A stretch of 64,000 bases of DNA from Kribbella pratensis (lineage in GTDB: Bacteria; Actinomycetota; Actinomycetes; Propionibacteriales; Kribbellaceae). Position 1 is the stretch's first letter, and every line of letters starts with the position of its first letter. The notes beneath the pieces are model-generated. The model ran no database searches. It was not told the DNA's origin and saw only the letters and a list, made by a program, of their open reading frames with translations. Of the stretch, positions 1 through 64,000 are shown piece after piece. Where the stretch lies: positions 2,177,473 through 2,241,472 of the forward strand of contig NZ_SODP01000001.1 of NCBI RefSeq assembly GCF_004365355.1, read 5' to 3'. Position numbers and translations under genes: made by a program.

Positions 1-471
1 GTTGTCGGCCAGGCCCCCGACGTCCCGGATACCGGTGACGATCTCGCGGAGCGCGTTCTGGTGACGTTCGTCGGCGACCTTGAGGAACGCCTCCGCGGCG
101 GGCGCGCCCGCCGCGGCCCGGGTCACGATCTGGATGATGTCGCCGGACTCCTCGTAGATCGCGACGTAGCCTTTCGCGAGTGCGTCCAGTTTGGCGTGCG
201 CCGACTCGGCGGCGGCGCACTCGGCGATGATGCTCGGCACCAGGTTGCTGGTCGTCCACAGGTCCATCAACGTCTGGAGCAGGCCCTCCTTGCCGCCGCA
301 CTGTGCGTAGACGGTCGCCGGTGACACCGCGGCGTCCCGGGCGATGCTCTCGACGGTCGTCTGCGAGTACCCGTACCGGCCGAACAACTTCCGCGCCGAG
401 CGCACCACCTCCCGTCGGGTCGTCTCGGCGTACAGTTCGCGCCGGCTCCGGGACTGTTCGTGCTCTGGCAC
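1..471 (-). CDS. TetR-family transcriptional regulator (3' end beyond window)
   Basis: The visible 157 codons encode a TetR/AcrR-type repressor. The N-terminal helix-turn-helix region reads RSARKLFGRYGYSQTTVESI followed by ARDAAVSPATVYAQCGGKEG, matching the TetR_N pattern; the usual Tyr-x-His-Phe after the recognition helix is replaced by YAQCGGK. The remainder is a helical ligand/dimer domain cut by the window edge. Two in-frame GTG codons (477 and 471) compete; 471 is preferred because a GAAGG element lies 9 nt upstream. It is transcribed in the same direction as the hydrolase gene to its right, 97 bp away. The ligand and target are unknown. Confidence 0.85.
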   Translation of the reverse strand, partial: MPEHEQSRSRRELYAETTRREVVRSARKLFGRYGYSQTTVESIARDAAVSPATVYAQCGGKEGLLQTLMDLWTTSNLVPSIIAECAAAESAHAKLDALAKGYVAIYEESGDIIQIVTRAAAGAPAAEAFLKVADERHQNALREIVTGIRDVGGLADN

Positions 472-568
472 CGGCACCCACCTTCGATCTCCGACGATCC
501 CGTCACCGCGAGCGCGGCCGGTCCGCGGCGAATCTATCGGAGCGCGCCCGGCGCGCGACGTCCGGCTC

Positions 569-1393
569 TCAGGACTTGATGAAGTCGAGGATGTCCGCGT
601 TGACGACGTCGGCGTTCGTGGTCGGAATGCCGTGCGGCCAGCCGGGGTAGGTCTTGAGCGTGGCGTTCGCCAGGATCTCGGCGGCCCGCGGCGCGGTACT
701 GCGGTAGGGAACGATCTGGTCGTCGTCGCCTTGCAGGACCAGGACCGGCACGCTGATCTTCTTCAGGTCGTCGGTGTAGTCCTCCTGGGCGAACGCGTCT
801 ACGCAGTCGTACTGAGCCTTCGCCGAGCCCATCATGCCCTGGCGCCACCAGTTCTGGATCACTGCCTCGGACGGTTCGGCACCCGGCCGGTTGTACCCGT
901 AGAAGGGCCCGGCGGCCACCTCGCGGAAGAACGCTGACCGGTTCGCCGCGATGCCTTGCTTCAGACCCGCGAAGGCCTCCGGCGGCTGGCCGTCGGGGTT
1001 CTCGTCGGTGAGCTGCTGCGACGGCACGACGGAGCTGATCAGGACGGCCTTCGCCGCGCGGCTCTCGCCGTGCCGCCCGAGGTAGCGCACCACTTCGCCA
1101 CCGCCCGCCGAGTGGCCGACGTGGACGGCGTCGCGGAGATCGAGGTGGGTGACCAGCGCCGCGAGGTCGTCGGCGTAGTGGTTCATGTCGTGGCCCTCGG
1201 AGACCTGGGCGGACCTTCCGTGTCCCCGGCGGTCGTGCGCGATCACCCGGAAGCCTTGGCCGAGGAAGAACAGCATCTGGTTGTCCCAGTCGTCGGCCGA
1301 CAGCGGCCAGCCGTGACTGAAGACGATCGGGCGGCCCGATCCCCAGTCCTTGTAGAACAGTTCCACCCCGTCGGGGGTCGTGATCGTTGCCAT
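569..1393 (-). CDS. Alpha/beta-fold hydrolase, non-haem chloroperoxidase type
   Basis: This is a 274-residue alpha/beta hydrolase of the cofactor-free haloperoxidase/esterase group. The N-terminus MATITTPDGVELFYKDWGSG, the oxyanion HGW, the nucleophile elbow VGHSAGGGE (Ser within G-x-S-x-G), an acid in LQGDDDQIVP and the catalytic His in GWPHGIP are all present. Length is typical of the family. The ATG at 1393 has GAGAAGG about 9 nt upstream; longer in-frame extensions lack a ribosome site. It probably acts in the cytoplasm on esters or peracids; the physiological substrate cannot be read from sequence. It is divergent from the BTAD regulator, sharing a 213-bp intergenic region that holds that regulator's promoter. 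Confidence 0.88.
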   Translation of the reverse strand: MATITTPDGVELFYKDWGSGRPIVFSHGWPLSADDWDNQMLFFLGQGFRVIAHDRRGHGRSAQVSEGHDMNHYADDLAALVTHLDLRDAVHVGHSAGGGEVVRYLGRHGESRAAKAVLISSVVPSQQLTDENPDGQPPEAFAGLKQGIAANRSAFFREVAAGPFYGYNRPGAEPSEAVIQNWWRQGMMGSAKAQYDCVDAFAQEDYTDDLKKISVPVLVLQGDDDQIVPYRSTAPRAAEILANATLKTYPGWPHGIPTTNADVVNADILDFIKS

Positions 1394-1489
1394 GGTGTTC
1401 TCGCCTTCTCGATCGACGTGGTGCGGGCTGTCGCTCCGGGGCGAGAGCGTGCACGCCACGTCCGACGGTAGGGATCCACACTTGACGGC

Positions 1490-1541
1490 CAGTGGATTTG
1501 CAGTGGATTGGTGGCTGGAGCGTGGCTCCAGCCTCTAGAGT
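1490..1541 (+). promoter_or_regulatory. SARP-like phased direct repeats with -10 box, promoter of the BTAD regulator
   Basis: CAGTGGATT occurs at 1490-1498 and again at 1501-1509, exactly 11 bp apart. GTGG cores follow at 1511 and 1522, also 11 bp apart. A -10 box TAGAGT lies at 1536-1541, about 7 nt after the last repeat. Streptomyces antibiotic regulatory proteins and AfsR are known to bind direct repeats with 11-bp phasing set about 8 bp before the -10. A separate perfect inverted repeat, GGCTGGAG-N5-CTCCAGCC (1513-1533), overlaps the last two repeats. Confidence 0.55.
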
Positions 1542-1606
1542 TCGACTTGACCGAAGCGCGTGACGCCAGGTGCCACGGCGGCCGGACCATCGGGAAGGGG
1601 CCGGAC

Positions 1607-4600
1607 ATGACGGAGACGCTGGTACCTCGAAGCGTCGACGCGCGGCCTTCGGGCGACGTCGGCTCGCTGAGGCTGCAGGTCCTGGGTCCGCTGCGAGTCT
1701 GGCACGGCGGCGTCGAGGTCGACCCCGGTCCACGCCAGCAGGCCTACCTGCTGGCACTGTTGCTGGCTCGCGTCGGAAGACCGATCGGCGCCGGCGAGCT
1801 GATCGACCTGATCTGGGGCGAGAACGTGCCGGCCAGCGCGTTGAACGTGATCCACAAGTACGTCGGATCGCTCCGCCGTCTCCTCGAGCCCGCCCTGCGG
1901 CCCCGGCAACCGGGCGCCTTCATCGTGCGGAGCGCCAACGGGTACCTGTGTACCGCCGGTCCGGACGTCCTGGACCTCGCGGGCTTCCGGCAACTCCTCG
2001 CCAGGGCTCGGACGGCCCTCGAAAACAACCGCGAGGCAGCCGCGCTCGACCAGTACGCCGCCGCGCTGGAGCTGTGGAGCGGCCAGGCCGGTGGGGGCGC
2101 CGCACACAGCCCCGTCGCGGCGCCGATCTTCGCCGGACTCGACGAGGAGTTCTTCGGCGCCTGTGTCGAGGCGGCCGAGCTCGCTGTCTCGCTGAACCGG
2201 CCTGACCGGGTGCTGCCGGCGCTCCACCTTGCCTCGACGATGGCTCCCTTGCATGAGCCGGTGCATGCCGGCCTGGTCCGCGCGCTGTGCGCCGCCGGCC
2301 AGCAGGCAGAGGCGCTGACGGCGTACGACATGATCCGCCGCCGGCTCGCGGACGACCTCGGCATCGACCCCGGCGCGGCGTTACAGTCCGCCCAGCGGCA
2401 CGTACTCGAGCAGAGTGCGCAGTCCGCGCCGCCCCCGCTGCGGGCCGTGCCGGCCGGTCTCGACGGTGAGCTGGTCGGGCGCACGGAGGAATTCAGCATG
2501 CTCCGCAGCGCCGTCGAGCCGGCACTCGTGGCCGGAACGGCTGTCGTTCTGCTCGAAGGTGAGCCCGGCATCGGCAAGACGCGTCTGCTCCAGGAGATCG
2601 CCCGTCACGCCCAGGATCGGACCGCCCGCGTGGTGTGGGGGCATGGCCTCCAGGGCGGCGGTGCTCCGACGATGTGGCCGTGGGTCGAGGTCATCGAGAG
2701 TCTTCTCGAGAGCCGGTCGACGACTCGCCGAGCGGAGTGGCTCGCAGGCGATCTGAGCCGCCTCACCGCTTCTCGTGACGCCGCCGGGGCAGCACCTGCA
2801 GTCCCGGATGACGGCACCCGGTTCCGGCTGTTCGAGGAGGTCGTCGGCGCGATCTCCGAAGCAGCATCCGAGCGTCCCCTGGTGATCGTCCTCGACGACC
2901 TCCAGTGGGCCGACCCCGCCTCCTTGCACCTGCTCGACCATGTGGTCGCCCGGCTTCCCGCCGGCACCGCGGTTGTCGCGGCGCTGCGCAACCGGGATCC
3001 GTCGCTCAGCATCGAGCTGGCCCGGGTCCTTGCCGCTGCGAGCCGGATGCCCGGTCATCGCCGGCTTCTGGTCGGACCGCTCGACGCAGGCGGCGTTGCC
3101 GAGCTGATGCGACGCGAGACGGGCGACCTGCCCGCTGCGGAAGTCTCGCGTGCAGTCCATGCGCGAACCGCCGGCAACCCGTTCTTCGTGCAGGAGGTGG
3201 CGCGGGTTCTCACCAACGGCAGCAGCCTGACCGAGGAGTGCGTGCTGCGCAGCGGTGTCCCACTGACCGTCCGGGACGTGGTGCGCGACCGCATGGCTGC
3301 GCTTGATCCCGACGTTCAGGCGCTTCTGCAGCTGGCCGCGCTCGCCGGCCGGAGTGTCGAACTGGTGCTGCTCGCACGGATCGCGGGCGCGGACGTGCCG
3401 ACCTGTCTCGAGCGGCTGGAGCCGGTCCGCGACCTGGGTCTCGCCGGTCCCGCTCCGGGAGATCCCTTCAGCTATTGCTTCACCCACGATCTTGTCCGCG
3501 AGGCGGTCTGCGAGGCCATCCCGCCCGGCCGCGCGGCTTCGCTGCACCGTGTTGTCGCCGACGCGATCGAGGCCATCGGCCCGGGTGACGACTCACTCGC
3601 CGAGCGAGCGGCGCACCATCTCTGGGAGGCCGGTCCGCTCATCGACCCGGCGCGTACGGTCGCGGCCCTGCTCCGGGCCGGGGCCCGGGCGACGGCGAAG
3701 ACCGCACTCCGAGATGCCGAACGGCACCTCGTCCGGGCCGTCGAGCGAGCCCGCGCAGCGGCCCTGCTCGACGTCGAACTGGAGGCGCTGTCCCGCCTGA
3801 TCGCGGTGGCCGGGATGCGCTCCATGTACGCCGCCGCGTCCGTCGACCTGCTGGAACGAGCGGAAACAGTGGCGAAGGCACTCGGCCGGGAGCGCCAGGC
3901 CGCCGGCTTCCTCTTCTCCCGATGGACCGCACACGTGCAGGGCCTCGAGCACGAACGTAGCTGCCCGCTCGCGGACCGCCTGCTGGAGCAGGGATCGGCC
4001 TCCAGCGATCCGGTCGTCCGCGGCTACGGGGACGCCGCGTGGGGAATTCAGCAGTGGCACCTCGGACGTGTCGGAGCGTCGTACCGCCATCTGACCGCGG
4101 CAGCGTCGCTCGGGCTGGCCGGCGATCACCGCCCCGACCCGGTGCGGGACGGGCTCCGGCTGCTGATCGTGGCGACGCTGGCCGAGATCTCCGCCTACCA
4201 CGGGAAGTCCGCTCAGGCACGAGCCGTCCTGGACCGGCTCGTCGCGGACGCGGCGGACGATGCCTATGCGACCACAGTCGCGACCTGCATGGCCTCCCGG
4301 GTCGCCTCGGTCGTCGGCGACCCGGAATGGGCTCTGCAGGCTGCGGGCCGTGGGATCGCGGCGGATCCGCAGTTCTCGTTCGGCTTTCTCGGCACCTATC
4401 TGCGCCTGGCCCGGCACTGGGCCCTGGCGATGACCGGTCACGATCCCGGCGCGGCCGCGGACGCGGCCGAGCGGCTCATCGTGGCCAACCTGACGAAACC
4501 CATCCGATCCTGTGTCTCCACCTGGTATGCGCTCCTCGCGGAGATGCGGGTGGCAGCCGGTACCACGGACGCCGCGGCCGTTGCGCTCGACCAGGCCGAC

Positions 4601-4813
4601 AACTGCCGGGACCGTTACGGGCAGCGATCGGCGGACGGTCTGCTCCTGCTCGTCCGGGCCCAACTGGCGAAGAAGCTCGCCGACCCGGGCGGCGCCGTAC
4701 GCCTGGCCGAGGAGGCACGGGCTGTGGCCGGGCGGCAGGAGGCATACCTGTTCGTGCAGCGTGCCGAGCTGCTCCTCACCGATCTCACCCGTCAAGAGCT
4801 AGGCGTTCAGTAG
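1607..4813 (+). CDS. BTAD-domain (AfsR/SARP-type) transcriptional regulator with AAA ATPase
   Basis: This is a 1068-residue multidomain regulator. An OmpR-type winged helix occupies roughly residues 18-100 (LRLQVLGPLRVWHGG onward), followed by a bacterial transcriptional activation domain to about 250. A STAND/AAA ATPase follows with Walker A GEPGIGKT near 318-326 and Walker B VIVLDDLQWAD near 427-436. A long helical TPR-like C-terminal half completes it. There is no C-terminal LuxR helix-turn-helix, so DNA binding rests with the N-terminus. ATG 1607 has GAAGGGG upstream at good spacing. No biosynthetic cluster is adjacent, so the regulon is unknown; the phased repeats in its own promoter suggest autoregulation. 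The 3' end overlaps the convergent WYL gene by 15 bp. Confidence 0.9.
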   Translation: MTETLVPRSVDARPSGDVGSLRLQVLGPLRVWHGGVEVDPGPRQQAYLLALLLARVGRPIGAGELIDLIWGENVPASALNVIHKYVGSLRRLLEPALRPRQPGAFIVRSANGYLCTAGPDVLDLAGFRQLLARARTALENNREAAALDQYAAALELWSGQAGGGAAHSPVAAPIFAGLDEEFFGACVEAAELAVSLNRPDRVLPALHLASTMAPLHEPVHAGLVRALCAAGQQAEALTAYDMIRRRLADDLGIDPGAALQSAQRHVLEQSAQSAPPPLRAVPAGLDGELVGRTEEFSMLRSAVEPALVAGTAVVLLEGEPGIGKTRLLQEIARHAQDRTARVVWGHGLQGGGAPTMWPWVEVIESLLESRSTTRRAEWLAGDLSRLTASRDAAGAAPAVPDDGTRFRLFEEVVGAISEAASERPLVIVLDDLQWADPASLHLLDHVVARLPAGTAVVAALRNRDPSLSIELARVLAAASRMPGHRRLLVGPLDAGGVAELMRRETGDLPAAEVSRAVHARTAGNPFFVQEVARVLTNGSSLTEECVLRSGVPLTVRDVVRDRMAALDPDVQALLQLAALAGRSVELVLLARIAGADVPTCLERLEPVRDLGLAGPAPGDPFSYCFTHDLVREAVCEAIPPGRAASLHRVVADAIEAIGPGDDSLAERAAHHLWEAGPLIDPARTVAALLRAGARATAKTALRDAERHLVRAVERARAAALLDVELEALSRLIAVAGMRSMYAAASVDLLERAETVAKALGRERQAAGFLFSRWTAHVQGLEHERSCPLADRLLEQGSASSDPVVRGYGDAAWGIQQWHLGRVGASYRHLTAAASLGLAGDHRPDPVRDGLRLLIVATLAEISAYHGKSAQARAVLDRLVADAADDAYATTVATCMASRVASVVGDPEWALQAAGRGIAADPQFSFGFLGTYLRLARHWALAMTGHDPGAAADAAERLIVANLTKPIRSCVSTWYALLAEMRVAAGTTDAAAVALDQADNCRDRYGQRSADGLLLLVRAQLAKKLADPGGAVRLAEEARAVAGRQEAYLFVQRAELLLTDLTRQELGVQ

Positions 4814-5740
4814 CCGGCGGGCGTGTTCGTGGACGGCGGTGCGGAGCTCGGGTGGTTCGAGAATCTCGAACGGCCAGTAGAGGCGGATGACCCCTGAGAC
4901 GAGGGGTCCCAGGTCGTTCGCGGCGAAGCGGACCTCGCAGGTGGTCGCGTCGATGGGATCGACCACGCCCTGGCTCGGCGGAATCAGCCGGGAGACGGTC
5001 GCGGCATCGGCCTGCACGCGGACCCGGGCGACGATGTCCCACGGCGCCACTCCGGTGCCCTCGGCAACTAGCGCGACCGGGTCGGGCGGGTCCTCGAACC
5101 GGTAGCGCGAGCCGGTCAGCACGGGCTCGCTGATGCGGTCGACACGGAAGGTACGCCAGGCCTGGCGATCGCGGTCGCGGGCGACCAGGTACCAGCGGCG
5201 GCCGGTGTGGACGATCTGCAGTGGCTCGACGCTGCGCTCGGACTCACTGCCGTCGTGCGTGCGATAGCGGAACCGGATCCCTTCGACATGACGGCAACCG
5301 GCGGCCAGGGTCACCAGCACCTCGCCGTCGACCTGCGGCAGCTCTCCCTGTGGCAGTTGCGTGGTATGCGCGCCGATGGCCGCGACCTGCTCCTGCAACC
5401 GGGTGGGCAGGACCTGATGAAGTTTGGCCAGCGCCGAGATCGCGGCCTCCTCGACGCCTGACACGGTGGTGGTCGTCGCGACGCGCAGGCCGACCGCGAT
5501 CGCGACAGCCTCCTCGTCCTCGAGCAGCAGCGGCGGAAGCCGGCCGCCCGGGCCGAGGCGGTAACCGCCGCCGATCCCGGCCTCGGCGTCGATCGGGTAG
5601 CCGAGAGAACGCAGTCGCGTCACGTCCCGCCGTACGGTCCGCGGCGTGACGTCGAGCCTCGCTGCCAGCTCGGCGCCGTCCCACTGCGGACGCGAGTGCA
5701 GCAACGACAGCAGGCGGAGCAATCTGGCCGCGGTATCCAT
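4799..5740 (-). CDS. WYL-domain transcriptional regulator (YafY/DeoR-like)
   Basis: The protein has 313 residues: an N-terminal winged helix of the HTH_11 type (LLRLLSLLHSRPQWDGAELA, then ARLDVTPRTVRRDVTRLRSL), a linker and a WYL domain in which RRWYLVARDRDR is the signature stretch, then the WCX C-terminal extension. Members bind DNA as dimers and sense small ligands or nucleic acid through the WYL fold; the signal here is unknown. It is divergent from the DinB-ankyrin gene with 64 bp between. A perfect 11-bp-arm inverted repeat lies in that gap and is a likely operator for this protein acting on one or both genes. Confidence 0.9.
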   Translation of the reverse strand: MDTAARLLRLLSLLHSRPQWDGAELAARLDVTPRTVRRDVTRLRSLGYPIDAEAGIGGGYRLGPGGRLPPLLLEDEEAVAIAVGLRVATTTTVSGVEEAAISALAKLHQVLPTRLQEQVAAIGAHTTQLPQGELPQVDGEVLVTLAAGCRHVEGIRFRYRTHDGSESERSVEPLQIVHTGRRWYLVARDRDRQAWRTFRVDRISEPVLTGSRYRFEDPPDPVALVAEGTGVAPWDIVARVRVQADAATVSRLIPPSQGVVDPIDATTCEVRFAANDLGPLVSGVIRLYWPFEILEPPELRTAVHEHARRLLNA

Positions 5741-5758
5741 GGTCAGGCCATTCTGCCT

Positions 5759-5798
5759 CGACCTGCGGACCGATCCTGTCCGCAGGTCGTCCTACGGT
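5759..5798. promoter_or_regulatory. Inverted-repeat operator and -10 box between WYL regulator and DinB-ankyrin gene
   Basis: CGACCTGCGGA at 5759-5769 and TCCGCAGGTCG at 5779-5789 form a perfect inverted repeat with a 9-nt spacer. A -10 box TACGGT lies at 5793-5798, and the DinB start codon follows after 6 nt, so that transcript is predicted to be leaderless. The palindrome occupies the -35 region of the rightward promoter and lies about 20 bp upstream of the WYL start codon. Confidence 0.6.
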
Positions 5799-5804
5799 GG
5801 CACC

Positions 5805-6653
5805 ATGACGACGCTCTCGCAGAATCTCCTGGACCTGTCCGACTTCGCTTGGCAACGCCTGCGGGGCCGGGTGCAAGGTCTCACCGACGACGAGTACTTC
5901 TGGGAGCCGTTTGACGGCTGCTGGTCGGTCCGCAAGACCGAGGACGGGTATGTCCCCGACGGCAGCCTGATCCCGCCGGAGCCGGCGCCGTTCACCACCC
6001 TGGCGTGGCGGATCACGCACATCGTCGACATCCTGCAGGAGGATCGCACCGCCACCTGGTTCGGCGACCAGCCCGACCCGGAGGACGGCCAACCGCCCGT
6101 GCCGGGTTCCGCGTCGGACGCTCTGGCCGCACTGGATCATGCGTACGACGTATGGCGTCGACGCCTCGCGGCGCTCAGCCAGGACGTCCTCGACCGGCCG
6201 ATGGGCGAGCCCGCGGGGTTGTACGCCGAGCACGACGGCACGTCCTTCGCGCTGCACATCCTGGACGAACTGATCCACCACGGCGCGGAGGTCGGCACGG
6301 TCCGCGACTTCTATCGAGGAGCGCATCCCGAGGACCCGTTCGCGGCCGCCCTCGCGGGTGAGGTCACACCGGCAGAGCGGCCGGCGCTCCTCGCCGAGGC
6401 GGCTGCGGCACAGCGCTGGGAGGTCATCCCGAAGCTCGCCGACCTAGGCTTCAGCGTCGACGAGCGCACGCAGGACGGCTTCACCGCAGCGCACCTTGCG
6501 GCCGGAACCGGCACGCTGGACACACTCAAGTTCCTGGTCGAGCGCGGCGCTGACCTCTCGTCGACCGATCCGCGCTTCAACGCCGACGTCCTCGGCTGGG
6601 CGAAATGGTTCAAGCAGTCGGACGCGATCGCCTACCTGGAATCGCTGGTCTGA
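5805..6653 (+). CDS. DinB-superfamily protein with C-terminal ankyrin repeats
   Basis: The protein has 282 residues. Residues 1 to about 175 form a DinB/mycothiol-transferase-like four-helix bundle, with metal-ligand-type histidines in WRITHIVDIL and LDELIHHGAEV. From about 190 to the end the sequence is ankyrin-like: AAAAQRWEVIPKLADLGFSV, then GFTAAHLAAGTGTLDTLKFL, then VERGADLSSTDPRF. DinB-fold proteins are metal-dependent thiol transferases or detoxification enzymes in actinobacteria; the ankyrin part presumably binds a partner. ATG 5805 is 6 nt after a -10 box, so translation is probably leaderless. Longer upstream starts run through the intergenic operator and are rejected. Confidence 0.85.
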   Translation: MTTLSQNLLDLSDFAWQRLRGRVQGLTDDEYFWEPFDGCWSVRKTEDGYVPDGSLIPPEPAPFTTLAWRITHIVDILQEDRTATWFGDQPDPEDGQPPVPGSASDALAALDHAYDVWRRRLAALSQDVLDRPMGEPAGLYAEHDGTSFALHILDELIHHGAEVGTVRDFYRGAHPEDPFAAALAGEVTPAERPALLAEAAAAQRWEVIPKLADLGFSVDERTQDGFTAAHLAAGTGTLDTLKFLVERGADLSSTDPRFNADVLGWAKWFKQSDAIAYLESLV

Positions 6654-6661
6654 ACATGCGA

Positions 6662-6687
6662 AAGCCCGCCCCGGCCGGGGCGGGCTT
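6662..6687. terminator. Bidirectional hairpin terminator
   Basis: AAGCCCGCCCC, a GGCC loop and GGGGCGGGCTT form a perfect 11-bp stem between the convergent DinB-ankyrin and VOC genes. It begins 8 nt after one stop codon and ends 8 nt before the other, so it can end transcripts from both sides. Confidence 0.9.
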
Positions 6688-6695
6688 CCAAGGTA

Positions 6696-7112
6696 TTACT
6701 CGAGGCAGATCCGGAACGGGTGGCCCGCCGGGTCGGCGTAGATCCGCCAGCCGCGCGCGTTCTCCGCGGGCGGCGGGTCCAGTGGGTCGAGCGGTTCGGC
6801 GCCAAGGGCGACCACGGTCGCGTGACCGCTCGAGAGGTCCTCGACGATCAGGTCGAGATGGAGATCCTGCGCGTCGGTGCCGGGCCAGGTGGCCGGCACG
6901 TACTGCTCCGAGCGCCGGAAGGCCAGCGTCGAGAACCCGAGCGAGGAGCCGGGGCCGGTCAGGCTCCGCCAGTCGTCGTCACCGTTCTCGTCGATGTCCA
7001 GCCCCAGCAGCGCTGAGTAGAACTGGGCGAGCTCGAGTGGGTCCGGGCATTCCAGCACCACCGAGCCGAGCCGCCCGGCAGTACTGCCCGGCTGCTCTGC
7101 CACCTGCGTCAT
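6696..7112 (-). CDS. VOC-family (glyoxalase/bleomycin-resistance fold) protein
   Basis: This is a 138-residue vicinal-oxygen-chelate protein with paired beta-alpha-beta-beta-beta units. SVVLECPDPLELAQFYSALL is the typical opening, LHLDLIVEDL the second-module strand, and RIYADPAGHPFRICLE the typical ending. It belongs to the common actinobacterial glyoxalase-like group, whose substrates are mostly unknown. ATG 7112 is preceded by GGAGGA at close spacing; the longer reading frame to 7229 has no ribosome site. Its own 3' end meets the shared terminator. The 181 bp upstream, to the CGNR gene, hold no other gene that I can see. Confidence 0.87.
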   Translation of the reverse strand: MTQVAEQPGSTAGRLGSVVLECPDPLELAQFYSALLGLDIDENGDDDWRSLTGPGSSLGFSTLAFRRSEQYVPATWPGTDAQDLHLDLIVEDLSSGHATVVALGAEPLDPLDPPPAENARGWRIYADPAGHPFRICLE

Positions 7113-7293
7113 CTGTCCTCCACATTCTGTTGCGTCAGCCTGCGTCCTCGTCCGGGGCAGGCCCGGCCAGGTCCCTCTTGTCGGAAGGCCCGGCCGCCTA
7201 CGATGACAGGTCGGAGGGACAATTCGCACCTTTCGACACGCGTTCTCGACCAGTGAGCCGATCGCTGACAGTGAAGGTTCGCTCTCGCTACCG

Positions 7294-7968
7294 CTAAGAC
7301 TGCGGTACGGCGGTAGCGCGTCGGCGCTCGCCGAGCTTGCGGATCTTGGCTCGCGTCCCGCAATCCTCCATCGCGCACCAACGGCGGGAACCGTTCCGGC
7401 TGCGGTCCAGGAACAGCCAGCCGCAGCCGCCGTCGTCGACCGGGCAGGCCCGCAACTGCCGCAGCTCGACCGTCCGGATCAGCTCGACCGCCGCCACCAC
7501 CAGCCGGTCCGGGATGAGCTGCGCCGGCGAGGTACCGACGATCAGCTCCGCGATGCCACGCTCTCGCCGCTCGTCCGGGATCAGCATCGAACGCGCGGCC
7601 GCCGCGGACCAGCGCAACATCAAGCGCTCGAAGGCAGATCCCTCGCTGCGCTTGACTCCGTCCGTCGCGACGACGGAGCCGGCCGCCCGCGGCGCGAGCA
7701 CGTCGTACGCCGCCTCGCGGATCTCCACCGTCGCGCCGAGCGCCTTCGCGGCCAGCTCCGGGGCCGAGCGCCAGGTGCCCTCGACGGCGCTGTAGTCGCG
7801 CAGATCGATCAGCTCGATCCGCCGGCTCCAGTCGAGCAGCTCGGCCGGCGACGTGAGGTAGTCGTGCTCGATCGAGGCGCCTCGCGCGCGGGGGGTGACC
7901 GTGTTCACCAGGTCGAGGGCAGGATGTCCGCCCACGATACGAAATCTGGTGTGAGAACTGTCGGTCAT
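7294..7968 (-). CDS. CGNR zinc-finger / ABATE-domain transcriptional regulator
   Basis: The 224-residue protein begins with the ABATE pattern (HTRFRIVGGHPALDLVNTV) and ends with a zinc-finger module: ACPVDDGGCGWLFLDRSRNG then SRRWCAMEDCGTRAKIRKL. The four cysteines are kept, but the name-giving CGNR tetrapeptide reads CGTR. Family members are presumed stress or antibiotic-responsive regulators. ATG 7968 lies 7 nt after TAGCAT (7981-7976), so the mRNA should be leaderless. A palindrome overlaps that -10 box. It is divergent from the MFS exporter, which it most likely controls. Confidence 0.85.
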   Translation of the reverse strand: MTDSSHTRFRIVGGHPALDLVNTVTPRARGASIEHDYLTSPAELLDWSRRIELIDLRDYSAVEGTWRSAPELAAKALGATVEIREAAYDVLAPRAAGSVVATDGVKRSEGSAFERLMLRWSAAAARSMLIPDERRERGIAELIVGTSPAQLIPDRLVVAAVELIRTVELRQLRACPVDDGGCGWLFLDRSRNGSRRWCAMEDCGTRAKIRKLGERRRATAVPQS

Positions 7969-7974
7969 GGATGA

Positions 7975-7989
7975 GATGCTACCAGCATC
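7975..7989. promoter_or_regulatory. Palindromic operator between CGNR regulator and MFS gene
   Basis: GATGCT-ACC-AGCATC is a perfect inverted repeat. Its left half overlaps the minus-strand -10 box TAGCAT (7981-7976) of the CGNR gene, and it lies about 30 bp upstream of the MFS start. The position fits autorepression and control of the exporter. Confidence 0.5.
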
Positions 7990-8017
7990 ACTTCTTTTAC
8001 CGGGATCAGGTGACCTC

Positions 8018-9226
8018 ATGACCCTCTCGTCCCGCCGAGCCGCCGCCGCGCTGGTGTTCCTCGGCGTCTCGACGTTCTCATTCGTCACCATCGAGGTGCT
8101 GCCGATCGGGCTGCTCACCGTGATGGCCGACGATCTCGGCCGGTCGCGGTCCCAGATCGGCCTCCTCGTCACCGGGTACGCGGTCGTCGTCGTGCTCGCC
8201 TCCATCCCGCTGGCCCGGCTCACCACCCATCTCCCCCGCCGCCTGGTGCTCGGCGGCACGCTCGCCGTCCTCACCGTGGCGACCGCGCTCTCCGCCGCCG
8301 CCCCGACGTACGAGGTGCTGTTCGCCGGCCGGCTGGTGATCGCGATCTCGCAGGCGCTGTTCTGGTCGATCGCGCCGCCGATCGCGACCAGCCTGTTCCC
8401 GCCGGAGTTGCGCGGCCGGGTGGTCGCACGGCTCGCGATCGGCACGGCGCTGGCGCCGATCCTCGGGATCCCGTTCGGCACGTGGCTCGGCGAGCAGGCC
8501 GGCTGGCGGGTCCCGTTCGTGGTGATGGCTGTGCTTGGAGCGGCGGCCTTCACGGGCATCGTGACGCTGCTCCCGCGCACCGAGGTCGACGACAGTCCGT
8601 CACGTCGGGGCAGCACCCCGGACCTGCGGAGGTATGTCGTGCTGCTGGTCGCCGCCTCGATCGGGGTCACCGGCTTCCTGACGTTCAACACCTACGTCAC
8701 GCCCTTCCTGCTGGACATCACCGGATTCTCGTCCGACGCGCTCGGTCCGATGCTGCTGGCCAGCGGTGCGGGCGGGTTCGCGGGCACGCTGATCGTCGGC
8801 CGGGTCCTCGATCGGTATCCGTGGGGTGCTGTCGTCATCCCGTTCGGGCTCATCACCGTCGGCTTGCTGGGGCTGTTCGCCCTCGGAGAGCACAAGGTGG
8901 CGACGGCCCTCCTGGTCGCGTTGATCGGGCTGTCCTTCAGTGCGCTCGCGGTCGCGGCGCAGAGCCGGACGCTGCAAGTCGCTCCGGGCAGCACCGACAT
9001 CGCGTCGGCCGGGGCGAGTTCGGCGTTCAACGTCGGCATCGCCGCCGGTGCGTTCGCCGGTGGCGCGCTGATCGACCACACGACTGTCCGCAGCGTCGCT
9101 CTGGCCGGTGGGTTGCTGACCGCGATCGCGGCGCTGGTGATGCTGTGCGAGCCGCGGCTGGCCCGTCGCCGGCCGCTGATGGAAGAGTGCGCCCATGACC
9201 GCCAGGTTTGTGAAGAGCCGGCCTGA
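8018..9226 (+). CDS. MFS transporter (DHA1 drug/sugar efflux type)
   Basis: The 402-residue protein has twelve predicted membrane helices. It opens with a helix containing FLGVSTFSFVTIEVLPIGLL and the DHA1-type loop ADDLGRSRSQIGLLVTGYA, followed by the second-helix arginine-rich turn LTTHLPRRLVLGG. This resembles AraJ/chloramphenicol-exporter-like antiporters; the cargo is unknown. ATG 8018 has AGGTGA just upstream. The in-frame codon at 7967 would overlap the divergent CGNR start and erase the operator, so it is not used. It overlaps the next gene by 32 bp, suggesting an operon with the kinase-family gene. Confidence 0.88.
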   Translation: MTLSSRRAAAALVFLGVSTFSFVTIEVLPIGLLTVMADDLGRSRSQIGLLVTGYAVVVVLASIPLARLTTHLPRRLVLGGTLAVLTVATALSAAAPTYEVLFAGRLVIAISQALFWSIAPPIATSLFPPELRGRVVARLAIGTALAPILGIPFGTWLGEQAGWRVPFVVMAVLGAAAFTGIVTLLPRTEVDDSPSRRGSTPDLRRYVVLLVAASIGVTGFLTFNTYVTPFLLDITGFSSDALGPMLLASGAGGFAGTLIVGRVLDRYPWGAVVIPFGLITVGLLGLFALGEHKVATALLVALIGLSFSALAVAAQSRTLQVAPGSTDIASAGASSAFNVGIAAGAFAGGALIDHTTVRSVALAGGLLTAIAALVMLCEPRLARRRPLMEECAHDRQVCEEPA

Positions 9227-9935
9227 CGCGCCACCAGACTTCTTCCCGGTGGAGGCAGCCGGTCTGCGCTGGCTCGCCGTACCGGACGGTGTGCCCGTCG
9301 CCGAGCCGCTCGACGTCTCCCCCACCCAGCTGACGACCAGAATGCTCGACGCGGTGCCGCCGACCGATGCCTTGGCAGAGGACTTCGGCCGGCGGCTGGC
9401 CGTCACCCACGACGCCGGCGCGCGGCACTACGGCGTACCACCTGATGGTTGGGACGGTGACGGGTACATCGGCGCGATCGCGCTGCCGCACGCACGCGAG
9501 CCGGTGATGTCGTGGGGCGAGTTCTACGCCAACTTGCGCCTCCGGCCGTATTTGCGAGCGGCAGACATCAGGCTCGATGTCTTCGAGCGGCTGTGCAGCC
9601 GGCTGGAAGCAGGCGTGTACGACGACGCGTCCGACGCACCGTCGCGGATCCACGGCGACCTGTGGTCGGGCAACGTGCTCTGGACCGCGGACGGCGTACA
9701 CCTGATCGACCCCGCCGCGCACGGCGGTCACCGCGAGACGGACCTCGCGATGCTCGGCCTCTTCGGACTGCCCAGGCTCGAGCGGGTTCTGCGGGCGTAC
9801 GACGAGGTGCACCCGCTTGCGGACGGTTGGCGTCACCGGATCGAGCTCCATCAACTCCATCCGTTGCTGGTGCATGCGGTGCTGTTCGGCGGGCCCTATC
9901 TGGCGCAGGCGACGGCTCTCGCCAAGAAGTTTTGA
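9195..9935 (+). CDS. Fructosamine kinase family protein
   Basis: The 246-residue protein has the aminoglycoside-kinase-like fold of the FN3K group. The catalytic loop is RIHGDLWSGNVLW and the magnesium-binding acid lies in LIDPAAHGGHRETDLAML; these are diagnostic for fructosamine/ketosamine-3-kinases. It is shorter than typical bacterial members (about 290) and its N-terminal nucleotide-binding lobe is reduced, with only KSRPDAPPDFFPVEAAGLRW visible, so activity is plausible but not certain. The ATG lies inside the end of the MFS gene. Family role: phosphorylation of glycated amines so that they decompose. Confidence 0.83.
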   Translation: MTARFVKSRPDAPPDFFPVEAAGLRWLAVPDGVPVAEPLDVSPTQLTTRMLDAVPPTDALAEDFGRRLAVTHDAGARHYGVPPDGWDGDGYIGAIALPHAREPVMSWGEFYANLRLRPYLRAADIRLDVFERLCSRLEAGVYDDASDAPSRIHGDLWSGNVLWTADGVHLIDPAAHGGHRETDLAMLGLFGLPRLERVLRAYDEVHPLADGWRHRIELHQLHPLLVHAVLFGGPYLAQATALAKKF

Positions 9936-9941
9936 AGGGAC

Positions 9942-9970
9942 TTGACGAATTATGAGGGGGCGCGAACACT
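9942..9970 (+). promoter_or_regulatory. Promoter of the GH20 gene
   Basis: TTGACG (9942-9947), a 17-nt spacer and AACACT (9965-9970) lie 7 nt before the ATG at 9978. This indicates a sigma-70-type promoter with a leaderless transcript. Confidence 0.5.
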
Positions 9971-9977
9971 TTCGATC

Positions 9978-11432
9978 ATGATTCCGCAGCCCACGGCACA
10001 GCAGGCGCTGGCCGATGAGACGTTCTTGCTGGAGGCCGACGCCACGATCGGCCTCGACGACCCCTCCGCCCAGCTGATCACTGACCGGTTCGCAGCGCAG
10101 CTCCGTCGCTCCACCGGATACGCCCTGCCGGTGCAGGACGGGACCGGCACGATCACGCTGTCCACCAGCGGCCCGGAGTCCTTGGGTGACGAAGGCTACG
10201 AGCTGCGCGCGGACGCATCCGGCGTCACCGTCATCGCAGCCACCGCCGAGGGACTCTTCCGCGGCGTCACCACGCTCCGCCAGCTCCTCCCCGCCAAGGC
10301 CGAGGCCGACACCGCACAGGACGGCCCGTGGGAGATCGCAGGTACGACGATCTCCGACTCCCCGCGATACGAGTACCGCGGGGTGATGCTCGACGTCACG
10401 CGGCACTTCTTCACGGTCGAGCAGGTGAAGAAGTTCATCGACGTGGTGTCGCAGTACAAGCTCAATCGGCTGCACCTGCACCTGTCCGACGACCAGGGCT
10501 GGCGCATCCAGGTCGACTCCTGGCCGCGGCTCACGGAGTACGGCGGCAGCCTGCAGGTGGGCGGAGGCGCCGGCGGTTACTACACGAAGGCGGAGTACGC
10601 CGACCTCGTCCAGTACGCCGCAGAGCACTACATCACGGTCGTGCCGGAGATCGACACCCCAGGACACACGAACGCGGCGCTGGCGTCGTACGCCGAGCTG
10701 AACAAGGGCGACCAGGCGCCGGACCTCTACACCGAGACGGAGGTCGGTTTCAGCTCGTTCGCCATCGACAAGGACGTCACGTACGAGTTCCTCGACGACG
10801 TGTTCCGGGAGGTGGCCGAGCAGACGCCCGGCGAGCTCCTGCACCTCGGCGGGGACGAGGCCCACTCGACACCGCACTCGGAGTACCTCGACTTCGTGCC
10901 GAAGGCCGCCGAGCTGGTTCTGAAGCACGGCAAGCGGGTGATGGGGTGGCACGAGATCGCCGACGGGCCGCTGCCTGCCGGGACTGTGGTGCAGTACTGG
11001 GGCACCGAGGACCCGAAGGCTCAGGTGCTGGCGCAGAAGGCGGTCGAGCAGGGCGCCACGCTGGTGCTCTCCCCCGCCAACCGGGCGTACCTGGACATGA
11101 AGTACGACGCTGAGACGCCTCTCGGCCTCGACTGGGCCGGTCTGGTCAGCGTGGAGCAGTCCTACAGCTGGAACCCGGCCACGCTGGTCCCGGGCGTACC
11201 CGCGAGCGCGATCATCGGCGTCGAGGCGCCGCTGTGGACCGAGACGCTGGACGACCTGGAGAAGGTCGAGTTCATGGTGTTCCCGCGGTTGCCGGGGATC
11301 GCCGAGCTCGGCTGGTCTCAGGAGTCCGCGCTCGACTGGACGGCGTACCGCGAGCGTCTGGCCGAGCAGGGTCCGCGCTGGGAGGTGCTCGGGGTCAACT
11401 TCTACCGGGCGCCGGAGATGGACTGGCGTTAA
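9978..11432 (+). CDS. Family 20 beta-N-acetylhexosaminidase
   Basis: The 484-residue enzyme has an N-terminal GH20b domain (residues 1 to about 115) and a TIM-barrel catalytic domain. The barrel begins at RYEYRGVMLDVTRHFFTVEQ. The motif HLGGDEAH near residues 289-296 supplies the Asp-Glu pair for substrate-assisted cleavage of terminal GlcNAc/GalNAc. Active-site tryptophans appear in MGWHEI and in WTETLDDLEK. There is no signal peptide, so it should act in the cytoplasm on imported chito-oligosaccharides or glycan fragments. ATG 9978 is supported by a promoter 7 nt upstream. It shares the palindromic stop TTAA (11429-11432) with the convergent emfourin gene. Confidence 0.93.
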   Translation: MIPQPTAQQALADETFLLEADATIGLDDPSAQLITDRFAAQLRRSTGYALPVQDGTGTITLSTSGPESLGDEGYELRADASGVTVIAATAEGLFRGVTTLRQLLPAKAEADTAQDGPWEIAGTTISDSPRYEYRGVMLDVTRHFFTVEQVKKFIDVVSQYKLNRLHLHLSDDQGWRIQVDSWPRLTEYGGSLQVGGGAGGYYTKAEYADLVQYAAEHYITVVPEIDTPGHTNAALASYAELNKGDQAPDLYTETEVGFSSFAIDKDVTYEFLDDVFREVAEQTPGELLHLGGDEAHSTPHSEYLDFVPKAAELVLKHGKRVMGWHEIADGPLPAGTVVQYWGTEDPKAQVLAQKAVEQGATLVLSPANRAYLDMKYDAETPLGLDWAGLVSVEQSYSWNPATLVPGVPASAIIGVEAPLWTETLDDLEKVEFMVFPRLPGIAELGWSQESALDWTAYRERLAEQGPRWEVLGVNFYRAPEMDWR

Positions 11433-11731
11433 CTGCTGAGGATCCGGTCGAGCAGCCAGGCCGTGGTGGCATCCACGTCCTGCTCGGCCACCGTGTGAAT
11501 GGCGTGGCTGGGGTGGCCGGCGTGGTGCGTGGCGTCCTCGTCCTGGGCGTCGCGCACCTCCAGCCGGTACACGTACCGGTCCGGCTGCGGGCGGCCGGAG
11601 CCCAGGTCCTTCGCGCCGAGCGCCCGGACCGCGTCCTCGAGCTTGGCTGCGTCGGGCTGGTCGCTGGTGTCCAACTCAGCGTGCTTGGTCAGCCCGGCGA
11701 AACCCCCGCTGCGGGTCACTGTCACGATCAC
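11429..11731 (-). CDS. Emfourin-like (protealysin inhibitor) small protein
   Basis: The 100-residue protein starts VIVTVTRSGGFAGLTKHAEL, the conserved opening of emfourin, a proteinaceous inhibitor of M4 (thermolysin-like) metalloproteases such as protealysin. The remainder (KDLGSGRPQPDRYVYRLEVR) also matches the family pattern. GTG 11731 has GGGAGG 6 nt upstream; the longer frame lacks a ribosome site. Emfourin genes normally neighbour their target protease, but no M4 protease lies in this window; the subtilase at 27 kb is of another family. Its role here, inhibitor or orphan domain, is inferred only from similarity. Confidence 0.75.
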   Translation of the reverse strand: MIVTVTRSGGFAGLTKHAELDTSDQPDAAKLEDAVRALGAKDLGSGRPQPDRYVYRLEVRDAQDEDATHHAGHPSHAIHTVAEQDVDATTAWLLDRILSS

Positions 11732-12166
11732 GCTTGCCTCCCTCGCAGTACCGGTCCATGTACTGCCCATGTACCTGTTCATGCCCGCGCGACACGCCGG
11801 GACGAATGATCAGAAAAATGCGCCCGCTACCCGGCGTACCGGTCAATTGTCCTTCGTTGCCATCGTGCCGCACCCGTTCCCGGCCGCGAACCAGCAGGTA
11901 GGCGCGGGATTTCGGGCTCCGGACCGGCCCTCCCGAGGCCGCATCGACGCGACCACAGAGCGTAACGGCCCCTGACAATCAGCGACACGTGTTTGTGGTC
12001 ACCCCTACCATCAGGCCGCAGAACGGCTACAGTTATGGCGTTGCAGTTTTGGACTCCCTGACTTTGCTGTGCTGCATGGCCGGTCTGTCGTCTGGGGCCT
12101 TTCGGCGACGCGTGATCCATGAGGTGTGGTTCACGGATTGTTATAAGCCATCGAGGAGATAGACAA
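11732..12166. other. 435-bp intergenic region upstream of the cold-shock gene
   Basis: No convincing gene is seen on either strand. It should hold the emfourin promoter (leftward) and the cold-shock promoter and leader (rightward). A possible rightward -10 box TACAGT lies at 12028-12033, which would give a 5' leader of about 130 nt; long leaders are known for cold-shock mRNAs. Next to the emfourin start, CCATGTAC occurs twice with 11-bp spacing (11756-11763 and 11767-11774). Confidence 0.5.
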
Positions 12167-12370
12167 ATGGCTGTCGGTACTGTCAAGTGGTTCAACGCTG
12201 ACAAGGGCTTCGGCTTCATCACCCCGGATGACGGTGGCGCGGACGTGTTCGCGCACTACTCGGCCATCCAGATGTCGGGCTTCCGCTCGCTGGACGAGAA
12301 CCAGCGGGTCGAGTTCGAGATCACCCAGGGCCAGAAGGGGCTGCAGGCGGAGAACATCCGCGCGATCTGA
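12167..12370 (+). CDS. Cold-shock protein (CspA family)
   Basis: This 67-residue single cold-shock domain has RNP1 (KGFGFI) and RNP2 (VFAHYSAI), preceded by [20 protein letters not shown], which is close to the actinobacterial CspA/ScoF type. It binds single-stranded RNA and DNA as an RNA chaperone. GAGGAGAT sits about 8 nt before ATG 12167. It stands alone, with a long upstream region and its own strong terminator, so it is monocistronic. No signal peptide or extra domain is present. Confidence 0.97.
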
Positions 12371-12402
12371 GTCTTCGGATCACCCTTTCTTGAACCAGTA
12401 GG

Positions 12403-12432
12403 AGGGCCGCACACCATCAGGTGTGCGGCCCT
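12403..12432 (+). terminator. Hairpin terminator of the cold-shock gene
   Basis: AGGGCCGCACACC (12403-12415), loop ATCA and GGTGTGCGGCCCT (12420-12432) form a perfect 13-bp stem followed by TT. It begins 32 nt after the csp stop codon. Confidence 0.9.
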
Positions 12433-12458
12433 TCCGCTGTTCCCGGTCTAATAGGACT

Positions 12459-12956
12459 GTGACCAACAGCCCCCGCAGCCCGCGCTACGGCCGGCCTGAC
12501 GAAGACGCCGGGGAGCGGCTCGACCGGCAATGGAACGAACTGCTCCAGGAACTCCGGCTGGCCCAGACCGGCACGCAGATCCTGTTCGCGTTCCTGCTCA
12601 GCATCGCGTTCCAGACCCGCTTCCAGGACGCGGACAGCTTCACCCACGACGTGTACGCCGTCACGCTGATCGCGTCCGCACTGGCCGTCTGCCTGTTCCT
12701 CGCACCGGTCTCGTTCCACCGGATCATCTACCGCCAGAAGCTCCGCGACCGCATGCTCCCGATCGCCAACCGGATGACCATCGGCGGCATGCTCCTGCTG
12801 ATCGTCGCCATCGCCGGCGGCGTCCTGCTCGCAGCGGACGTCGTACTGTCCCGCCCCGTCGCGATCATCGTCGTCGCCGTCGTCCTGCTCCTGTTCGCCC
12901 TCTTCTGGTACGTCGTCCCCGCGTGGGTCCGGCGTACTAACGCAGACGAGGAATGA
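12459..12956 (+). CDS. DUF6328-type four-helix membrane protein
   Basis: The 165-residue protein has a charged N-terminus (DEDAGERLDRQWNELLQELR) and four hydrophobic segments: TGTQILFAFLLSIAF, YAVTLIASALAVCLFLAPV, TIGGMLLLIVAIAGGVLLA and VAIIVVAVVLLLFALFWYV. The EL..ELR...TG.Q.LFAFLL pattern is typical of the actinobacterial DUF6328 family, whose function is unknown. The GTG at 12459 is preceded closely by TAATAGGA and may be leaderless. It overlaps the convergent F420 oxidoreductase gene by 20 bp at the 3' end. Confidence 0.8.
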   Translation: MTNSPRSPRYGRPDEDAGERLDRQWNELLQELRLAQTGTQILFAFLLSIAFQTRFQDADSFTHDVYAVTLIASALAVCLFLAPVSFHRIIYRQKLRDRMLPIANRMTIGGMLLLIVAIAGGVLLAADVVLSRPVAIIVVAVVLLLFALFWYVVPAWVRRTNADEE

Positions 12957-13791
12957 CCTCGGTCGCGACCTGTTCCAGGACGTCCTCGGAGCCGCCGTAG
13001 ACGCCTTCCGCGCGCGGCCAGTGGGTGATGAGGTCGGTGAAGCCGAGGGCGGCTGCGCGAGTGGTGATCTCCTCGAAGGCGGCCGTGCTCGAGAGCGCGT
13101 ACTGCGCGTTGTCCATCGACAGGTAGCGGTCGAGGTGGCGACCCTCCAGCGCGTCATCGAGGCGATGGCTGAGGTCGGCGAGGGAGGCGAACCAGGTGTC
13201 GAGGGTCGTCTTGTCGCCGCCGGTCGTCATCCAGCCGTCGCCGTGTTCGGCGGCGAAGCGGACGGAGCGCGGGCCGTTGCCGGCCAGGATGAGCGGGACC
13301 CTCGGTTGCTGGATGCAGCCGGGAAGCGTGCGGCCGTTGCGCGTCTCGTAGTACTCGCCCTTGAAGTCGACGCCGTCGGTTGTCAGCAGGGTGTCCAGCA
13401 GCGTCACGAACTCCTCGTAACGGTCCTGCCGCTGCCGCGGAGTGAGGTCCGGGCCACCCTGGATGGTCGCGTCCAGGCTGCCGCCGGCGCCGATCCCGCA
13501 CAGGAAACGGCCGCCGGAGACGTCGTCGATCGCGAGGATGTCGCGGGTCAGCGCCAACGGGTGCCGGAAGTTCGGCGACGTCACGAACGTGCCGAGCTTG
13601 ATCGTCGAGGTGACCGTCGCGGCCGCCGTCAGGGTCGGCGTGGTCCCGAACCACGGCGAGTCCTGGAGACCGCTCCAGGTCAGGTGGTCGTAGGTCCACG
13701 CGTGGTCGAAGCCGTACTCTTCCGCCTGCCGCCACCGCCGTGCGGCGTCCTGCCAGCGGTACTCCGGCAGGATCGCAATCCCGAAACGCAT
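12937..13791 (-). CDS. LLM-class F420-dependent oxidoreductase
   Basis: The 284-residue luciferase-like monooxygenase-fold protein starts MRFGIAILPEYRWQDAARRW. It keeps family features such as HAWTYDHLTW, GTFVTSPNFRHPLALTRDIL, the glycine-rich ISGGR-like turn (DDVSGGRFLCGIGAG) and PLILAGNGPRSVRFAAEHGDG. The closest type is the F420-dependent group of actinobacteria; the substrate is unknown. ATG 13791 excludes an implausible extension into the SMP-30 gene. Only 10 bp separates it from the upstream SMP-30 gene on the same strand, so the two are probably cotranscribed. Confidence 0.87.
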   Translation of the reverse strand: MRFGIAILPEYRWQDAARRWRQAEEYGFDHAWTYDHLTWSGLQDSPWFGTTPTLTAAATVTSTIKLGTFVTSPNFRHPLALTRDILAIDDVSGGRFLCGIGAGGSLDATIQGGPDLTPRQRQDRYEEFVTLLDTLLTTDGVDFKGEYYETRNGRTLPGCIQQPRVPLILAGNGPRSVRFAAEHGDGWMTTGGDKTTLDTWFASLADLSHRLDDALEGRHLDRYLSMDNAQYALSSTAAFEEITTRAAALGFTDLITHWPRAEGVYGGSEDVLEQVATEVIPRLR

Positions 13792-13801
13792 GAGCGCCAC
13801 A

Positions 13802-14773
13802 CTAAGGCGTCGGGAACGTCGCCAGAGAACTGGTGCCGATGCTGCCCAGCCAGACCTTGCCGTCGCGCTCACGGACACCGGTCGGCATGTGGAAGCCGGG
13901 GTGCTGCGCGCGCAGGTCGTGGACCAGCGCGCCGTTCTCGTCGTACGCCTGGATCTCGATGATGTCGGCGGCCTTCGGCTTCAGCGCGTCCGGGAGGGCC
14001 CAGACGATCTTGCGGAAGACCGGTGGCTTGGGCAGCAGGAAATCGAGTACGGCGTTGCGCGGCGAACCGACCGCGACCCAGATCAGCCCGTCCGACCCCC
14101 GCGCGATGTTGTCCGGCAGCCCCGGGATCGACGCGACCTGCACTGGCTCCGCGCCCGCGGTGGTCAGGTCCAGCTTGTACAGCCCGTACGTCGCCGTCTC
14201 GGCCCAGAAGAGCGTACGGCGATCGCGACTGAGCGCCACGCCGTTCGGGAAAGCACGTCCGGTCGCCAGGCGGGTGACCTCGCCGTCCGGCGTACGGCGG
14301 TAGACGCTGCCGGTGGTCGAATGTTCGAGCAGGTCGGCCATCCACTCGTCGATGCCGAACCGGGTCGACGAGTCGGTGAAGTAGATCGTGCCGTCCTCGG
14401 TGACGTCGGCGTTGTTGCAGAACCGCATCGGGCGGCCGTCGATCTCGGACAGCAGCGTCGCGATCCGGTTGTTCTTGTCGAGGGTCAGCAGGCCACGGTT
14501 CGCGTCGCAGATCAGCACGTTGCCGTCGGGCAACCACTCCAGGCCGAGCGGTCGGCCGCCGGTGTCGGCGAGCGTGTTGATGGTCTTGCCGTCCGCGCTG
14601 ACGCGCAGGATGCGGCCGTCGTACAGGCCGGTGAGGACGCTGCCGTCGTCGTTGATCAGCGTGTCCTCGGGACCCGCGCCGGGCAACGCGATCACATCCA
14701 CGTCGATGTTCTTCGGGTGCCGCGCCGGCGGAGCGGGCGGCGGGGTCCAGCGAACGGGTGCGATCGACGTCAT
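13802..14773 (-). CDS. SMP-30/gluconolactonase/strictosidine-synthase-like beta-propeller protein
   Basis: The 323-residue six-bladed propeller contains the metal-site strands GPEDTLINDDGSVLTG, FCNNADVTEDGTIYFTDSST, AFPNGVALSRDRRTLFWAET and the SMP-30-type signature SIPGLPDNIARGSDGLIWVA. Enzymes of this fold are calcium- or zinc-dependent lactonases or related hydrolases. No signal peptide is present. ATG 14773 lies 7 nt after TAGGGT (14786-14781), so it is leaderless; longer starts would run through that promoter. It is probably the first gene of a two-gene unit with the F420 oxidoreductase. Confidence 0.85.
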   Translation of the reverse strand: MTSIAPVRWTPPPAPPARHPKNIDVDVIALPGAGPEDTLINDDGSVLTGLYDGRILRVSADGKTINTLADTGGRPLGLEWLPDGNVLICDANRGLLTLDKNNRIATLLSEIDGRPMRFCNNADVTEDGTIYFTDSSTRFGIDEWMADLLEHSTTGSVYRRTPDGEVTRLATGRAFPNGVALSRDRRTLFWAETATYGLYKLDLTTAGAEPVQVASIPGLPDNIARGSDGLIWVAVGSPRNAVLDFLLPKPPVFRKIVWALPDALKPKAADIIEIQAYDENGALVHDLRAQHPGFHMPTGVRERDGKVWLGSIGTSSLATFPTP

Positions 14774-14849
14774 GCCGCAGACCCTAGCGCGCTGCGCCGA
14801 TCCACTCACACTGCGCCACACCGCGCCATAGTGCGCTCCCCAACGCCGC

Positions 14850-14878
14850 AGCCCGGACCGACCAGGTCGATCCGGGCT
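14850..14878 (-). terminator. Hairpin terminator downstream of rbpA
   Basis: AGCCCGGA (14850-14857) pairs with TCCGGGCT (14871-14878), and an inner CGAC/GTCG pair extends the stem. It lies 15-43 nt past the rbpA stop and closes the gap-pgk-tpiA-secG-rbpA cluster. Confidence 0.8.
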
Positions 14879-14892
14879 ACTCGCGGTGCAGC

Positions 14893-15252
14893 TCAGAAAA
14901 TGACTTCGCCGCGGGCGCGGCGGGCGCGGAGCTTCTCGAGGGCTTCGTCGAGGATCTCCTGGGCCTCCTGCTCGGAGCGGCGCTCCTTCACATAGGCCAG
15001 GTGCGTCTTGTACGGCTCGATCTTCGGCGGCGGGGGCGGGTTGTTCACATCGGTGCTGGTCGGAAGACCGCACCGCGGACAGTCCCACTCCTCCGGGATC
15101 GACGCCTCGACCGCGAACCAGGTCGCGGTCTCATGCCCGTTCGCACAGAAGAACACGATGCGCTGCCGGGGCGCGGTGTCGCCGCGCTCCGCCTCGCCCA
15201 TCGGCCCGGCACCGACCCGGCTGCCACGAATCGCACTGCCTCCACCAGCCAC
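14893..15252 (-). CDS. rbpA: RNA polymerase-binding protein RbpA
   Basis: RbpA is the actinobacterial RNA polymerase accessory protein that binds principal sigma factors and stabilises the open complex. This 119-residue copy has the N-terminal tail (GSAIRGSRVGAGPMGEAERG), the zinc-binding core with FFCANGHET and WDCPRCGLPT, the basic linker, and the C-terminal sigma-interaction domain (KTHLAYVKERRSEQEAQEIL). GTG 15252 has GAGGGG 9 nt upstream. It follows secG by 13 bp and ends at a terminator, so it is the last gene of the glycolytic cluster, an arrangement common in actinomycetes. Confidence 0.97.
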   Translation of the reverse strand: MAGGGSAIRGSRVGAGPMGEAERGDTAPRQRIVFFCANGHETATWFAVEASIPEEWDCPRCGLPTSTDVNNPPPPPKIEPYKTHLAYVKERRSEQEAQEILDEALEKLRARRARGEVIF

Positions 15253-15265
15253 GGGAACCGACCCC

Positions 15266-15499
15266 TCAGCCGAGCTTGTAGAGCAGGCCGACCGCGACGA
15301 TGCTGGCGAACCAGATCAGACCGACACCGATCGTGATCCGGTCCAGGTTCCGCTCCGCGACCGACGAGCCGCCCAGGCTGGACGACACACCGCCACCGAA
15401 CAGGTCCGAGAGGCCGCCACCGCGGCCTTTGTGCAGCAGTACGAGCAGCGTGAGGAACAGGCTGCAGACGATCACGACGATCGAGAAAGCGAGAATCAC
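15266..15499 (-). CDS. secG: Preprotein translocase subunit SecG
   Basis: The 77-residue protein has two membrane helices ([20 protein letters not shown] and [20 protein letters not shown]) separated by [17 protein letters not shown], the SecG signature loop. It is the accessory subunit of the SecYEG channel. The GTG start overlaps the tpiA stop as GTGA (15496-15499), indicating coupled translation. The longer frame is antisense or out-of-phase readthrough into tpiA and is not used. Confidence 0.95.
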
Positions 15500-16302
15500 G
15501 AGGAGTAGCCTAACTGAAGGTCCAGGTAACGGCAGATGCCGGCGAACTCGTCCACCTGAAGGCTCGCGCCTCCGACCAGGCAGCCGTCGACATCCGGTTG
15601 GGCCATGATGCCACCTGCACTGGCCATCTTCACCGATCCACCGTAAAGAATCCGTACCGAGTCGGCGACCGAGGGTGAGATCGTCTCCTCCAGCCGGCCA
15701 CGGATCGCGGCGATGACCTCCTGCGCGTCCTCCGGGGTCGCCACCTCGCCGGTGCCGATCGCCCAGACCGGCTCGTAGGCGATGACGAGCTTGCGGACGT
15801 CGTCCGCCTTGATCCCGGCGAGCGCGGCGTCGATCTGGGCCACGCAGTGCTCCACGTGACCGTTCGCCTTGCGGACCTCCAGGCCCTCGCCGACGCACAC
15901 GATCGGGATCAGTCCGGACTCGAGCGCCTTCGCGGTCTTGGCGTTGACCAGCTCGTTGGTCTCGTGGTGGTACTGCCGGCGCTCCGAGTGGCCGGTCAGC
16001 ACGTACGTGCAGCCGAGCTTGGTGAGCATCGACGCGGCGATCTCGCCGGTGTATGCGCCGGGGTCGTGCGTGGACACGTCCTGGGCGCCGTACTTGATCT
16101 TCATCCGGTCACCGTCGACCAGCGTCTGCACGCTGCGGAGGTCGGTGAACGGCGGCAACACGGCCACCTCGACCCGCTCGAAGTCGTGCTTCTTGTCCTG
16201 CAACGTCCACGACAGCTTCTGCAGCAGGTGCACGGCCTCAACGTGGTTGAGGTTCATCTTCCAGTTGCCCGCCATGAGTGGCGTACGGGCAGCGTCTGCC
16301 AT
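15496..16302 (-). CDS. tpiA: Triosephosphate isomerase
   Basis: The 268-residue TIM barrel interconverts dihydroxyacetone phosphate and glyceraldehyde 3-phosphate. Visible catalytic elements are GNWKMN (Lys), LTGHSERRQ (electrophilic His) and [13 protein letters not shown] (Glu base, loop 6), with the phosphate-binding ILYGGSVK. Length is normal. It begins 6 bp after pgk and overlaps secG, in the order gap-pgk-tpiA. Confidence 0.98.
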
Positions 16303-16308
16303 GGTTGC

Positions 16309-17502
16309 TCAGTCCTCTTCCAGTACGGCGAGACCCGGGAGCTCCTTGCCCTCCAGGTATTCGAGCGAGGCGCCACCGCCGGTGGAGATGTGCCCGAACG
16401 CGTCGTCCGCGAAGCCTAGCTGCCGCACGGCGGCCGCGGAGTCACCGCCACCGACGACGCTCAGCCCGTCCACCTCGGTCAACGCCTGCGCGACGGCCTT
16501 CGTTCCGCCGGCGAACGCCGCCATCTCGAAGACACCCATCGGGCCGTTCCAGAACACGGTCTTCGCGCCGGAGATCTCGGCCGCGAACGCCTTGCCGGAC
16601 TCCGGACCGATGTCGAGGCCGAGCTGGTCGGCCGGGATCGCGTCGGCCGCGACGACGGTGGCCGGCGAGTCGCCCTTGAACTCGGGCGCGACCACGATGT
16701 CGGTCGGCAGCACGATCTTGTCGCCGGCGTCCTTCAGGTACCCGCGGACGATGTCCAGCTGGTCTTCCTCGAGCAGGCTCTTGCCGACCTCGTGGCCCTG
16801 GGCCTTGAGGAACGTGAAGACCATGCCGCCGCCGATCAGCAGCTTGTCGGCCTTGGCCAGCAGGTTGTCGATCACCGCGAGCTTGTCCGACACCTTCGCG
16901 CCGCCGAGCACGACGACATACGGACGGGCCGGGTCCTCGGTCAGCTTCTTCAGCACCTCGACCTCGGCGAGCACCAGGCCGCCGGCCGCGTGCGGGAGCT
17001 TGCGGGCCACGTCGTACACGCTGGCCTGCTTGCGGTGCACGACACCGAAGCCGTCGCTGACGAAGACGTCGGCCAGCGCCGCGAGCTCATCGGCCAGCGC
17101 GCCGCGCTCGGCCTCGTCCTTGCTCTCCTCGCGCGGGTCGTACCGCACGTTCTCGAGCAGCAGGACCTCGCCCTCGTCCAGCTCCTGGACCGCCTCCTGG
17201 GCGCTCTCGCCCGTGACGTCGGTCGCGAAGTGCACGGTGATGCCCTCGGGCTGCAGCAGCTCGCCGAGCCGCTTGGCCACCGGGGCCAGCGTGTACGCCG
17301 GGTTCGGCTCGCCCTTCGGACGGCCGAGGTGCGCGGTGACGATCACCTTCGCGCCGGCCTTGGCGAGCTTGATCAGGGTCGGCAGCGAGGCGCGGATGCG
17401 GCCGTCGTCGCCGATCACCTCGTCCTTGATCGGCACGTTCAGGTCGGACCGGACCAGCACCCGCTGGCCCGCCAGGTCGCCGAGATCTTCGATGGTCTTC
17501 AC
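16309..17502 (-). CDS. pgk: Phosphoglycerate kinase
   Basis: The 397-residue two-domain kinase transfers phosphate from 1,3-bisphosphoglycerate to ADP. Motifs are the N-terminal [14 protein letters not shown], the substrate arginines in [20 protein letters not shown], the nucleotide-site [10 protein letters not shown] and the C-terminal [11 protein letters not shown] and [13 protein letters not shown]. Length is standard. It sits between gap and tpiA. A hairpin in the 94-bp gap-pgk space may adjust relative expression. Confidence 0.98.
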
Positions 17503-17526
17503 AGTTCAGCTTTCTCGGGTGAACGA

Positions 17527-17567
17527 GCTTGCGTCCGAAGAAGCACCAGGGCTCTCCGGACGCAAGC
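17527..17567 (-). terminator. Hairpin between gap and pgk (attenuator or processing site)
   Basis: GCTTGCGTCCG (17527-17537) and CGGACGCAAGC (17557-17567) form a perfect 11-bp stem with a 19-nt loop. It lies 30 nt past the gap stop codon and just upstream of pgk, so it probably gives partial termination or an mRNA stability boundary. Confidence 0.65.
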
Positions 17568-17596
17568 GGGGGAACATCAGAGCTGTCTCAGCTGGG

Positions 17597-18643
<1,047 letters not shown>

Positions 18644-18751
18644 CTACAGTCCGAACATTAGCCCAACAGCCCACCTGGCCAACTGGTAGCGTCCACATCA
18701 GACCACCATGACCCGCGGGTAGCCGTCCGAGCAGACCACCCGCACACACAA

Positions 18752-18776
18752 CTGCCCCGGAAACCTTCCGGGGCAG
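18752..18776 (-). terminator. Hairpin terminator downstream of the gene at 18809-19198
   Basis: CTGCCCCGGAA, loop ACC and TTCCGGGGCAG form a perfect 11-bp stem. It separates the hypothetical gene and whiA from the gap promoter region. Confidence 0.85.
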
Positions 18777-18808
18777 CCTGTTGAATACCAGTTGACCAGC
18801 TGGTGACC

Positions 18809-19198
18809 TCAATACCCGAGCGCGGCACCCGCGGCGCGCGCCGCCGAAGCACTGCCGGTCTGCTCCTTCGCGCCGTCCGCACTCGCCGCCGGCGCTGCGC
18901 TCCCCGCGGGTGCGTGCCCGGTGTTCAGCAGCTTCGCGGCCAACGCCGCATCTCCTGGCGCACCGATCGCCAGCGTCGCCTTCACACCGTCCAGCCGGCC
19001 CGGCGCAGCCGCCTGGAACCCGTCGTCCGGCCAGTTCGCAACAGGAGACTCCGGGTCGGCGACCATCTTGCCCTGTTGCGCTTGCTGCTTGCGGTACTCC
19101 TCCAGAGCCCGCTGCCGTTCCATCTCCTTGATGGCGTTCTCGGTCCGGACGCGCTCCAACTCGTCGCGCGCCCTTGCCTCGTCCTCTGCCGTACCCAT
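18809..19198 (-). CDS. Hypothetical protein, charged coiled coil plus Ala-rich tail
   Basis: I do not recognise this 129-residue protein. Residues 1-45 are a highly charged helix likely to be a coiled coil (EDEARARDELERVRTENAIK then EMERQRALEEYRKQQAQQGK). A middle segment contains PVANWPDDGFQAAAPGRLDG, and the tail is Ala/Gly/Ser-rich (APAGSAAPAASADGAKEQTG). No membrane segment or signal peptide is seen. ATG 19198 has GGGAG 4-5 nt upstream. It lies 77 bp downstream of whiA on the same strand and ends at a terminator, so it may be cotranscribed with whiA. Confidence 0.7.
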   Translation of the reverse strand: MGTAEDEARARDELERVRTENAIKEMERQRALEEYRKQQAQQGKMVADPESPVANWPDDGFQAAAPGRLDGVKATLAIGAPGDAALAAKLLNTGHAPAGSAAPAASADGAKEQTGSASAARAAGAALGY

Positions 19199-19275
19199 CG
19201 GTCTCCCATCGTCGTGGTGCGACGATGCAACCAGAGGTGCAAGAGCCGGATGAGCCGTTTCAGATAACGATCCGG

Positions 19276-20259
19276 TCAGGCCGGGTCGAGCATTTCTGGG
19301 GTCAGGTTGGCTTCGGTGTTGGGGATGCCGAGGTCGGCGGCGCGCTTGTCGGCCATGGCGAGCAGGCGGCGGATGCGGCCGGCTACTGCGTCCTTGGTGA
19401 GAGCTGGCTCGTGCAGCTGGCCGAGCTCCTCGAGGCTTGCCTGCTTGTGCTCGAGACGCAGCTTGCCCGCGATCTGCAGGTGATCGGGTACGTCGTCGCC
19501 GAGGATCTCCAGCGCCCGCTCGACGCGTGCACCGGCCGCGACCGCAGCCCGGGCGGAGCGGCGCAGGTTTGCGTCGTCGAAGTTCGCCAGCCGGTTCGCG
19601 GTCGCGCGGACCTCGCGACGCATCCGGCGCTCCTCCCACGCCAGCACCGACTCGTGCGCACCCAGCCGGGTGAGCAGCGCGCCGATGGCGTCACCGTCGC
19701 GGATCACGACGCGGTCGACGTTCCGCACCTCGCGGGCCTTCGAACCGATGCCGAGCCGCCGCGCCGCACCGACCAGAGCCAACGCCGCCTCCGGACCGGG
19801 GCACGTCACCTCGAGCGAGGACGACCGGCCGGGCTCGGTCAGCGAGCCATGCGCGAGGAACGCTCCCCGCCAGGCCGCGACGGCATCACACGAAGCGCCG
19901 GACACGACCGCCGGCGGAAGGCCTCGCACCGGTCGGCCACGGTTGTCCACCAGCCCGGTCTGCCGCGCCAACGCGTCACCGTCGCGGACCACGCGGACGA
20001 CGTACTTCGTCTGCTTGCGGATGCCGGACGGGGAAATCACCACCACGTCCGACGGGTGACCGAAGATCTCCGCGATGTCCTTGCGCAACCGCCGGGCCGC
20101 GGCGCCGCTGTCGAGCTCGGCCTCCACGACGATCCGTCCGGACACCAGGTGCAGCCCGCCCGCGAACCGCAGGATCGACGAGACCTCGGCCTTGCGGCAA
20201 CACGGTTTCGTCACCTGAATACTGGTCAGCTCGGACTTCACCTGTGCTGTCATCGCCAT
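19276..20259 (-). CDS. whiA: WhiA, DNA-binding developmental/cell-division regulator
   Basis: The 327-residue protein combines a LAGLIDADG-like N-terminal domain (starting [14 protein letters not shown]) with a C-terminal helix-turn-helix ([20 protein letters not shown] then [16 protein letters not shown]). WhiA acts with WhiB in sporulation septation in Streptomyces and is conserved in Gram-positives. ATG 20259 is chosen because GGGAGG lies 9 nt upstream and it reproduces the family N-terminus. It normally follows yvcK directly; here an inverted sigma-factor module of about 2 kb separates them, so it must have its own promoter in the 138 bp shared with the sigma gene. Confidence 0.96.
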
Positions 20260-20341
20260 GAAGGCCATCCTCCCACCCATGTCAAAGACCCTTGGACCAC
20301 CAACGGCCCCGAGCCGCCCCGGTTACGGGCATCCGGGCCGC

Positions 20342-20370
20342 TGCAACCTTCCGGCACGTTGATCGCGTTA
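20342..20370 (+). promoter_or_regulatory. Candidate ECF-type promoter of the sigma gene
   Basis: TGCAACC (20342-20348, AAC core) is followed 18 nt after the AAC by CGTTA (20366-20370), resembling ECF -35/-10 elements (AAC and CGT). The same TGCAACC(T/A)TCC string precedes the second ECF gene at 51635. Autoregulation is inferred; the spacer is slightly long. Confidence 0.35.
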
Positions 20371-20397
20371 CCCCGGCGACATTGTGAGAGGAGGCGC

Positions 20398-20904
20398 ATG
20401 AAGGCATCGGATGAAGCCGAGTTCACCGAGTTCGCCGCCGCCATGATCCGGCGGCTGCGGCGTACGGCGTACCTGATGTGCGGTGACTGGCACCGCGCCG
20501 AGGATGCCGCGCAGGACGCGTTGGTCAAGGTGTACCGCCGCTGGAACCGGATCGACCGCACGCACGGCCTGAACAGCTACGCCCACCAGTGCTTGGTCAC
20601 GTCGGTCTTCGACCAGTCCCGCAAGCCGTGGCGGCGCGAGCGGTTCGTCGACGCCGACGACCTGGACCGGATGCTGCCCGACGCGGCCGGTGTCGTCGAC
20701 GACCGGATGCTGGTCGTCGAGGCCTTGGCCGCGCTGCCACCGAGCCAACGAGCCTGCGTCGTACTGCGTCACTACGGCGATCTCAGCATCGAACAAACCG
20801 CCGCCGTCCTCGGGATCGGCGTCGGCGGCGTGAAGAGCCAGACCTCCCGAGCCCTCACCCGCCTCCGCGAACTTCTCGACCAGACCGAAAGGAGCGCCCC
20901 GTGA
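20398..20904 (+). CDS. SigE-family ECF RNA polymerase sigma factor
   Basis: The 168-residue ECF sigma factor contains region 2 (AYLMCGDWHRAEDAAQDALV then KVYRRWNRI) and region 4 (LPPSQRACVVLRHYGDLSIE then QTAAVLGIGVGGVKSQTSRA). It matches the actinobacterial SigE-family pattern in which the gene is followed by a membrane partner. GAGAGGAGG precedes ATG 20398 by 4 nt. The stop overlaps the partner's GTG as GTGA. Together the two genes are inserted, in opposite orientation, between whiA and yvcK. The inducing signal is unknown. Confidence 0.92.
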   Translation: MKASDEAEFTEFAAAMIRRLRRTAYLMCGDWHRAEDAAQDALVKVYRRWNRIDRTHGLNSYAHQCLVTSVFDQSRKPWRRERFVDADDLDRMLPDAAGVVDDRMLVVEALAALPPSQRACVVLRHYGDLSIEQTAAVLGIGVGGVKSQTSRALTRLRELLDQTERSAP

Positions 20905-22343
20905 ACAACGACATCGAACACCTGCTGGCGACCGCCGCCGACGACACCGACCGGCCGCTGAACACCGACGTCGACGACCTGCTGATCCGGGCCCGGCGTT
21001 CGGTCCGCCGAACCAGGATCGCGACCGCTTCCACCGCGGTCCTCACCACTGCGGCGATCATCGGGGGCATCGCCACCTGGTCCGCGACCCGTGACGAGAG
21101 CGCCGGCCCGGCCGGTACGCCGACGGGTCAGACCATCACGATCGACGTCAAGACCGGCCGCATCGTCGACAACGAGACCGGCAAGACAGTCGTGCCGGCG
21201 CCGCCGATGAGCCCGTTGCCGGACGCCGAGGTGCTGGACCGCTGCGCGCGCTACGACCTGGCCTACCAGCGCCTCGCCCACAGCGAGCGCAAGACCATCG
21301 ACCATGCAGGTCCGATCAACGGCCGGTGGAAGGTCCTCGTGAAGAGCGGCGACCAGTCCGTACTGAACGCCCTGCTCCTCTCGCCCGACAAGTCGATCGT
21401 CGCGACGTGCACGATGAGCGGCCCGACGAAGCCGGACAGCCTCGCCCGCTCCGGTGCGGCGACGGTCGAGGAGAGGAGCCGGTACCGGAATCCCTTGACC
21501 ATGCAGGAGGGATTCCGGGTTCCGGTGCCCGGTGTGAGCCGCGTGCTGCTCGACATCGCCGGGGAGAGCAGTCCTCGCGAGGCCCTGGTCGGAACGGACG
21601 GATATGCGACCCTCGGGCATCTCGGCAAGGACAACAAGCTCATCACGCTGAATCGCATCCGGGGCTACGACTCGAGCGGCAAGAAGGTTTACGACCAGAC
21701 GCCCAAGCCGTTCGCTGCCCCGGCCCGGACCGTCGATCCGGCGGTGACCGTCAAGACCGCGCAGGCGATCACGCCGGTGGTCGTGCTCACGAAGGAGCCC
21801 GGGACCGGGAGGCCGCTCATCGCCGCGCCACCCGTCAGTCCGCTCACCGACGAACAGGTCACCACTCGGTGCGAAGGCGTCGACGAGATCTACTTCAAGG
21901 ATCTCGACAAGGGCGGCGTGAACACCGACGACGCAGTGATCAAGGCCGCCGGACCCATCTCGCGGGCGTGGCAGGTGGCGCTCAAGACCGGCACCGGCGA
22001 CAAGCTGACGGCCTTGCTGATCTCGCCGGACAAGCGCGTGTTCGCGTGGTGTCACATGCTGACGCCGACGGCCAAGGGTGCGTACGACTACACCCGCGGC
22101 GCGGTCCAGGCCGACGGGAAGTTCGCGAAGTCGCCCGACTTCGCGATGGTTCCCGACGGGGTCGCGCAGATCGTCGTCGACCTGCCGGCAGGACCGACGC
22201 GGGCACTGATGTCGAACGGCTTCTTCATCTGGGGCCTGACCGGCGGGAACTCCAACGTTAAGAGCGTCCGGGTGCACGGGTACGACGCCGAGGGCAAGCA
22301 GATCTACAACCAGCCCATGGACCTGGACGTCGACTTCGACTAG
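20901..22343 (+). CDS. Single-pass membrane partner of ECF sigma factor, two tandem extracytoplasmic domains
   Basis: The 480-residue protein has a short cytoplasmic N-terminus (1-43, with DDLLIRARRSVRRTRI), one membrane helix (about 44-60) and an outside region with two similar domains. Domain 1 spans about 98-268 (APPMSPLPDAEVLDRC, Cys115, Cys170, IRGYDSSGKKVY). Domain 2 spans about 308-471 (APPVSPLTDEQVTTRC, Cys324, Cys384, VHGYDAEGKQIY). The layout suggests an anti-sigma or sensor protein for the preceding sigma factor, but I see no zinc-binding anti-sigma HxxxCxxC motif. A related single-domain protein occurs at 52285. The 3' end shares the palindromic stop CTAG (22340-22343) with yvcK. 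Confidence 0.8.
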   Translation: MNNDIEHLLATAADDTDRPLNTDVDDLLIRARRSVRRTRIATASTAVLTTAAIIGGIATWSATRDESAGPAGTPTGQTITIDVKTGRIVDNETGKTVVPAPPMSPLPDAEVLDRCARYDLAYQRLAHSERKTIDHAGPINGRWKVLVKSGDQSVLNALLLSPDKSIVATCTMSGPTKPDSLARSGAATVEERSRYRNPLTMQEGFRVPVPGVSRVLLDIAGESSPREALVGTDGYATLGHLGKDNKLITLNRIRGYDSSGKKVYDQTPKPFAAPARTVDPAVTVKTAQAITPVVVLTKEPGTGRPLIAAPPVSPLTDEQVTTRCEGVDEIYFKDLDKGGVNTDDAVIKAAGPISRAWQVALKTGTGDKLTALLISPDKRVFAWCHMLTPTAKGAYDYTRGAVQADGKFAKSPDFAMVPDGVAQIVVDLPAGPTRALMSNGFFIWGLTGGNSNVKSVRVHGYDAEGKQIYNQPMDLDVDFD

Positions 22344-23368
22344 CTGAAAATCTCGCGGTAGACCTTCGCCAGCTTGTCCGGGGCGTGGTGCAGCTCCTGT
22401 TCGTCGTCGGCGATATCGGCGATCACCAGCTCGGCCCCGAGGGATTCCGCCGTACGGCGGAGTGACTCGGGGTCGGGCACGTGGCCGGTGTCGGCGAGGA
22501 CGACGTCGATCCGCAGGTCGGGGGCGTGCGCGGCCAGCACCTCGAGGTGGGTCTCGGGCGAGAAGCCGTCGGTCTCGCCCTTCTGCTCCCCCAGGTTCAG
22601 CGTGAGGAGCCGGCGGGCACTGGTCAGCTCGAGACCGCGGCAGAGCTCGGGGACCAGCAGATTCGGGATCACGGACGTGAACCACGAGCCCGGGCCGACC
22701 ACGACCCAGTCGGCCTCCGCGATGGCGACGAGTGCCTCCGGGCACGCGGGCGGGTCGGCCGGGTCGAGCGCGACGTCGACCACGTGCCCCTCGGTCGTCG
22801 CCACCTCGGCCTGACCGCGGATCTCGGTGATCGCCTCGGGATGGGCCGGATCGAGCCCGAGCACCCGCGCGGTGATATCGAGCGGTACTGAGGACATCGG
22901 CAGCACCCGCCCTTGTGCACCGAGCAATCGCGCGACCCAGTCGAGTCCGTCGACCGCCTCGCCGAGCAGCTCCCACAACGCGACGATCAGCAGGTTGCCG
23001 ACCGCGTGGTCGTGCAGCTCACCGTTGCTGCGGAAGCGATGCTGCAGTACGTCGGCCCACGTGCGGCCCCACTCGTCGTCGCGGCACAACGCGGCCAGCG
23101 CCATCCGCAGATCACCCGGAGGCAGTACGCCGAGCTCCTGGCGCAGCCGCCCGGACGAGCCGCCGTTGTCGGCGACCGTGACGACCGCGGTCAGCTGGTC
23201 GGTGACGTGACGAAGCGCGGAGAGAGAGGCAGCCAAGCCGTGTCCCCCGCCAAGTGCTACGACCTTGGGAGACGGGCGGGGGTCTGAGGGTCGCCCCCCA
23301 GAGGAAACATCAGAGCGCTCAGGCCCGTGCTCTTCGCGGGCAGAGCTGTCCCAAGCGTTCTGGGTCAC
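22340..23368 (-). CDS. yvcK: YvcK/CofD-like gluconeogenesis factor
   Basis: The 342-residue protein has the GGGHGLAASLSALRHV nucleotide-binding start, VTVADNGGSSGRLRQELGVL, the NGELHDHAVGNLLI segment and VVVGPGSWFTSVIPNLLVPE, all diagnostic for the YvcK (CofD-like, 2-phospho-L-lactate transferase fold) family. YvcK binds UDP-sugars and is needed for cell-wall growth and carbon metabolism in Gram-positives. The GTG start overlaps the rapZ stop as GTGA. Residues 1-33 are a variable extension. It is the third gene of uvrC-rapZ-yvcK. Confidence 0.94.
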   Translation of the reverse strand: MTQNAWDSSAREEHGPERSDVSSGGRPSDPRPSPKVVALGGGHGLAASLSALRHVTDQLTAVVTVADNGGSSGRLRQELGVLPPGDLRMALAALCRDDEWGRTWADVLQHRFRSNGELHDHAVGNLLIVALWELLGEAVDGLDWVARLLGAQGRVLPMSSVPLDITARVLGLDPAHPEAITEIRGQAEVATTEGHVVDVALDPADPPACPEALVAIAEADWVVVGPGSWFTSVIPNLLVPELCRGLELTSARRLLTLNLGEQKGETDGFSPETHLEVLAAHAPDLRIDVVLADTGHVPDPESLRRTAESLGAELVIADIADDEQELHHAPDKLAKVYREIFS

Positions 23369-24231
23369 TCCCGCCCCAGATCACGATGTACCACCAACGT
23401 CGGTGAGCCCTTCTCGCGCAGCCTCCGGGCGATCTCCTCGGCCATCGCGACGCTGCGGTGCTTTCCCCCGGTGCAGCCGATCGCGACGGTGACGAAGCGC
23501 TTGCCCTCGTTCAGGTAGCCGCTCCGCAAGGTGTCCAGCACGTCCACGTAGTTCTGCAGGAACTGCTGGGCCAGCGGATGGCCGAGCACGAAGTCTGACA
23601 CAGGCTTGTCCTGGCCGGTCATCGGGCGGAGGTCCGGCTGCCAGTACGGGTTCGGGATGAAGCGCATGTCGGCGACCACATCGGCGTCGACCGGGATGCC
23701 GTACTTGAACCCGAACGACACCACAGTCGCGCGCAGCTCGGCGTTCTCCTCGTCGCCGAACGCGTTCACGATCTTCGCGGCGAGCTGGTGGATGTTCAGG
23801 CTCGACGTGTCGATGACCAGGTCGGCGCCGGCCCGGATGTCGCCGAGCAGCTCGCGCTCGCGCTGGATGCCGTCGAGCAGCCGGCCCTCGCCCTGCAGCG
23901 GGTGCGGCCGGCGGACACTCTCCTGCCGGCGCACGATCACATCGTCGGACGCCTCCAGGAACAGCGTCAGCGGGCGGTACCCCTTCAGCCGCAGGTCGTG
24001 GATGGCCGAGCTCAGCTCCTCGAAGAACAGGCCGGTCCGGACGTCGACCACGACCGCGAGCCGCGGCGCCGCGCCGGTGCCGATGACCTGCTCGACGAGC
24101 GTGGTCAGGAACATCGGCGGCAGGTTGTCCACGACGAACCAGCCGAGGTCTTCCAGTACGTCGGCGACGGAGCTTCGTCCCGCGCCGGACATGCCGGACA
24201 CGATGATGAGGTTGCCGCCCGTGTCGTCCAT
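23365..24231 (-). CDS. rapZ: RNase adapter RapZ / nucleotide-binding protein YvcJ
   Basis: The 288-residue protein has a Walker A loop IIVSGMSGAGRSSVADVLED at residues 9-28, a Walker B-like FLEASDDV, and the conserved C-terminal domain (FVLGHPLAQQFLQNYVDVLD then VTVAIGCTGGKHRSV). It hydrolyses nucleotides; in E. coli RapZ regulates GlmS sRNA, while actinobacterial copies have a less defined role. ATG overlaps the uvrC stop (TGATG) and the 3' end overlaps yvcK, implying tight translational coupling in the operon. Confidence 0.95.
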   Translation of the reverse strand: MDDTGGNLIIVSGMSGAGRSSVADVLEDLGWFVVDNLPPMFLTTLVEQVIGTGAAPRLAVVVDVRTGLFFEELSSAIHDLRLKGYRPLTLFLEASDDVIVRRQESVRRPHPLQGEGRLLDGIQRERELLGDIRAGADLVIDTSSLNIHQLAAKIVNAFGDEENAELRATVVSFGFKYGIPVDADVVADMRFIPNPYWQPDLRPMTGQDKPVSDFVLGHPLAQQFLQNYVDVLDTLRSGYLNEGKRFVTVAIGCTGGKHRSVAMAEEIARRLREKGSPTLVVHRDLGRE

Positions 24232-26276
24232 CAGTTCTCAGTTCTCCCTGGGTCCCCGTCGGCCAAATCCGTTGACGACAGTCCGGCCGGCGCCGGGACG
24301 TCGTCGCCCAGTATCTCGCCCGTGGCCGTGTTGACCGACGGTGCCCGGCCGGTTTCCGCCTTCGTTGCGGCAGCGTTAACCGCCAGTACGACCGACTCCG
24401 CCAGCCGCGGCCCGAATCCGGGGAGACTCGCCACCTCGTCGACGGTGGCCTGACGCAACTTCTTCAGCGAGCCGAAATGACGCAGCAGCGTCTTGCGCCG
24501 CACCTCGCCGAGACCGGGGACCTCGTCGAGCGTGCTCTCGACCATCGACTTCGATCGCCGGCTGCGGTGGTGTGTGATCGCGAACCGGTGCGCCTCGTCC
24601 CGCAGTCGCTGCAGGAGGTACAGGCCTTCCGACGTACGGGAGAAGATGACCGGGTCCTCCTCGTCGGGGAGCCAGACCTCCTCGAGCCGCTTGGCGAGAC
24701 CGCAGACCGGGATGTCGCCGAGCCCCAGCTCGTCCATCGCCTGGCGGGCCGCGGCAACCTGGGGCGGACCACCGTCGACCACGACGAGCCCCGGCGCGTA
24801 GGAGAACTTCTTCGCTCGCCCGGTCTCGGGGTCGATCAGCGCGCCGTTCGGGTCGTCGTCCCCGGTCATCGTGGCGCGCTCGTCGAGGAGGCGTTTGAAG
24901 CGGCGGGTGAGGACCTCGGCGATCGAGGCGACGTCGTTCTGGCCGTCGACGCCCTTGATCACGAACCGCCGGTACTCGCTCTTGCGGGGCAGGCCGTCCT
25001 CGAACACGACCATCGAGGCGACCACCTCGGTGCCTTGCAGGTTGGAGACGTCGTAGCACTCCAGCCGCAGCGGCGCCTCGGGCAGGTCGAGCCCGGCCTG
25101 GATCTCCTCGAGCGCCTGGTTGCGGGTGGTCAGATCGCTGGCCCGCTTGGTCTTGTGCATGGTCAGCGTCTGCAGCGCGTTCCGCTCGACGGTCTCCATC
25201 AGCGCCTTCTTGTCGCCGCGCTGCGGGACCCGGATCGACACCCGCGCGCCGCGGATCCCCTCCAGCCACTGGGTCAGCGCGTCGGCGTCCTCCGGCATCG
25301 TCGGGACCAGGATCTCGCGCGGGATCGCGTCGACCGAGTCGTCGGCGTACATCTGCTGGATGAAGCGCGAGACGAGATCGCCGGTGGTTGCCGTGCCGTC
25401 GGCTTTGTCGGCGATCCAGCCGCGCTCACCGCGGATCCGCCCGCCACGGACGTAGAAGATCTGCACGGCGACTTCGAGCGGGTCCTCGCTCAGCGCAATC
25501 ACGTCGGTGTCGGTGCCGTCGCCGAGAACCACGGCGTTCTTGGCCAGCGCCTTCTCCAGCGCGGCCAGGTCGTCGCGGATCTTCGCGGCCCGCTCGTACT
25601 CCAGCTCGGCCGCCGCGGCCTTCATCTCCTTCTCCAGCCGGCGCACGTACGTCGCGGTCTGGCCGGACAGGAACGCCGCGAAGTCCTCGACGATCTGGCG
25701 ATGCTCCTCCTGGCTCACCTGCCCGGTGCAGGGCGCGGCGCATTTGCCGATGTACCCGAGCAGGCAGGGCCGGCCGATCTGGCGGTGCCGGTTGAAGACG
25801 CCCTTGCTGCACGAGCGCATCGGGAACACCCGCAGCAGCAGGTCGACGGTCTCGCGGATCGCCCAGGCGTGGCTGTACGGACCGAAGTACTTCACGCCCT
25901 TCTTCTTCTGACCTCGGCCGACCATCACCCGCGGGTACTCCTCGTTGAGGGTGATGGCGAGCCACGGGTACGACTTGTCGTCGCGGTACTTCACGTTGAA
26001 GCGCGGGTCGTACTCCTTGATCCAGGAGTACTCCAGCTGGAGCGATTCGACCTCGCTGGCGACCACGGTCCACTCGACCTTCGAGGCCGTCGTCACCATC
26101 GCCTGCGTCCGCGGGTGCAGGTTCACCAGATCCTGGAAGTACGACGACAACCGGGCCCGCAGGTTCTTCGCCTTGCCGACGTAGATGACCCGCCCGGCGG
26201 AGTCGCTGAAACGGTAGACGCCGGGTGAGTCGGGGATCGATCCCGGAGCGGGACGGTACGAGGACGGATCAGCCAC
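24231..26276 (-). CDS. uvrC: Excinuclease ABC subunit C
   Basis: The 681-residue UvrC makes both incisions in nucleotide excision repair. It has the GIY-YIG nuclease domain ([20 protein letters not shown], then [11 protein letters not shown]), a UVR helical hairpin around [20 protein letters not shown], an RNase H-like endonuclease domain ([33 protein letters not shown]) and C-terminal helix-hairpin-helix motifs ([16 protein letters not shown]). The GTG start at 26276 lies 6 nt after the -10 box of a strong DNA-damage-type promoter and is leaderless. It is the first gene of the uvrC-rapZ-yvcK operon. Confidence 0.97.
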
Positions 26277-26282
26277 CCAACC

Positions 26283-26305
26283 ACCCTAGTTCGGGTCGCC
26301 GACAA
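26283..26305 (-). promoter_or_regulatory. RecA-independent DNA-damage (PafBC-type) promoter of uvrC
   Basis: Reading the minus strand: TTGTCGGCG (26305-26297), 8 nt, TAGGGT (26288-26283), then 6 nt to the GTG start of uvrC. The published mycobacterial consensus for the RecA-NDp promoter is TTGTCRGTG-N8-TANNNT; this copy differs at one base only. Confidence 0.8.
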
Positions 26306-26357
26306 TCCGGAATTCCGGCAAAGTTTCTACCGCAAGTTCAATGACAGACTTGAAGGT

Positions 26358-26813
26358 ATGACGATTGACGACCTGGATCGGATGATCCGCGCGTACGACG
26401 GTGTCCGGGTGCTCGAGGCCCAGGACGACCTCTTCTACCTCTACGATCCGGCCGCCGACCTCCCGCCGGAGCGACAGCAGCCGTTCGCCACCATTGTCAC
26501 CGGCGACCACTACGAGAAGGTGTCCCGGCTGGACGAGCCCGGCGCCTGGCGGCTGAACCTCGGCCTCACCAAGGCGACGTACACCTCACTCTTCGGTCCG
26601 GTGCCGACCGAGCGGGACGCGGACTGGGTGCTCGACTCGGTGCATGACTACACAGCACGGAACACGCTGATGCCGCACCCGTTCTACGCCGCGCAGTACT
26701 GGATTGCCGTGGTGAATCCGGTTGAGGCGCCGCCGCTCGTCCCGTTGGTGCAGGAGGCGTACGAGTTCGCGGCCCGTAAGTACGCCAACCATCAATCCCG
26801 CCAAACCCAGTGA
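26358..26813 (+). CDS. DUF6194-family protein
   Basis: The 151-residue protein of unknown function matches the DUF6194 pattern: MTIDDLDRMIRAYDGV at the N-terminus, PFATIVTGDHYEKVSRLDEP in the core, RLNLGLTKATYTSLFG and LMPHPFYAAQYWIAVVNP toward the C-terminus. There is no signal peptide or membrane segment. Related proteins resemble small luciferase-like or DUF2218-type cytosolic proteins, but no activity is established. GAAGG lies unusually close to ATG 26358. It is divergent from uvrC, 81 bp away, so its promoter overlaps the uvrC damage promoter region. Confidence 0.8.
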   Translation: MTIDDLDRMIRAYDGVRVLEAQDDLFYLYDPAADLPPERQQPFATIVTGDHYEKVSRLDEPGAWRLNLGLTKATYTSLFGPVPTERDADWVLDSVHDYTARNTLMPHPFYAAQYWIAVVNPVEAPPLVPLVQEAYEFAARKYANHQSRQTQ

Positions 26814-26962
26814 ACTTTGCAGTCGTGTTGCGGCTTGGCCCATAAGCCCGGTTTGACCCCCGGTTGGGATGAGCGACGTCTCTAGCGTGTGACCCAGGGT
26901 AGATGTGCAGGACCTTTGCGTGAGGCAACAAGGCCTTGCGCTGACTCGAGGGAGTTCCGCCC

Positions 26963-28183
26963 ATGTCCCCATCCCTGAGCATGCCACGCGCACTACTCGG
27001 TGCGGTCGCGGCTTCAGCGCTCGCGGTCACCGGCATCGTCGCGACGGCGGCCGGCAGCAACGCATCCCAGCAGGCGCCGGTGACGATCCGCGGCGCCGGC
27101 AGTTCGAACGCGATCCCCGGCAGCTACATCGTCGTACTGAACGGCCAGCGGTCGCAGGCCCAGACCCGGGTCACCACGCAGAGTCTGGCGACGAGCTACG
27201 ACGTCAAGGTCAAGGACCAGTACGACGCCTCGATCAAGGGCTTCTCCGCGAGTATGAGTGAGGACCAGGCGAAGAAGCTCGCCGGTGACTCGCGGGTCGC
27301 GTTCGTGCAGCAGAACCAGAAGATCACCGTCAGCCAGGACAACCCGCCGTGGGGCCTGGACCGGGCCGACCAGCGCGACCTGCCGCTGGACAAGAAGTAC
27401 GAGGCCTCGACCACCGCCGACAACGTGAACGTCTACGTGATCGACACCGGCATCTACGCCAAGCACAAGGACTTCGGTGACCGCGCGTCGGTCGGCACCG
27501 ACACCGTCGGCGACGGCCAGAACGGCGTCGACTGCATGGGCCACGGCAGCCACGTGGCGGGCACGATCGCGGGCACGACGTACGGCCTGGCCAAGGGTGC
27601 GAAGGTGATCGCGGTCCGGGTTCTCGACTGTAAGGGATCCGGGTCGACCGAGTCCGTGGTGGCCGGGATCGACTGGGTGACCAAGAACGCCAAGAAGCCC
27701 GCGGTCGCGAACATGAGCCTGGGCGGTGGCGCGGACGACGCGCTGGACGCGGCGGTCAAAGCCTCGGTCGGCGCCGGCATCACCTATGCCGTTGCTGCTG
27801 GCAACGATAGTGCGGACGTCTGCCTGAGCTCGCCGGCCCGGGAGCCCTCGGCGATCACCGTCGGCGCGACCGACGACCAGGACAAGCGGGCGTCGTTCTC
27901 GAACTTCGGCAAGTGCGTCGACCTGTTCGCGCCGGGGGTCGACATCACCTCGGTCGGCATCACCGACCCGGACGCGACCGCGAAGATGAGCGGTACGTCG
28001 ATGGCGACGCCGCATGTCGCCGGCGGGATCGCGCTCTACCTGGCCGACCACCCGGACGCGACACCGGCCGACGTCGCGAAGGCGCTGGTCGGCAACTCGA
28101 CGCCGGACAAGGTCGGCGACCCGGGCGACGCCTCGCCGAACAAGCTGCTGTACGTCGGGAAGGCCGACCCGGCCCAGTCCTGA
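26963..28183 (+). CDS. Secreted subtilisin-like serine protease (S8 family)
   Basis: This 406-residue preproprotease has a Sec signal peptide at 1 to about 35 (ALLGAVAASALAVTGIVATA core), an inhibitor_I9 propeptide at about 50-125 (IPGSYIVVLNGQRSQAQTRV onward) and a peptidase S8 domain from about 127. The catalytic triad is Asp161 (VIDTGI), His194 (GHGSHVAG) and Ser346 (GTSMATPH), with oxyanion Asn281 (AAGNDS). It resembles proteinase-K-like alkaline proteases of actinomycetes and should be exported to degrade proteins. GAGGGAG precedes ATG 26963. It is followed immediately by a 17-bp tandem repeat and a strong terminator. Confidence 0.95.
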   Translation: MSPSLSMPRALLGAVAASALAVTGIVATAAGSNASQQAPVTIRGAGSSNAIPGSYIVVLNGQRSQAQTRVTTQSLATSYDVKVKDQYDASIKGFSASMSEDQAKKLAGDSRVAFVQQNQKITVSQDNPPWGLDRADQRDLPLDKKYEASTTADNVNVYVIDTGIYAKHKDFGDRASVGTDTVGDGQNGVDCMGHGSHVAGTIAGTTYGLAKGAKVIAVRVLDCKGSGSTESVVAGIDWVTKNAKKPAVANMSLGGGADDALDAAVKASVGAGITYAVAAGNDSADVCLSSPAREPSAITVGATDDQDKRASFSNFGKCVDLFAPGVDITSVGITDPDATAKMSGTSMATPHVAGGIALYLADHPDATPADVAKALVGNSTPDKVGDPGDASPNKLLYVGKADPAQS

Positions 28184-28285
28184 CCACGTCCCGGCTTGAC
28201 CCACATCCCGGCTTGACCCACATCCCGGCTAGACCCACCTCCCGGCCAGACCCATGTCCCGGCTCGACGCATTTCATGGGTTGAC
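28184..28285. repeat. 17-bp tandem repeat (about six units)
   Basis: Starting directly after the protease stop codon, the core CCCGGC recurs at 28190, 28207, 28224, 28241 and 28258, exactly 17 bp apart. Unit example: CCCGGCTTGACCCACAT. A sixth unit is degenerate (CATGGG at 28275). No reading frame of its own is convincing. Confidence 0.9.
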
Positions 28286-28295
28286 CCACGAAGTC

Positions 28296-28332
28296 GGGGG
28301 TTCCCCACCCTGACTCCGGGTGGGGAACCCCC
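28296..28332. terminator. Strong bidirectional hairpin terminator
   Basis: GGGGGTTCCCCACCC (28296-28310), a 7-nt loop and GGGTGGGGAACCCCC (28318-28332) give a perfect 15-bp stem. It lies between the convergent protease and Rieske genes. Confidence 0.9.
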
Positions 28333-28335
28333 CAC

Positions 28336-28376
28336 TTGCCTGGTGGACCTATCAAGTTGCCTGGTGGACCTATCAA
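28336..28376. repeat. 21-bp direct repeat, two copies
   Basis: TTGCCTGGTGGACCTATCAA occurs at 28336-28355 and 28357-28376 (period 21 bp), followed by a degenerate third start (TTGGCTGG at 28378). It lies just past the hairpin and before the Rieske stop codon. Confidence 0.85.
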
Positions 28377-28401
28377 ATTGGCTGGCCGGCCCAGCAAAGG
28401 G

Positions 28402-28974
28402 TCAGGCGGACTGAACGATGTTGCTGCCCTGGACGGCGACGTTCACCGCGGGCAGCGGCGATTGCGCCGGACCGCTGGTCACGCTGCCGTCGGTGATCTT
28501 GAAGTGGCTGTTGTGGAACGGGCAGACGATCTGTCCGTCCTCGACCGAGCCGACGATGTTGCCCTGGTGCGTGCAGACCGCGGAGAAGCCCTTGTACTGA
28601 CCCGCGGTCGGCTGGGTCACCACGACCTTGGCGTCGGTGAACACCTTCCCGCCGCCGACCGGTACGTCGGACACCGGGCCGAGGACCGTCCCGCCACTGG
28701 CGGGAGCGCTCGACGACGGTGCACTCGATGACGCGCTAGGAGTGCTCGCTGTGGGCGCGGAACTCGAGCCGGTGGCCGACGGCGTCGAGGCGCCACCGCC
28801 GGAGGCGTCGTCGCTGCCGCCGCAGGCCGCGAGGATCGGGGCGCTGGCACCCACCAGCGCGGCCATGGCCGCGCAGCGGAGCACCGTCCTCCGGTCGCGC
28901 CGACCGTCCGCCGCTGCGCTGGGCACGGCCTCGGTCTGCTGCGGGGTGGCTGGTGCCATCGTGTCATCGCTCAT
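28402..28974 (-). CDS. Tat-exported Rieske [2Fe-2S] lipoprotein
   Basis: The 190-residue protein has a twin-arginine signal (GRRDRRTVLRCAAMAAL) and a lipobox (PILAACGG) at about residues 47-52, a Ser/Pro/Ala-rich linker of about 45 residues (SSSAPTASTPSASSSAPSSS), then a small Rieske domain with CTHQGN and CPFHNSHF, which bind the 2Fe-2S cluster through two Cys and two His. It would be a membrane-anchored extracytoplasmic electron-transfer protein. It stands alone, with no oxygenase or cytochrome partner nearby, so its redox partner is unknown. Its 3' end faces the strong terminator. Confidence 0.92.
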   Translation of the reverse strand: MSDDTMAPATPQQTEAVPSAAADGRRDRRTVLRCAAMAALVGASAPILAACGGSDDASGGGASTPSATGSSSAPTASTPSASSSAPSSSAPASGGTVLGPVSDVPVGGGKVFTDAKVVVTQPTAGQYKGFSAVCTHQGNIVGSVEDGQIVCPFHNSHFKITDGSVTSGPAQSPLPAVNVAVQGSNIVQSA

Positions 28975-29189
28975 GAATCTGGACCTCCAGGAGCCTGCTG
29001 GTCGAAGTAGTTGAACGCTATATACCGGGTCAAACGACCGGATGACCCGAACGGTTCAACGACTTCAGGATTGAACTGCAGTTTGAAGGTTTGCTGTGAA
29101 CCCGCTGCGAATCTGCTGGCCGCCACCCCCCGCGAGGGCTCGCGTCGACCGGGTGCCTGACAGACTTTGGGCGTGGGGAAGGCCATGGG

Positions 29190-30086
29190 ATGACAGGAAC
29201 GACGAACGACTCGACCGTCCTTCGGGCGATCGCGGACCTCGCACCGATGTGGATGCCGGGCTGCGTCGTCGACACCGCCGAGCGCACGGTCGAGGTCGGC
29301 TGGGGCCGCGGCGCCCTGCAGATGTCCGCGGTCGTCGGGCTGGGCGAGATCATCGATCGGTGCAATCAGGTCCCGCAGCACCGTTGGGCCGAGCAGATCG
29401 AGGCCTGGCTCCGCGCCGTCGTCGCCGAGGGTGAGCTGGCCACCGAGGAGCACCGGTTCGGCGACGTCGCGGAGCGGCAGCGGGCGCTGCTCGTGCAACG
29501 CGGGTGGTCCGCCCGCACGGCCGGCCCGGTGGCCGACGCGCTGATCCCGTTCGGGGACCACTTCGAGGTCGTGGTGTTCATCCGCACCGGTACCGAGCTG
29601 CGGCGGCTGACCGTCGTACGGCGATCGATGCTCGGCCTCGGCGATCCGGCCGTGCCGTCGCCGGTGCAGCTCACGCTGGAGCAGATCTCCGACCTGCGGC
29701 CGGTCGAGCACGACGGGTTCTCGGTGCTCAGCCGGGACGACGACCCGCTCGTGTCGATGGCGGTCGTCGATCGCGAGAATCTGCTGCCGCAGGCGTCTCT
29801 CGGCCTGGGCGTACTACTCGGCGTACCGCGGTTGAGCACGGTCGCCTTCTGCGCCGCGGATGCCGGGCAGGAGGCGGCGGACGGGCTGGCGAAGTTCGTC
29901 GCGGACACCTATCGCGACGCGCCGGACCAGTGCAGTCCGGACGTGTTCTGGCTGCAGGGCGACCGGATGGTCCAGGTGCCGGTCACGTTGGCCGAGCCGC
30001 CGACAGTCATGCTGCCGGCGGCGCTCCTGCCGTCGCCACGCCGTACCTGGGTCCGGCACCTCGTCCAGCAGCTGTTCCGCCGCTGA
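29190..30086 (+). CDS. Hypothetical protein, 298 residues
   Basis: I do not recognise this family with confidence. The protein is acidic and soluble, with no signal peptide or membrane helix. Visible stretches are LAPMWMPGCVVDTAERTVEV, FGDHFEVVVFIRTGTELRRL, LTLEQISDLRPVEHDGFSVL and STVAFCAADAGQEAADGLAK. The alternating strand/helix pattern and the position of the DDDPLVSMAVVDRENLL segment faintly resemble DUF1444-type proteins, but I would not assign it. GGAAGG lies 8 nt before ATG 29190. It is convergent with uvrA, with 12 bp between the stops. Confidence 0.7.
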   Translation: MTGTTNDSTVLRAIADLAPMWMPGCVVDTAERTVEVGWGRGALQMSAVVGLGEIIDRCNQVPQHRWAEQIEAWLRAVVAEGELATEEHRFGDVAERQRALLVQRGWSARTAGPVADALIPFGDHFEVVVFIRTGTELRRLTVVRRSMLGLGDPAVPSPVQLTLEQISDLRPVEHDGFSVLSRDDDPLVSMAVVDRENLLPQASLGLGVLLGVPRLSTVAFCAADAGQEAADGLAKFVADTYRDAPDQCSPDVFWLQGDRMVQVPVTLAEPPTVMLPAALLPSPRRTWVRHLVQQLFRR

Positions 30087-30098
30087 CGAAAGGGCTGG

Positions 30099-33131
<3,033 letters not shown>

Positions 33132-33178
33132 AAGCTCACTCTCAGCCGTTCTCGAGGGTATCCGGGGCATGCCCCGTC

Positions 33179-33201
33179 ATGCTAACGAGGCCCACCGACA
33201 A
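33179..33201 (-). promoter_or_regulatory. RecA-independent DNA-damage (PafBC-type) promoter of uvrA
   Basis: On the minus strand: TTGTCGGTG (33201-33193), 8 nt, TAGCAT (33184-33179). This is a perfect match to TTGTCRGTG-N8-TANNNT. The predicted transcript start near 33172 lies 2 nt before the ATG at 33170 and about 41 nt before the GTG at 33131. Confidence 0.85.
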
Positions 33202-33243
33202 AAACTTCCGCCGCCGGCCGCACTGCTTTCTCCGCGGGGTGCT

Positions 33244-33259
33244 TCGAAAGTATATTCGA
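33244..33259. promoter_or_regulatory. Degenerate LexA (SOS)-box-like palindrome
   Basis: TCGAA (33244-33248), six bases AGTATA, TTCGA (33255-33259). The actinobacterial SOS box is TCGAAC-N4-GTTCGA; both inner C/G positions differ here. It lies between the uvrA promoter and the divergent MBL gene, 43 bp upstream of the uvrA -35 element. Confidence 0.3.
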
Positions 33260-33346
33260 TCGCCGAGGGTGGTCTGCGCAGCCGGTGCGATCAGTGCGAG
33301 GATCGGCGGTGTCGCACAGGATCACCCGACATCCAGGGAGAGGCGC

Positions 33347-34006
33347 ATGCCGGAGTACCACGGGAACGTCAAGGTCGGCGGACCGGCCCAGACACACGAG
33401 CTGGCCCAGTTGATGATCACCAAGGTCGCCGTCGGGCCGATGGACAACAACGCCTACCTGCTGCGGTGCCGCCAGACCGACGAGCAGGTCCTGATCGACG
33501 CCGCGAACGACGCGGACACACTGCTCCAGCTGATCGGTGACGGCGGTCTCGCGCGTGTCGTGACCACGCACCGCCACCAGGACCACTGGGATGCACTGGC
33601 CGAGGTCGTCGCGCGGACCGGCGCCACCACCGTCGCCGGGCGGTACGACGCCGAGGGCATCCCGGTCCCGACCGACCAGCTCGTCGACGACGGCGACCAC
33701 ATCGCCGTCGGCCAGTGCAGCCTGCGCGTGATCCACCTCGTCGGCCACACCCCCGGCTCGATCGCCCTGGTGTACGACGACCCGGACGGCGCCCCGCACC
33801 TGTTCACCGGCGACTCGCTGTTCCCGGGAGGCGTGGGGAACACGCAGGGCGACGCGGAGCGCTTCACGTCGCTGATCAACGACGTCGAGACCAAGCTGTT
33901 CAACGAGCTCCCCGACGAGACCTGGGTCTACCCCGGCCACGGCTCCGACACCACCCTCGGCGCCGAGCGGCCGCACCTCGCCGAGTGGCGTGAGCGCGGC
34001 TGGTGA
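33347..34006 (+). CDS. MBL-fold metallo-hydrolase (glyoxalase II-like)
   Basis: The 219-residue metallo-beta-lactamase-fold protein carries the metal motif THRHQDHWD (HxHxDH) near residue 78, further ligands in VGHTPGS and FTGDSLFPGG, and the terminal VYPGHGSDTT histidine. It looks like a hydroxyacylglutathione-hydrolase or persulfide-dioxygenase-type enzyme, but the substrate is not defined. The first part (YHGNVKVGGPAQTHELAQLM) is typical of the actinobacterial subgroup. GGGAGAGG precedes ATG 33347. The stop overlaps the next gene's GTG, forming an operon with the GNAT gene. It is divergent from uvrA. Confidence 0.9.
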   Translation: MPEYHGNVKVGGPAQTHELAQLMITKVAVGPMDNNAYLLRCRQTDEQVLIDAANDADTLLQLIGDGGLARVVTTHRHQDHWDALAEVVARTGATTVAGRYDAEGIPVPTDQLVDDGDHIAVGQCSLRVIHLVGHTPGSIALVYDDPDGAPHLFTGDSLFPGGVGNTQGDAERFTSLINDVETKLFNELPDETWVYPGHGSDTTLGAERPHLAEWRERGW

Positions 34007-34539
34007 CCGGATTCGCCGACTACGAGCCGGATGTCGCCCGGCAGACCGTCGACGTCCAGGTGCGTCCGGGAGAACTGCGTGACCTGGACGCGTGTGCCGA
34101 GCTGATCGTGTCGCGGACCCACGGGTCCGCGGCCGAGCGGCGCGAGCGGCTGGTGGCCGACCTCGCCGACCCGGACAAATACATCGCCGTCGCGGTCGTC
34201 GGCGATGAGGTCGTCGGGTACGGCGGCGTGATCCACCACGAACTCAAACCCGACGACCCGCCGACAACCGCTCCGACGGGGTACTACCTGATCGGCCTGA
34301 TCGTCTCCCCCGCCTGGCGCCGCCACGGCATCGGCGAGCTGCTGACCCGCGACCGCCTACGCTGGACCGCCGAGCGCGCCGACGCCGTCTACTACTTCGC
34401 CAACCAGGCGAACGCCGCGATCCTCGACCTCAACAAGAGCTTCGGGTTCACCGAGGTCACCCGCGACTTCATCTTCCCGGGCGCCCCGCTGAAGCCCGGC
34501 ACCTGCGTCCTCCTCCGGGCCGGCCTCAACGGTCGGTGA
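34003..34539 (+). CDS. GNAT-family N-acetyltransferase
   Basis: The 178-residue acetyltransferase has VQVRPGELRDLDACAELI at the start, the beta-bulge strand GYYLIGLIVSPAWRRHGIGE (motif A with R-R-x-G-I-G for acetyl-CoA pyrophosphate binding) and FANQANAAILDLNKSFGFTE (motif B). It transfers an acetyl group to an amine; the substrate is unknown. GTG 34003 overlaps the MBL stop as GTGA, so translation is coupled. It is convergent with the serine protease gene, overlapping by 14 bp. Confidence 0.88.
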   Translation: MTGFADYEPDVARQTVDVQVRPGELRDLDACAELIVSRTHGSAAERRERLVADLADPDKYIAVAVVGDEVVGYGGVIHHELKPDDPPTTAPTGYYLIGLIVSPAWRRHGIGELLTRDRLRWTAERADAVYYFANQANAAILDLNKSFGFTEVTRDFIFPGAPLKPGTCVLLRAGLNGR

Positions 34540-35470
34540 GCTCGGCGGGGTAGGCGATCACGTCGACCAGGGCGTTGTTGCGGATCGCGGTGATCTCCGT
34601 GCGGCGGGCGATCGCGTCCTCGAACAGTTGCCGCTGCAGCGACTGAGCGTCCCGGAGCGGTACGCCGTCCACCGCCAGCACCAGGTCTCCTTGGCGCAGG
34701 CCCGCGGCGGCGGCCGGGCTCGCCGGGATGACCTCGACGACCCGGAGCGCTGTCCGCTGGTCGAACCGTTCCGCAAGTGACGGCCGGAGCGGCGCGGGCG
34801 TGGTCACGAGGCCGAGGTACGCGCGGCGTACGCGGCCGTCATGCAGGAGCGAGTAGATGATCCGGCGCGTCGTCGGGTTGATCGGGACGGCCAGGCCGAG
34901 GCCGATCCCGGCGACCGCGGTGTTGATGCCGATCACGCGACCGTTGCCGTCGGCCAGCGCTCCTCCGGAGTTGCCTGGGTTCAGTGCGGCGTCGGTCTGG
35001 ATGACGTCCTCGATGATCCGCTGCGCCGAACCGCTCCGCACCGGCAGCGACCGGCCTAGCGCGCTGACCACACCGGCTGTCACGCTCCCGGCCAGGCCGA
35101 GCGGGTTACCCACGGCAACCACCAGGTTCCCGACCTTCAGGTGATCCGCGTCGCCGTACTCTGGCGGATCCGGGATGTCGCGGTCGGCCCGCAGTACAGC
35201 GAGATCGGACAGCCGGTCCACTCCGACGACACGGGCCTGTGCCGTCGTCCCGTCGGCGAACTCCGCGGAAGCCTCGGATCCGTCGCCGACCACGTGCGCG
35301 TTGGTGAGCAGGTGACCGTCGCCGGTCAGCACCACGCCGGAGCCGGACGAGTCGCCGCGCCGGCTGTGGATCCGCAGGCTCGCGACCCGCGGGATCAGGT
35401 GTTCGGCCACCCCCGAGACCACCCGGGAGTAGGCATCCAGTACGTCGTCCCCAGCGATCTCGTCAGTCAT
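34526..35470 (-). CDS. S1C (HtrA/DegP-like) serine protease with PDZ domain, no signal peptide
   Basis: The 314-residue trypsin-fold protease has the triad His59 (LLTNAHVVG), Asp89 (LSDLAVL) and Ser168 (NPGNSGGAL), followed by a PDZ domain at about 215-305 (ASPAAAAGLRQGDLVLAVDG). Unlike most HtrA proteins it has no N-terminal membrane anchor or signal, so it should act in the cytoplasm in protein quality control. ATG 35470 has AGGAGG at 7-nt spacing; the ATG two codons earlier is too close to that site. It is divergent from the TetR-MMPL module. Confidence 0.9.
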   Translation of the reverse strand: MTDEIAGDDVLDAYSRVVSGVAEHLIPRVASLRIHSRRGDSSGSGVVLTGDGHLLTNAHVVGDGSEASAEFADGTTAQARVVGVDRLSDLAVLRADRDIPDPPEYGDADHLKVGNLVVAVGNPLGLAGSVTAGVVSALGRSLPVRSGSAQRIIEDVIQTDAALNPGNSGGALADGNGRVIGINTAVAGIGLGLAVPINPTTRRIIYSLLHDGRVRRAYLGLVTTPAPLRPSLAERFDQRTALRVVEVIPASPAAAAGLRQGDLVLAVDGVPLRDAQSLQRQLFEDAIARRTEITAIRNNALVDVIAYPAELTDR

Positions 35471-35540
35471 GGCCATGCCTCCTGAATTACAGGATTACAC
35501 CGCAAGCAAACTCGGACCAGCAGGTGAACCGGGCCACAAT

Positions 35541-35583
35541 ACTGACCGATCGGTTGAAAACTGGCCGATCGGTCAGTCAAGAT
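35541..35583. promoter_or_regulatory. TetR operator and promoter of the TetR-MMPL unit
   Basis: ACTGACCGATCGG (35541-35553) and CCGATCGGTCAGT (35565-35577) form a perfect 13-bp inverted repeat with an 11-nt spacer. Each half contains the classic TetR-type GACCGATCGGT. A -35 (TTGAAA, 35554-35559) lies in the spacer and a -10 (CAAGAT, 35578-35583) follows after 18 nt; the ATG at 35590 is 6 nt further, so the mRNA is leaderless. Repressor binding would block this promoter. Confidence 0.8.
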
Positions 35584-35589
35584 GCTGAC

Positions 35590-36138
35590 ATGGCAGTCAC
35601 CACCCCGGCCCGGGAGCGGACCAGGCACGAGATCGTCCGGCAGGCGATGAACCTGTTCCAGGCCGGCGGCTACAACGCGACGTCACTGCAGGACATCGCG
35701 ACGGCGGCCGGCTGCTCGAAGGCGACGGTGCTGTACCACTTCAGCGGCAAGCCGGCCGTGCTCGCGGCCGTCCTCGAGCCCGCCGCGGCCGACGTCGCCG
35801 AGCTGGTCAAGGCCGCTGCCCAACTGCCTCGCGCCGAGGCGCAGGAGCTCGCGATCCAGCGCTTCATCGATCTCGCCGTCGAGCACCGCGGGGTGGTCGA
35901 CGTGCTCCAGGACATCCTGGCGGTGATCGAGCAGATGCCCGAGTTCGGGCAGCTGGTCGCCGACGGCATGCGACTGACCGACTACATGGCCGGGTCCGAC
36001 GACCCGCTCGAACGGGACCTCGCCAAGTTCGCCATCAACGGTCTGCTCGGCGAGTGCCGGCATTCCGGGGAGCGCACCGACGACGACCTCCGAAGACTCT
36101 GCGACATCGCCCTGCGGAGACTGCTCCGCCGCGCCTGA
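35590..36138 (+). CDS. TetR/AcrR-family repressor of the MMPL transporter
   Basis: The 182-residue regulator has an N-terminal helix-turn-helix (RHEIVRQAMNLFQAGGYNAT then SLQDIATAAGCSKATVLYHF SGKPAV) with the classical Y-H-F in the recognition region. The C-terminal helical domain would bind a hydrophobic ligand. ATG 35590 is leaderless behind the promoter and lies next to the 13-bp-arm operator, so autoregulation is very likely. The MMPL transporter follows 80 bp downstream on the same strand, and its substrate is the presumed inducer. Confidence 0.93.
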   Translation: MAVTTPARERTRHEIVRQAMNLFQAGGYNATSLQDIATAAGCSKATVLYHFSGKPAVLAAVLEPAAADVAELVKAAAQLPRAEAQELAIQRFIDLAVEHRGVVDVLQDILAVIEQMPEFGQLVADGMRLTDYMAGSDDPLERDLAKFAINGLLGECRHSGERTDDDLRRLCDIALRRLLRRA

Positions 36139-36218
36139 GCCCTGACCCGCCCTCCGCCACCGCGCGGACGATCACCTCTGCCCGTACGCCGTACCGACCC
36201 GAACGGATGCACTTCCCG

Positions 36219-38393
36219 ATGGCCAATCTGCTGTACCGGCTCGGCCGGTTCTCCTACCAGCGCAGGCGGCTCGTCGCCGCCGTATGGGCGTTGTTCCTCG
36301 TTCTGCTGGGCGTCGGTGCGCTGACGCTGGGCGGCAAGACCGCGAACACGTTCTCGATCCCGGGCACCGAGTCGCAGCGGGCGCTCGATGCCCTCAAGCA
36401 GGAGTTGCCGGCCGCGAGCGGTGCGTCGTCCACGGTCGTGGTGAAGGCGCCCGAGGGCAAGACGCTCGCCGACCCGACCGTGAAGGCGGCGGTCGGCGCG
36501 ACGGTTGCCAAGGTCGCCAAGGTGCCCGAGGTGATCGGTGCGGTCGACCCGTTCACCAGCAAGGCGATCAGCCCGGACGGTACGACGGGACTGATCAGCG
36601 TCCAGTTCGACAAACCTGCCGATGAGCTGTCACACGAGAGCGTCGACGGGTACGACGGTCTGAGCGGACTGAGTTCGGGTGATCTCAAGGTCGTCCCGGG
36701 CGGGCAGATCAAGGCTGGTGTTCCGGAGATCGGTGCGACCGAGGTGATCGGTGTCGCGGTGGCTGCCGTCGTACTGGTCGTCACGTTCGGGTCGCTCGTC
36801 GCCGCCGGCATGACGTTGGTGACGGCGCTGCTCGGTGTACTGGCCGGAATGGCCGGCCTGTTCATCGTGACCGCGTTCACCGATGTGTCGTCGACGGCGC
36901 CGATCCTGGCGTTGATGCTCGGGCTTGCTGTGGGGATCGACTACTCGTTGTTCATCAGCTCGCGACACCGCTCGCAACTGGGTGAAGGGATGGATCCGGA
37001 GGAGTCGGTCGCGCGGGCGACCGCGACGGCGGGATCGGCGGTGTTGTTCGCCGGCGCGACGGTGGTCATCGCGTTGGCCGGCTTGTCGGTGGTCGGGGTG
37101 CCGTTCCTTACCGCGATGGGTCTTGCCGCTGCCGCGACGGTGCTGACCGCCGTACTGGTCGCTTTGACGTTGCTGCCGGCGTTGCTCGGCTTCGTCGGGA
37201 ACCGGGTGCTGCCGCGGAAGATGCGGAAGGCGCCGACCGCGGCTGCGCACAAGGAGGGGTTCGGTTTCCGCTGGGGCCGGTTGGTGACCCGGCTGCGGGT
37301 GCCGATCGTTGCTGTCGGCATCATCGGGCTCGGGTTCCTGGCGCTCCCGGTGAAGGACATGCAGCTCGCGCTGCCGGACGGCGCGTCGGCGGCGGCCGGC
37401 ACCAACCAGCGGGTCGCGTACGACCTGACCGCCGCCGCCTTCGGACCGGGCGCGAACGGACCGCTGGTAGTCGTTGTGCAGAGCAACGACCCGGCAACCT
37501 CGAACGCGCTGGCACAGCAGGTGCTGGGCAAGACACAGGGTCTGCCCGACGTCGTCGCCGCACAGCCGGCCGCAGCAAGTCAGGACGGTACGACGCGGCT
37601 GCTGCAGGTGATCCCGAAGAGCGGACCGGCCAGCGAGGAGACCTCCGACCTGGTCAAGAACCTGCGCTCCGCGGTGAAGCCGCTCGCCGCCGGCGACGCG
37701 AGCATCTCCGTGACCGGGAACACCGCGGTCGGGATCGACGTGTCGAACAAGCTCTCCGACGCGTTGCCGACGTACCTGTTCGTGGTGATCGGGTTGTCGT
37801 TCCTGCTGTTGCTGCTGGCGTTCCGGTCGGTGCTGGTGCCGTTGAAGGCGACGCTCGGGTTCGTGCTGACGATCGGGGCGACGTTCGGGATCACGGTCGC
37901 GGTGTTCCAGCAGGGGCACCTGGCGAAGCTGGTCGGGATCGACTCCCCCGGTCCGCTGGTGAGCTTCCTGCCGATCATCATGATGGGCATCCTGTTCGGG
38001 CTCGCGATGGACTACGAGGTGTTCATCGTCTCCCGCGTCCGCGAGGAGTTCGTCCACGGCCGGCACGCGAACGACGCGACCATCCAGGGCCTCGGCCACG
38101 GCGCCCGCGTCGTCACCGCCGCCGCCCTGATCATGGCGTCGGTCTTCGCCGGCTTCATCCTGGTCGAGGACCCGATCATCAAGGCGATCGGCTTCGGCCT
38201 CACGATCGGCGTCCTGATCGACGCGTTCGTGGTCCGGATGACGCTGGTCCCGGCGATCCTCAGCCTGCTCGGCGACCGCGCCTGGTGGTTCCCGAAGTGG
38301 CTCGACCGGATCACCCCGAAGGTCGACATCGAGGGCGAGTCACTGAACGTCCCCGATAAACCGGAGGAGAAGGAACTCGCAGAGGTCCACTGA
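36219..38393 (+). CDS. MMPL-family (RND-like) transporter
   Basis: The 724-residue export protein has the RND/MMPL layout. A first helix (AAVWALFLVLLGVGALTL) precedes an extracytoplasmic loop, then five or six helices including the proton-relay segment GLAVGIDYSLFISSRHRSQL. The second half repeats this plan with GILFGLAMDYEVFIVSRVRE. The two Asp-Tyr pairs in those helices are family hallmarks. MMPL proteins export lipids, siderophores or drugs. ATG 36219 gives the usual start MANLLYRLGRFSYQRRRL; an ATG 12 nt earlier is possible. It is controlled by the upstream TetR protein and ends at a bidirectional terminator. Confidence 0.92.
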   Translation: MANLLYRLGRFSYQRRRLVAAVWALFLVLLGVGALTLGGKTANTFSIPGTESQRALDALKQELPAASGASSTVVVKAPEGKTLADPTVKAAVGATVAKVAKVPEVIGAVDPFTSKAISPDGTTGLISVQFDKPADELSHESVDGYDGLSGLSSGDLKVVPGGQIKAGVPEIGATEVIGVAVAAVVLVVTFGSLVAAGMTLVTALLGVLAGMAGLFIVTAFTDVSSTAPILALMLGLAVGIDYSLFISSRHRSQLGEGMDPEESVARATATAGSAVLFAGATVVIALAGLSVVGVPFLTAMGLAAAATVLTAVLVALTLLPALLGFVGNRVLPRKMRKAPTAAAHKEGFGFRWGRLVTRLRVPIVAVGIIGLGFLALPVKDMQLALPDGASAAAGTNQRVAYDLTAAAFGPGANGPLVVVVQSNDPATSNALAQQVLGKTQGLPDVVAAQPAAASQDGTTRLLQVIPKSGPASEETSDLVKNLRSAVKPLAAGDASISVTGNTAVGIDVSNKLSDALPTYLFVVIGLSFLLLLLAFRSVLVPLKATLGFVLTIGATFGITVAVFQQGHLAKLVGIDSPGPLVSFLPIIMMGILFGLAMDYEVFIVSRVREEFVHGRHANDATIQGLGHGARVVTAAALIMASVFAGFILVEDPIIKAIGFGLTIGVLIDAFVVRMTLVPAILSLLGDRAWWFPKWLDRITPKVDIEGESLNVPDKPEEKELAEVH

Positions 38394-38408
38394 ACAACAG
38401 AGACGCCG

Positions 38409-38439
38409 AGAGGGGCACCGACGATGTCGGTGCCCCTCT
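38409..38439. terminator. Bidirectional hairpin terminator between MMPL gene and tRNA-Pro
   Basis: AGAGGGGCACCGAC (38409-38422), loop GAT, and GTCGGTGCCCCTCT (38426-38439) form a perfect 14-bp stem followed by T-rich sequence. It serves the MMPL gene from the left and the tRNA from the right. Confidence 0.9.
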
Positions 38440-38446
38440 TCGCGTG

Positions 38447-38520
38447 TCGGGCTGACAGGACTTGAACCTGCGACCCCCGGTCCCCCAGACCGGTGCGCTA
38501 CCAAACTGCGCCACAGCCCG
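38447..38520 (-). tRNA. tRNA-Pro (anticodon GGG)
   Basis: This is a 74-nt cloverleaf on the minus strand. The acceptor stem CGGGCTG (38520-38514) pairs with CAGCCCG (38454-38448), and A73 is at 38447. The D arm contains GGCGCAGTTTGGTAGCGC. The anticodon arm CCGGT-CTGGGGG-ACCGG gives anticodon GGG, reading CCC/CCU. The T arm is CGCAGGTTCAAGTCCTG. The 3' CCA is not encoded. A -10-like TAAGGT lies at 38554-38549, and it is flanked by terminators on both sides, so it is a single transcription unit. Confidence 0.97.
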
Positions 38521-38562
38521 TTGCTCGCCGTTGAGGTGAGCGGGCTTTACCTTACAGCATTC

Positions 38563-38588
38563 GGTGCCCTGGTCCTGACCAGGGCACC
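38563..38588 (-). terminator. Hairpin terminator of der
   Basis: GGTGCCCTGGTC (38563-38574), CT, GACCAGGGCACC (38577-38588): a 12-bp inverted repeat that directly abuts the der stop codon and precedes tRNA-Pro. Confidence 0.85.
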
Positions 38589-39956
38589 TCAGCGCTTCTT
38601 GTTCTTCTGGCGGGCCCGGATCTGGACGTGCACCGGGCTGCCGACGAAACCGAAGTCCTCGCGCAGGCGGCGCTCGATGAAGCGCTGGTACGACGCCTCG
38701 ATCTGGCCTGAGGTGAAGATCGCGAAGGTCGGCGGCATGGTCGTGGCCTGGGTCCCGAACAGGATCTTCGGCTGCTTGCCGGAGCGGACCGGGTGCGGAT
38801 GGGCGGCAACCATCCGGCCCAGGAACGCGTTCAGCTGACCGGTCGGGACCCGGGTCTGCCAGCCCTCCAGCGCGGCCTCGATCGCGGGCACCAGCTTCTC
38901 CATGTGCCAGCCGGTGAGCGCGCTGATGTTCACCCGCGGCGCCCAGCGGAACTGCACGAGGTCGCGGTCGATCTCGCGCTCCAGGTAGTAGCGCCGCTCC
39001 TCGTCCATCAGGTCCCACTTGTTGTACGCGATCACGAGCGCCTTGCCGGCTTCCTCGACCGCGTTCATGATCCGCAGGTCCTGCTCGGTGATCGACTGGG
39101 AGGCGTCGATGACGACCACGACCACCTCGGCCCGCTCGATCGCCGCGTTGGTCCGCAGGGAGGCGTAGTACTCGTGGCCCTGGGAGTTCTTCACCTTGCG
39201 CCGGATGCCGGCGGTGTCGATGAACCGCCACTCCTTGCCGCCGAGCGTGATCAGCTCGTCCACCGGGTCGACCGTGGTCCCGGCGACGTCGCTGACGACG
39301 ACCCGGTCCTCCTTGGCGACCTTGTTCAGCAGGGAGGACTTGCCGACGTTCGGCTTCCCGACGATCGCGACGCGCCGCGGTCCGCTGAGCTCGCCGTCGC
39401 GCTCGGGTGGGGCCTCGGGCAGCGCAGCGAGCACCGCGTCCAGCATGTCGCCCGTGCCGCGGCCGTGCATCGCGGAGACCGGGAACGGCTCGCCGATGCC
39501 GAGGCTCCACAGGTTCATCGCCTCGGACTCGACGCGCTGGTCGTCGACCTTGTTCGCGGCGAGTACGACGGGCTTGCCGGACTTCCGCAGTACGCGGACG
39601 ACCGCTTCGTCGGCGTCGGTGATGCCGACCACGGCGTCGACCACGAACAGGACCGCATCGGCCGCGTTGATCGCGACCTCCGCCTGGGCCGCGACCAGGG
39701 CGGCCATGCCGACCGCGTCCGGGTCCCAGCCGCCGGTGTCGACGACCGTGAACTCCCGGCCGGCCCAGTTGGCGTCGTACGACACGCGGTCCCGGGTCAC
39801 GCCCGGGGTGTCCTCGACGACCGCCTCGCGGCGGCCGATGATGCGGTTGACCAGCGTGGACTTGCCCACGTTCGGCCGCCCGACGATCGCGAGCACCGGG
39901 AGCGGGCCCGTGTCCTCACGGTCGTGCGTCGGTACTTCGGTGGGCAGGTCAGTCAT
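38589..39956 (-). CDS. der: Ribosome-biogenesis GTPase Der (EngA)
   Basis: The 455-residue protein has two tandem Ras-like GTPase domains and a KH-like C-terminal domain. The first domain has [22 protein letters not shown] and NKVD; the second has [16 protein letters not shown] and NKWD. It assists 50S subunit assembly. A short N-terminal extension ([15 protein letters not shown]) precedes the first G1 loop. It overlaps the upstream acyltransferase gene by 8 bp; order cmk-plsC-der is the usual actinobacterial arrangement. Confidence 0.97.
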
Positions 39957-40677
39957 CAGGGTCCTTCTCGTCTCGCCAGCCCGGAAGAGGATGGCCGGTT
40001 TCTTCGACGGCCGCCTTCACATGGGCGCGCAGCACGTCGCCGATGTGGTCGGCAACCGCCTGTACGTCGGAATGTCTCCTAGGAAAGGGTACGCGGTCGA
40101 CGGCGAACGGTTCGCCATACACGACGTCGACCCGGCTCCCGGCCGGTGGATGACCCTCCACGCTACCCAACGGCAGGCGTGTCCCCATCAGCGCCACGGG
40201 GAGGATCGGGGCCCCGGTGACCATCGCCAGGTACGCCACGCCGATCCGGATCCGGCTGAAATCGCCCGGTCCGCGGGTGCCCTCCGGGTAGATGTTCAGC
40301 ACCCGCCCGTCCCGCAGCACCTGGATCGACCGCCGGACGGCGAGCATGTCGTACGACGACCTGTCGACCGGGATCTGGCCGATCCGGCGCAGGAGCGCGC
40401 CCTGGAGACCGCCGAAGACCTCGATCTTGCCCAGCTGGTGCAGCATCCGCGGCGCGATCGCGCCGAGCAGTGGCGCGTCCAGCAGACTCAGGTGGTTCGG
40501 CGTCATCAGCAGCGGACCGGTCAGCGGGAACCGGTCCTCATGGTGGATGGTCAGGTTGTACTTGCGCCGGAAGTACGGCCGCGCGAGTTTCCGCATCGGC
40601 AGCGCCATCCGGTACGGCAACGGCGGCAGATCATCTGTGCGGGGCAGATCCTTGTGCCCGGTAACTTCCGCCGTCAT
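39949..40677 (-). CDS. Lysophospholipid acyltransferase (PlsC-like)
   Basis: This 242-residue acyltransferase has motif [13 protein letters not shown] (NHxxxxD), motif II near GQIPVDRSS and motif [16 protein letters not shown] (EGTR), typical of 1-acylglycerol-3-phosphate acyltransferases that make phosphatidic acid at the membrane. It lacks clear transmembrane helices but is likely membrane associated through hydrophobic patches. Its ATG overlaps the cmk stop as ATGA and its 3' end overlaps der, so the three genes form an operon. Confidence 0.92.
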
Positions 40678-41348
40678 CGATCCTGGCCTTGAGGGACACT
40701 CTCCTTTGCCAGTCGGCTGATCGCGTCGATGACCTCCTCGAGGGTCATGTACGTCGAGTCGATCGTGACAGCGCCGTCGGAGGCGACTTGGAACTCCGAC
40801 ACGGTCGAGTCGTCGGCGTCGCGCCGGATGATCTGGTCCCGCAGCTGCTCAGCGGTCAACGAGCCGACCTCGGCGCCGCGGCGCGCCATCCGGGCCTCCT
40901 GGTCGGCGGTCAGCAGCACCTTCAGCTCGGCATCGGTCGCGACCACGGTGGCGATGTCGCGGCCCTCGACCACGATCCCGCCGGACGGTTGCGCGTTGTC
41001 GATGACGGCCCGCTGCCGCCGGATCAGCTCCTTGCGCACCTCGAGGTTGGTGGCGATCTTCGAGACCACCTCGCTGATCCGCGGCTCCCGGATCGCGGCC
41101 GTGACGTCGGTGCCGTCGGCGATCACGAACTGGTGGCCGGGGTCGGTGCTGATCTCCAGGCGCAGGTCCCGGGCCCGCTGCGCGACCGCGGCGGTATCGT
41201 CCAGATCCAGCCCGTGCTCGACCGCCGACCAGGTCACCGCGCGGTACATCGCCCCGGTGTCGAGGAACCGCAGTCCGAGCCGGGTGGCCACTCCGCGGGC
41301 GGTGCTCGACTTACCGGAGCCGCTCGGGCCGTCCACAGCGATGATCAT
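40674..41348 (-). CDS. cmk: Cytidylate kinase
   Basis: The 224-residue nucleoside monophosphate kinase phosphorylates CMP and dCMP. The P-loop is IIAVDGPSGSGKSSTARGVA, followed by FLDTGAMYRAVTW (substrate binding), GIVVEGRDIATVV and the lid RRDADDSTVSEF. ATG 41348 starts exactly at the conserved MIIAVDGPSG; the upstream in-frame start lacks family similarity. It lies 32 bp downstream of tyrA on the same strand, a common chromosomal neighbour. Confidence 0.97.
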   Translation of the reverse strand: MIIAVDGPSGSGKSSTARGVATRLGLRFLDTGAMYRAVTWSAVEHGLDLDDTAAVAQRARDLRLEISTDPGHQFVIADGTDVTAAIREPRISEVVSKIATNLEVRKELIRRQRAVIDNAQPSGGIVVEGRDIATVVATDAELKVLLTADQEARMARRGAEVGSLTAEQLRDQIIRRDADDSTVSEFQVASDGAVTIDSTYMTLEEVIDAISRLAKESVPQGQDR

Positions 41349-41380
41349 GCCCCGAAGATTACCTTCGCAGGGGGACAGAA

Positions 41381-42445
41381 TTACCGGTGGACCACCCAAC
41401 CACGGTCGGTCAGCACATCGACAAGTTGGTCGACCGAGGCGGGTTTGACGGCGAGCTCGACCTCACCGACCGGGCGGCCGGGGCTGTGGTCGATGCGGAG
41501 GTCCTCGACGTTGGCGCCGGACTCGGCCGCGTCGGCGAACAACTTGGCCAGCTGACCGGGCCGGTCGGGGATCGTCACCAGGACCGTGACCAGGTCGATG
41601 TGTGGCGTACCGTGCTTGCCGGGGACCCGGACCGCGCCGGAGACGCCCTGGCCGAGGATCGCGGTCAGCTCGTCGCCGGCCTCTTCCTTGCCTAGGGCAA
41701 CGAGGAGGCGGTCGAGCTCGCCGCGGATCTGCTCCAGCAGGCCGGTCAGCGCGCCCGAGTTCGCGGACACGATCTGGGTCCAGAGCGTGGGGTCGCCGGC
41801 CGCGATCCGGGTGACGTCGCGGACTCCCTGACCGGACAGCTCGAGGTGGGACGACGGTGCGTCGGCCAGCGTCCCGGCAGCCAGCGCGGACATCAGGTGC
41901 GGCAGGTGCGACACGCGAGCGACGCCGAGGTCGTGGTCCTCGACGGACATCTCGACGGTACGGGCGCCGGCCGCCTCGGCAAGCCGGCGTACCAGGTCGA
42001 CCGCGTCCGGAGAACTCGTCTCGTGCGGCGTGATCGCCCAGGTGGCGCCGTCGAACAGGTCGGCACGTCCGGCGAGCGGACCGTTCCGCTCGGAGCCGGC
42101 CATCGGGTGGCTGCCGACGTACCGGCTGAGGTCGCCGGTCAGCCGGCGGGCGTCGGCGAGCGGCTTGGACTTCACGCTGGCCGCATCCGTCACCACCGCG
42201 TCGGTCTGCTGGAGTTGCTCGGCCACCACCGCGCCGACATGGTCCGGCGGTACGGCGACCACGACCAACTGCGGCTCGATCTGGACCAGGCGGGAGCCGG
42301 CACCGATCCGCTCGGCCATCAGCGCGTTGTCCGGGTTCCCGTCTACGAGCTCCACGACGACACCCAGTCGGGCCAGCGCCAGGCCGATCGACGTACCGAT
42401 CAATCCGGTGCCGACGATGCGAACAGGACCCCGCAATTCGGTCAC
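41381..42445 (-). CDS. tyrA: Prephenate dehydrogenase with C-terminal ACT domain
   Basis: The 354-residue TyrA oxidatively decarboxylates prephenate to 4-hydroxyphenylpyruvate for tyrosine synthesis. The NAD-binding start is VRIVGTGLIGTSIGLALARL. Substrate-site segments are SHPMAGSERNGP and ARVSHLPHLMSALAAGTLAD. An ACT regulatory domain at about 275-354 (LVTVLVTIPDRPGQLAKLFA) suggests feedback by an aromatic amino acid. GTG 42445 overlaps the aroH stop as GTGA, coupling the two pathway genes. Confidence 0.95.
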   Translation of the reverse strand: MTELRGPVRIVGTGLIGTSIGLALARLGVVVELVDGNPDNALMAERIGAGSRLVQIEPQLVVVAVPPDHVGAVVAEQLQQTDAVVTDAASVKSKPLADARRLTGDLSRYVGSHPMAGSERNGPLAGRADLFDGATWAITPHETSSPDAVDLVRRLAEAAGARTVEMSVEDHDLGVARVSHLPHLMSALAAGTLADAPSSHLELSGQGVRDVTRIAAGDPTLWTQIVSANSGALTGLLEQIRGELDRLLVALGKEEAGDELTAILGQGVSGAVRVPGKHGTPHIDLVTVLVTIPDRPGQLAKLFADAAESGANVEDLRIDHSPGRPVGEVELAVKPASVDQLVDVLTDRGWVVHR

Positions 42446-42810
42446 TGGGCGCCGGTCAGGTCTGGGCGGAGGGCCACGGCGCCGTGGAGGTAGACGTGCT
42501 GGATCTTGTCGCGGGAGCGTGAGGTCTCGGTGTGCACCATCAGGCGGACCACGCGGGGCAGCGCGTGCGGGACCGGGATCTCCTGCATGCACATCAGCGG
42601 TACGTCGGTCAGCCCGATCTGCCGCCCCGCGACGGCCGGGAACTCCGAACGCAGGTCCGACGTGACGGTGAACAGGATGCTGATCAGATCCTCGTTCTCC
42701 AGATCGTTCGCCTCCAGGACCGCCTTCACCAGCTCCGCGGACCGCTCGAGCAGGTGCTCGCGCTCGTCCACGTCCAGCTGGGTGGCACCCCGGATCGCGC
42801 GTACCGCCAC
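42442..42810 (-). CDS. aroH: Chorismate mutase, AroH type
   Basis: The 122-residue trimeric-type chorismate mutase converts chorismate to prephenate, the substrate of the overlapping tyrA product. It has the AroH signature RAIRGATQLDVDEREHLLER (with catalytic Arg), TSDLRSEFPAVAGRQIG, VPLMCMQEIPV and the C-terminal KIQHVYLHGAVALRPDL. The start is GTG 42810. It is the first gene of the aroH-tyrA pair; the 121 bp upstream, to folD, should hold the promoter, although no obvious -35/-10 stands out. Confidence 0.95.
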   Translation of the reverse strand: MAVRAIRGATQLDVDEREHLLERSAELVKAVLEANDLENEDLISILFTVTSDLRSEFPAVAGRQIGLTDVPLMCMQEIPVPHALPRVVRLMVHTETSRSRDKIQHVYLHGAVALRPDLTGAQ

Positions 42811-42931
42811 GTGCTCGCCTCCATACTTCGTTACCGGTTGGTCTCCGGTTCGTCTCCCCCAACCCTAGGCCAGAGTAGTCAAGGAGTGGACAGCCGTCTC
42901 GGATCGTGCACGGCGCGAACGGGTGCGGCCG

Positions 42932-43783
42932 TCAACCCAGCTGGGCCGCGGCGGCATCGACCGTCTGCTCGAGCAGGAGCGCGATCGTCATCGGCCCGAC
43001 GCCGCCCGGGACCGGCGTGATCAGGCGGGCCACCTCGGCCGCCTCCTCGAAGTGCACGTCGCCGACGTTGCCCTCGTTGTAGCCGGCGTCGACCACGACC
43101 GCGCCCGGCTTCAGCCAGTCGCCGCGGACGAAGTTCGCCTTGCCGACCGCGGCGATCACCACGTCCGCGGTCCGGACCAGCTCGGGCAGGTCCCGGGTCC
43201 GCGAGTGCGCGTAGGTCACCGTCGCGTTCGATGCCAGCAGCAACATCCCGGCCGGCTTGCCGAGGATCGGGCTGCGGCCGATCACGACCGCGTGCGCGCC
43301 TTCGAGCGGTACGTCGTACGCCGCGAGCAGCCGCATGATCCCGCCGGGCGTCGCTGAGTGGAAACCAGGTTCACTCGCGTCGTTGAGGGCCATCGCCGCG
43401 AACGACAGCATCGTCACGCCGTCGACATCCTTGGCCGGGTCGATCGCCTCGAACGCGGCCCGCTCGTCGATCTGCGCCGGCACCGGGTGCTGCAGCAGGA
43501 TCCCGTGCACCTCCGGGTCATCGGACAGCTTCCGGATCTCCGCGACCAGCTCGTCGGTCGTCGTCGCGGCCGGCAGGACGACGCTCCGGGAGGCGATCCC
43601 AGCCTTCTTCGACCGGTTCTGCTTCATCCGCACGTACGTCGCGGACGCCGGATCGTCACCCACCAGCACGGTCGCCAGGCACGGCTGCACGCCGTACTGC
43701 TCCTGCAGCGCAGCGGCACGCTCCGCCGCCTTGGCCACCATCTCGGCGGCCAGGTCGGTCCCGATCATCAGCTCGGCAGTCAT
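42932..43783 (-). CDS. folD: Methylenetetrahydrofolate dehydrogenase/cyclohydrolase
   Basis: The 283-residue bifunctional FolD interconverts methylene-, methenyl- and formyl-tetrahydrofolate. Visible motifs are the catalytic ATYVRMKQNRSKKAGI (Tyr and Lys), GILLQHPVPAQID, PAKDVDGV and the NADP-binding VIGRSPILGKPAGMLLL. GAGGAGGAG precedes ATG 43783; a slightly longer start has no advantage. It is a single gene, with about 104 bp to the GH84 gene upstream. Confidence 0.96.
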   Translation of the reverse strand: MTAELMIGTDLAAEMVAKAAERAAALQEQYGVQPCLATVLVGDDPASATYVRMKQNRSKKAGIASRSVVLPAATTTDELVAEIRKLSDDPEVHGILLQHPVPAQIDERAAFEAIDPAKDVDGVTMLSFAAMALNDASEPGFHSATPGGIMRLLAAYDVPLEGAHAVVIGRSPILGKPAGMLLLASNATVTYAHSRTRDLPELVRTADVVIAAVGKANFVRGDWLKPGAVVVDAGYNEGNVGDVHFEEAAEVARLITPVPGGVGPMTIALLLEQTVDAAAAQLG

Positions 43784-43887
43784 CTGCGCACTCCTCCTCG
43801 TCAAAGGGTGCCCAGGCGCGCGGCGAAAGCCGGATGGCAGACCGTTCCCCGGTGGTCGTCCACCTCAGCGCCAGTCGCGGTCCGCCC

Positions 43888-45645
43888 TCAGGATACCGAC
43901 CCGGTCGCCTGGGCTACGAATGCGTCGGCCACCCCGTCGCCGATCCGGAGCGGGACCTTGCTGTGCGGGAGGCGGACGTCGCGGATCTCATTGGCCTGCG
44001 TGATCAGGTGTTCGATCTCGTCGCGGGCGGTCGCGACGTCCGAGGCGTTGCCCTGCGCCTGTGCCTCGAACACGCGCAGCGCCTGCCGCAGCGCGCCGCC
44101 CCAGTAGAACGAGGCGTCCAGCCAGGAGTCGGTCTCGGCCTCGAACTCCGGGTCGACGACACCGCTGCGGATCTGCGCGGACGCGTTCTCGATCGCTTCC
44201 AGGTATGGCTCGAGGTCAGCGATCGCGCCGGCCAGATCGCCGTCGTCCCAGGTCGCCTTGAAGGCCGCGATCTTCGACGCCAGCACCGGCGCGTTGATGA
44301 GATGCAGCTTCCCGTCGTACGTCGTCAGGTCCGCGAACACCTCCAGCGCCGCGATTGTCGCCGCGTCTCCCCCGGCACGCTCGGCGATCGCACGGTGCCA
44401 GGACGCGTCGGCGTCGTACGTCGCGGGCTTCCAGCCGAACTCGGCGAACGAGTACAGGGCGAGCTTGCTGACCGCGGCCTGGTTCATCGGGTTCGAGATC
44501 ACACCGACGACGTGCTCCGCGAGTCCGGGTTCGCGGCCCGTGTACGCCGCGAGCAGGATCCGGCCGTGCGCGTAGTCGTTGACCGGGTAGTCGTCCCAGA
44601 TCAGGATGTCGTGCCCGAACACCGCTTTCGCCGCGGCCGCTTGTTCGCTCGTGATCCGCTCCGGAACGACCGCAGTACCGGTCCAGTGCACGATCACGGC
44701 CGGATCGAGCTGCTCCCGCAGCGCCTGCTTGTACGGCGTCTCTTCGAGGTCGTAGTACTCGGTCGGGACCATCTGCAGCGGAGCGACGTCCGGCTTGGTC
44801 GCGATCCACTCCCGCTGGACGCGGTTGCACAGGTCGGCCTGCGCGGCCCCGGCCGCGCCGCCACCCGTGCCGTACTTCGTGGCGTCCTCGTCGGAGTGCC
44901 ACTTCTCGTACTCGATGTCGTCGAGCGGCACGTTGAACACCCTGACGCCCAGCGCGTACAGCGCCTCGAACTTCGCGATCAGCGCCTGGAAGTCCTCGTC
45001 GGAGGTGTAGGCGATCGACAGCCCGGGCGAGAGCGCGAAGGTGAAATCGACCTTGTTCCGCCGAGCCCGCTCGATCAGCTCGCCGAGTTCGGCCAGCTTG
45101 TCGGCCGGGTACGGGTCGCGCCACTGCTCGCGGTGGTACACGTCGTCCTTCGGCGCGTACTGGTACGTGTTCATCTTGTGCGCGCCGAGATAGTCCAGGT
45201 GGTCGAGGCGGTCCGCGTGCGACCACGGCGTGCCGTAGAAGCCCTCGATCGAGCCGCGGTACGCCAGCGTCGGCCAGTCGCGGATCTCGACGCCATCCAT
45301 ATGGCCGACATCGTTGCCCTGGACAAGCTGGTCCAGGGTCAGCGCGGCGTAGTACGTGCCGCGGGTGTCAACGCCGTCGAGGACGATGCGGTGGTCGCCG
45401 ACGGCAACGACGTACCCCTCGGCCGGCAGGCCGGTGGCCGGTTCGACGCCGAGGCCAGTGCCGCCGAGGTGGACCGTCACCGCGGCCTCGCCGTCGACGA
45501 TCGTGTTCACGCCGGCCCGGGTCAGCGTGTCCCGGACGATCCGTTCGGCATCGGGATCGGTGGTCGGCCCGTGCACCAGGCCGACCGTGGCACCGAGGTC
45601 GAACCCGTCCGGACGGGTGCTGGTCTGTTGAGCTTCAGGGGTCAC
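43888..45645 (-). CDS. Family 84 beta-N-acetylglucosaminidase (O-GlcNAcase/hyaluronidase-like)
   Basis: The 585-residue enzyme has an N-terminal GH84N domain (1 to about 125), a TIM barrel starting YRGSIEGFYGTPWSHADRLD with the catalytic pair Asp242-Asp243 in NVPLDDIEY, and a helical C-terminal region. GH84 enzymes cleave terminal beta-GlcNAc by substrate-assisted catalysis. No signal peptide is seen, suggesting cytoplasmic action, as for the GH20 enzyme at 10 kb. GTG 45645 lies 6 nt after a -10-like box with TTGACG upstream (leaderless); GTG 45657 would add four residues and overlaps that -10 box. Confidence 0.92.
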   Translation of the reverse strand: MTPEAQQTSTRPDGFDLGATVGLVHGPTTDPDAERIVRDTLTRAGVNTIVDGEAAVTVHLGGTGLGVEPATGLPAEGYVVAVGDHRIVLDGVDTRGTYYAALTLDQLVQGNDVGHMDGVEIRDWPTLAYRGSIEGFYGTPWSHADRLDHLDYLGAHKMNTYQYAPKDDVYHREQWRDPYPADKLAELGELIERARRNKVDFTFALSPGLSIAYTSDEDFQALIAKFEALYALGVRVFNVPLDDIEYEKWHSDEDATKYGTGGGAAGAAQADLCNRVQREWIATKPDVAPLQMVPTEYYDLEETPYKQALREQLDPAVIVHWTGTAVVPERITSEQAAAAKAVFGHDILIWDDYPVNDYAHGRILLAAYTGREPGLAEHVVGVISNPMNQAAVSKLALYSFAEFGWKPATYDADASWHRAIAERAGGDAATIAALEVFADLTTYDGKLHLINAPVLASKIAAFKATWDDGDLAGAIADLEPYLEAIENASAQIRSGVVDPEFEAETDSWLDASFYWGGALRQALRVFEAQAQGNASDVATARDEIEHLITQANEIRDVRLPHSKVPLRIGDGVADAFVAQATGSVS

Positions 45646-45651
45646 GCCCCT

Positions 45652-45681
45652 ATCCACTCAGCGCGCGGACCCGCCCGTCAA
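45652..45681 (-). promoter_or_regulatory. Promoter of the GH84 gene
   Basis: On the minus strand: TTGACG (45681-45676), 18-nt spacer, GTGGAT (45657-45652), 6 nt to GTG 45645. The -35 is a good match and the -10 is weak. The -35 lies within the last codons of the upstream gene. Confidence 0.45.
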
Positions 45682-46100
45682 GACACCCGGGTCAGCTTGA
45701 GGACCGGGATCGTGCGGATGCCGGCCGCACGGACCTCGTACTCCGCGAAGCCCGGGTAGCGTTTCGCCTGCTCGGCGTAGATCCGGTCGCGCTCGGCGCC
45801 GGTCACGTCCTCGACGGACACCTTGTACGTCTCGGTGCCGACCTCGACGACGCCCTCACCGGCGGCGACCAGGTTGCGGTACCAGTCCGGGTTCGTCGGC
45901 GCGCCGCCCTTGCTGGCGAACACGTAGATGACACTCGGGTCGGTCTCGTCGGCCAGGTACATCGTCGGGGCGATGAACTCCTGCCCGCTCCGACGGCCGA
46001 CGTGATGCAGAAGCACCATGGGCGCACCCTCGAAGTTGCCGCCGACCTTGCCTTCGTTCTCCCGGAACTGGGTGATGACGTTCGCGTTCCAGTCGCTCAT
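45678..46100 (-). CDS. Nitroreductase/deazaflavin (F420)-dependent oxidoreductase, Ddn family
   Basis: The 140-residue split-beta-barrel protein is of the Ddn/FGD-paralog type. MSDWNANVITQFRENEGKVG is the usual start, followed by MVLLHHVGRRSGQEFIAPTM, SKGGAPTNPDWYRNLVAAGE and AGIRTIPVLKLTR. Such proteins use reduced F420 to reduce quinones or nitro compounds. GGAGGA lies 6-7 nt before ATG 46100. It sits 21 bp downstream of the Nudix gene on the same strand and may be the tail of the proteasome-linked unit. Confidence 0.9.
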   Translation of the reverse strand: MSDWNANVITQFRENEGKVGGNFEGAPMVLLHHVGRRSGQEFIAPTMYLADETDPSVIYVFASKGGAPTNPDWYRNLVAAGEGVVEVGTETYKVSVEDVTGAERDRIYAEQAKRYPGFAEYEVRAAGIRTIPVLKLTRVS

Positions 46101-46121
46101 ATCGATTCCTCCGCAGATTTT

Positions 46122-46766
46122 CTAGAGCAAGCCTGCGTGGTCCAACGCGAGATAGGCCGCATCAATTCCGGTCATCGCACCCGGCGTGCGCAGCTCGGCA
46201 CGGAACGCGTCCACGGACAGCTCGACCGGCACGCAGTCCTCGGCCTCGTCCAGCTGCTGCTTGCCGTCCGGGCGGCAGCCGCGCGCGATCGCGACGTACT
46301 TGCGGAACGTCGACGAGGCGCCGGACCACTGCCAGCCGACGACGTCGAGCGTCTCGCAGGTGTAGCCGGTCTCTTCCTCGAGCTCCCGCGCGCCGGCAAC
46401 GGCCACGTCCTCTTCGGGCTCGACCAGACCGCCCGGGAGGTTCGTGACCACGCTGTCGGGGCCGGCGCGGAACATCCGGATCGTGACGATCCGGCCCTCC
46501 GGGGTCAGCGGCAGGACGGTGATCCCGGACGTGATGCCGGCCTCCGGCCCGAAGACGTCCCACTCGACCTCGCGGCCGTCGGGCATCCGGTAGCGCCGCA
46601 GCCGGACGGTGAGGAAACGCTGGAAGCCTGGCTCCTCGCCGAGCAACTCCCACGGAGCGGGATCGGCGGGCCGAGACGACACCCGAGACGACCCTTGAGA
46701 CGGCCCGTGAGACGGCTCAGCCGCCACGTTGTCGGTGACGGCTGAGGTCTCGTGCTGGTCCGTCAC
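46122..46766 (-). CDS. NUDIX hydrolase (ADP-ribose pyrophosphatase-like)
   Basis: The 214-residue protein has a disordered Ser/Pro-rich N-terminus (about 1-35) encoded by a short imperfect DNA repeat, then a NUDIX fold with the full Nudix box [24 protein letters not shown] (Gx5Ex7REUxEExGU). [20 protein letters not shown] and [19 protein letters not shown] complete the fold. It probably hydrolyses a nucleoside diphosphate linked to a sugar. GTG 46766 overlaps the prcA stop as GTGA, so it is translationally coupled to the proteasome alpha subunit, an uncommon neighbour. Confidence 0.9.
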
Positions 46767-47614
46767 AGGGGACGGTTGTCGTCGGGATCTTCCGGCGGAG
46801 CGATCGGTGCATCATCCGCCGGCGGGGCGACCGGTGTGTCGCCGTCCGACGCGCCGGTCTCCGCCGTGTCCGTCTTCTCGCCCGCGTCGGCCGGCTCAGT
46901 GGCCTCCTCGGCGGGGCGGGACTCGGACAGGATGCGGGCCAGCGTCTCCTCGGAGATCCGCTTGAACTTGCGCACCTGGGTCCGGGTCCGGTCGAGCACC
47001 GCGACCTCGAGCTGGTCCGGGGTCAGCTGCCGGACCTCGGTGCCGTCGTGGCCGAGAGCATCGACCGCGAGCCGGAGCGCACCCGCGAGCGAGATGCCCT
47101 CGGAGTAGTGCTCGCCGATGTAGTCCGCGACCTGGTCGGCCGGGCCGCCCATCACGGCGTACCCCTGCACGTCGGCGATCGAGCCGTCGTACGTGAGCCG
47201 GTAGACCTGGTCGTCGGCCGGGGCCGCGCCGATCTCGGCGACCAGGATCTCGACCTCGAGCGGCTTCTCGCCGCCGGAGGAGAAGATCGCGCCGAGCGTC
47301 TGCGCGTACGCGTTGGCCAGCGCCCGGCCGGTGACGTCACGCCGGTCGTAGGAGTACCCGCGCATGTCGGCCAGCCGCACGCCGGCGATCCGCAGGTTCT
47401 CGAACTCGTTGTACCGGCCGACGGCGGCGAACGCCATCCGGTCGTAGATCTCGGCCACCTTGTGCAGCGCGGGCGAGCGGTTCTCGGCCACGAACAGGAT
47501 GCCGTCGGCATATTGCAGCGCGATCGCGCTGCGGCCCTTGGCGATGCCTTTCCGGGCGAAGTCGGCCCGGTCCCGCATCAGCTGCTCGGGCGAGACGTAG
47601 AACGGAACGCTCAT
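46763..47614 (-). CDS. prcA: 20S proteasome alpha subunit
   Basis: The 283-residue PrcA forms the outer rings of the 20S core that gate substrate entry. The N-terminus [20 protein letters not shown] is the actinobacterial gate sequence, followed by [40 protein letters not shown] and [20 protein letters not shown]. The tail (from about 240) is acidic and Pro/Asp-rich, low complexity. It follows prcB by 37 bp. Cognate regulators arc, dop and pup lie upstream on the same strand; pafA is absent from the window. Confidence 0.97.
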
Positions 47615-47651
47615 CGAAGGTGTCGTCCTCTTATCAGTCGAAAGGCGGGGA

Positions 47652-48506
47652 TCAGGTCAGGGACGTCGCGGCCGGGCCGTCGGGACGCCGGTGCCGTTGG
47701 CTCCAGGCCGCGTCGACGAGCGCCGCCACCTCGTCCTCCGGCAGCCGCCGGTAACCGTCCGCGGTGACCACGCCGACCACCGGGAAGATGCGCCGGAGCA
47801 TGTCCGGGCCGCCGGTCGCCGAGTCGTCGTCGGCCGCGTCGATCAGCGACTGGATCATCACCGTCACGCAGTCGGTCTCGGACAGGTCCTCGCGGTACAG
47901 CTTCTTGAGCGCGCCGCGGGCGAACAACGAGCCCGAGCCGACGCTGTAGAAGTGGGTCTCCTCGTACCGACCGCCGGTCGGGTCGTAGGAGAAGATCCGG
48001 CCGGCGTTGATGTCGTGGTCGTACCCCGCGAACAGCGGCACCACGGTCAGGCCCTGCATCGCCATCGGCAGGTTGCCGCGGATCAGCGCGCTGAGCCGGT
48101 TGGCCTTGCCGTCGAGGCTCAGTGTCGCGCCCTCGAGCTTCTCGTAGTGCTCCAGCTCGACCTGGAACAACCGGACCATCTCGATCCCGAAGCCGGCCGA
48201 GCCGGCGAACGCGACCGCCGAGTACTCGTCGGCCGGGAACACCTTCTCGATGTCACGCTGGGCGATGATGTTGCCCATCGTGGCCCGCCGGTCGCCGGCC
48301 ATGATCACGCCACCGGGGAAGGTGGCCGCCACGATCGTCGTACCGTGCGGGACTTCGCTGGACAGGTCGCCCGACCCCAGGGCCCGTCGTCCCGGCAACA
48401 GGTCGGGCGCATGCCCGGCCAGGAAGTCCATGAACGACGAGCCACCTGGGGTCAGGAAGGCTTCCGGCAACCGGCCGGAGGCATCAGAAGTCATCGAGCG
48501 GTTCAC
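47652..48506 (-). CDS. prcB: 20S proteasome beta subunit
   Basis: The 284-residue proprotein of the catalytic subunit. The propeptide (1-55) ends at PHG and the mature enzyme begins with the nucleophile Thr56 ([20 protein letters not shown]). [31 protein letters not shown] and [14 protein letters not shown]-like [20 protein letters not shown] are conserved. GTG 48506 is chosen because it overlaps the pup stop as GTGA and has AAGGGTGGGG upstream; ATG 48494 (MTSDASGRL) is an alternative four codons inside. Confidence 0.96.
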
Positions 48507-48712
48507 TCCCCACCCTTTTGCACGAATCCGCGGACGAACTCCTCGGCGTTCTCCTCGAGCACCTCGTCGATCTCGTCCAGGATCGAGTCGACGTCCTCGT
48601 CGAGTCGCTCTTTGCGCTCCTGGACGTCCTCGGACGCCTCGACCTGCTCGACCTCTTCCTCGGTCGACGAACGCTTGGACTGCTTGTGCTGCTGTCCACC
48701 GTCTTTCGCCAT
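48503..48712 (-). CDS. pup: Prokaryotic ubiquitin-like protein Pup (C-terminal GGE)
   Basis: The 69-residue modifier starts [20 protein letters not shown] and ends [13 protein letters not shown]. It is intrinsically disordered, with the ARC-binding central helix [20 protein letters not shown]. Because the last residue is already Glu rather than Gln, it can be ligated to substrate lysines without prior Dop deamidation. ATG 48712 has GGAGG about 8 nt upstream; an ATG three codons earlier is too close. Order dop-pup-prcB-prcA is standard. Confidence 0.97.
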
Positions 48713-48789
48713 GACACACACCTCCTAGAACCGCCGACTGCGTCGGACGCCCAACCGACCCTCCGCAGTGCTTTCTCTATATGGCGACC

Positions 48790-50310
48790 CTACCCGGCGG
48801 CGCCCCCAGTAATGGTGCGAACCAGGTCACTGGCGGTGTCGCATTGGTCAAGAAGTGCGCCGACATGCGCTTTGGTGCCCCGCAACGGGTCCAGCGTCGG
48901 GATCCGTTGCAGTGACTCCTTACCCGGCAGATCGAAGATCACCGAGTCCCAGGAGGCAGCCGCGACCTGCGGTGCGTACTGCTGCATGCAGCGGCCGCGG
49001 AAGTACGCCCGGGTGTCGGTCGGCGGGTGCGCGACCGCCATCCGGATCTCCTCGTCGGTGACGATCCGCTGCATCCGGTTGGATTTCACCAACCTGTAAT
49101 ACAGGCCCTTGTCCGGGCGCAGGTCGGCGTACTGCAGGTCGATCAGGTGCAGCTTCGGGTCGTCCCACTCGAGGCCGTCGCGGTCGCGGTACTGCTGGAG
49201 CAGTTTGTACTTCGCGACCCAGTCGAGCTGGTCGGACAGTTTCATCGGGTCGATCGCGAGCTGGTCGAGGATCTGCTCCCACCGGTGCAGCACGTCCTTG
49301 GTCTGCCGGTCCGCGTCGTCGCCGTACTTGTCCTCGACGTACTTGCGGGCCTGTTCCAGGTACTCCGCCTGCAGCTGGACGGCGGTGATCTTGCGGCCGT
49401 CCTTCAATGTGAGCAGGTGCGTGCAGGACGCGTCGTGGCTGACCTCGTGCAGCGCGGACACCGGACGGTCGACACCCAGGTCGTCGGTCAGCCAGCCGTC
49501 CTCGATCATCGCGAGCACGAGCGACGTCGTACCGACCTTGAGGTACGTCGAGATCTCGGACAGGTTCGCGTCGCCGATGATCACGTGCAGCCGGCGGTAC
49601 CGATCCGGATTCGCGTGCGGCTCGTCGCGGGTGTTGATGATCGGGCGCTTCAGCGTCGTCTCCAGGCCGACCTCGACCTCGAAGTAGTCGGCCCGCTGGC
49701 TGATCTGGAAGCCGTGCGCCGCGCCGTCCTGGCCGATACCGACCCGGCCGGCGCCGGTGACCACCTGACGGCTGACGAAAAACGGCGTCAGGTGCCGCAC
49801 GATCGACGCGAACGGCGTGGACCGGCGCATCAGGTAGTTCTCGTGCGAGCCGTACGACGCGCCCTTGTTGTCGGTGTTGTTCTTGTACAGGTTCAGCTGG
49901 GGGGCGCCGGGGATCAGCCGGGCCTGGCGCGCGCCCTCCATGATCACCAGCTCGCCGGCCTTGTCCCAGACCACCGCGTCCCGCGGGTTCGTGGTCTCCG
50001 GAGCGGAGTACTCCGGGTGGGCATGGTCGACGTACAACCGGGCGCCATTCGTGAGGATCACGTTCGCCAGGCCGGTCTCCTCGTCGGTGAGCTGGCTGGA
50101 GTCCGCCACCTCCCGGCTCAGATCGAAACCTCGCGCGTCACGTAGCGGGTGCTCCTCGTCGAAGTCCCACCGCGTCTTGCGCGCGAGCGGCTGCGTCTGC
50201 GCGTAGCCGTTCACCACCTGGCTCGAGGTCAGCATCGGGTTGGCCCCGGGCTGGCCCGGCACCGAGATCCCGAACTCGGTCTCGGTACCCATGATCCGCC
50301 GAACACTCAT
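48790..50310 (-). CDS. dop: Deamidase/depupylase of Pup
   Basis: The 506-residue Dop belongs to the carboxylate-amine ligase (glutamine-synthetase-like) superfamily. It starts [20 protein letters not shown] (ATP/Mg glutamates) and has the catalytic-Asp strand [40 protein letters not shown] and [20 protein letters not shown]. It removes Pup from proteins and can deamidate Pup-Gln. The segment around residues 42-80 corresponds to the Dop loop. The transcript is predicted to be leaderless: TAGGCT (50323-50318), 7 nt, ATG 50310. It leads dop-pup-prcB-prcA. Confidence 0.97.
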
Positions 50311-50396
50311 GCGAACGAGCCTACGCGGTACCGACGACTAAAGGGGTTGCTGTGTCCACAGGGTTACGTGTGCCGCCCATATGTGAGACTGCGCGC

Positions 50397-50897
50397 GTGG
50401 ACGAATTGGTGGCGATCCTGGACGACGACAACCAGGTCACCGGAGCCGTGCCACGGTCGGTGATGCGGCGCGACAACCTGCGGCATTCCGCCACCGGCGT
50501 AGTCGTCCGGAATACGGCCGGCGAGATCTACGTGCACCGCCGTACGCCGATCAAGGACGTTTACCCGAGCCATTACGACTTCTCCGCCGGCGGAGTCGTC
50601 GCGGCCGGTGAGGACCCCTTCCACGCCGTCGTACGGGAGTTGGAGGAGGAGCTCGGGATCTCAGGCGTCGAGCTGACCCGGTTGCCGGAGGGCGACTACG
50701 CCGACGACCACACGCGCTACCACGCGTACCTGTACACCTGCGTCTGGGACGGCCCGGTGCGGCACCAGCCGGAGGAAGTCGAGTGGGGTGCGTGGATGTC
50801 CCCCGCCGAGCTTGTCGCCAAGCTGGACGACCCCTCGTGGCCGTTCATGCCGGACGCGGTCGGCCTGCTCGGTGCGTACGTCCGGAGCCTGGTGTGA
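50397..50897 (+). CDS. NUDIX hydrolase (YfcD / isopentenyl-PP isomerase-like)
   Basis: The 166-residue NUDIX-fold protein has IYVHRRTPIKDVYPSHYDFS followed by AGGVVAAGEDPFHAVVRELE EELGI, a complete Nudix box. The pattern resembles YfcD-type hydrolases and type 1 IPP isomerases, although the isomerase Cys/Trp residues are not evident. GTG 50397 is preceded 6 nt by GAGACT and is probably leaderless. Longer starts run into the dop promoter. The stop overlaps the following phosphotransferase start as GTGA. Confidence 0.85.
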   Translation: MDELVAILDDDNQVTGAVPRSVMRRDNLRHSATGVVVRNTAGEIYVHRRTPIKDVYPSHYDFSAGGVVAAGEDPFHAVVRELEEELGISGVELTRLPEGDYADDHTRYHAYLYTCVWDGPVRHQPEEVEWGAWMSPAELVAKLDDPSWPFMPDAVGLLGAYVRSLV

Positions 50898-51634
50898 CGA
50901 TCCTCGAGGGCTGGGACAGCGAGGCGTGGATCGAGGGTCCGTGGATCCACCGATCCCCGCGACGGCCCGCGGTGCGGCCGCGCCTGCTGGCCGAGGCGAC
51001 GCTCCTCCCCTGGCTCGCTCCCCAACTACCTCTGCCGGTCCCGGTGCCTGAGCTGACAGACAACGGCGTACGGCACCTGATGCTCCCCGGCTCACCCTTC
51101 ACCAACGGCGGTACGGCGATCGGCCGCGAGCTGGGCGCCTTCCTCAAGGCCCTGCACGGCGTGGACCCGGTCGAAGCGGTCGCTCGCGGCGCTCTGGACG
51201 CCGCCACAGCGGATGCGGAGAAGGCGAGCTTCCTGGAGGACTGCAGGACGCAGATCGTGCCGCTGCTCCCCGCAGAGGCCCGGACTCGAGCACTGGAGTT
51301 GCTCGCCCGCGTGGCCCGCGTCCGCACGTCGCTCATCCATTGCGACCTCGGCCCCGATCACATCCTCATGACCGACGGCCGGATCACCGGCATCATCGAC
51401 TGGACCGACGCAGTGATCGGCGACCCCGCCCTGGACCTGTGCTGGCCCCTCACCGGCGCCCCAGCTGCCGTCCAAGCCGGTCTGCTGGAGGTCTACCAAC
51501 CCACCCCTCACCAGGTCGAACGCGCTCACGACTGGGCTCGCCTCTCCCCCTGGTACGGCGTCCACCGCGGCCTGCTCATCGACCTGCCCGACGACGTCAC
51601 GGACGGGCTGCGAGACATCCTGAACCGGCTCTGA
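50894..51634 (+). CDS. Aminoglycoside/choline-kinase-like phosphotransferase
   Basis: The 246-residue kinase-fold protein has the catalytic loop LIHCDLGPDHILM and the Mg-binding IIDWTDAVIGDPALDLCWPL. In the HxDxxxxN pattern the Asn is His here, a variant also found in macrolide-phosphotransferase-like proteins. The N-lobe is short (WDSEAWIEGPWIHRSPRRPA). It probably phosphorylates a small molecule; a resistance role is not shown. It is translationally coupled to the Nudix gene upstream (GTGA overlap), and its stop directly abuts the promoter-like box of the next sigma gene. Confidence 0.85.
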   Translation: MTILEGWDSEAWIEGPWIHRSPRRPAVRPRLLAEATLLPWLAPQLPLPVPVPELTDNGVRHLMLPGSPFTNGGTAIGRELGAFLKALHGVDPVEAVARGALDAATADAEKASFLEDCRTQIVPLLPAEARTRALELLARVARVRTSLIHCDLGPDHILMTDGRITGIIDWTDAVIGDPALDLCWPLTGAPAAVQAGLLEVYQPTPHQVERAHDWARLSPWYGVHRGLLIDLPDDVTDGLRDILNRL

Positions 51635-51661
51635 TGCAACCATCCATCCGGTGGCCGGTCA
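51635..51661 (+). promoter_or_regulatory. Candidate ECF-type promoter of the second sigma gene
   Basis: TGCAACCATCC begins directly after the phosphotransferase stop (51635). The AAC core (51638-51640) is followed after 15 nt by CGGTCA. The element matches TGCAACCTTCC upstream of the ECF gene at 20398 in 10 of 11 positions. Confidence 0.35.
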
Positions 51662-51706
51662 CTAGAGAGTGTGAAGATCACCCTGACTGACGATACGGAG
51701 CCGGCC

Positions 51707-52285
51707 ATGGCGACGGGGTCCGACCAGGAGCTCTGGGAGCGGTTGCGCGTCGGGGACCATTTCGCACTCGGCGAGCTGTTCGACCGGTACGCGGACGACG
51801 TACGGGCGTTCGCGTTCCGGCGTACGGCCTCGTGGAGCACTGCCGACGACGTGGTCCAGTCGACGTTCCTGAGCACCTGGCGGCGCTTCCAGCGCAATCC
51901 ACCGGGCCCACTGACCGCCCCTAGCGCTCGCGGCTGGCTGCTCGTCGTGGCCGGCAACGAGTGCCGGGCGCTGGCCCGTACGGCGGCCAGGATGCGCAAC
52001 CTGCTCACCCACCTGCCCGACCCGGTACCGGACCACGATCATGCGCCCGACGTCGCCCGCCGCCTGGACGACGAACGCCGGATGTCGGCGATCCGTCGCG
52101 CCGTGGCCGAACTCCCCCGGCACGAACGCGAGACGCTCGAGCTCGTCGTCTGGTCCGGACTCACCACAGCCGAGGCCGCGGACGCTCTCGGCGTACCGGT
52201 CGGAACTGTCAAGGCCCGGCTGCACCGCACCCGCCGCCGTTTCCCCGACCTGCTGAGCCGGGTCGCCCTCACCGAGGAGCTGTGA
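51707..52285 (+). CDS. ECF-type RNA polymerase sigma factor
   Basis: The 192-residue ECF sigma factor has region 2 in LGELFDRYADDVRAFAFRRT then ASWSTADDVVQSTFLSTWRR, and region 4 in LPRHERETLELVVWSGLTTA then EAADALGVPVGTVKARLHRT. ATG 51707 has GGAG 6 nt upstream; GTG 51671 in the same frame is possible but has a poor ribosome site. The stop overlaps the next ATG (TGATG). It is not very close in sequence to the SigE-family factor at 20398, although the partner proteins share a domain. Confidence 0.88.
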   Translation: MATGSDQELWERLRVGDHFALGELFDRYADDVRAFAFRRTASWSTADDVVQSTFLSTWRRFQRNPPGPLTAPSARGWLLVVAGNECRALARTAARMRNLLTHLPDPVPDHDHAPDVARRLDDERRMSAIRRAVAELPRHERETLELVVWSGLTTAEAADALGVPVGTVKARLHRTRRRFPDLLSRVALTEEL

Positions 52286-53067
52286 TGAACGTCCGACTCG
52301 ACCCGCCGCCCGTCCCCCCGCTCGACCCGGCGCGGCGCGCGCAGCTTCGCAACCGGATCATGGACAAGTCACGCCCGGCCGGCCATCACCGCGCCCCGCG
52401 CTGGATCGCTCCGGCGGTCAGTATCGCGGCCGTGGCGGCCGTTGTGGCCGGCACGCTCGTCGTCAGCAACCGTCCGTCCGACGGTCCCCCGGTCGCCGGC
52501 ACTGCGACGGCGGCGGCGCCGACCTCGAGCAGTCTCGGAGCTGTGACCGACGCCGAGGCTACCGCCGCCTTCGTGAAGTCGTGCGAACCTCGCCTGCACC
52601 GCGAGCTGAAGCAACCGCTCACGGTCGTCTGGGCGCGGCGGGTGCCGGGCAAGACGTCGAAAGCCACCGACATCCTGATGATTGTCAAGGGCTCCGGAGC
52701 CCCAGGTATCGCATCCTGCCTGGCCCCATCCGGAGGCGGCATGTGGCAGAAGGATCCGTCGGGCTGGACCGATCTGCCGACACAGAAGCAAGGCCTCGCA
52801 AGCCTGATCGGTGGCACTTCCTCGACGTCGGAGCCGAAGCCGGAGTCCCGGATCTGGACGCTCTACCGGGCCCGCCCGGAGATCGCCCGGGTCGAATCGC
52901 GCTACGTCTCGAACGGCACCGTCGGGCCGTGGCAACCCGGTTACGTCGACAGCGGCTACGCCTACACGGACAACCGGGCGGACAAGGTGCTCACCGCCAG
53001 CAGCCTGCGCCAGCAGGTGCGGGCGTACGACGCCCATGGCCGGCTGCTGCCGATCGAGCTCAAGTAG
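52285..53067 (+). CDS. Single-pass membrane partner of ECF sigma factor, one extracytoplasmic domain
   Basis: The 260-residue protein has a cytoplasmic start with ARRAQLRNRIMDKSR, one membrane helix (about 41-60, IAPAVSIAAVAAVVAGTLVV), a Ser/Thr/Ala linker and an outside domain with Cys100 (DAEATAAFVKSC), Cys145 (GIASCLAPSGGG) and the ending VRAYDAHGRLLPIELK. The Cys...Cys...(R)xYDxxG order and spacing match each of the two domains in the partner protein at 20901. It probably senses or restrains its sigma factor. Translation is coupled to the sigma gene with GAGGAG upstream. Confidence 0.8.
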   Translation: MNVRLDPPPVPPLDPARRAQLRNRIMDKSRPAGHHRAPRWIAPAVSIAAVAAVVAGTLVVSNRPSDGPPVAGTATAAAPTSSSLGAVTDAEATAAFVKSCEPRLHRELKQPLTVVWARRVPGKTSKATDILMIVKGSGAPGIASCLAPSGGGMWQKDPSGWTDLPTQKQGLASLIGGTSSTSEPKPESRIWTLYRARPEIARVESRYVSNGTVGPWQPGYVDSGYAYTDNRADKVLTASSLRQQVRAYDAHGRLLPIELK

Positions 53068-53073
53068 CGCGGA

Positions 53074-53412
53074 TCAGCGGCGGCGGGACATGGTGCGGGC
53101 GACGTTGATCGCGATCAGGCCGAACCAGGCGATGACCACGCCGAACGGGCCGACCATGCCGGCCGCGATCGCGGTGATCGGGATGGCCGCGACGATCGAC
53201 ACGATCGCCAGCGCCAGCCCGCCGGGGTCGGTCTCGCGGCTGGGGTGGCGTCGCGGGGCGGCCTCGGCGTACGGGCCGACGCGTCGCTGGACATCCCGGG
53301 CATCGAGCTTCTCCAGGAAGCTGTCGATGATCTCGTTCTCGTACTCCGGCCCCAGCTCCTGCCGAGCCGCCACCGCGGCCCGCAGGTCCTTCCGCACCTC
53401 ATCCGTTGCCAT
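53074..53412 (-). CDS. Small two-helix membrane protein
   Basis: The 112-residue protein has a soluble charged N-terminal half (VRKDLRAAVAARQELGPEYE, then NEIIDSFLEKLDARDVQRRV) followed by two hydrophobic segments (GLALAIVSIVAAIPITAIAA and GPFGVVIAWFGLIAINVAR). This resembles many actinobacterial integral membrane proteins of unknown function whose N-terminus looks like a short regulatory helix pair. It is convergent with the sigma-partner gene (6 bp apart) and separated from arc by a strong terminator, so it has its own promoter upstream. Confidence 0.75.
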   Translation of the reverse strand: MATDEVRKDLRAAVAARQELGPEYENEIIDSFLEKLDARDVQRRVGPYAEAAPRRHPSRETDPGGLALAIVSIVAAIPITAIAAGMVGPFGVVIAWFGLIAINVARTMSRRR

Positions 53413-53528
53413 GACAGCAAGCTAAGTCCGCCGGACCGCCGTACCAATCGGGGAAACCCCCCGATCGCACCGGGAGTTTTACCTACCCCCGCGCGGCCTG
53501 GCGGCCCTGGCGCGGCCCGGTGGCAGAA

Positions 53529-53565
53529 CGAACCGCCCCTGGACGCTCGGTCCAGGGGCGGTTCG
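53529..53565 (-). terminator. Hairpin terminator of arc
   Basis: CGAACCGCCCCTGGAC (53529-53544), loop GCTCG, GTCCAGGGGCGGTTCG (53550-53565): a perfect 16-bp stem beginning 8 nt after the arc stop codon. Confidence 0.9.
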
Positions 53566-53572
53566 CGGTGTC

Positions 53573-55312
53573 CTACAGGTACTGACCGGTGTTGGTCGCG
53601 GTGTCGATCGAGCGGCCTGGCTCGGTGCCCTGCTTGCCGGAGATGAGCGTCCGGATGTAGACGATCCGTTCGCCCTTCTTGCCGGAGATGCGGGCCCAGT
53701 CGTCCGGGTTGGTGGTGTTCGGCAGGTCCTCGTTCTCCTTGAACTCGTCCACGCAGGCCTGGAGCAGGTGCTGCACCCGCAGGCCCTTCTGGTTCTCGTC
53801 CAGGAAGGCCTTGATCGCCATCTTCTTCGCCCGGTCGACGATGTTCTGGATCATCGCGCCCGAGTTGAAGTCCTTGAAGTACAGGACCTCCTTGTCACCG
53901 TTCGCGTAGGTGACCTCGAGGAAGCGGTTCTCGTCGGCCTCGGTGTACATCCGCTCGACCGTGCGCTGGATCATGCCGTCCACGCACGCCTGCCGGTCGC
54001 CGCCGAACTCGCCTAGGTCGTCCTCGTGCAACGGCAGTCCGCTGGTCAGGTACTTCGAGAAGATGTCCCGGGCCGCCTCCGCATCGGGGCGCTCGATCTT
54101 GATCTTCACGTCCAGCCGGCCGGGCCGCAGGATCGCGGGGTCGATCATGTCCTCGCGGTTGGAGGCGCCGATGACCAGGACGTTCTCGAGGCCCTCGACA
54201 CCGTCGATCTCGCTCAGCAGCTGCGGAACGATGGTGTTCTCCACGTCCGAGGACACACCGGATCCGCGGGTGCGGAACAGCGAGTCCATCTCGTCGAAGA
54301 ACACGATCACCGGCATACCCTCGGAGGCCTTCTCCCGGGCCCGCTGGAAGACCAGGCGGATGTGCCGCTCGGTCTCACCGACGTACTTGTTCAGCAGCTC
54401 GGGGCCCTTGATGTTCAGGAAGAACGACTTCTGGCCCTCGGTCCCGGTCCGCTCGGCGACCTTCTTGGCCAGCGAGTTCGCCACCGCCTTGGCGATCAGC
54501 GTCTTGCCGCAGCCGGGCGGGCCGTAGAGCAGCACGCCCTTCGGCGGCTTCAGCTCGTGCTCGAGGAACAGGTCCTTGTGCAGGTACGGCAGCTCGACCG
54601 CGTCCCGGATCTGCTCGATCTGGCCGGTCAGGCCGCCGATCTGGGTGTAGTCGATGTCCGGGACCTCTTCGAGGATCAGCTCCTCGACCTCGGACTTCGG
54701 GATCTTCTCGTACACATACCCGGAGCGGGCCTCGAGCAGCAGCGAGTCGCCGGCCCGCAGCGGCACGTCGAGCAGCGGCGACGCGAGCCGCACCACCCGT
54801 TCCTCGTCCGCCTGCGCGATGACCAGCGCCCGCTCGCCGTCGGCGAGCAGCTCCTTCAGCATCACCACGTCACCGACGACCTCGAACTCGCAGGCCTCGA
54901 CCACGTTGAGTGCTTCGTTCAGCATCAGTTCCTGGCCGAGCCGGAGCGCGTCCAGGTCCACCGACGGGCTCGCCGCGACCCGGAGTTTCCGGCCACCGGT
55001 GAACACGTCCAGCGTGTCGTCTTCATTGCGTCCGAGGAAGGTGCCGAATCCGGACGGCGGTTGCGCCAGCCGGTCGACCTCCTCCTTCAGGGCGATGATC
55101 TTCTCTCGCGCCTCCCGCAGCGTGTCGGCCAGCCGCTCGTTCTGAGCGGTGACACTCGCCAAGGAAGCCTGTGTTTCGGACAGCCTGCTCTCGAGCGACC
55201 GGCTGTCTGCCGGGTGCTCGAGCAGCCGCCGTCGCAACGCCGCGACTTCGGCTTCCAGGTACCGGACCTGGTTACGCAGTTCTGCCGCGGTAGGACTCTC
55301 GTCTCCAGCCAC
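53573..55312 (-). CDS. arc: AAA+ proteasome-activating ATPase ARC (Mpa)
   Basis: The 579-residue hexameric unfoldase captures pupylated proteins and feeds the 20S core. An N-terminal coiled coil ([20 protein letters not shown] and [20 protein letters not shown]) binds Pup, followed by two OB folds (about 85-230) and the AAA domain with [19 protein letters not shown] and [12 protein letters not shown]. The C-terminal TNTGQYL is the proteasome-docking tail. GTG 55312 has GAGG at 8-nt spacing; ATG 55318 and GTG 55321 are close alternatives. It lies downstream of trmI on the same strand and about 3.3 kb from dop. Confidence 0.97.
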
Positions 55313-55387
55313 GATCATCACCTCACCATGTGGGGCTCGACCCTATGGACCTTACCCAGAAAACCTCGCCGGGCAAGCTGAATCCCA

Positions 55388-56356
55388 TCACGTGTCGGTT
55401 GCGGATGAACCAGTTGCCTTCGGCATGTCGTCGGTTGATTCCGAACGGGCCTCTTCGCGACGAGGCCCGAGGTAGTCGTCGCCGTACGCGCCGGGCGCGG
55501 GGCGTCGCTTCTTCCGGGGTGCCTGCACCCCGTGCGCCATCCTTCGTGCTGTGACCAGGAAGGCGGTGTGACCTTGCATCCGGTGGCCCGGACGAACCGC
55601 AAGGCCTTCTACATGCCAGTCTCGCACGAGAGACTCCCACGCGCGCGGCTCGGTGAACTCGCCGTGTGCCCTCAGCGTCTCCACGAAGCGGCTCAGCTGC
55701 GTCGTGGTGGCCACGTAGGCGCAGAACACCCCACCGGGCGAAAGAGCCTCAGCGACGACGTCAACGCACTCCCACGGCGCGAGCATGTCGAGCACGACGC
55801 GGTCCACGTCCTGCTCGTTCAGCTTCTCGACCAGGTCACCGACCTCGAGCCGCCAGGCCGGGTGCTCGCCGCCGAAGAAGCCGGTCACGTTCTTCCGCGC
55901 GACCTCCGCGAAGTCCTCGCGGCGCTCGAACGAGATCACCTGCCCGTGGATCCCGACCGCCCGCAACAGAGCCGTGGTCAGCGCGCCGGAGCCGGCTCCC
56001 GCCTCGACCACCTTGGCACCCGGGAAGATGTCGGCCATCGTCACGATCTGCGCCGTGTCCTTGGGGTAGATCACCGCCGCACCGCGCGGCATCGAGACCG
56101 AGTAGTCGGCCATCAGCGGACGCAGCGCCAGGTACTCGACGCCGCCCTTCGACTTGATCACGACCGCGTCCGGGCCGTCGATCAGGTCGTCGTGCGCGAT
56201 CCCGCCCTTGGTGGTGTGGAAGATCTTCCCGCGCTCCAGGTTGACCGAGTGCCGGCGGCCCTTCGAGTCCTGCAGGGTGATCCACTCGCCCTCCTGCAGC
56301 GGTCCGTGATGGACCCCGGAGAACGCCTGGTCGGGAAAGTCACGCAAGTCAGCCAT
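55388..56356 (-). CDS. trmI: tRNA (adenine-N1)-methyltransferase TrmI (m1A58)
   Basis: The 322-residue methyltransferase installs m1A58 in tRNA. The N-terminal barrel has GEWITLQDSKGRRHSVNLER, then the Rossmann SAM site VVEAGAGSGALTTALLRAVG, RREDFAEVARKNVTGFFGG and the catalytic VVLDMLAPWECVDV. It has a basic C-terminal extension of about 45 residues (APRKKRRPAPGAYGDDYLGP). The position beside arc, with a RecB-family gene on the other side, matches the mycobacterial arrangement (mpa, trmI, recB-like), supporting synteny. Confidence 0.95.
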   Translation of the reverse strand: MADLRDFPDQAFSGVHHGPLQEGEWITLQDSKGRRHSVNLERGKIFHTTKGGIAHDDLIDGPDAVVIKSKGGVEYLALRPLMADYSVSMPRGAAVIYPKDTAQIVTMADIFPGAKVVEAGAGSGALTTALLRAVGIHGQVISFERREDFAEVARKNVTGFFGGEHPAWRLEVGDLVEKLNEQDVDRVVLDMLAPWECVDVVAEALSPGGVFCAYVATTTQLSRFVETLRAHGEFTEPRAWESLVRDWHVEGLAVRPGHRMQGHTAFLVTARRMAHGVQAPRKKRRPAPGAYGDDYLGPRREEARSESTDDMPKATGSSATDT

Positions 56357-56396
56357 AAGGCGCTCACCTTAACTTTCGGTCACCGCAACCGAGTAA

Positions 56397-57551
56397 TCAG
56401 CGCGAACGGAAGGCGCGTTCCACGTCCGCCGTCGCGAGTACGCCGTACACCGCGCCGGCGGCGTCGAGGACGAGGTACTCCGAGGCCGGGTGCTCGCGCA
56501 ACGTGGCGAGGATCTCCTCGCCGGTGTCGTTGACGCCGATGATGTGGCCCGCGCCGATGGCGGTCGAAACCTCGCTGACCGTGGTCCACGGCCGCTGGTT
56601 CGGGGCGACGGCCGCGACCGCGGTCTCCGAGACGAGGGCGTGCGGCTTGCCGTCACCGTCGATCACCACGACCGCGCCGGCCTGGGTCTGGCCCGCGAGC
56701 CGGACCGCTTCGGCGATCGGTGTGCCGGAATGTACGGCGACGGCGCGGCGGGCCAGGGTACGGACCTGGAGGCTGGGGAGCTTGCGCCGCAGCCGGGCCT
56801 GCATCAAGGACGTGGTCGAGCCGGTCCAGAGGAAGAAGCCGACGAGCAGCGCGATGATGAAATCGATCATCGATGGCTGCCAGCCCCAGATCTCCTGCAG
56901 CAGCACCGGCACCGCGAGCACCGAGAGCGCGAGCAACCGGCCCGCCCACGCGGCCACGATCGTGCCGGTGTGCATGTTGCCCGTGAACTTCCAGACGATC
57001 GCGCGCAGTACCCAGCCGCCGTCCAGCGGCAGACCGGGCAGCAGGTTGGTGACGCCGACGATCAGGTTCGCGATCCCGAGCTCCCACAGGGCGACGTACC
57101 CGACGCCCTCGTCGAAGGCGCGGGAGCCGAGGTACGCGAGCCCGCCGACGACCAGTGAGGCGATCGGGCCGACCACTGAGACGGCGAACTCCTCGAGCGG
57201 TGACTTCCGCTCGCCCTCGATGTGCGTGCCGGCCGCGAAGAAGCCGAGGTTGATCTCGGAGACGCCGATGCCGAACCGCAACGCCATCAGCGCGTGCGCC
57301 AGCTCGTGGACCAGGATCGACAGCGTGAACGCGACCACGAACGCGAACGCCGCGGCATACCGCCAGCCGCCGAGCTCGGGGAACTGCTGCCCGATGATCG
57401 CGGCGAACCCGACCGCGAGCAGCATCGCCACCGGCAGCCAGGTGAAGCGCATCGTCAGCCGGATCCCGCGGACACGACCGAGCACCCAGGTCCCGGGCGG
57501 TGGTGGGCCGGCCGGCTGGGCGGGATTCTGGGGATCACGCGAGTCTGGCAT
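56397..57551 (-). CDS. Site-2 protease (M50) with C-terminal CBS domains
   Basis: The 384-residue intramembrane metalloprotease has the zinc motif HELAH at 82-86 (LSILVHELAHALMALRFGI) and a second site NLLPGLPLDGGW in a later membrane helix. About six membrane segments are followed by two CBS modules (about 255-384, with VHSGTPIAEAVRLAGQTQAG and ASEYLVLDAAGAVYGVLATA). It may cleave membrane anti-sigma factors or signal peptides in response to adenine nucleotides. The mRNA is predicted to be leaderless: TAGGTT (57564-57559), 7 nt, ATG 57551. It is divergent from the RecB-like nuclease. Confidence 0.92.
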   Translation of the reverse strand: MPDSRDPQNPAQPAGPPPPGTWVLGRVRGIRLTMRFTWLPVAMLLAVGFAAIIGQQFPELGGWRYAAAFAFVVAFTLSILVHELAHALMALRFGIGVSEINLGFFAAGTHIEGERKSPLEEFAVSVVGPIASLVVGGLAYLGSRAFDEGVGYVALWELGIANLIVGVTNLLPGLPLDGGWVLRAIVWKFTGNMHTGTIVAAWAGRLLALSVLAVPVLLQEIWGWQPSMIDFIIALLVGFFLWTGSTTSLMQARLRRKLPSLQVRTLARRAVAVHSGTPIAEAVRLAGQTQAGAVVVIDGDGKPHALVSETAVAAVAPNQRPWTTVSEVSTAIGAGHIIGVNDTGEEILATLREHPASEYLVLDAAGAVYGVLATADVERAFRSR

Positions 57552-57639
57552 CAAGCCAAACCTACTTTGCCGTCGGTAACTCCGTGCTACCTACCCACCG
57601 TGAGAGCCGGGATGTACCCCTGATCGACATCTCCGGCAA

Positions 57640-57675
57640 TTTCCACAGGGCTTTCCAGGGGCTTTTCCACAGGGC
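57640..57675. repeat. Three 12-bp direct repeats upstream of the RecB-family gene
   Basis: TTTCCACAGGGC at 57640-57651 and 57664-57675 flank a similar unit starting at 57652 (TTTCCAGGGGCT), giving an exact 12-bp period. It lies between the divergent site-2 protease and nuclease genes, 20 bp upstream of the nuclease damage promoter. Confidence 0.7.
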
Positions 57676-57694
57676 GGTGTGGGGTGCGCGCGAA

Positions 57695-57717
57695 CTGTCG
57701 GTGGTTGTGCCTAGGGT
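57695..57717 (+). promoter_or_regulatory. RecA-independent DNA-damage (PafBC-type) promoter of the RecB-family gene
   Basis: CTGTCGGTG (57695-57703), 8 nt, TAGGGT (57712-57717), then 6 nt to the ATG at 57724. It differs from TTGTCRGTG-N8-TANNNT at the first base only. Confidence 0.8.
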
Positions 57718-57723
57718 TCCGGT

Positions 57724-58611
57724 ATGAGCGTTGCAGCCGTAGTCGATCCGCAGGAGCACTCGCGTGGGGCGTTGTCCCCGTCCCGAGCGGCGGATTTCAT
57801 GAGCTGCCCGCTGAAGTACCGGTTCCGCGTCGTCGACCGGTTGCCGGAGAAGCCGTCGGCTGCCGCGGTGCGCGGGACCGTCGTCCACGCCGTGCTGGAG
57901 CGCCTGTTCGACCTGCCCCGCGGGCAGCGGACGCTGGAGCAGGCGTCGGAGCTGCTCGAGCCGCAGTGGCAGCGGATCCTCGAGGAGGAGCCCGAGGTCG
58001 CCGAGCTGTTCGCCGAGGACGCGAGCGGCGACGAGCTGGCGAAGTGGCTCGCCGAGGCACACGAACTGCTCGGCAAGTACTTCACGCTCGAGGACCCCAA
58101 CCTCTTGGAGCCCGCCGAGCGCGAGCTGTACGTAGAGACCGCCCTGGACTCGGGTCTGGTGCTGCGCGGCTACGTCGACCGTCTCGATGTCGCGCCGACC
58201 GGAGAGATCCGGGTCGTCGACTACAAAACCGGTCGCTCGCCGTCGGAGTTCTTCGAGGCCAAGGCCCTGTTCCAGATGAAGTTCTACGCGCTCGTGCTGT
58301 GGAAGCTGCGCGGTGTCGTGCCGGCCATGCTCCAACTGGTGTATCTGGGCAACGGCGAGATCGTCCGCTACATCCCCGACGAAGCCGACCTCCGCGCCTG
58401 CGAGCGCAAGGTCTCCGCGCTCTGGATCGCGATCACCCGGGCCCTCGACTCCGGCGACTGGCGTCCCAACCCGGGCCCGCTCTGCGACTGGTGTGACCAC
58501 AAGCCTCTCTGCCCCGCCTGGGGCGGCACACCTCCGCCCCTCCCGACCCGCTCGGTCGAAGAGGTCGCCGCCGAGTCGGCCGGCATCGACCTGATCACAG
58601 TTGACGGCTGA
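57724..58611 (+). CDS. RecB-family (PD-(D/E)XK, Cas4/AddB-like) iron-sulfur nuclease
   Basis: The 295-residue nuclease has motifs LSPSRAADFMSCPLKYRFRV, AVRGTVVHAVLERLF, GYVDRLDVAPTGEIRVVDYK TGR (D-x15-E-x-K-like active site) and QMKFYALVLWKL. Cys28, Cys254, Cys257 and Cys263 are spaced as in AddB/Cas4 4Fe-4S clusters (CDWCDHKPLC at the end). It should degrade or process DNA ends in repair; it is not linked to any CRISPR array here. The mRNA is leaderless, behind a damage-type promoter. Confidence 0.93.
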   Translation: MSVAAVVDPQEHSRGALSPSRAADFMSCPLKYRFRVVDRLPEKPSAAAVRGTVVHAVLERLFDLPRGQRTLEQASELLEPQWQRILEEEPEVAELFAEDASGDELAKWLAEAHELLGKYFTLEDPNLLEPAERELYVETALDSGLVLRGYVDRLDVAPTGEIRVVDYKTGRSPSEFFEAKALFQMKFYALVLWKLRGVVPAMLQLVYLGNGEIVRYIPDEADLRACERKVSALWIAITRALDSGDWRPNPGPLCDWCDHKPLCPAWGGTPPPLPTRSVEEVAAESAGIDLITVDG

Positions 58612-58673
58612 GTCGTCCGCTGATCCCCACCTCCACCCCATCGGAGGAACCCTCGATCGATACGGTTCGTCGC

Positions 58674-59435
58674 ATGGGCGTGGCTGATGCGGCGGTGCGG
58701 GCGGTCGGGGTGTGGAAGGTGTACGGCGGTGGGCAGACGCGGGTGGATGCGCTGGCCGATGTGAGTGCGGACTTCGGGAAGGGGCGGTTCACCGCGATCA
58801 TGGGGCCGTCCGGCTCCGGGAAGTCGACGCTGCTGCACTGTCTCGCCGGGTTGGACAAGCCGTCGGACGGCACGGTTCAGCTCGGTGAGGTCGACCTGAC
58901 CACGCTGCCCGAGAAGCAGCTGACCCATCTCCGCCGGGACCGGATCGGTTTCGTCTTCCAGGCGTTCAACCTGGTCCCGACCCTGACCGCGCTCGAGAAC
59001 ATCACGCTTCCGCTCGACCTGGCCGGGCGCAAGCCTGATCAGGAGTGGCTGACCACCGTGATCGACGCGATCGGCCTCAGTGATCGTCTGAGCCACAAGC
59101 CGGCCGAGCTTTCCGGCGGCCAGCAGCAGCGGGTCGCCTGCGCCCGCGCCCTCGTGTCCCGTCCGGACGTGGTGCTCGCGGACGAGCCGACCGGCAACCT
59201 CGACTCCCGCTCGTCCGCCGACGTCCTCGACTTCCTCCACCGCTCCGTCCGCGATTTCGGCCAGACCGTTGTCATGGTCACGCACGACCCGAGCGCCGCG
59301 TCGTACGCCGATCGGGTCCTGTTCCTGGCCGACGGCACGCTCCAGTCCGAGCTGCTCGACCCGACCGCCGAGTCGGTGCTCGACACGATGAAGAAGCTCG
59401 AAACGACCCAGCCCGCCGAACCCGTGGCCGGCTGA
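58674..59435 (+). CDS. ABC transporter ATP-binding protein (MacB/LolD type)
   Basis: The 253-residue ABC ATPase has Walker [22 protein letters not shown]-loop FVFQAFNLVPTLTALENI, signature LSGGQQQRVACARALVSRPD, Walker B VVLADEPTGNLDSRS and H-loop MVTHDPSAA. This is the MacB/LolD/FtsE-like subfamily that works with FtsX-type permeases. ATG 58674 lies 7 nt after TACGGT (58661-58666), so it is leaderless. The stop overlaps the permease start (TGATG). Likely jobs are mechanotransmission or export of peptides or lipoproteins. Confidence 0.95.
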   Translation: MGVADAAVRAVGVWKVYGGGQTRVDALADVSADFGKGRFTAIMGPSGSGKSTLLHCLAGLDKPSDGTVQLGEVDLTTLPEKQLTHLRRDRIGFVFQAFNLVPTLTALENITLPLDLAGRKPDQEWLTTVIDAIGLSDRLSHKPAELSGGQQQRVACARALVSRPDVVLADEPTGNLDSRSSADVLDFLHRSVRDFGQTVVMVTHDPSAASYADRVLFLADGTLQSELLDPTAESVLDTMKKLETTQPAEPVAG

Positions 59436-61957
59436 TGTTCAAGCTCGGCCTCCGCTCGGTCCTCGCCCACCGGCTCAGATTCGTCCTGTGCACGCTCGCC
59501 GTCACGCTGGGCGTTGCGTTCGCCGGCGGCGCGATGGTCTTCACCGACACCCTGTCGCACGCCCTGAAGAAGAACTTCGCGGTGAGTACGGCGGACATCA
59601 CCGTCACGCCGTCGTCCCCGATCGAGACCGGCACCGACCGCCCGGCGACGTTCCAGTCCGAGATTGCGGACCGAGTCGCCGAAGTGCCCGGTGTGGCGAG
59701 CGCGATCCCGCAGCTGATGGTCAGCGATGTCGAGATCCTCGGCCCGGACGGCAAGAAGATCGAGAACTACGGGCTGACCAGCTTCGGCGCCGCGTGGCCG
59801 CGGGAGCCGGCGACCGCGCCGTTCAAGCTGGTCGACGGCACCCCGCCCTTCGGCGGCAGCCAGCTGGCACTCGACGAATCGACCGCGAGCCGTGCCGGGT
59901 ATGAGATCGGTGACCAGGTCAAGATCGTCACTCCGACCCAGGCCCTGACTGCGACGCTGACCGGGACCACGACACCCGCTGTTGCTGGTGCCGCGGCCGG
60001 CGCGCCGCTGGTCACCTTCGACGGTGCGACAGCCCAGCGCCTACTGCTCGGCCAGGCGGGCTGGACGTCGGTCACGGTCGCGCTCAAGCCGGGATCCGAC
60101 GCCGACACGGTCAGCAAGGTGATCTCCACGACCATCGGCGACTCGGTGAAGGTCCGGACCGCGAAGCAGGTCTCGGCCGACGGCGAGCACGACCTCGACA
60201 CCACGTTCGGCGGCTTCAGCACCGTGCTCGTGCTGTTCGCCTGCCTCGCGTTGTTCGTCGGCACGTTCCTGATCGTCAACACGTTCGCGATGGTCGTCGC
60301 GCAACGGTCGCGCGAGCTCGCGATGCTCCGGGCGATCGGTGCGTCCCGCGGTCAGGTCACCAGCTCGATCGTCGCCGAGAGCGCGATCATCGGCTTCCTC
60401 GGCTCCACGCTCGGCCTGTTGATCGGCATCGGCGTCGCCGTCGCGATTCGTTTCACGTACGAGACGCTCGACCTCCGCATCCCGACCGCGTCGCTCCAGG
60501 TCACCCCGACCACGATCATCGCCTGCTACCTCATCGGCATCGGCGTCACGGTCGCGGCTGCGGCGCCGGCCGCCCGCAGGGCCGGGAAGCTCCCGCCGAT
60601 CGCCGCGATGCGCGACGACGTCTCGGCGCCGGAACGCTCCCTGCTCACCCGGATCCTGATCGGCGCCTTCGTGCTGCTGATGGCTGTCCTGCTGTACGCG
60701 ATCGGCCTGAACGCGGGCGGCCTGCCGGGCGTCGTACTGATCGTCCTCGGCGCCGGCACCGCGGTCATCGGCATCGTGATGCTCAGCCCGCTCCTCAGCC
60801 GGTACGTCGTCCGCATGCTGATGTACCCGTTCGGCCGCAAGGCACCGGTCACGCTCGGCCGCCGCAATGCCGAGCGGAATCCGCGCCGTACGTCGGCTAC
60901 CGCGTCCGCACTGATGATCTCGGTCTCGCTGATCAGCGGCCTGATGGTGATCGCCGCGTCGGCGAAGGCCTCGATCAACCAGAACATCGACGACGCGCTC
61001 GGCACGTCCCAGATCCTCATCACCACCGACGGCACCCCGGCCTTCAGCACACAGGTCGGCGACCGGACGGAGAAGGTCGCCGGCGTACGGTCCGTGCATC
61101 GGGTCCGGACGGAGACCGGCAAGGTCGGGAAGACGAACGTCCAGGTCACCGGGATCAGCGACGGCACGCTGGACGGCCCGATCACGACGAAGTTCGACGC
61201 GGGCTCCGCGGCCGCGCTCGACGCCGGCCAGGCCCTTCTCCCCCGCAACCTCGCCACCACCCTCGGCGTGACCGTCGGCAAGACCTTCGAGCTGGCCACG
61301 GCGACCGGCACCCACAAGCTGACCGTCGGCGGGATCGTCGCACCGAACAGGCAGCTCAACGCCGTGATCGTGTCGCTGCCGACGTACCGGACCATCGGCG
61401 GCACGACCAGCGACAACCTCCTGTACGTCGAAGTTGCTGACGGCAACCGAGTCGGCCAGGTCCGGGCCGAGATTCTCGGTCGGCTGACGAAGGACTATCC
61501 GTCGATCCAGGTCCGCGACCAGCAGGCGTACGCCGCCGCGGCGCGCGAGCCGGTGAACGGCGTACTGGCCGCGGTCGGCTTCCTGCTCGTGCTCGCTGTT
61601 CTGATCGCTCTGCTCGGCATCGTGAACACGCTCGGACTCGGCGTGGTCGAGCGGACCCGCGAGATCGGCCTGTTGCGGGCGGTCGGCATGGACGCCCCGC
61701 AGCTGAGCCGGATGCTCCGCGTCGAGTCGATCGCGATCACACTGCTCGGATCGCTGCTGGGCTTGGCCCTCGGTGTCGGCGTCGCGGCCGCGATCCAGTC
61801 CGCGATGGTCGACAACGGCCTCAACGTTCGCGATATCCCGGTGCTCCAGCTGGTGGCAGCGGTCGCCGCGGCGATGCTGTTCGGCGTACTCGCTGCGGTC
61901 TGGCCGTCACGCCGTGCAAGTCGTCTCAACGTGCTGCGGGCAATAGCTGCAGAGTGA
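59435..61957 (+). CDS. ABC transporter permease, duplicated FtsX/MacB domains
   Basis: The 840-residue permease has the architecture usual in actinobacteria: a first helix (FVLCTLAVTLGVAFAGGAMV), a large extracytoplasmic MacB-type domain (about 40-250), three helices of a first FtsX core (TVLVLFACLALFVGTFLIVN, IGVAVAIRF, TTIIACYLIGIGVTVAAAAP), two more helices, a second extracytoplasmic domain, and a second FtsX core (VLAAVGFLLVLAVLIALLGI, LLGLALGVGVAAAIQ, LVAAVAAAMLFGVLAAVWPS). The coupling-helix pattern RSRELAMLRAIGASRGQV is present in both halves (ERTREIGLLRAVGMDAPQLS). It pairs with the preceding ATPase. Confidence 0.94.
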   Translation: MFKLGLRSVLAHRLRFVLCTLAVTLGVAFAGGAMVFTDTLSHALKKNFAVSTADITVTPSSPIETGTDRPATFQSEIADRVAEVPGVASAIPQLMVSDVEILGPDGKKIENYGLTSFGAAWPREPATAPFKLVDGTPPFGGSQLALDESTASRAGYEIGDQVKIVTPTQALTATLTGTTTPAVAGAAAGAPLVTFDGATAQRLLLGQAGWTSVTVALKPGSDADTVSKVISTTIGDSVKVRTAKQVSADGEHDLDTTFGGFSTVLVLFACLALFVGTFLIVNTFAMVVAQRSRELAMLRAIGASRGQVTSSIVAESAIIGFLGSTLGLLIGIGVAVAIRFTYETLDLRIPTASLQVTPTTIIACYLIGIGVTVAAAAPAARRAGKLPPIAAMRDDVSAPERSLLTRILIGAFVLLMAVLLYAIGLNAGGLPGVVLIVLGAGTAVIGIVMLSPLLSRYVVRMLMYPFGRKAPVTLGRRNAERNPRRTSATASALMISVSLISGLMVIAASAKASINQNIDDALGTSQILITTDGTPAFSTQVGDRTEKVAGVRSVHRVRTETGKVGKTNVQVTGISDGTLDGPITTKFDAGSAAALDAGQALLPRNLATTLGVTVGKTFELATATGTHKLTVGGIVAPNRQLNAVIVSLPTYRTIGGTTSDNLLYVEVADGNRVGQVRAEILGRLTKDYPSIQVRDQQAYAAAAREPVNGVLAAVGFLLVLAVLIALLGIVNTLGLGVVERTREIGLLRAVGMDAPQLSRMLRVESIAITLLGSLLGLALGVGVAAAIQSAMVDNGLNVRDIPVLQLVAAVAAAMLFGVLAAVWPSRRASRLNVLRAIAAE

Positions 61958-62027
61958 TCGCGGAGTGAGGACTGCAGTAAACTCCTGAGGTGAAGCCATA
62001 CCAGTGATTCACAGGTAATCTGCCGGT

Positions 62028-62786
62028 GTGCCGGGGACTGTGCAGTCGATCGAGCGGGCCGCGGCGGTGCTGCGACTCCTCGCCGCCGCGCCTGACGGGC
62101 TCGGGGTCGCCGACCTCGGCAACGCACTCGGGCTGGCCAAGACGACCGTGCACGGCATCCTCCGGACCCTGCATCAGGTCGGTTTCGTCGAACAGGACCA
62201 CACCGGCGCGCATTACCACCTGAGCGACGCCTTTGGCCGGCTCGGCGAGAGCTACCTCGATCCGAACGAACTGCGCAGCCGCGCGATCAACTGGGCCGAC
62301 TCGCTCGCGTCCCGCAGCGGTGAGGTCGTTCGCGTCGGCCGCCTGGTCGAGGGCAAGGTCGTCGTCGTGCACCACGTCTTCCGGCCCGACGACAGCGACC
62401 AGGACCTGGACGTCGGTACGACGCTGCCGCCGCATGCGACCGCGCTGGGCAAGGCAGTCCTCGCGTACGACGCCAGCGGCGCCTCCCGGCCGCACAAGCT
62501 CGAGGCGTTCACCACCCGGACGATCATCGATCCGGCCCGGCTGGCCGAGGAGCTCGCAGCGGTGCGCGCCCGCGGTTGGGCCAGCGAGTTCGAGGAATAC
62601 ACGGTCGAGCTGGCGAGTATCGCGGCGCCGATCCGCGGACTCGGCGGCCTGGTCGTCGGCGCGGTCGGTCTGGCCGGCCGGGTCGAACGCATCTGCGACA
62701 GCCGCCTGCGACATCGCGCCGACCTGGTGACGATGGTCCGCGCCACCGCGGACGCCATCGCCCGCGATCTCCGGGAGGACGCATGA
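62028..62786 (+). CDS. IclR-family transcriptional regulator, likely of glycerol use
   Basis: The 252-residue regulator has an IclR winged helix (GTVQSIERAAAVLRLLAAAP then DGLGVADLGNALGLAKTTVH GILRTL) and the IclR effector domain (GEVVRVGRLVEGKVVVVHHV, TTLPPHATALGKAVLAYDAS, SIAAPIRGLGGLVVGAVGLA). Being upstream of glpK on the same strand, it resembles GylR of Streptomyces, a glycerol-operon repressor; that assignment is by context. GTG 62028 lies 6 nt after TAATCT (62016-62021), so it is leaderless. The stop overlaps the ATG of the following repeat-rich frame as ATGA. Confidence 0.88.
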   Translation: MPGTVQSIERAAAVLRLLAAAPDGLGVADLGNALGLAKTTVHGILRTLHQVGFVEQDHTGAHYHLSDAFGRLGESYLDPNELRSRAINWADSLASRSGEVVRVGRLVEGKVVVVHHVFRPDDSDQDLDVGTTLPPHATALGKAVLAYDASGASRPHKLEAFTTRTIIDPARLAEELAAVRARGWASEFEEYTVELASIAAPIRGLGGLVVGAVGLAGRVERICDSRLRHRADLVTMVRATADAIARDLREDA

Positions 62787-63121
62787 CCCCCGCCCCGCCG
62801 TCCTCCGAGCTCACCGCCCCGCCCACCGCCCCGCCCTCCTCCGAACTCACCGCCCCACCCACCGCCCCGCCCTCCTCCGAGCTCACCGCCCCGCCCACCG
62901 CCCCGCCCACCGCCCCGCCCACCGCCCCGCCCACCGCCGCACGCGCCGCCGCACGCGCCGCCGCACGCGCCGCCGCCATCGCGCCCCGGACGTCTCAGGG
63001 GTCAACCCCTGAGTTGGTCGGTTCGGCCAGGAGATTCTCGGGGGCCAACCCACCAACTCAGGGGTTGACCCCTGAGACGTCCGGCGGCGGGGGCGGGAGT
63101 GAGGGGTGGGGTGATGGCTGA
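62783..63121 (+). CDS. Low-complexity Pro/Thr/Ala repeat ORF between iclR-type gene and glpK (doubtful gene)
   Basis: The open frame of 112 codons starts with an ATG that overlaps the IclR stop and ends inside the first codons of glpK. Residues 7-42 are three copies of [12 protein letters not shown], then TAPP and AAAR units, then a stretch encoded by the big inverted repeat ([11 protein letters not shown] and [11 protein letters not shown]). No known domain is present. The frame is probably kept open because repeat units are multiples of 3 bp; it could equally be a spacer in the regulator-glpK mRNA. I list it so that the stretch is not left blank. Confidence 0.25.
62801..62980. repeat. 36-bp and 12-bp tandem repeats
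   Basis: Three 36-bp units begin at 62801, 62837 and 62873, each starting TCCTCCGA. They pass into 12-bp units ACCGCCCCGCCC (to about 62932) and then 12-bp GCCGCACGCGCC-type units (to about 62980). All periods are multiples of 12 bp. Confidence 0.9.
62986..63084. repeat. 33-bp perfect inverted repeat with nested hairpins upstream of glpK
   Basis: Arms 62986-63018 and 63052-63084 are exact reverse complements over 33 bp, separated by 33 nt. Each arm itself contains the hairpin CTCAGGGG-N4-CCCCTGAG. The spacer contributes further imperfect pairing (GGTTCGGCC with GGGCCAACC). It ends 29 bp before the glpK start. Confidence 0.95.
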
Positions 63122-64000
63122 GCAGTATGTGGCGGCCGTGGATCAGGGGACGAACTCGACGCGGTGCATCCTGTTCGACCGGCGCGGGCGGTTGGTGTCG
63201 GTGGCGCAGCGTGAGCACCACCAGCTCTTCCCGCGACCCGGGTGGGTCGAGCACGACGCCGGCGAGATCTGGAACAACGTCACCCGCGTGGTGCCGGGCG
63301 CGATCAAGCAGATCGGCGCCTCACCGTCCCAGATCGTTGCCATCGGCATCGCCAACCAGCGCGAGACCAGCCTGCTCTGGGACCGGCTGACCGGCCGGCC
63401 GATCGGGCACGCGGTGACCTGGCAGGACACCCGGACGGACCGGCTGGTCACCGAGCTCGCCGGCACCGAAGGCGCGGACCGGTTCGCCGATCTGTGCGGT
63501 CTCCCGCTGACGACGTACTTCTCGGCGCCCCGGATCAAGTGGATGCTCGACCACACGCCCGGTCTGCGGCAGCGCGCCGAGCGCGGCGAGATCCTCTTCG
63601 GCACGATGGAGAGCTGGCTGATCTGGAACTTCACCGGCGGCGCGAAGGGCGGCCTGCACGCCACCGACGTGACCAACGCGAGCCGCACGATGCTGATGAA
63701 CATCGAGACGCTCGAATGGGACGACCGGCTGCTCGAGGCGTTCGACGTACCGCGGGCGATCCTGCCGGAGATCCGCCCGTCGTCCGGGGTCTTCGCGACC
63801 GCGACCGAAGTACTGCCCGGGGTGCGGATCGGTGCGGCGCTCGGCGATCAGCAGGCCGCGCTGTTCGGGCAGACCTGCTTCAGCGCCGGTGAGGCGAAGT
63901 GCACATACGGCACCGGGTCGTTCCTGCTGCTGCACACCGGGCAGGAGATCGTCCGGTCGAAGCACGGGATGCTGACCACGGTCGCGTACCAGATCGGTGA
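63114..64000 (+). CDS. glpK: Glycerol kinase (3' end beyond window)
   Basis: The visible 295 codons encode the N-terminal part of a FGGY-family kinase that phosphorylates glycerol to sn-glycerol 3-phosphate. The start [20 protein letters not shown] has the phosphate-1 motif DQGTNSTR, followed by [42 protein letters not shown] and [26 protein letters not shown] precedes ATG 63114 at about 6-7 nt; a GTG one codon earlier is in frame. It lies downstream of the IclR regulator and the repeat block; the sequence runs off the right edge. Confidence 0.96.

Follow-up and report, generated by a model that had tools for sequence, protein, structure and literature searches.

Three DNA repair genes lie downstream of sequences matching TTGTCRGTG-N8-TANNNT, the consensus of mycobacterial RecA-NDp promoters, in the window, a 64,000-nt stretch of the Kribbella pratensis genome (Table 1). 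The initial annotation had described a full match at uvrA and copies with one mismatch each in front of uvrC and of a gene for a RecB-family nuclease (hereafter, recB). All three are indeed present, the uvrA site being on the minus strand, which had gone unmentioned, and the genes had been named correctly: UvrC and PD-(D/E)XK domains were recognised by Pfam, and UvrA by its translated sequence. Two further window matches with two mismatches, at positions 37083 and 41402, lack an intact TANNNT box.

At each of the three sites, the initial annotation had overlooked a start codon located 6-8 nt after the -10 box: 6 nt at uvrC and recB and 8 nt at the upstream ATG of uvrA. Downstream of uvrC and on the same strand are rapZ, a CofD-family gene and whiA; if the four genes (window positions 19276-26276) are co-transcribed, damage control of uvrC might reach the developmental regulator WhiA.

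Table 1. Features of the uvrC, uvrA and recB loci (window coordinates)
Feature	Position	Strand	Remarks
whiA	19276-20280	-	downstream of uvrC, same strand (Pfam)
CofD-family gene	22340-23368	-	downstream of uvrC, same strand (Pfam)
rapZ	23365-24231	-	downstream of uvrC, same strand (Pfam)
uvrC	24231-26276	-	Pfam UvrC domain
Predicted RecA-NDp promoter of uvrC, TTGTCGGCG-N8-TAGGGT	26283-26305	-	one mismatch; 6 nt before GTG start
uvrA coding sequence	30099-33131	-	to 33170 if upstream ATG used; UvrA from translated sequence
GTG start of UvrA	33129-33131	-	behind Shine-Dalgarno-like GAGAGTGAG; conserved start
Near-leaderless ATG of uvrA	33168-33170	-	8 nt past -10 box, in frame, +13 residues
Predicted RecA-NDp (PafBC-type) promoter of uvrA	33179-33201	-	full match TTGTCGGTGGGCCTCGTTAGCAT
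uvrA -10 box TAGCAT	33184-33179	-	
uvrA -26 box TTGTCGGTG	33201-33193	-	followed by 8-nt spacer
Palindrome-like box TCGAAAGTATATTCGA, LexA/SOS-box candidate	33244-33259	.	two mismatches to TCGAAC-N4-GTTCGA
Predicted RecA-NDp promoter of recB, CTGTCGGTG-N8-TAGGGT	57695-57717	+	one mismatch; 6 nt before ATG
RecB-family PD-(D/E)XK exonuclease, Rv2119-like	57724-58611	+	Pfam PF12705

Genome-wide motif search and predicted targets

Five matches with at most two mismatches were counted in the window, compared with a mean of 1.83 in shuffled versions of it, and 5 of 100 shuffles reached five; the count within the window alone is barely above chance. Since the shuffles are not compelling, the case for the motif rests on the genome and on its relatives. 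The Kribbella genome (8.37 Mb on six contigs) was searched by pattern, instead of by a full matrix scan, allowing a limited number of mismatches to the consensus and using the reversed pattern as a control. Six perfect sites were found. Sites with at most one mismatch numbered 53 versus nine with the reversed pattern, and a relaxed motif combined with a start codon 4-9 nt downstream retrieved 38 sites versus three. A chance origin of the motif, for which the window shuffles alone leave room, is excluded by these counts, as is a random genome-wide density, which the initial annotation had named as the finding that would speak against it. In 60 genomes of the class, too, the motif greatly outnumbered its reversed control. 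On viral contigs, at least 120 stretches with the motif stand against 46 for a control that used one of three gap lengths, so that no enrichment can be claimed there. In genomes G173 and G156, several copies per genome of a dispersed hairpin repeat, TTGTCGGTGCCCGCCCGTAGGGTGGG...CCGGGCGGG, contain a full match to the RecA-NDp consensus.

The predicted targets in Kribbella, some of which are single predictions of a pattern whose hits are estimated to be false in 3 of 38 cases, include the nucleotide-excision genes uvrA, uvrB, uvrC and uvrD. Further repair genes, assigned by Pfam and sequence, code for the PD-(D/E)XK RecB, RarA/MgsA, an SbcD-like phosphoesterase, DinB, Ada-AlkA and SRAP proteins; nucleases and helicases are represented by a DnaQ-GIY-YIG protein, a second DnaQ-like exonuclease and an SNF2 helicase. 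NUDIX proteins, ClpP, aldo/keto reductases, luciferase-like enzymes and an XRE-MmyB regulator were also retrieved. Six DUF222 genes, most of them with HNH (L028, L067, L107, L117, L366 and L367), have RecA-NDp promoters of the leaderless type, and several motif sites in other genomes of the class look like those of the Kribbella DUF222 genes.

Adjacent pafB and pafC genes were found on contig C5 (G000:C5:49147-51071), with WYL, WCX and HTH_PafC domains (1.2e-39 for the PafC HTH) and with FKBP and GNAT genes as neighbours. They are thus away from the Pup-proteasome genes: the proteasomal ATPase, the proteasome subunits and a Pup-ligase family protein are encoded in the window. Many other actinomycetes have recB and a strong PafC match on one contig, within ca. 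15-35 kb of each other; in Kribbella, pafBC is on a different contig from window positions 46763-58611. A strong PafC match was obtained in 57 of 60 class genomes, and two of the other three genomes are incomplete. The third, complete genome (G144), in which no PafC was detected, has no perfect motif, yet its recB retains a TGTCGG half-site and near-leaderless geometry; the link between the motif and PafBC therefore appears not to be exclusive. Kribbella recA (L400, G000:C1:1147268) has a perfect LexA box, CGAACACGTGTTCG. A RecA-NDp box was looked for at this gene and not found, and recA looks to be controlled by LexA only.

Conservation of the three sites

Of the congeneric uvrA loci, 29 of 30 in a first set and 36 of 38 overall have a perfect motif, the remaining two having one and two mismatches. 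Four of the five family f4 genomes also have it in perfect form. Copies in other families of the order are either perfect or degenerate, and several of them are followed by a GTG start at a distance of 6-8 nt. The signal at uvrA is a real and widely conserved switch that very likely turns on repair genes after DNA damage.

The start codon of uvrA calls for separate consideration. At the position of the near-leaderless ATG, a start codon is present in 29 of 38 congeners, being in frame with uvrA in nine of them and opening a short upstream ORF in 20, where it mostly stops at a TGA 13 nt ahead of the uvrA GTG. In the other nine congeners, the near-leaderless start is lost. Throughout the genus, gagaacggctgagagtgagcttGTGtct hardly varies, in contrast to the frame between the ATG and the GTG. 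Since conservation sits around the Shine-Dalgarno sequence and the GTG, UvrA most likely starts at the GTG at 33131, about 40 nt downstream. The ATG at 33170 was rejected as the regular start of UvrA, given its loss in nine of 38 congeners and the varying frame; a conserved leader peptide ahead of uvrA was also rejected, as only the DNA around the Shine-Dalgarno sequence and the GTG is conserved. The gene is an exception to the leaderless geometry described below, its near-leaderless ATG being dispensable. The near-invariant TCGAAAGTATATTCGA box sits between uvrA and a divergent gene for a metallo-beta-lactamase-fold protein.

In front of recB, which is 88% identical to recB of a named Kribbella genome, a TANNNT box ends 6-9 nt before an in-frame ATG in all 30 class-level genomes. 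The same box position was found in 72 of 80 loci of a named set (Kribbella, Streptomyces, Nonomuraea, Actinomadura, Nocardioides and others), with the -26 element mostly recognisable. At uvrC, the -10 geometry is better conserved than the -26 box: in the class, 27 of 30 uvrC genes have TANNNT at a distance of 6-8 nt ahead of the start, and a -26 box with at most two mismatches is recognisable in 13 of 30. The initial annotation had predicted a PafBC regulon with pafBC itself located outside the window. This prediction is supported by pafB and pafC on contig C5, by the enrichment of sites before repair genes, and by conservation, which for the uvrA site covers the genus and related families and for the recB site the whole class.

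Start-codon geometry and predicted leaderless translation

Among Kribbella sites with at most one mismatch, those with an intact TANNNT box have a start codon 6-10 nt downstream in 20 of 24 cases. Where the box is broken, the figure is 7 of 29 (p=2e-5), and for the other genes of the window it is 5 of 30 (p=1e-6). In 91 non-redundant, perfect class sites from outside the Kribbella genome, an ATG or GTG is found at 6-8 nt in 53, compared with 5-12 of 91 in any other 3-nt window. Nine genomes, taken as Streptomyces since their recB is 81-90% identical to that of named Streptomyces, contain 264 sites with a start codon at 5-8 nt versus two for the reversed pattern; a start codon at 15-18 nt was found for 39 sites. 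The start-codon-anchored sites amount to ca. 29 per Streptomyces genome, and their targets include UvrB, RecB, RarA, DnaX, an AlkZ-like glycosylase and a DnaQ-BRCT exonuclease. According to a 2022 paper, the M. smegmatis motif seemed not to be conserved in S. venezuelae, and the existence of a RecA-independent response was left open (PMC9380542). The Streptomyces counts, obtained from nine genomes that do not include S. venezuelae, argue against non-conservation for the genus.

Since transcription is expected to begin ca. 7 nt below the -10 box, the mRNAs should be leaderless or nearly so. For most targets, this would place the 5' end of the transcript on the start codon or no more than about 2 nt away from it, and translation would be leaderless. 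The RecA-NDp transcript of M. tuberculosis Rv1955 carries a leader (PMC2897130), so leaderlessness is not obligatory. About 25% of M. tuberculosis transcripts are leaderless, and leaderless translation is better sustained under stress in this organism (PMC8485053). We consider it probable that promoter geometry couples the PafBC regulon of Actinomycetes, Streptomyces included, to leaderless translation, with about 30 leaderless genes in Streptomyces. No statement that RecA-NDp/PafBC promoters are predominantly leaderless was found in the literature open to search; the original motif and PafBC ChIP papers lie outside that scope.

If the coupling holds, repair proteins would be made after damage without Shine-Dalgarno initiation. 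A connection of DNA damage with leaderless translation is suggested as well, and can be put to the test. The geometry also sharpens the finding of PafBC targets: reversed-control hits go from 9 against 53 to 3 against 38 in Kribbella, and stand at 2 against 264 in Streptomyces. The RecA-independent damage response is extended to Kribbella and Streptomyces, for which a regulon is predicted gene by gene.

Probable PafBC control, alternatives and known systems

Taken as a whole, the data are best explained if the uvrA, uvrC and recB sites are taken as RecA-NDp-type promoters that respond to DNA damage independently of RecA, a reading that we regard as highly probable. Promoters of this class are already known, as are their regulator and their occurrence outside mycobacteria. 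PafBC becomes active when ssDNA is bound to its WYL domains; the -26 element is recognised by PafB, and PafC makes contact with domain 4 of σA (PMC11804915). By extension of the mechanism shown in M. smegmatis, DNA damage in Kribbella would expose ssDNA, and PafBC, a heterodimer of PafB and PafC, would be activated on binding it through its WYL domains. PafBC would then place σA RNA polymerase at the -26 element (TTGTCRGTG) and the -10 box (TANNNT), replacing the usual -35 contact, and the start codon 6-8 nt past the -10 box at most targets would lead to leaderless translation. The motif, its enrichment, conservation and geometry, and the presence of pafBC are read directly from the genomes; from them we infer binding, induction, the transcription start and leaderless translation. 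PafBC dependence and damage induction of the three genes in Kribbella are thus predictions from sequence. Mitomycin C still raises the recB-like Rv2119 and UvrA in M. tuberculosis that lacks recA (PMC8151990).

The three sites could instead be ordinary leaderless σA promoters, in which TTGTC serves as a -35-like or extended element that PafBC does not read. The uvrC data, with the -10 geometry kept in 27 of 30 genomes and the -26 box in only 13, would fit such promoters, as would the recB half-site in G144 and the fact that leaderless genes are common both in the window (5 of 30 other genes) and among M. tuberculosis transcripts. However, the 9-nt element is at the PafBC spacing (-29 to -21) and not at -35, it is non-palindromic and far above the reversed control in the 60 genomes and in Streptomyces, and the genes downstream are largely repair genes, which makes this explanation quite improbable. 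It is less probable still that ClgR, once proposed to act at the mycobacterial recA P1 promoter, reads the motif instead of PafBC: a study cited in PMC5656591 is reported there to have found ClgR recognition of the P1 region, but in later ChIP work the RecA-NDp regulator turned out to be PafBC (PMC6789036), and the structure of the PafBC-RNAP-promoter complex puts PafB on the -26 motif (PMC11804915). We give this proposal almost no credence.

For uvrA, one can also envisage that LexA/RecA (SOS) is the main control and the RecA-NDp box a relic. The LexA-like palindrome TCGAAAGTATATTCGA is found upstream in 29 of 30 congeneric uvrA loci, several family f3 genomes have perfect LexA boxes within the uvrA leader, and a LexA ChIP peak was reported at uvrA of S. 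venezuelae (PMC9380542). Yet the palindrome deviates at two positions from the SOS-box consensus and is located, in congeners, 45-80 nt further upstream than the uvrA promoter, and the RecA-NDp match is perfect in nearly all of them. Since a relic would decay and the uvrA motif has not, we hold this explanation to be very unlikely. In mycobacteria, both uvrA and uvrC have been listed among the genes under joint PafBC and SOS control (PMC8223512).

Compared with the RecA-NDp/PafBC promoters of Mycobacterium (tTGTCRgtg-N8-TannnT), those predicted in Kribbella have the same 23-nt architecture; pafBC is present in both, and the targets overlap (uvrA, uvrC and the Rv2119-like exonuclease). Unlike in Mycobacterium, pafBC of Kribbella is away from the Pup-proteasome cluster; most Kribbella targets are predicted to be leaderless, a pattern not met with in the literature searched. 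The recA gene of M. tuberculosis has dual promoters, whereas that of Kribbella has a LexA box without a RecA-NDp box. The same promoter class has been reported outside mycobacteria, for recA of S. rimosus and SCO6735 of S. coelicolor (PMC5087735); in contrast to those reports, a genus-wide predicted regulon with start-codon-anchored sites is described here. The actinobacterial LexA SOS box (TCGAAC-N4-GTTCGA), present at Kribbella recA, also serves repair genes and damage control, but it is a palindromic repressor site, whereas the uvrA, uvrC and recB motif is a non-palindromic promoter of the activator type. DriD, the WYL activator of Caulobacter, compared here by its description in the literature, likewise senses ssDNA and is RecA-independent, but is a homodimer acting at different promoters, whereas PafBC is a heterodimer.
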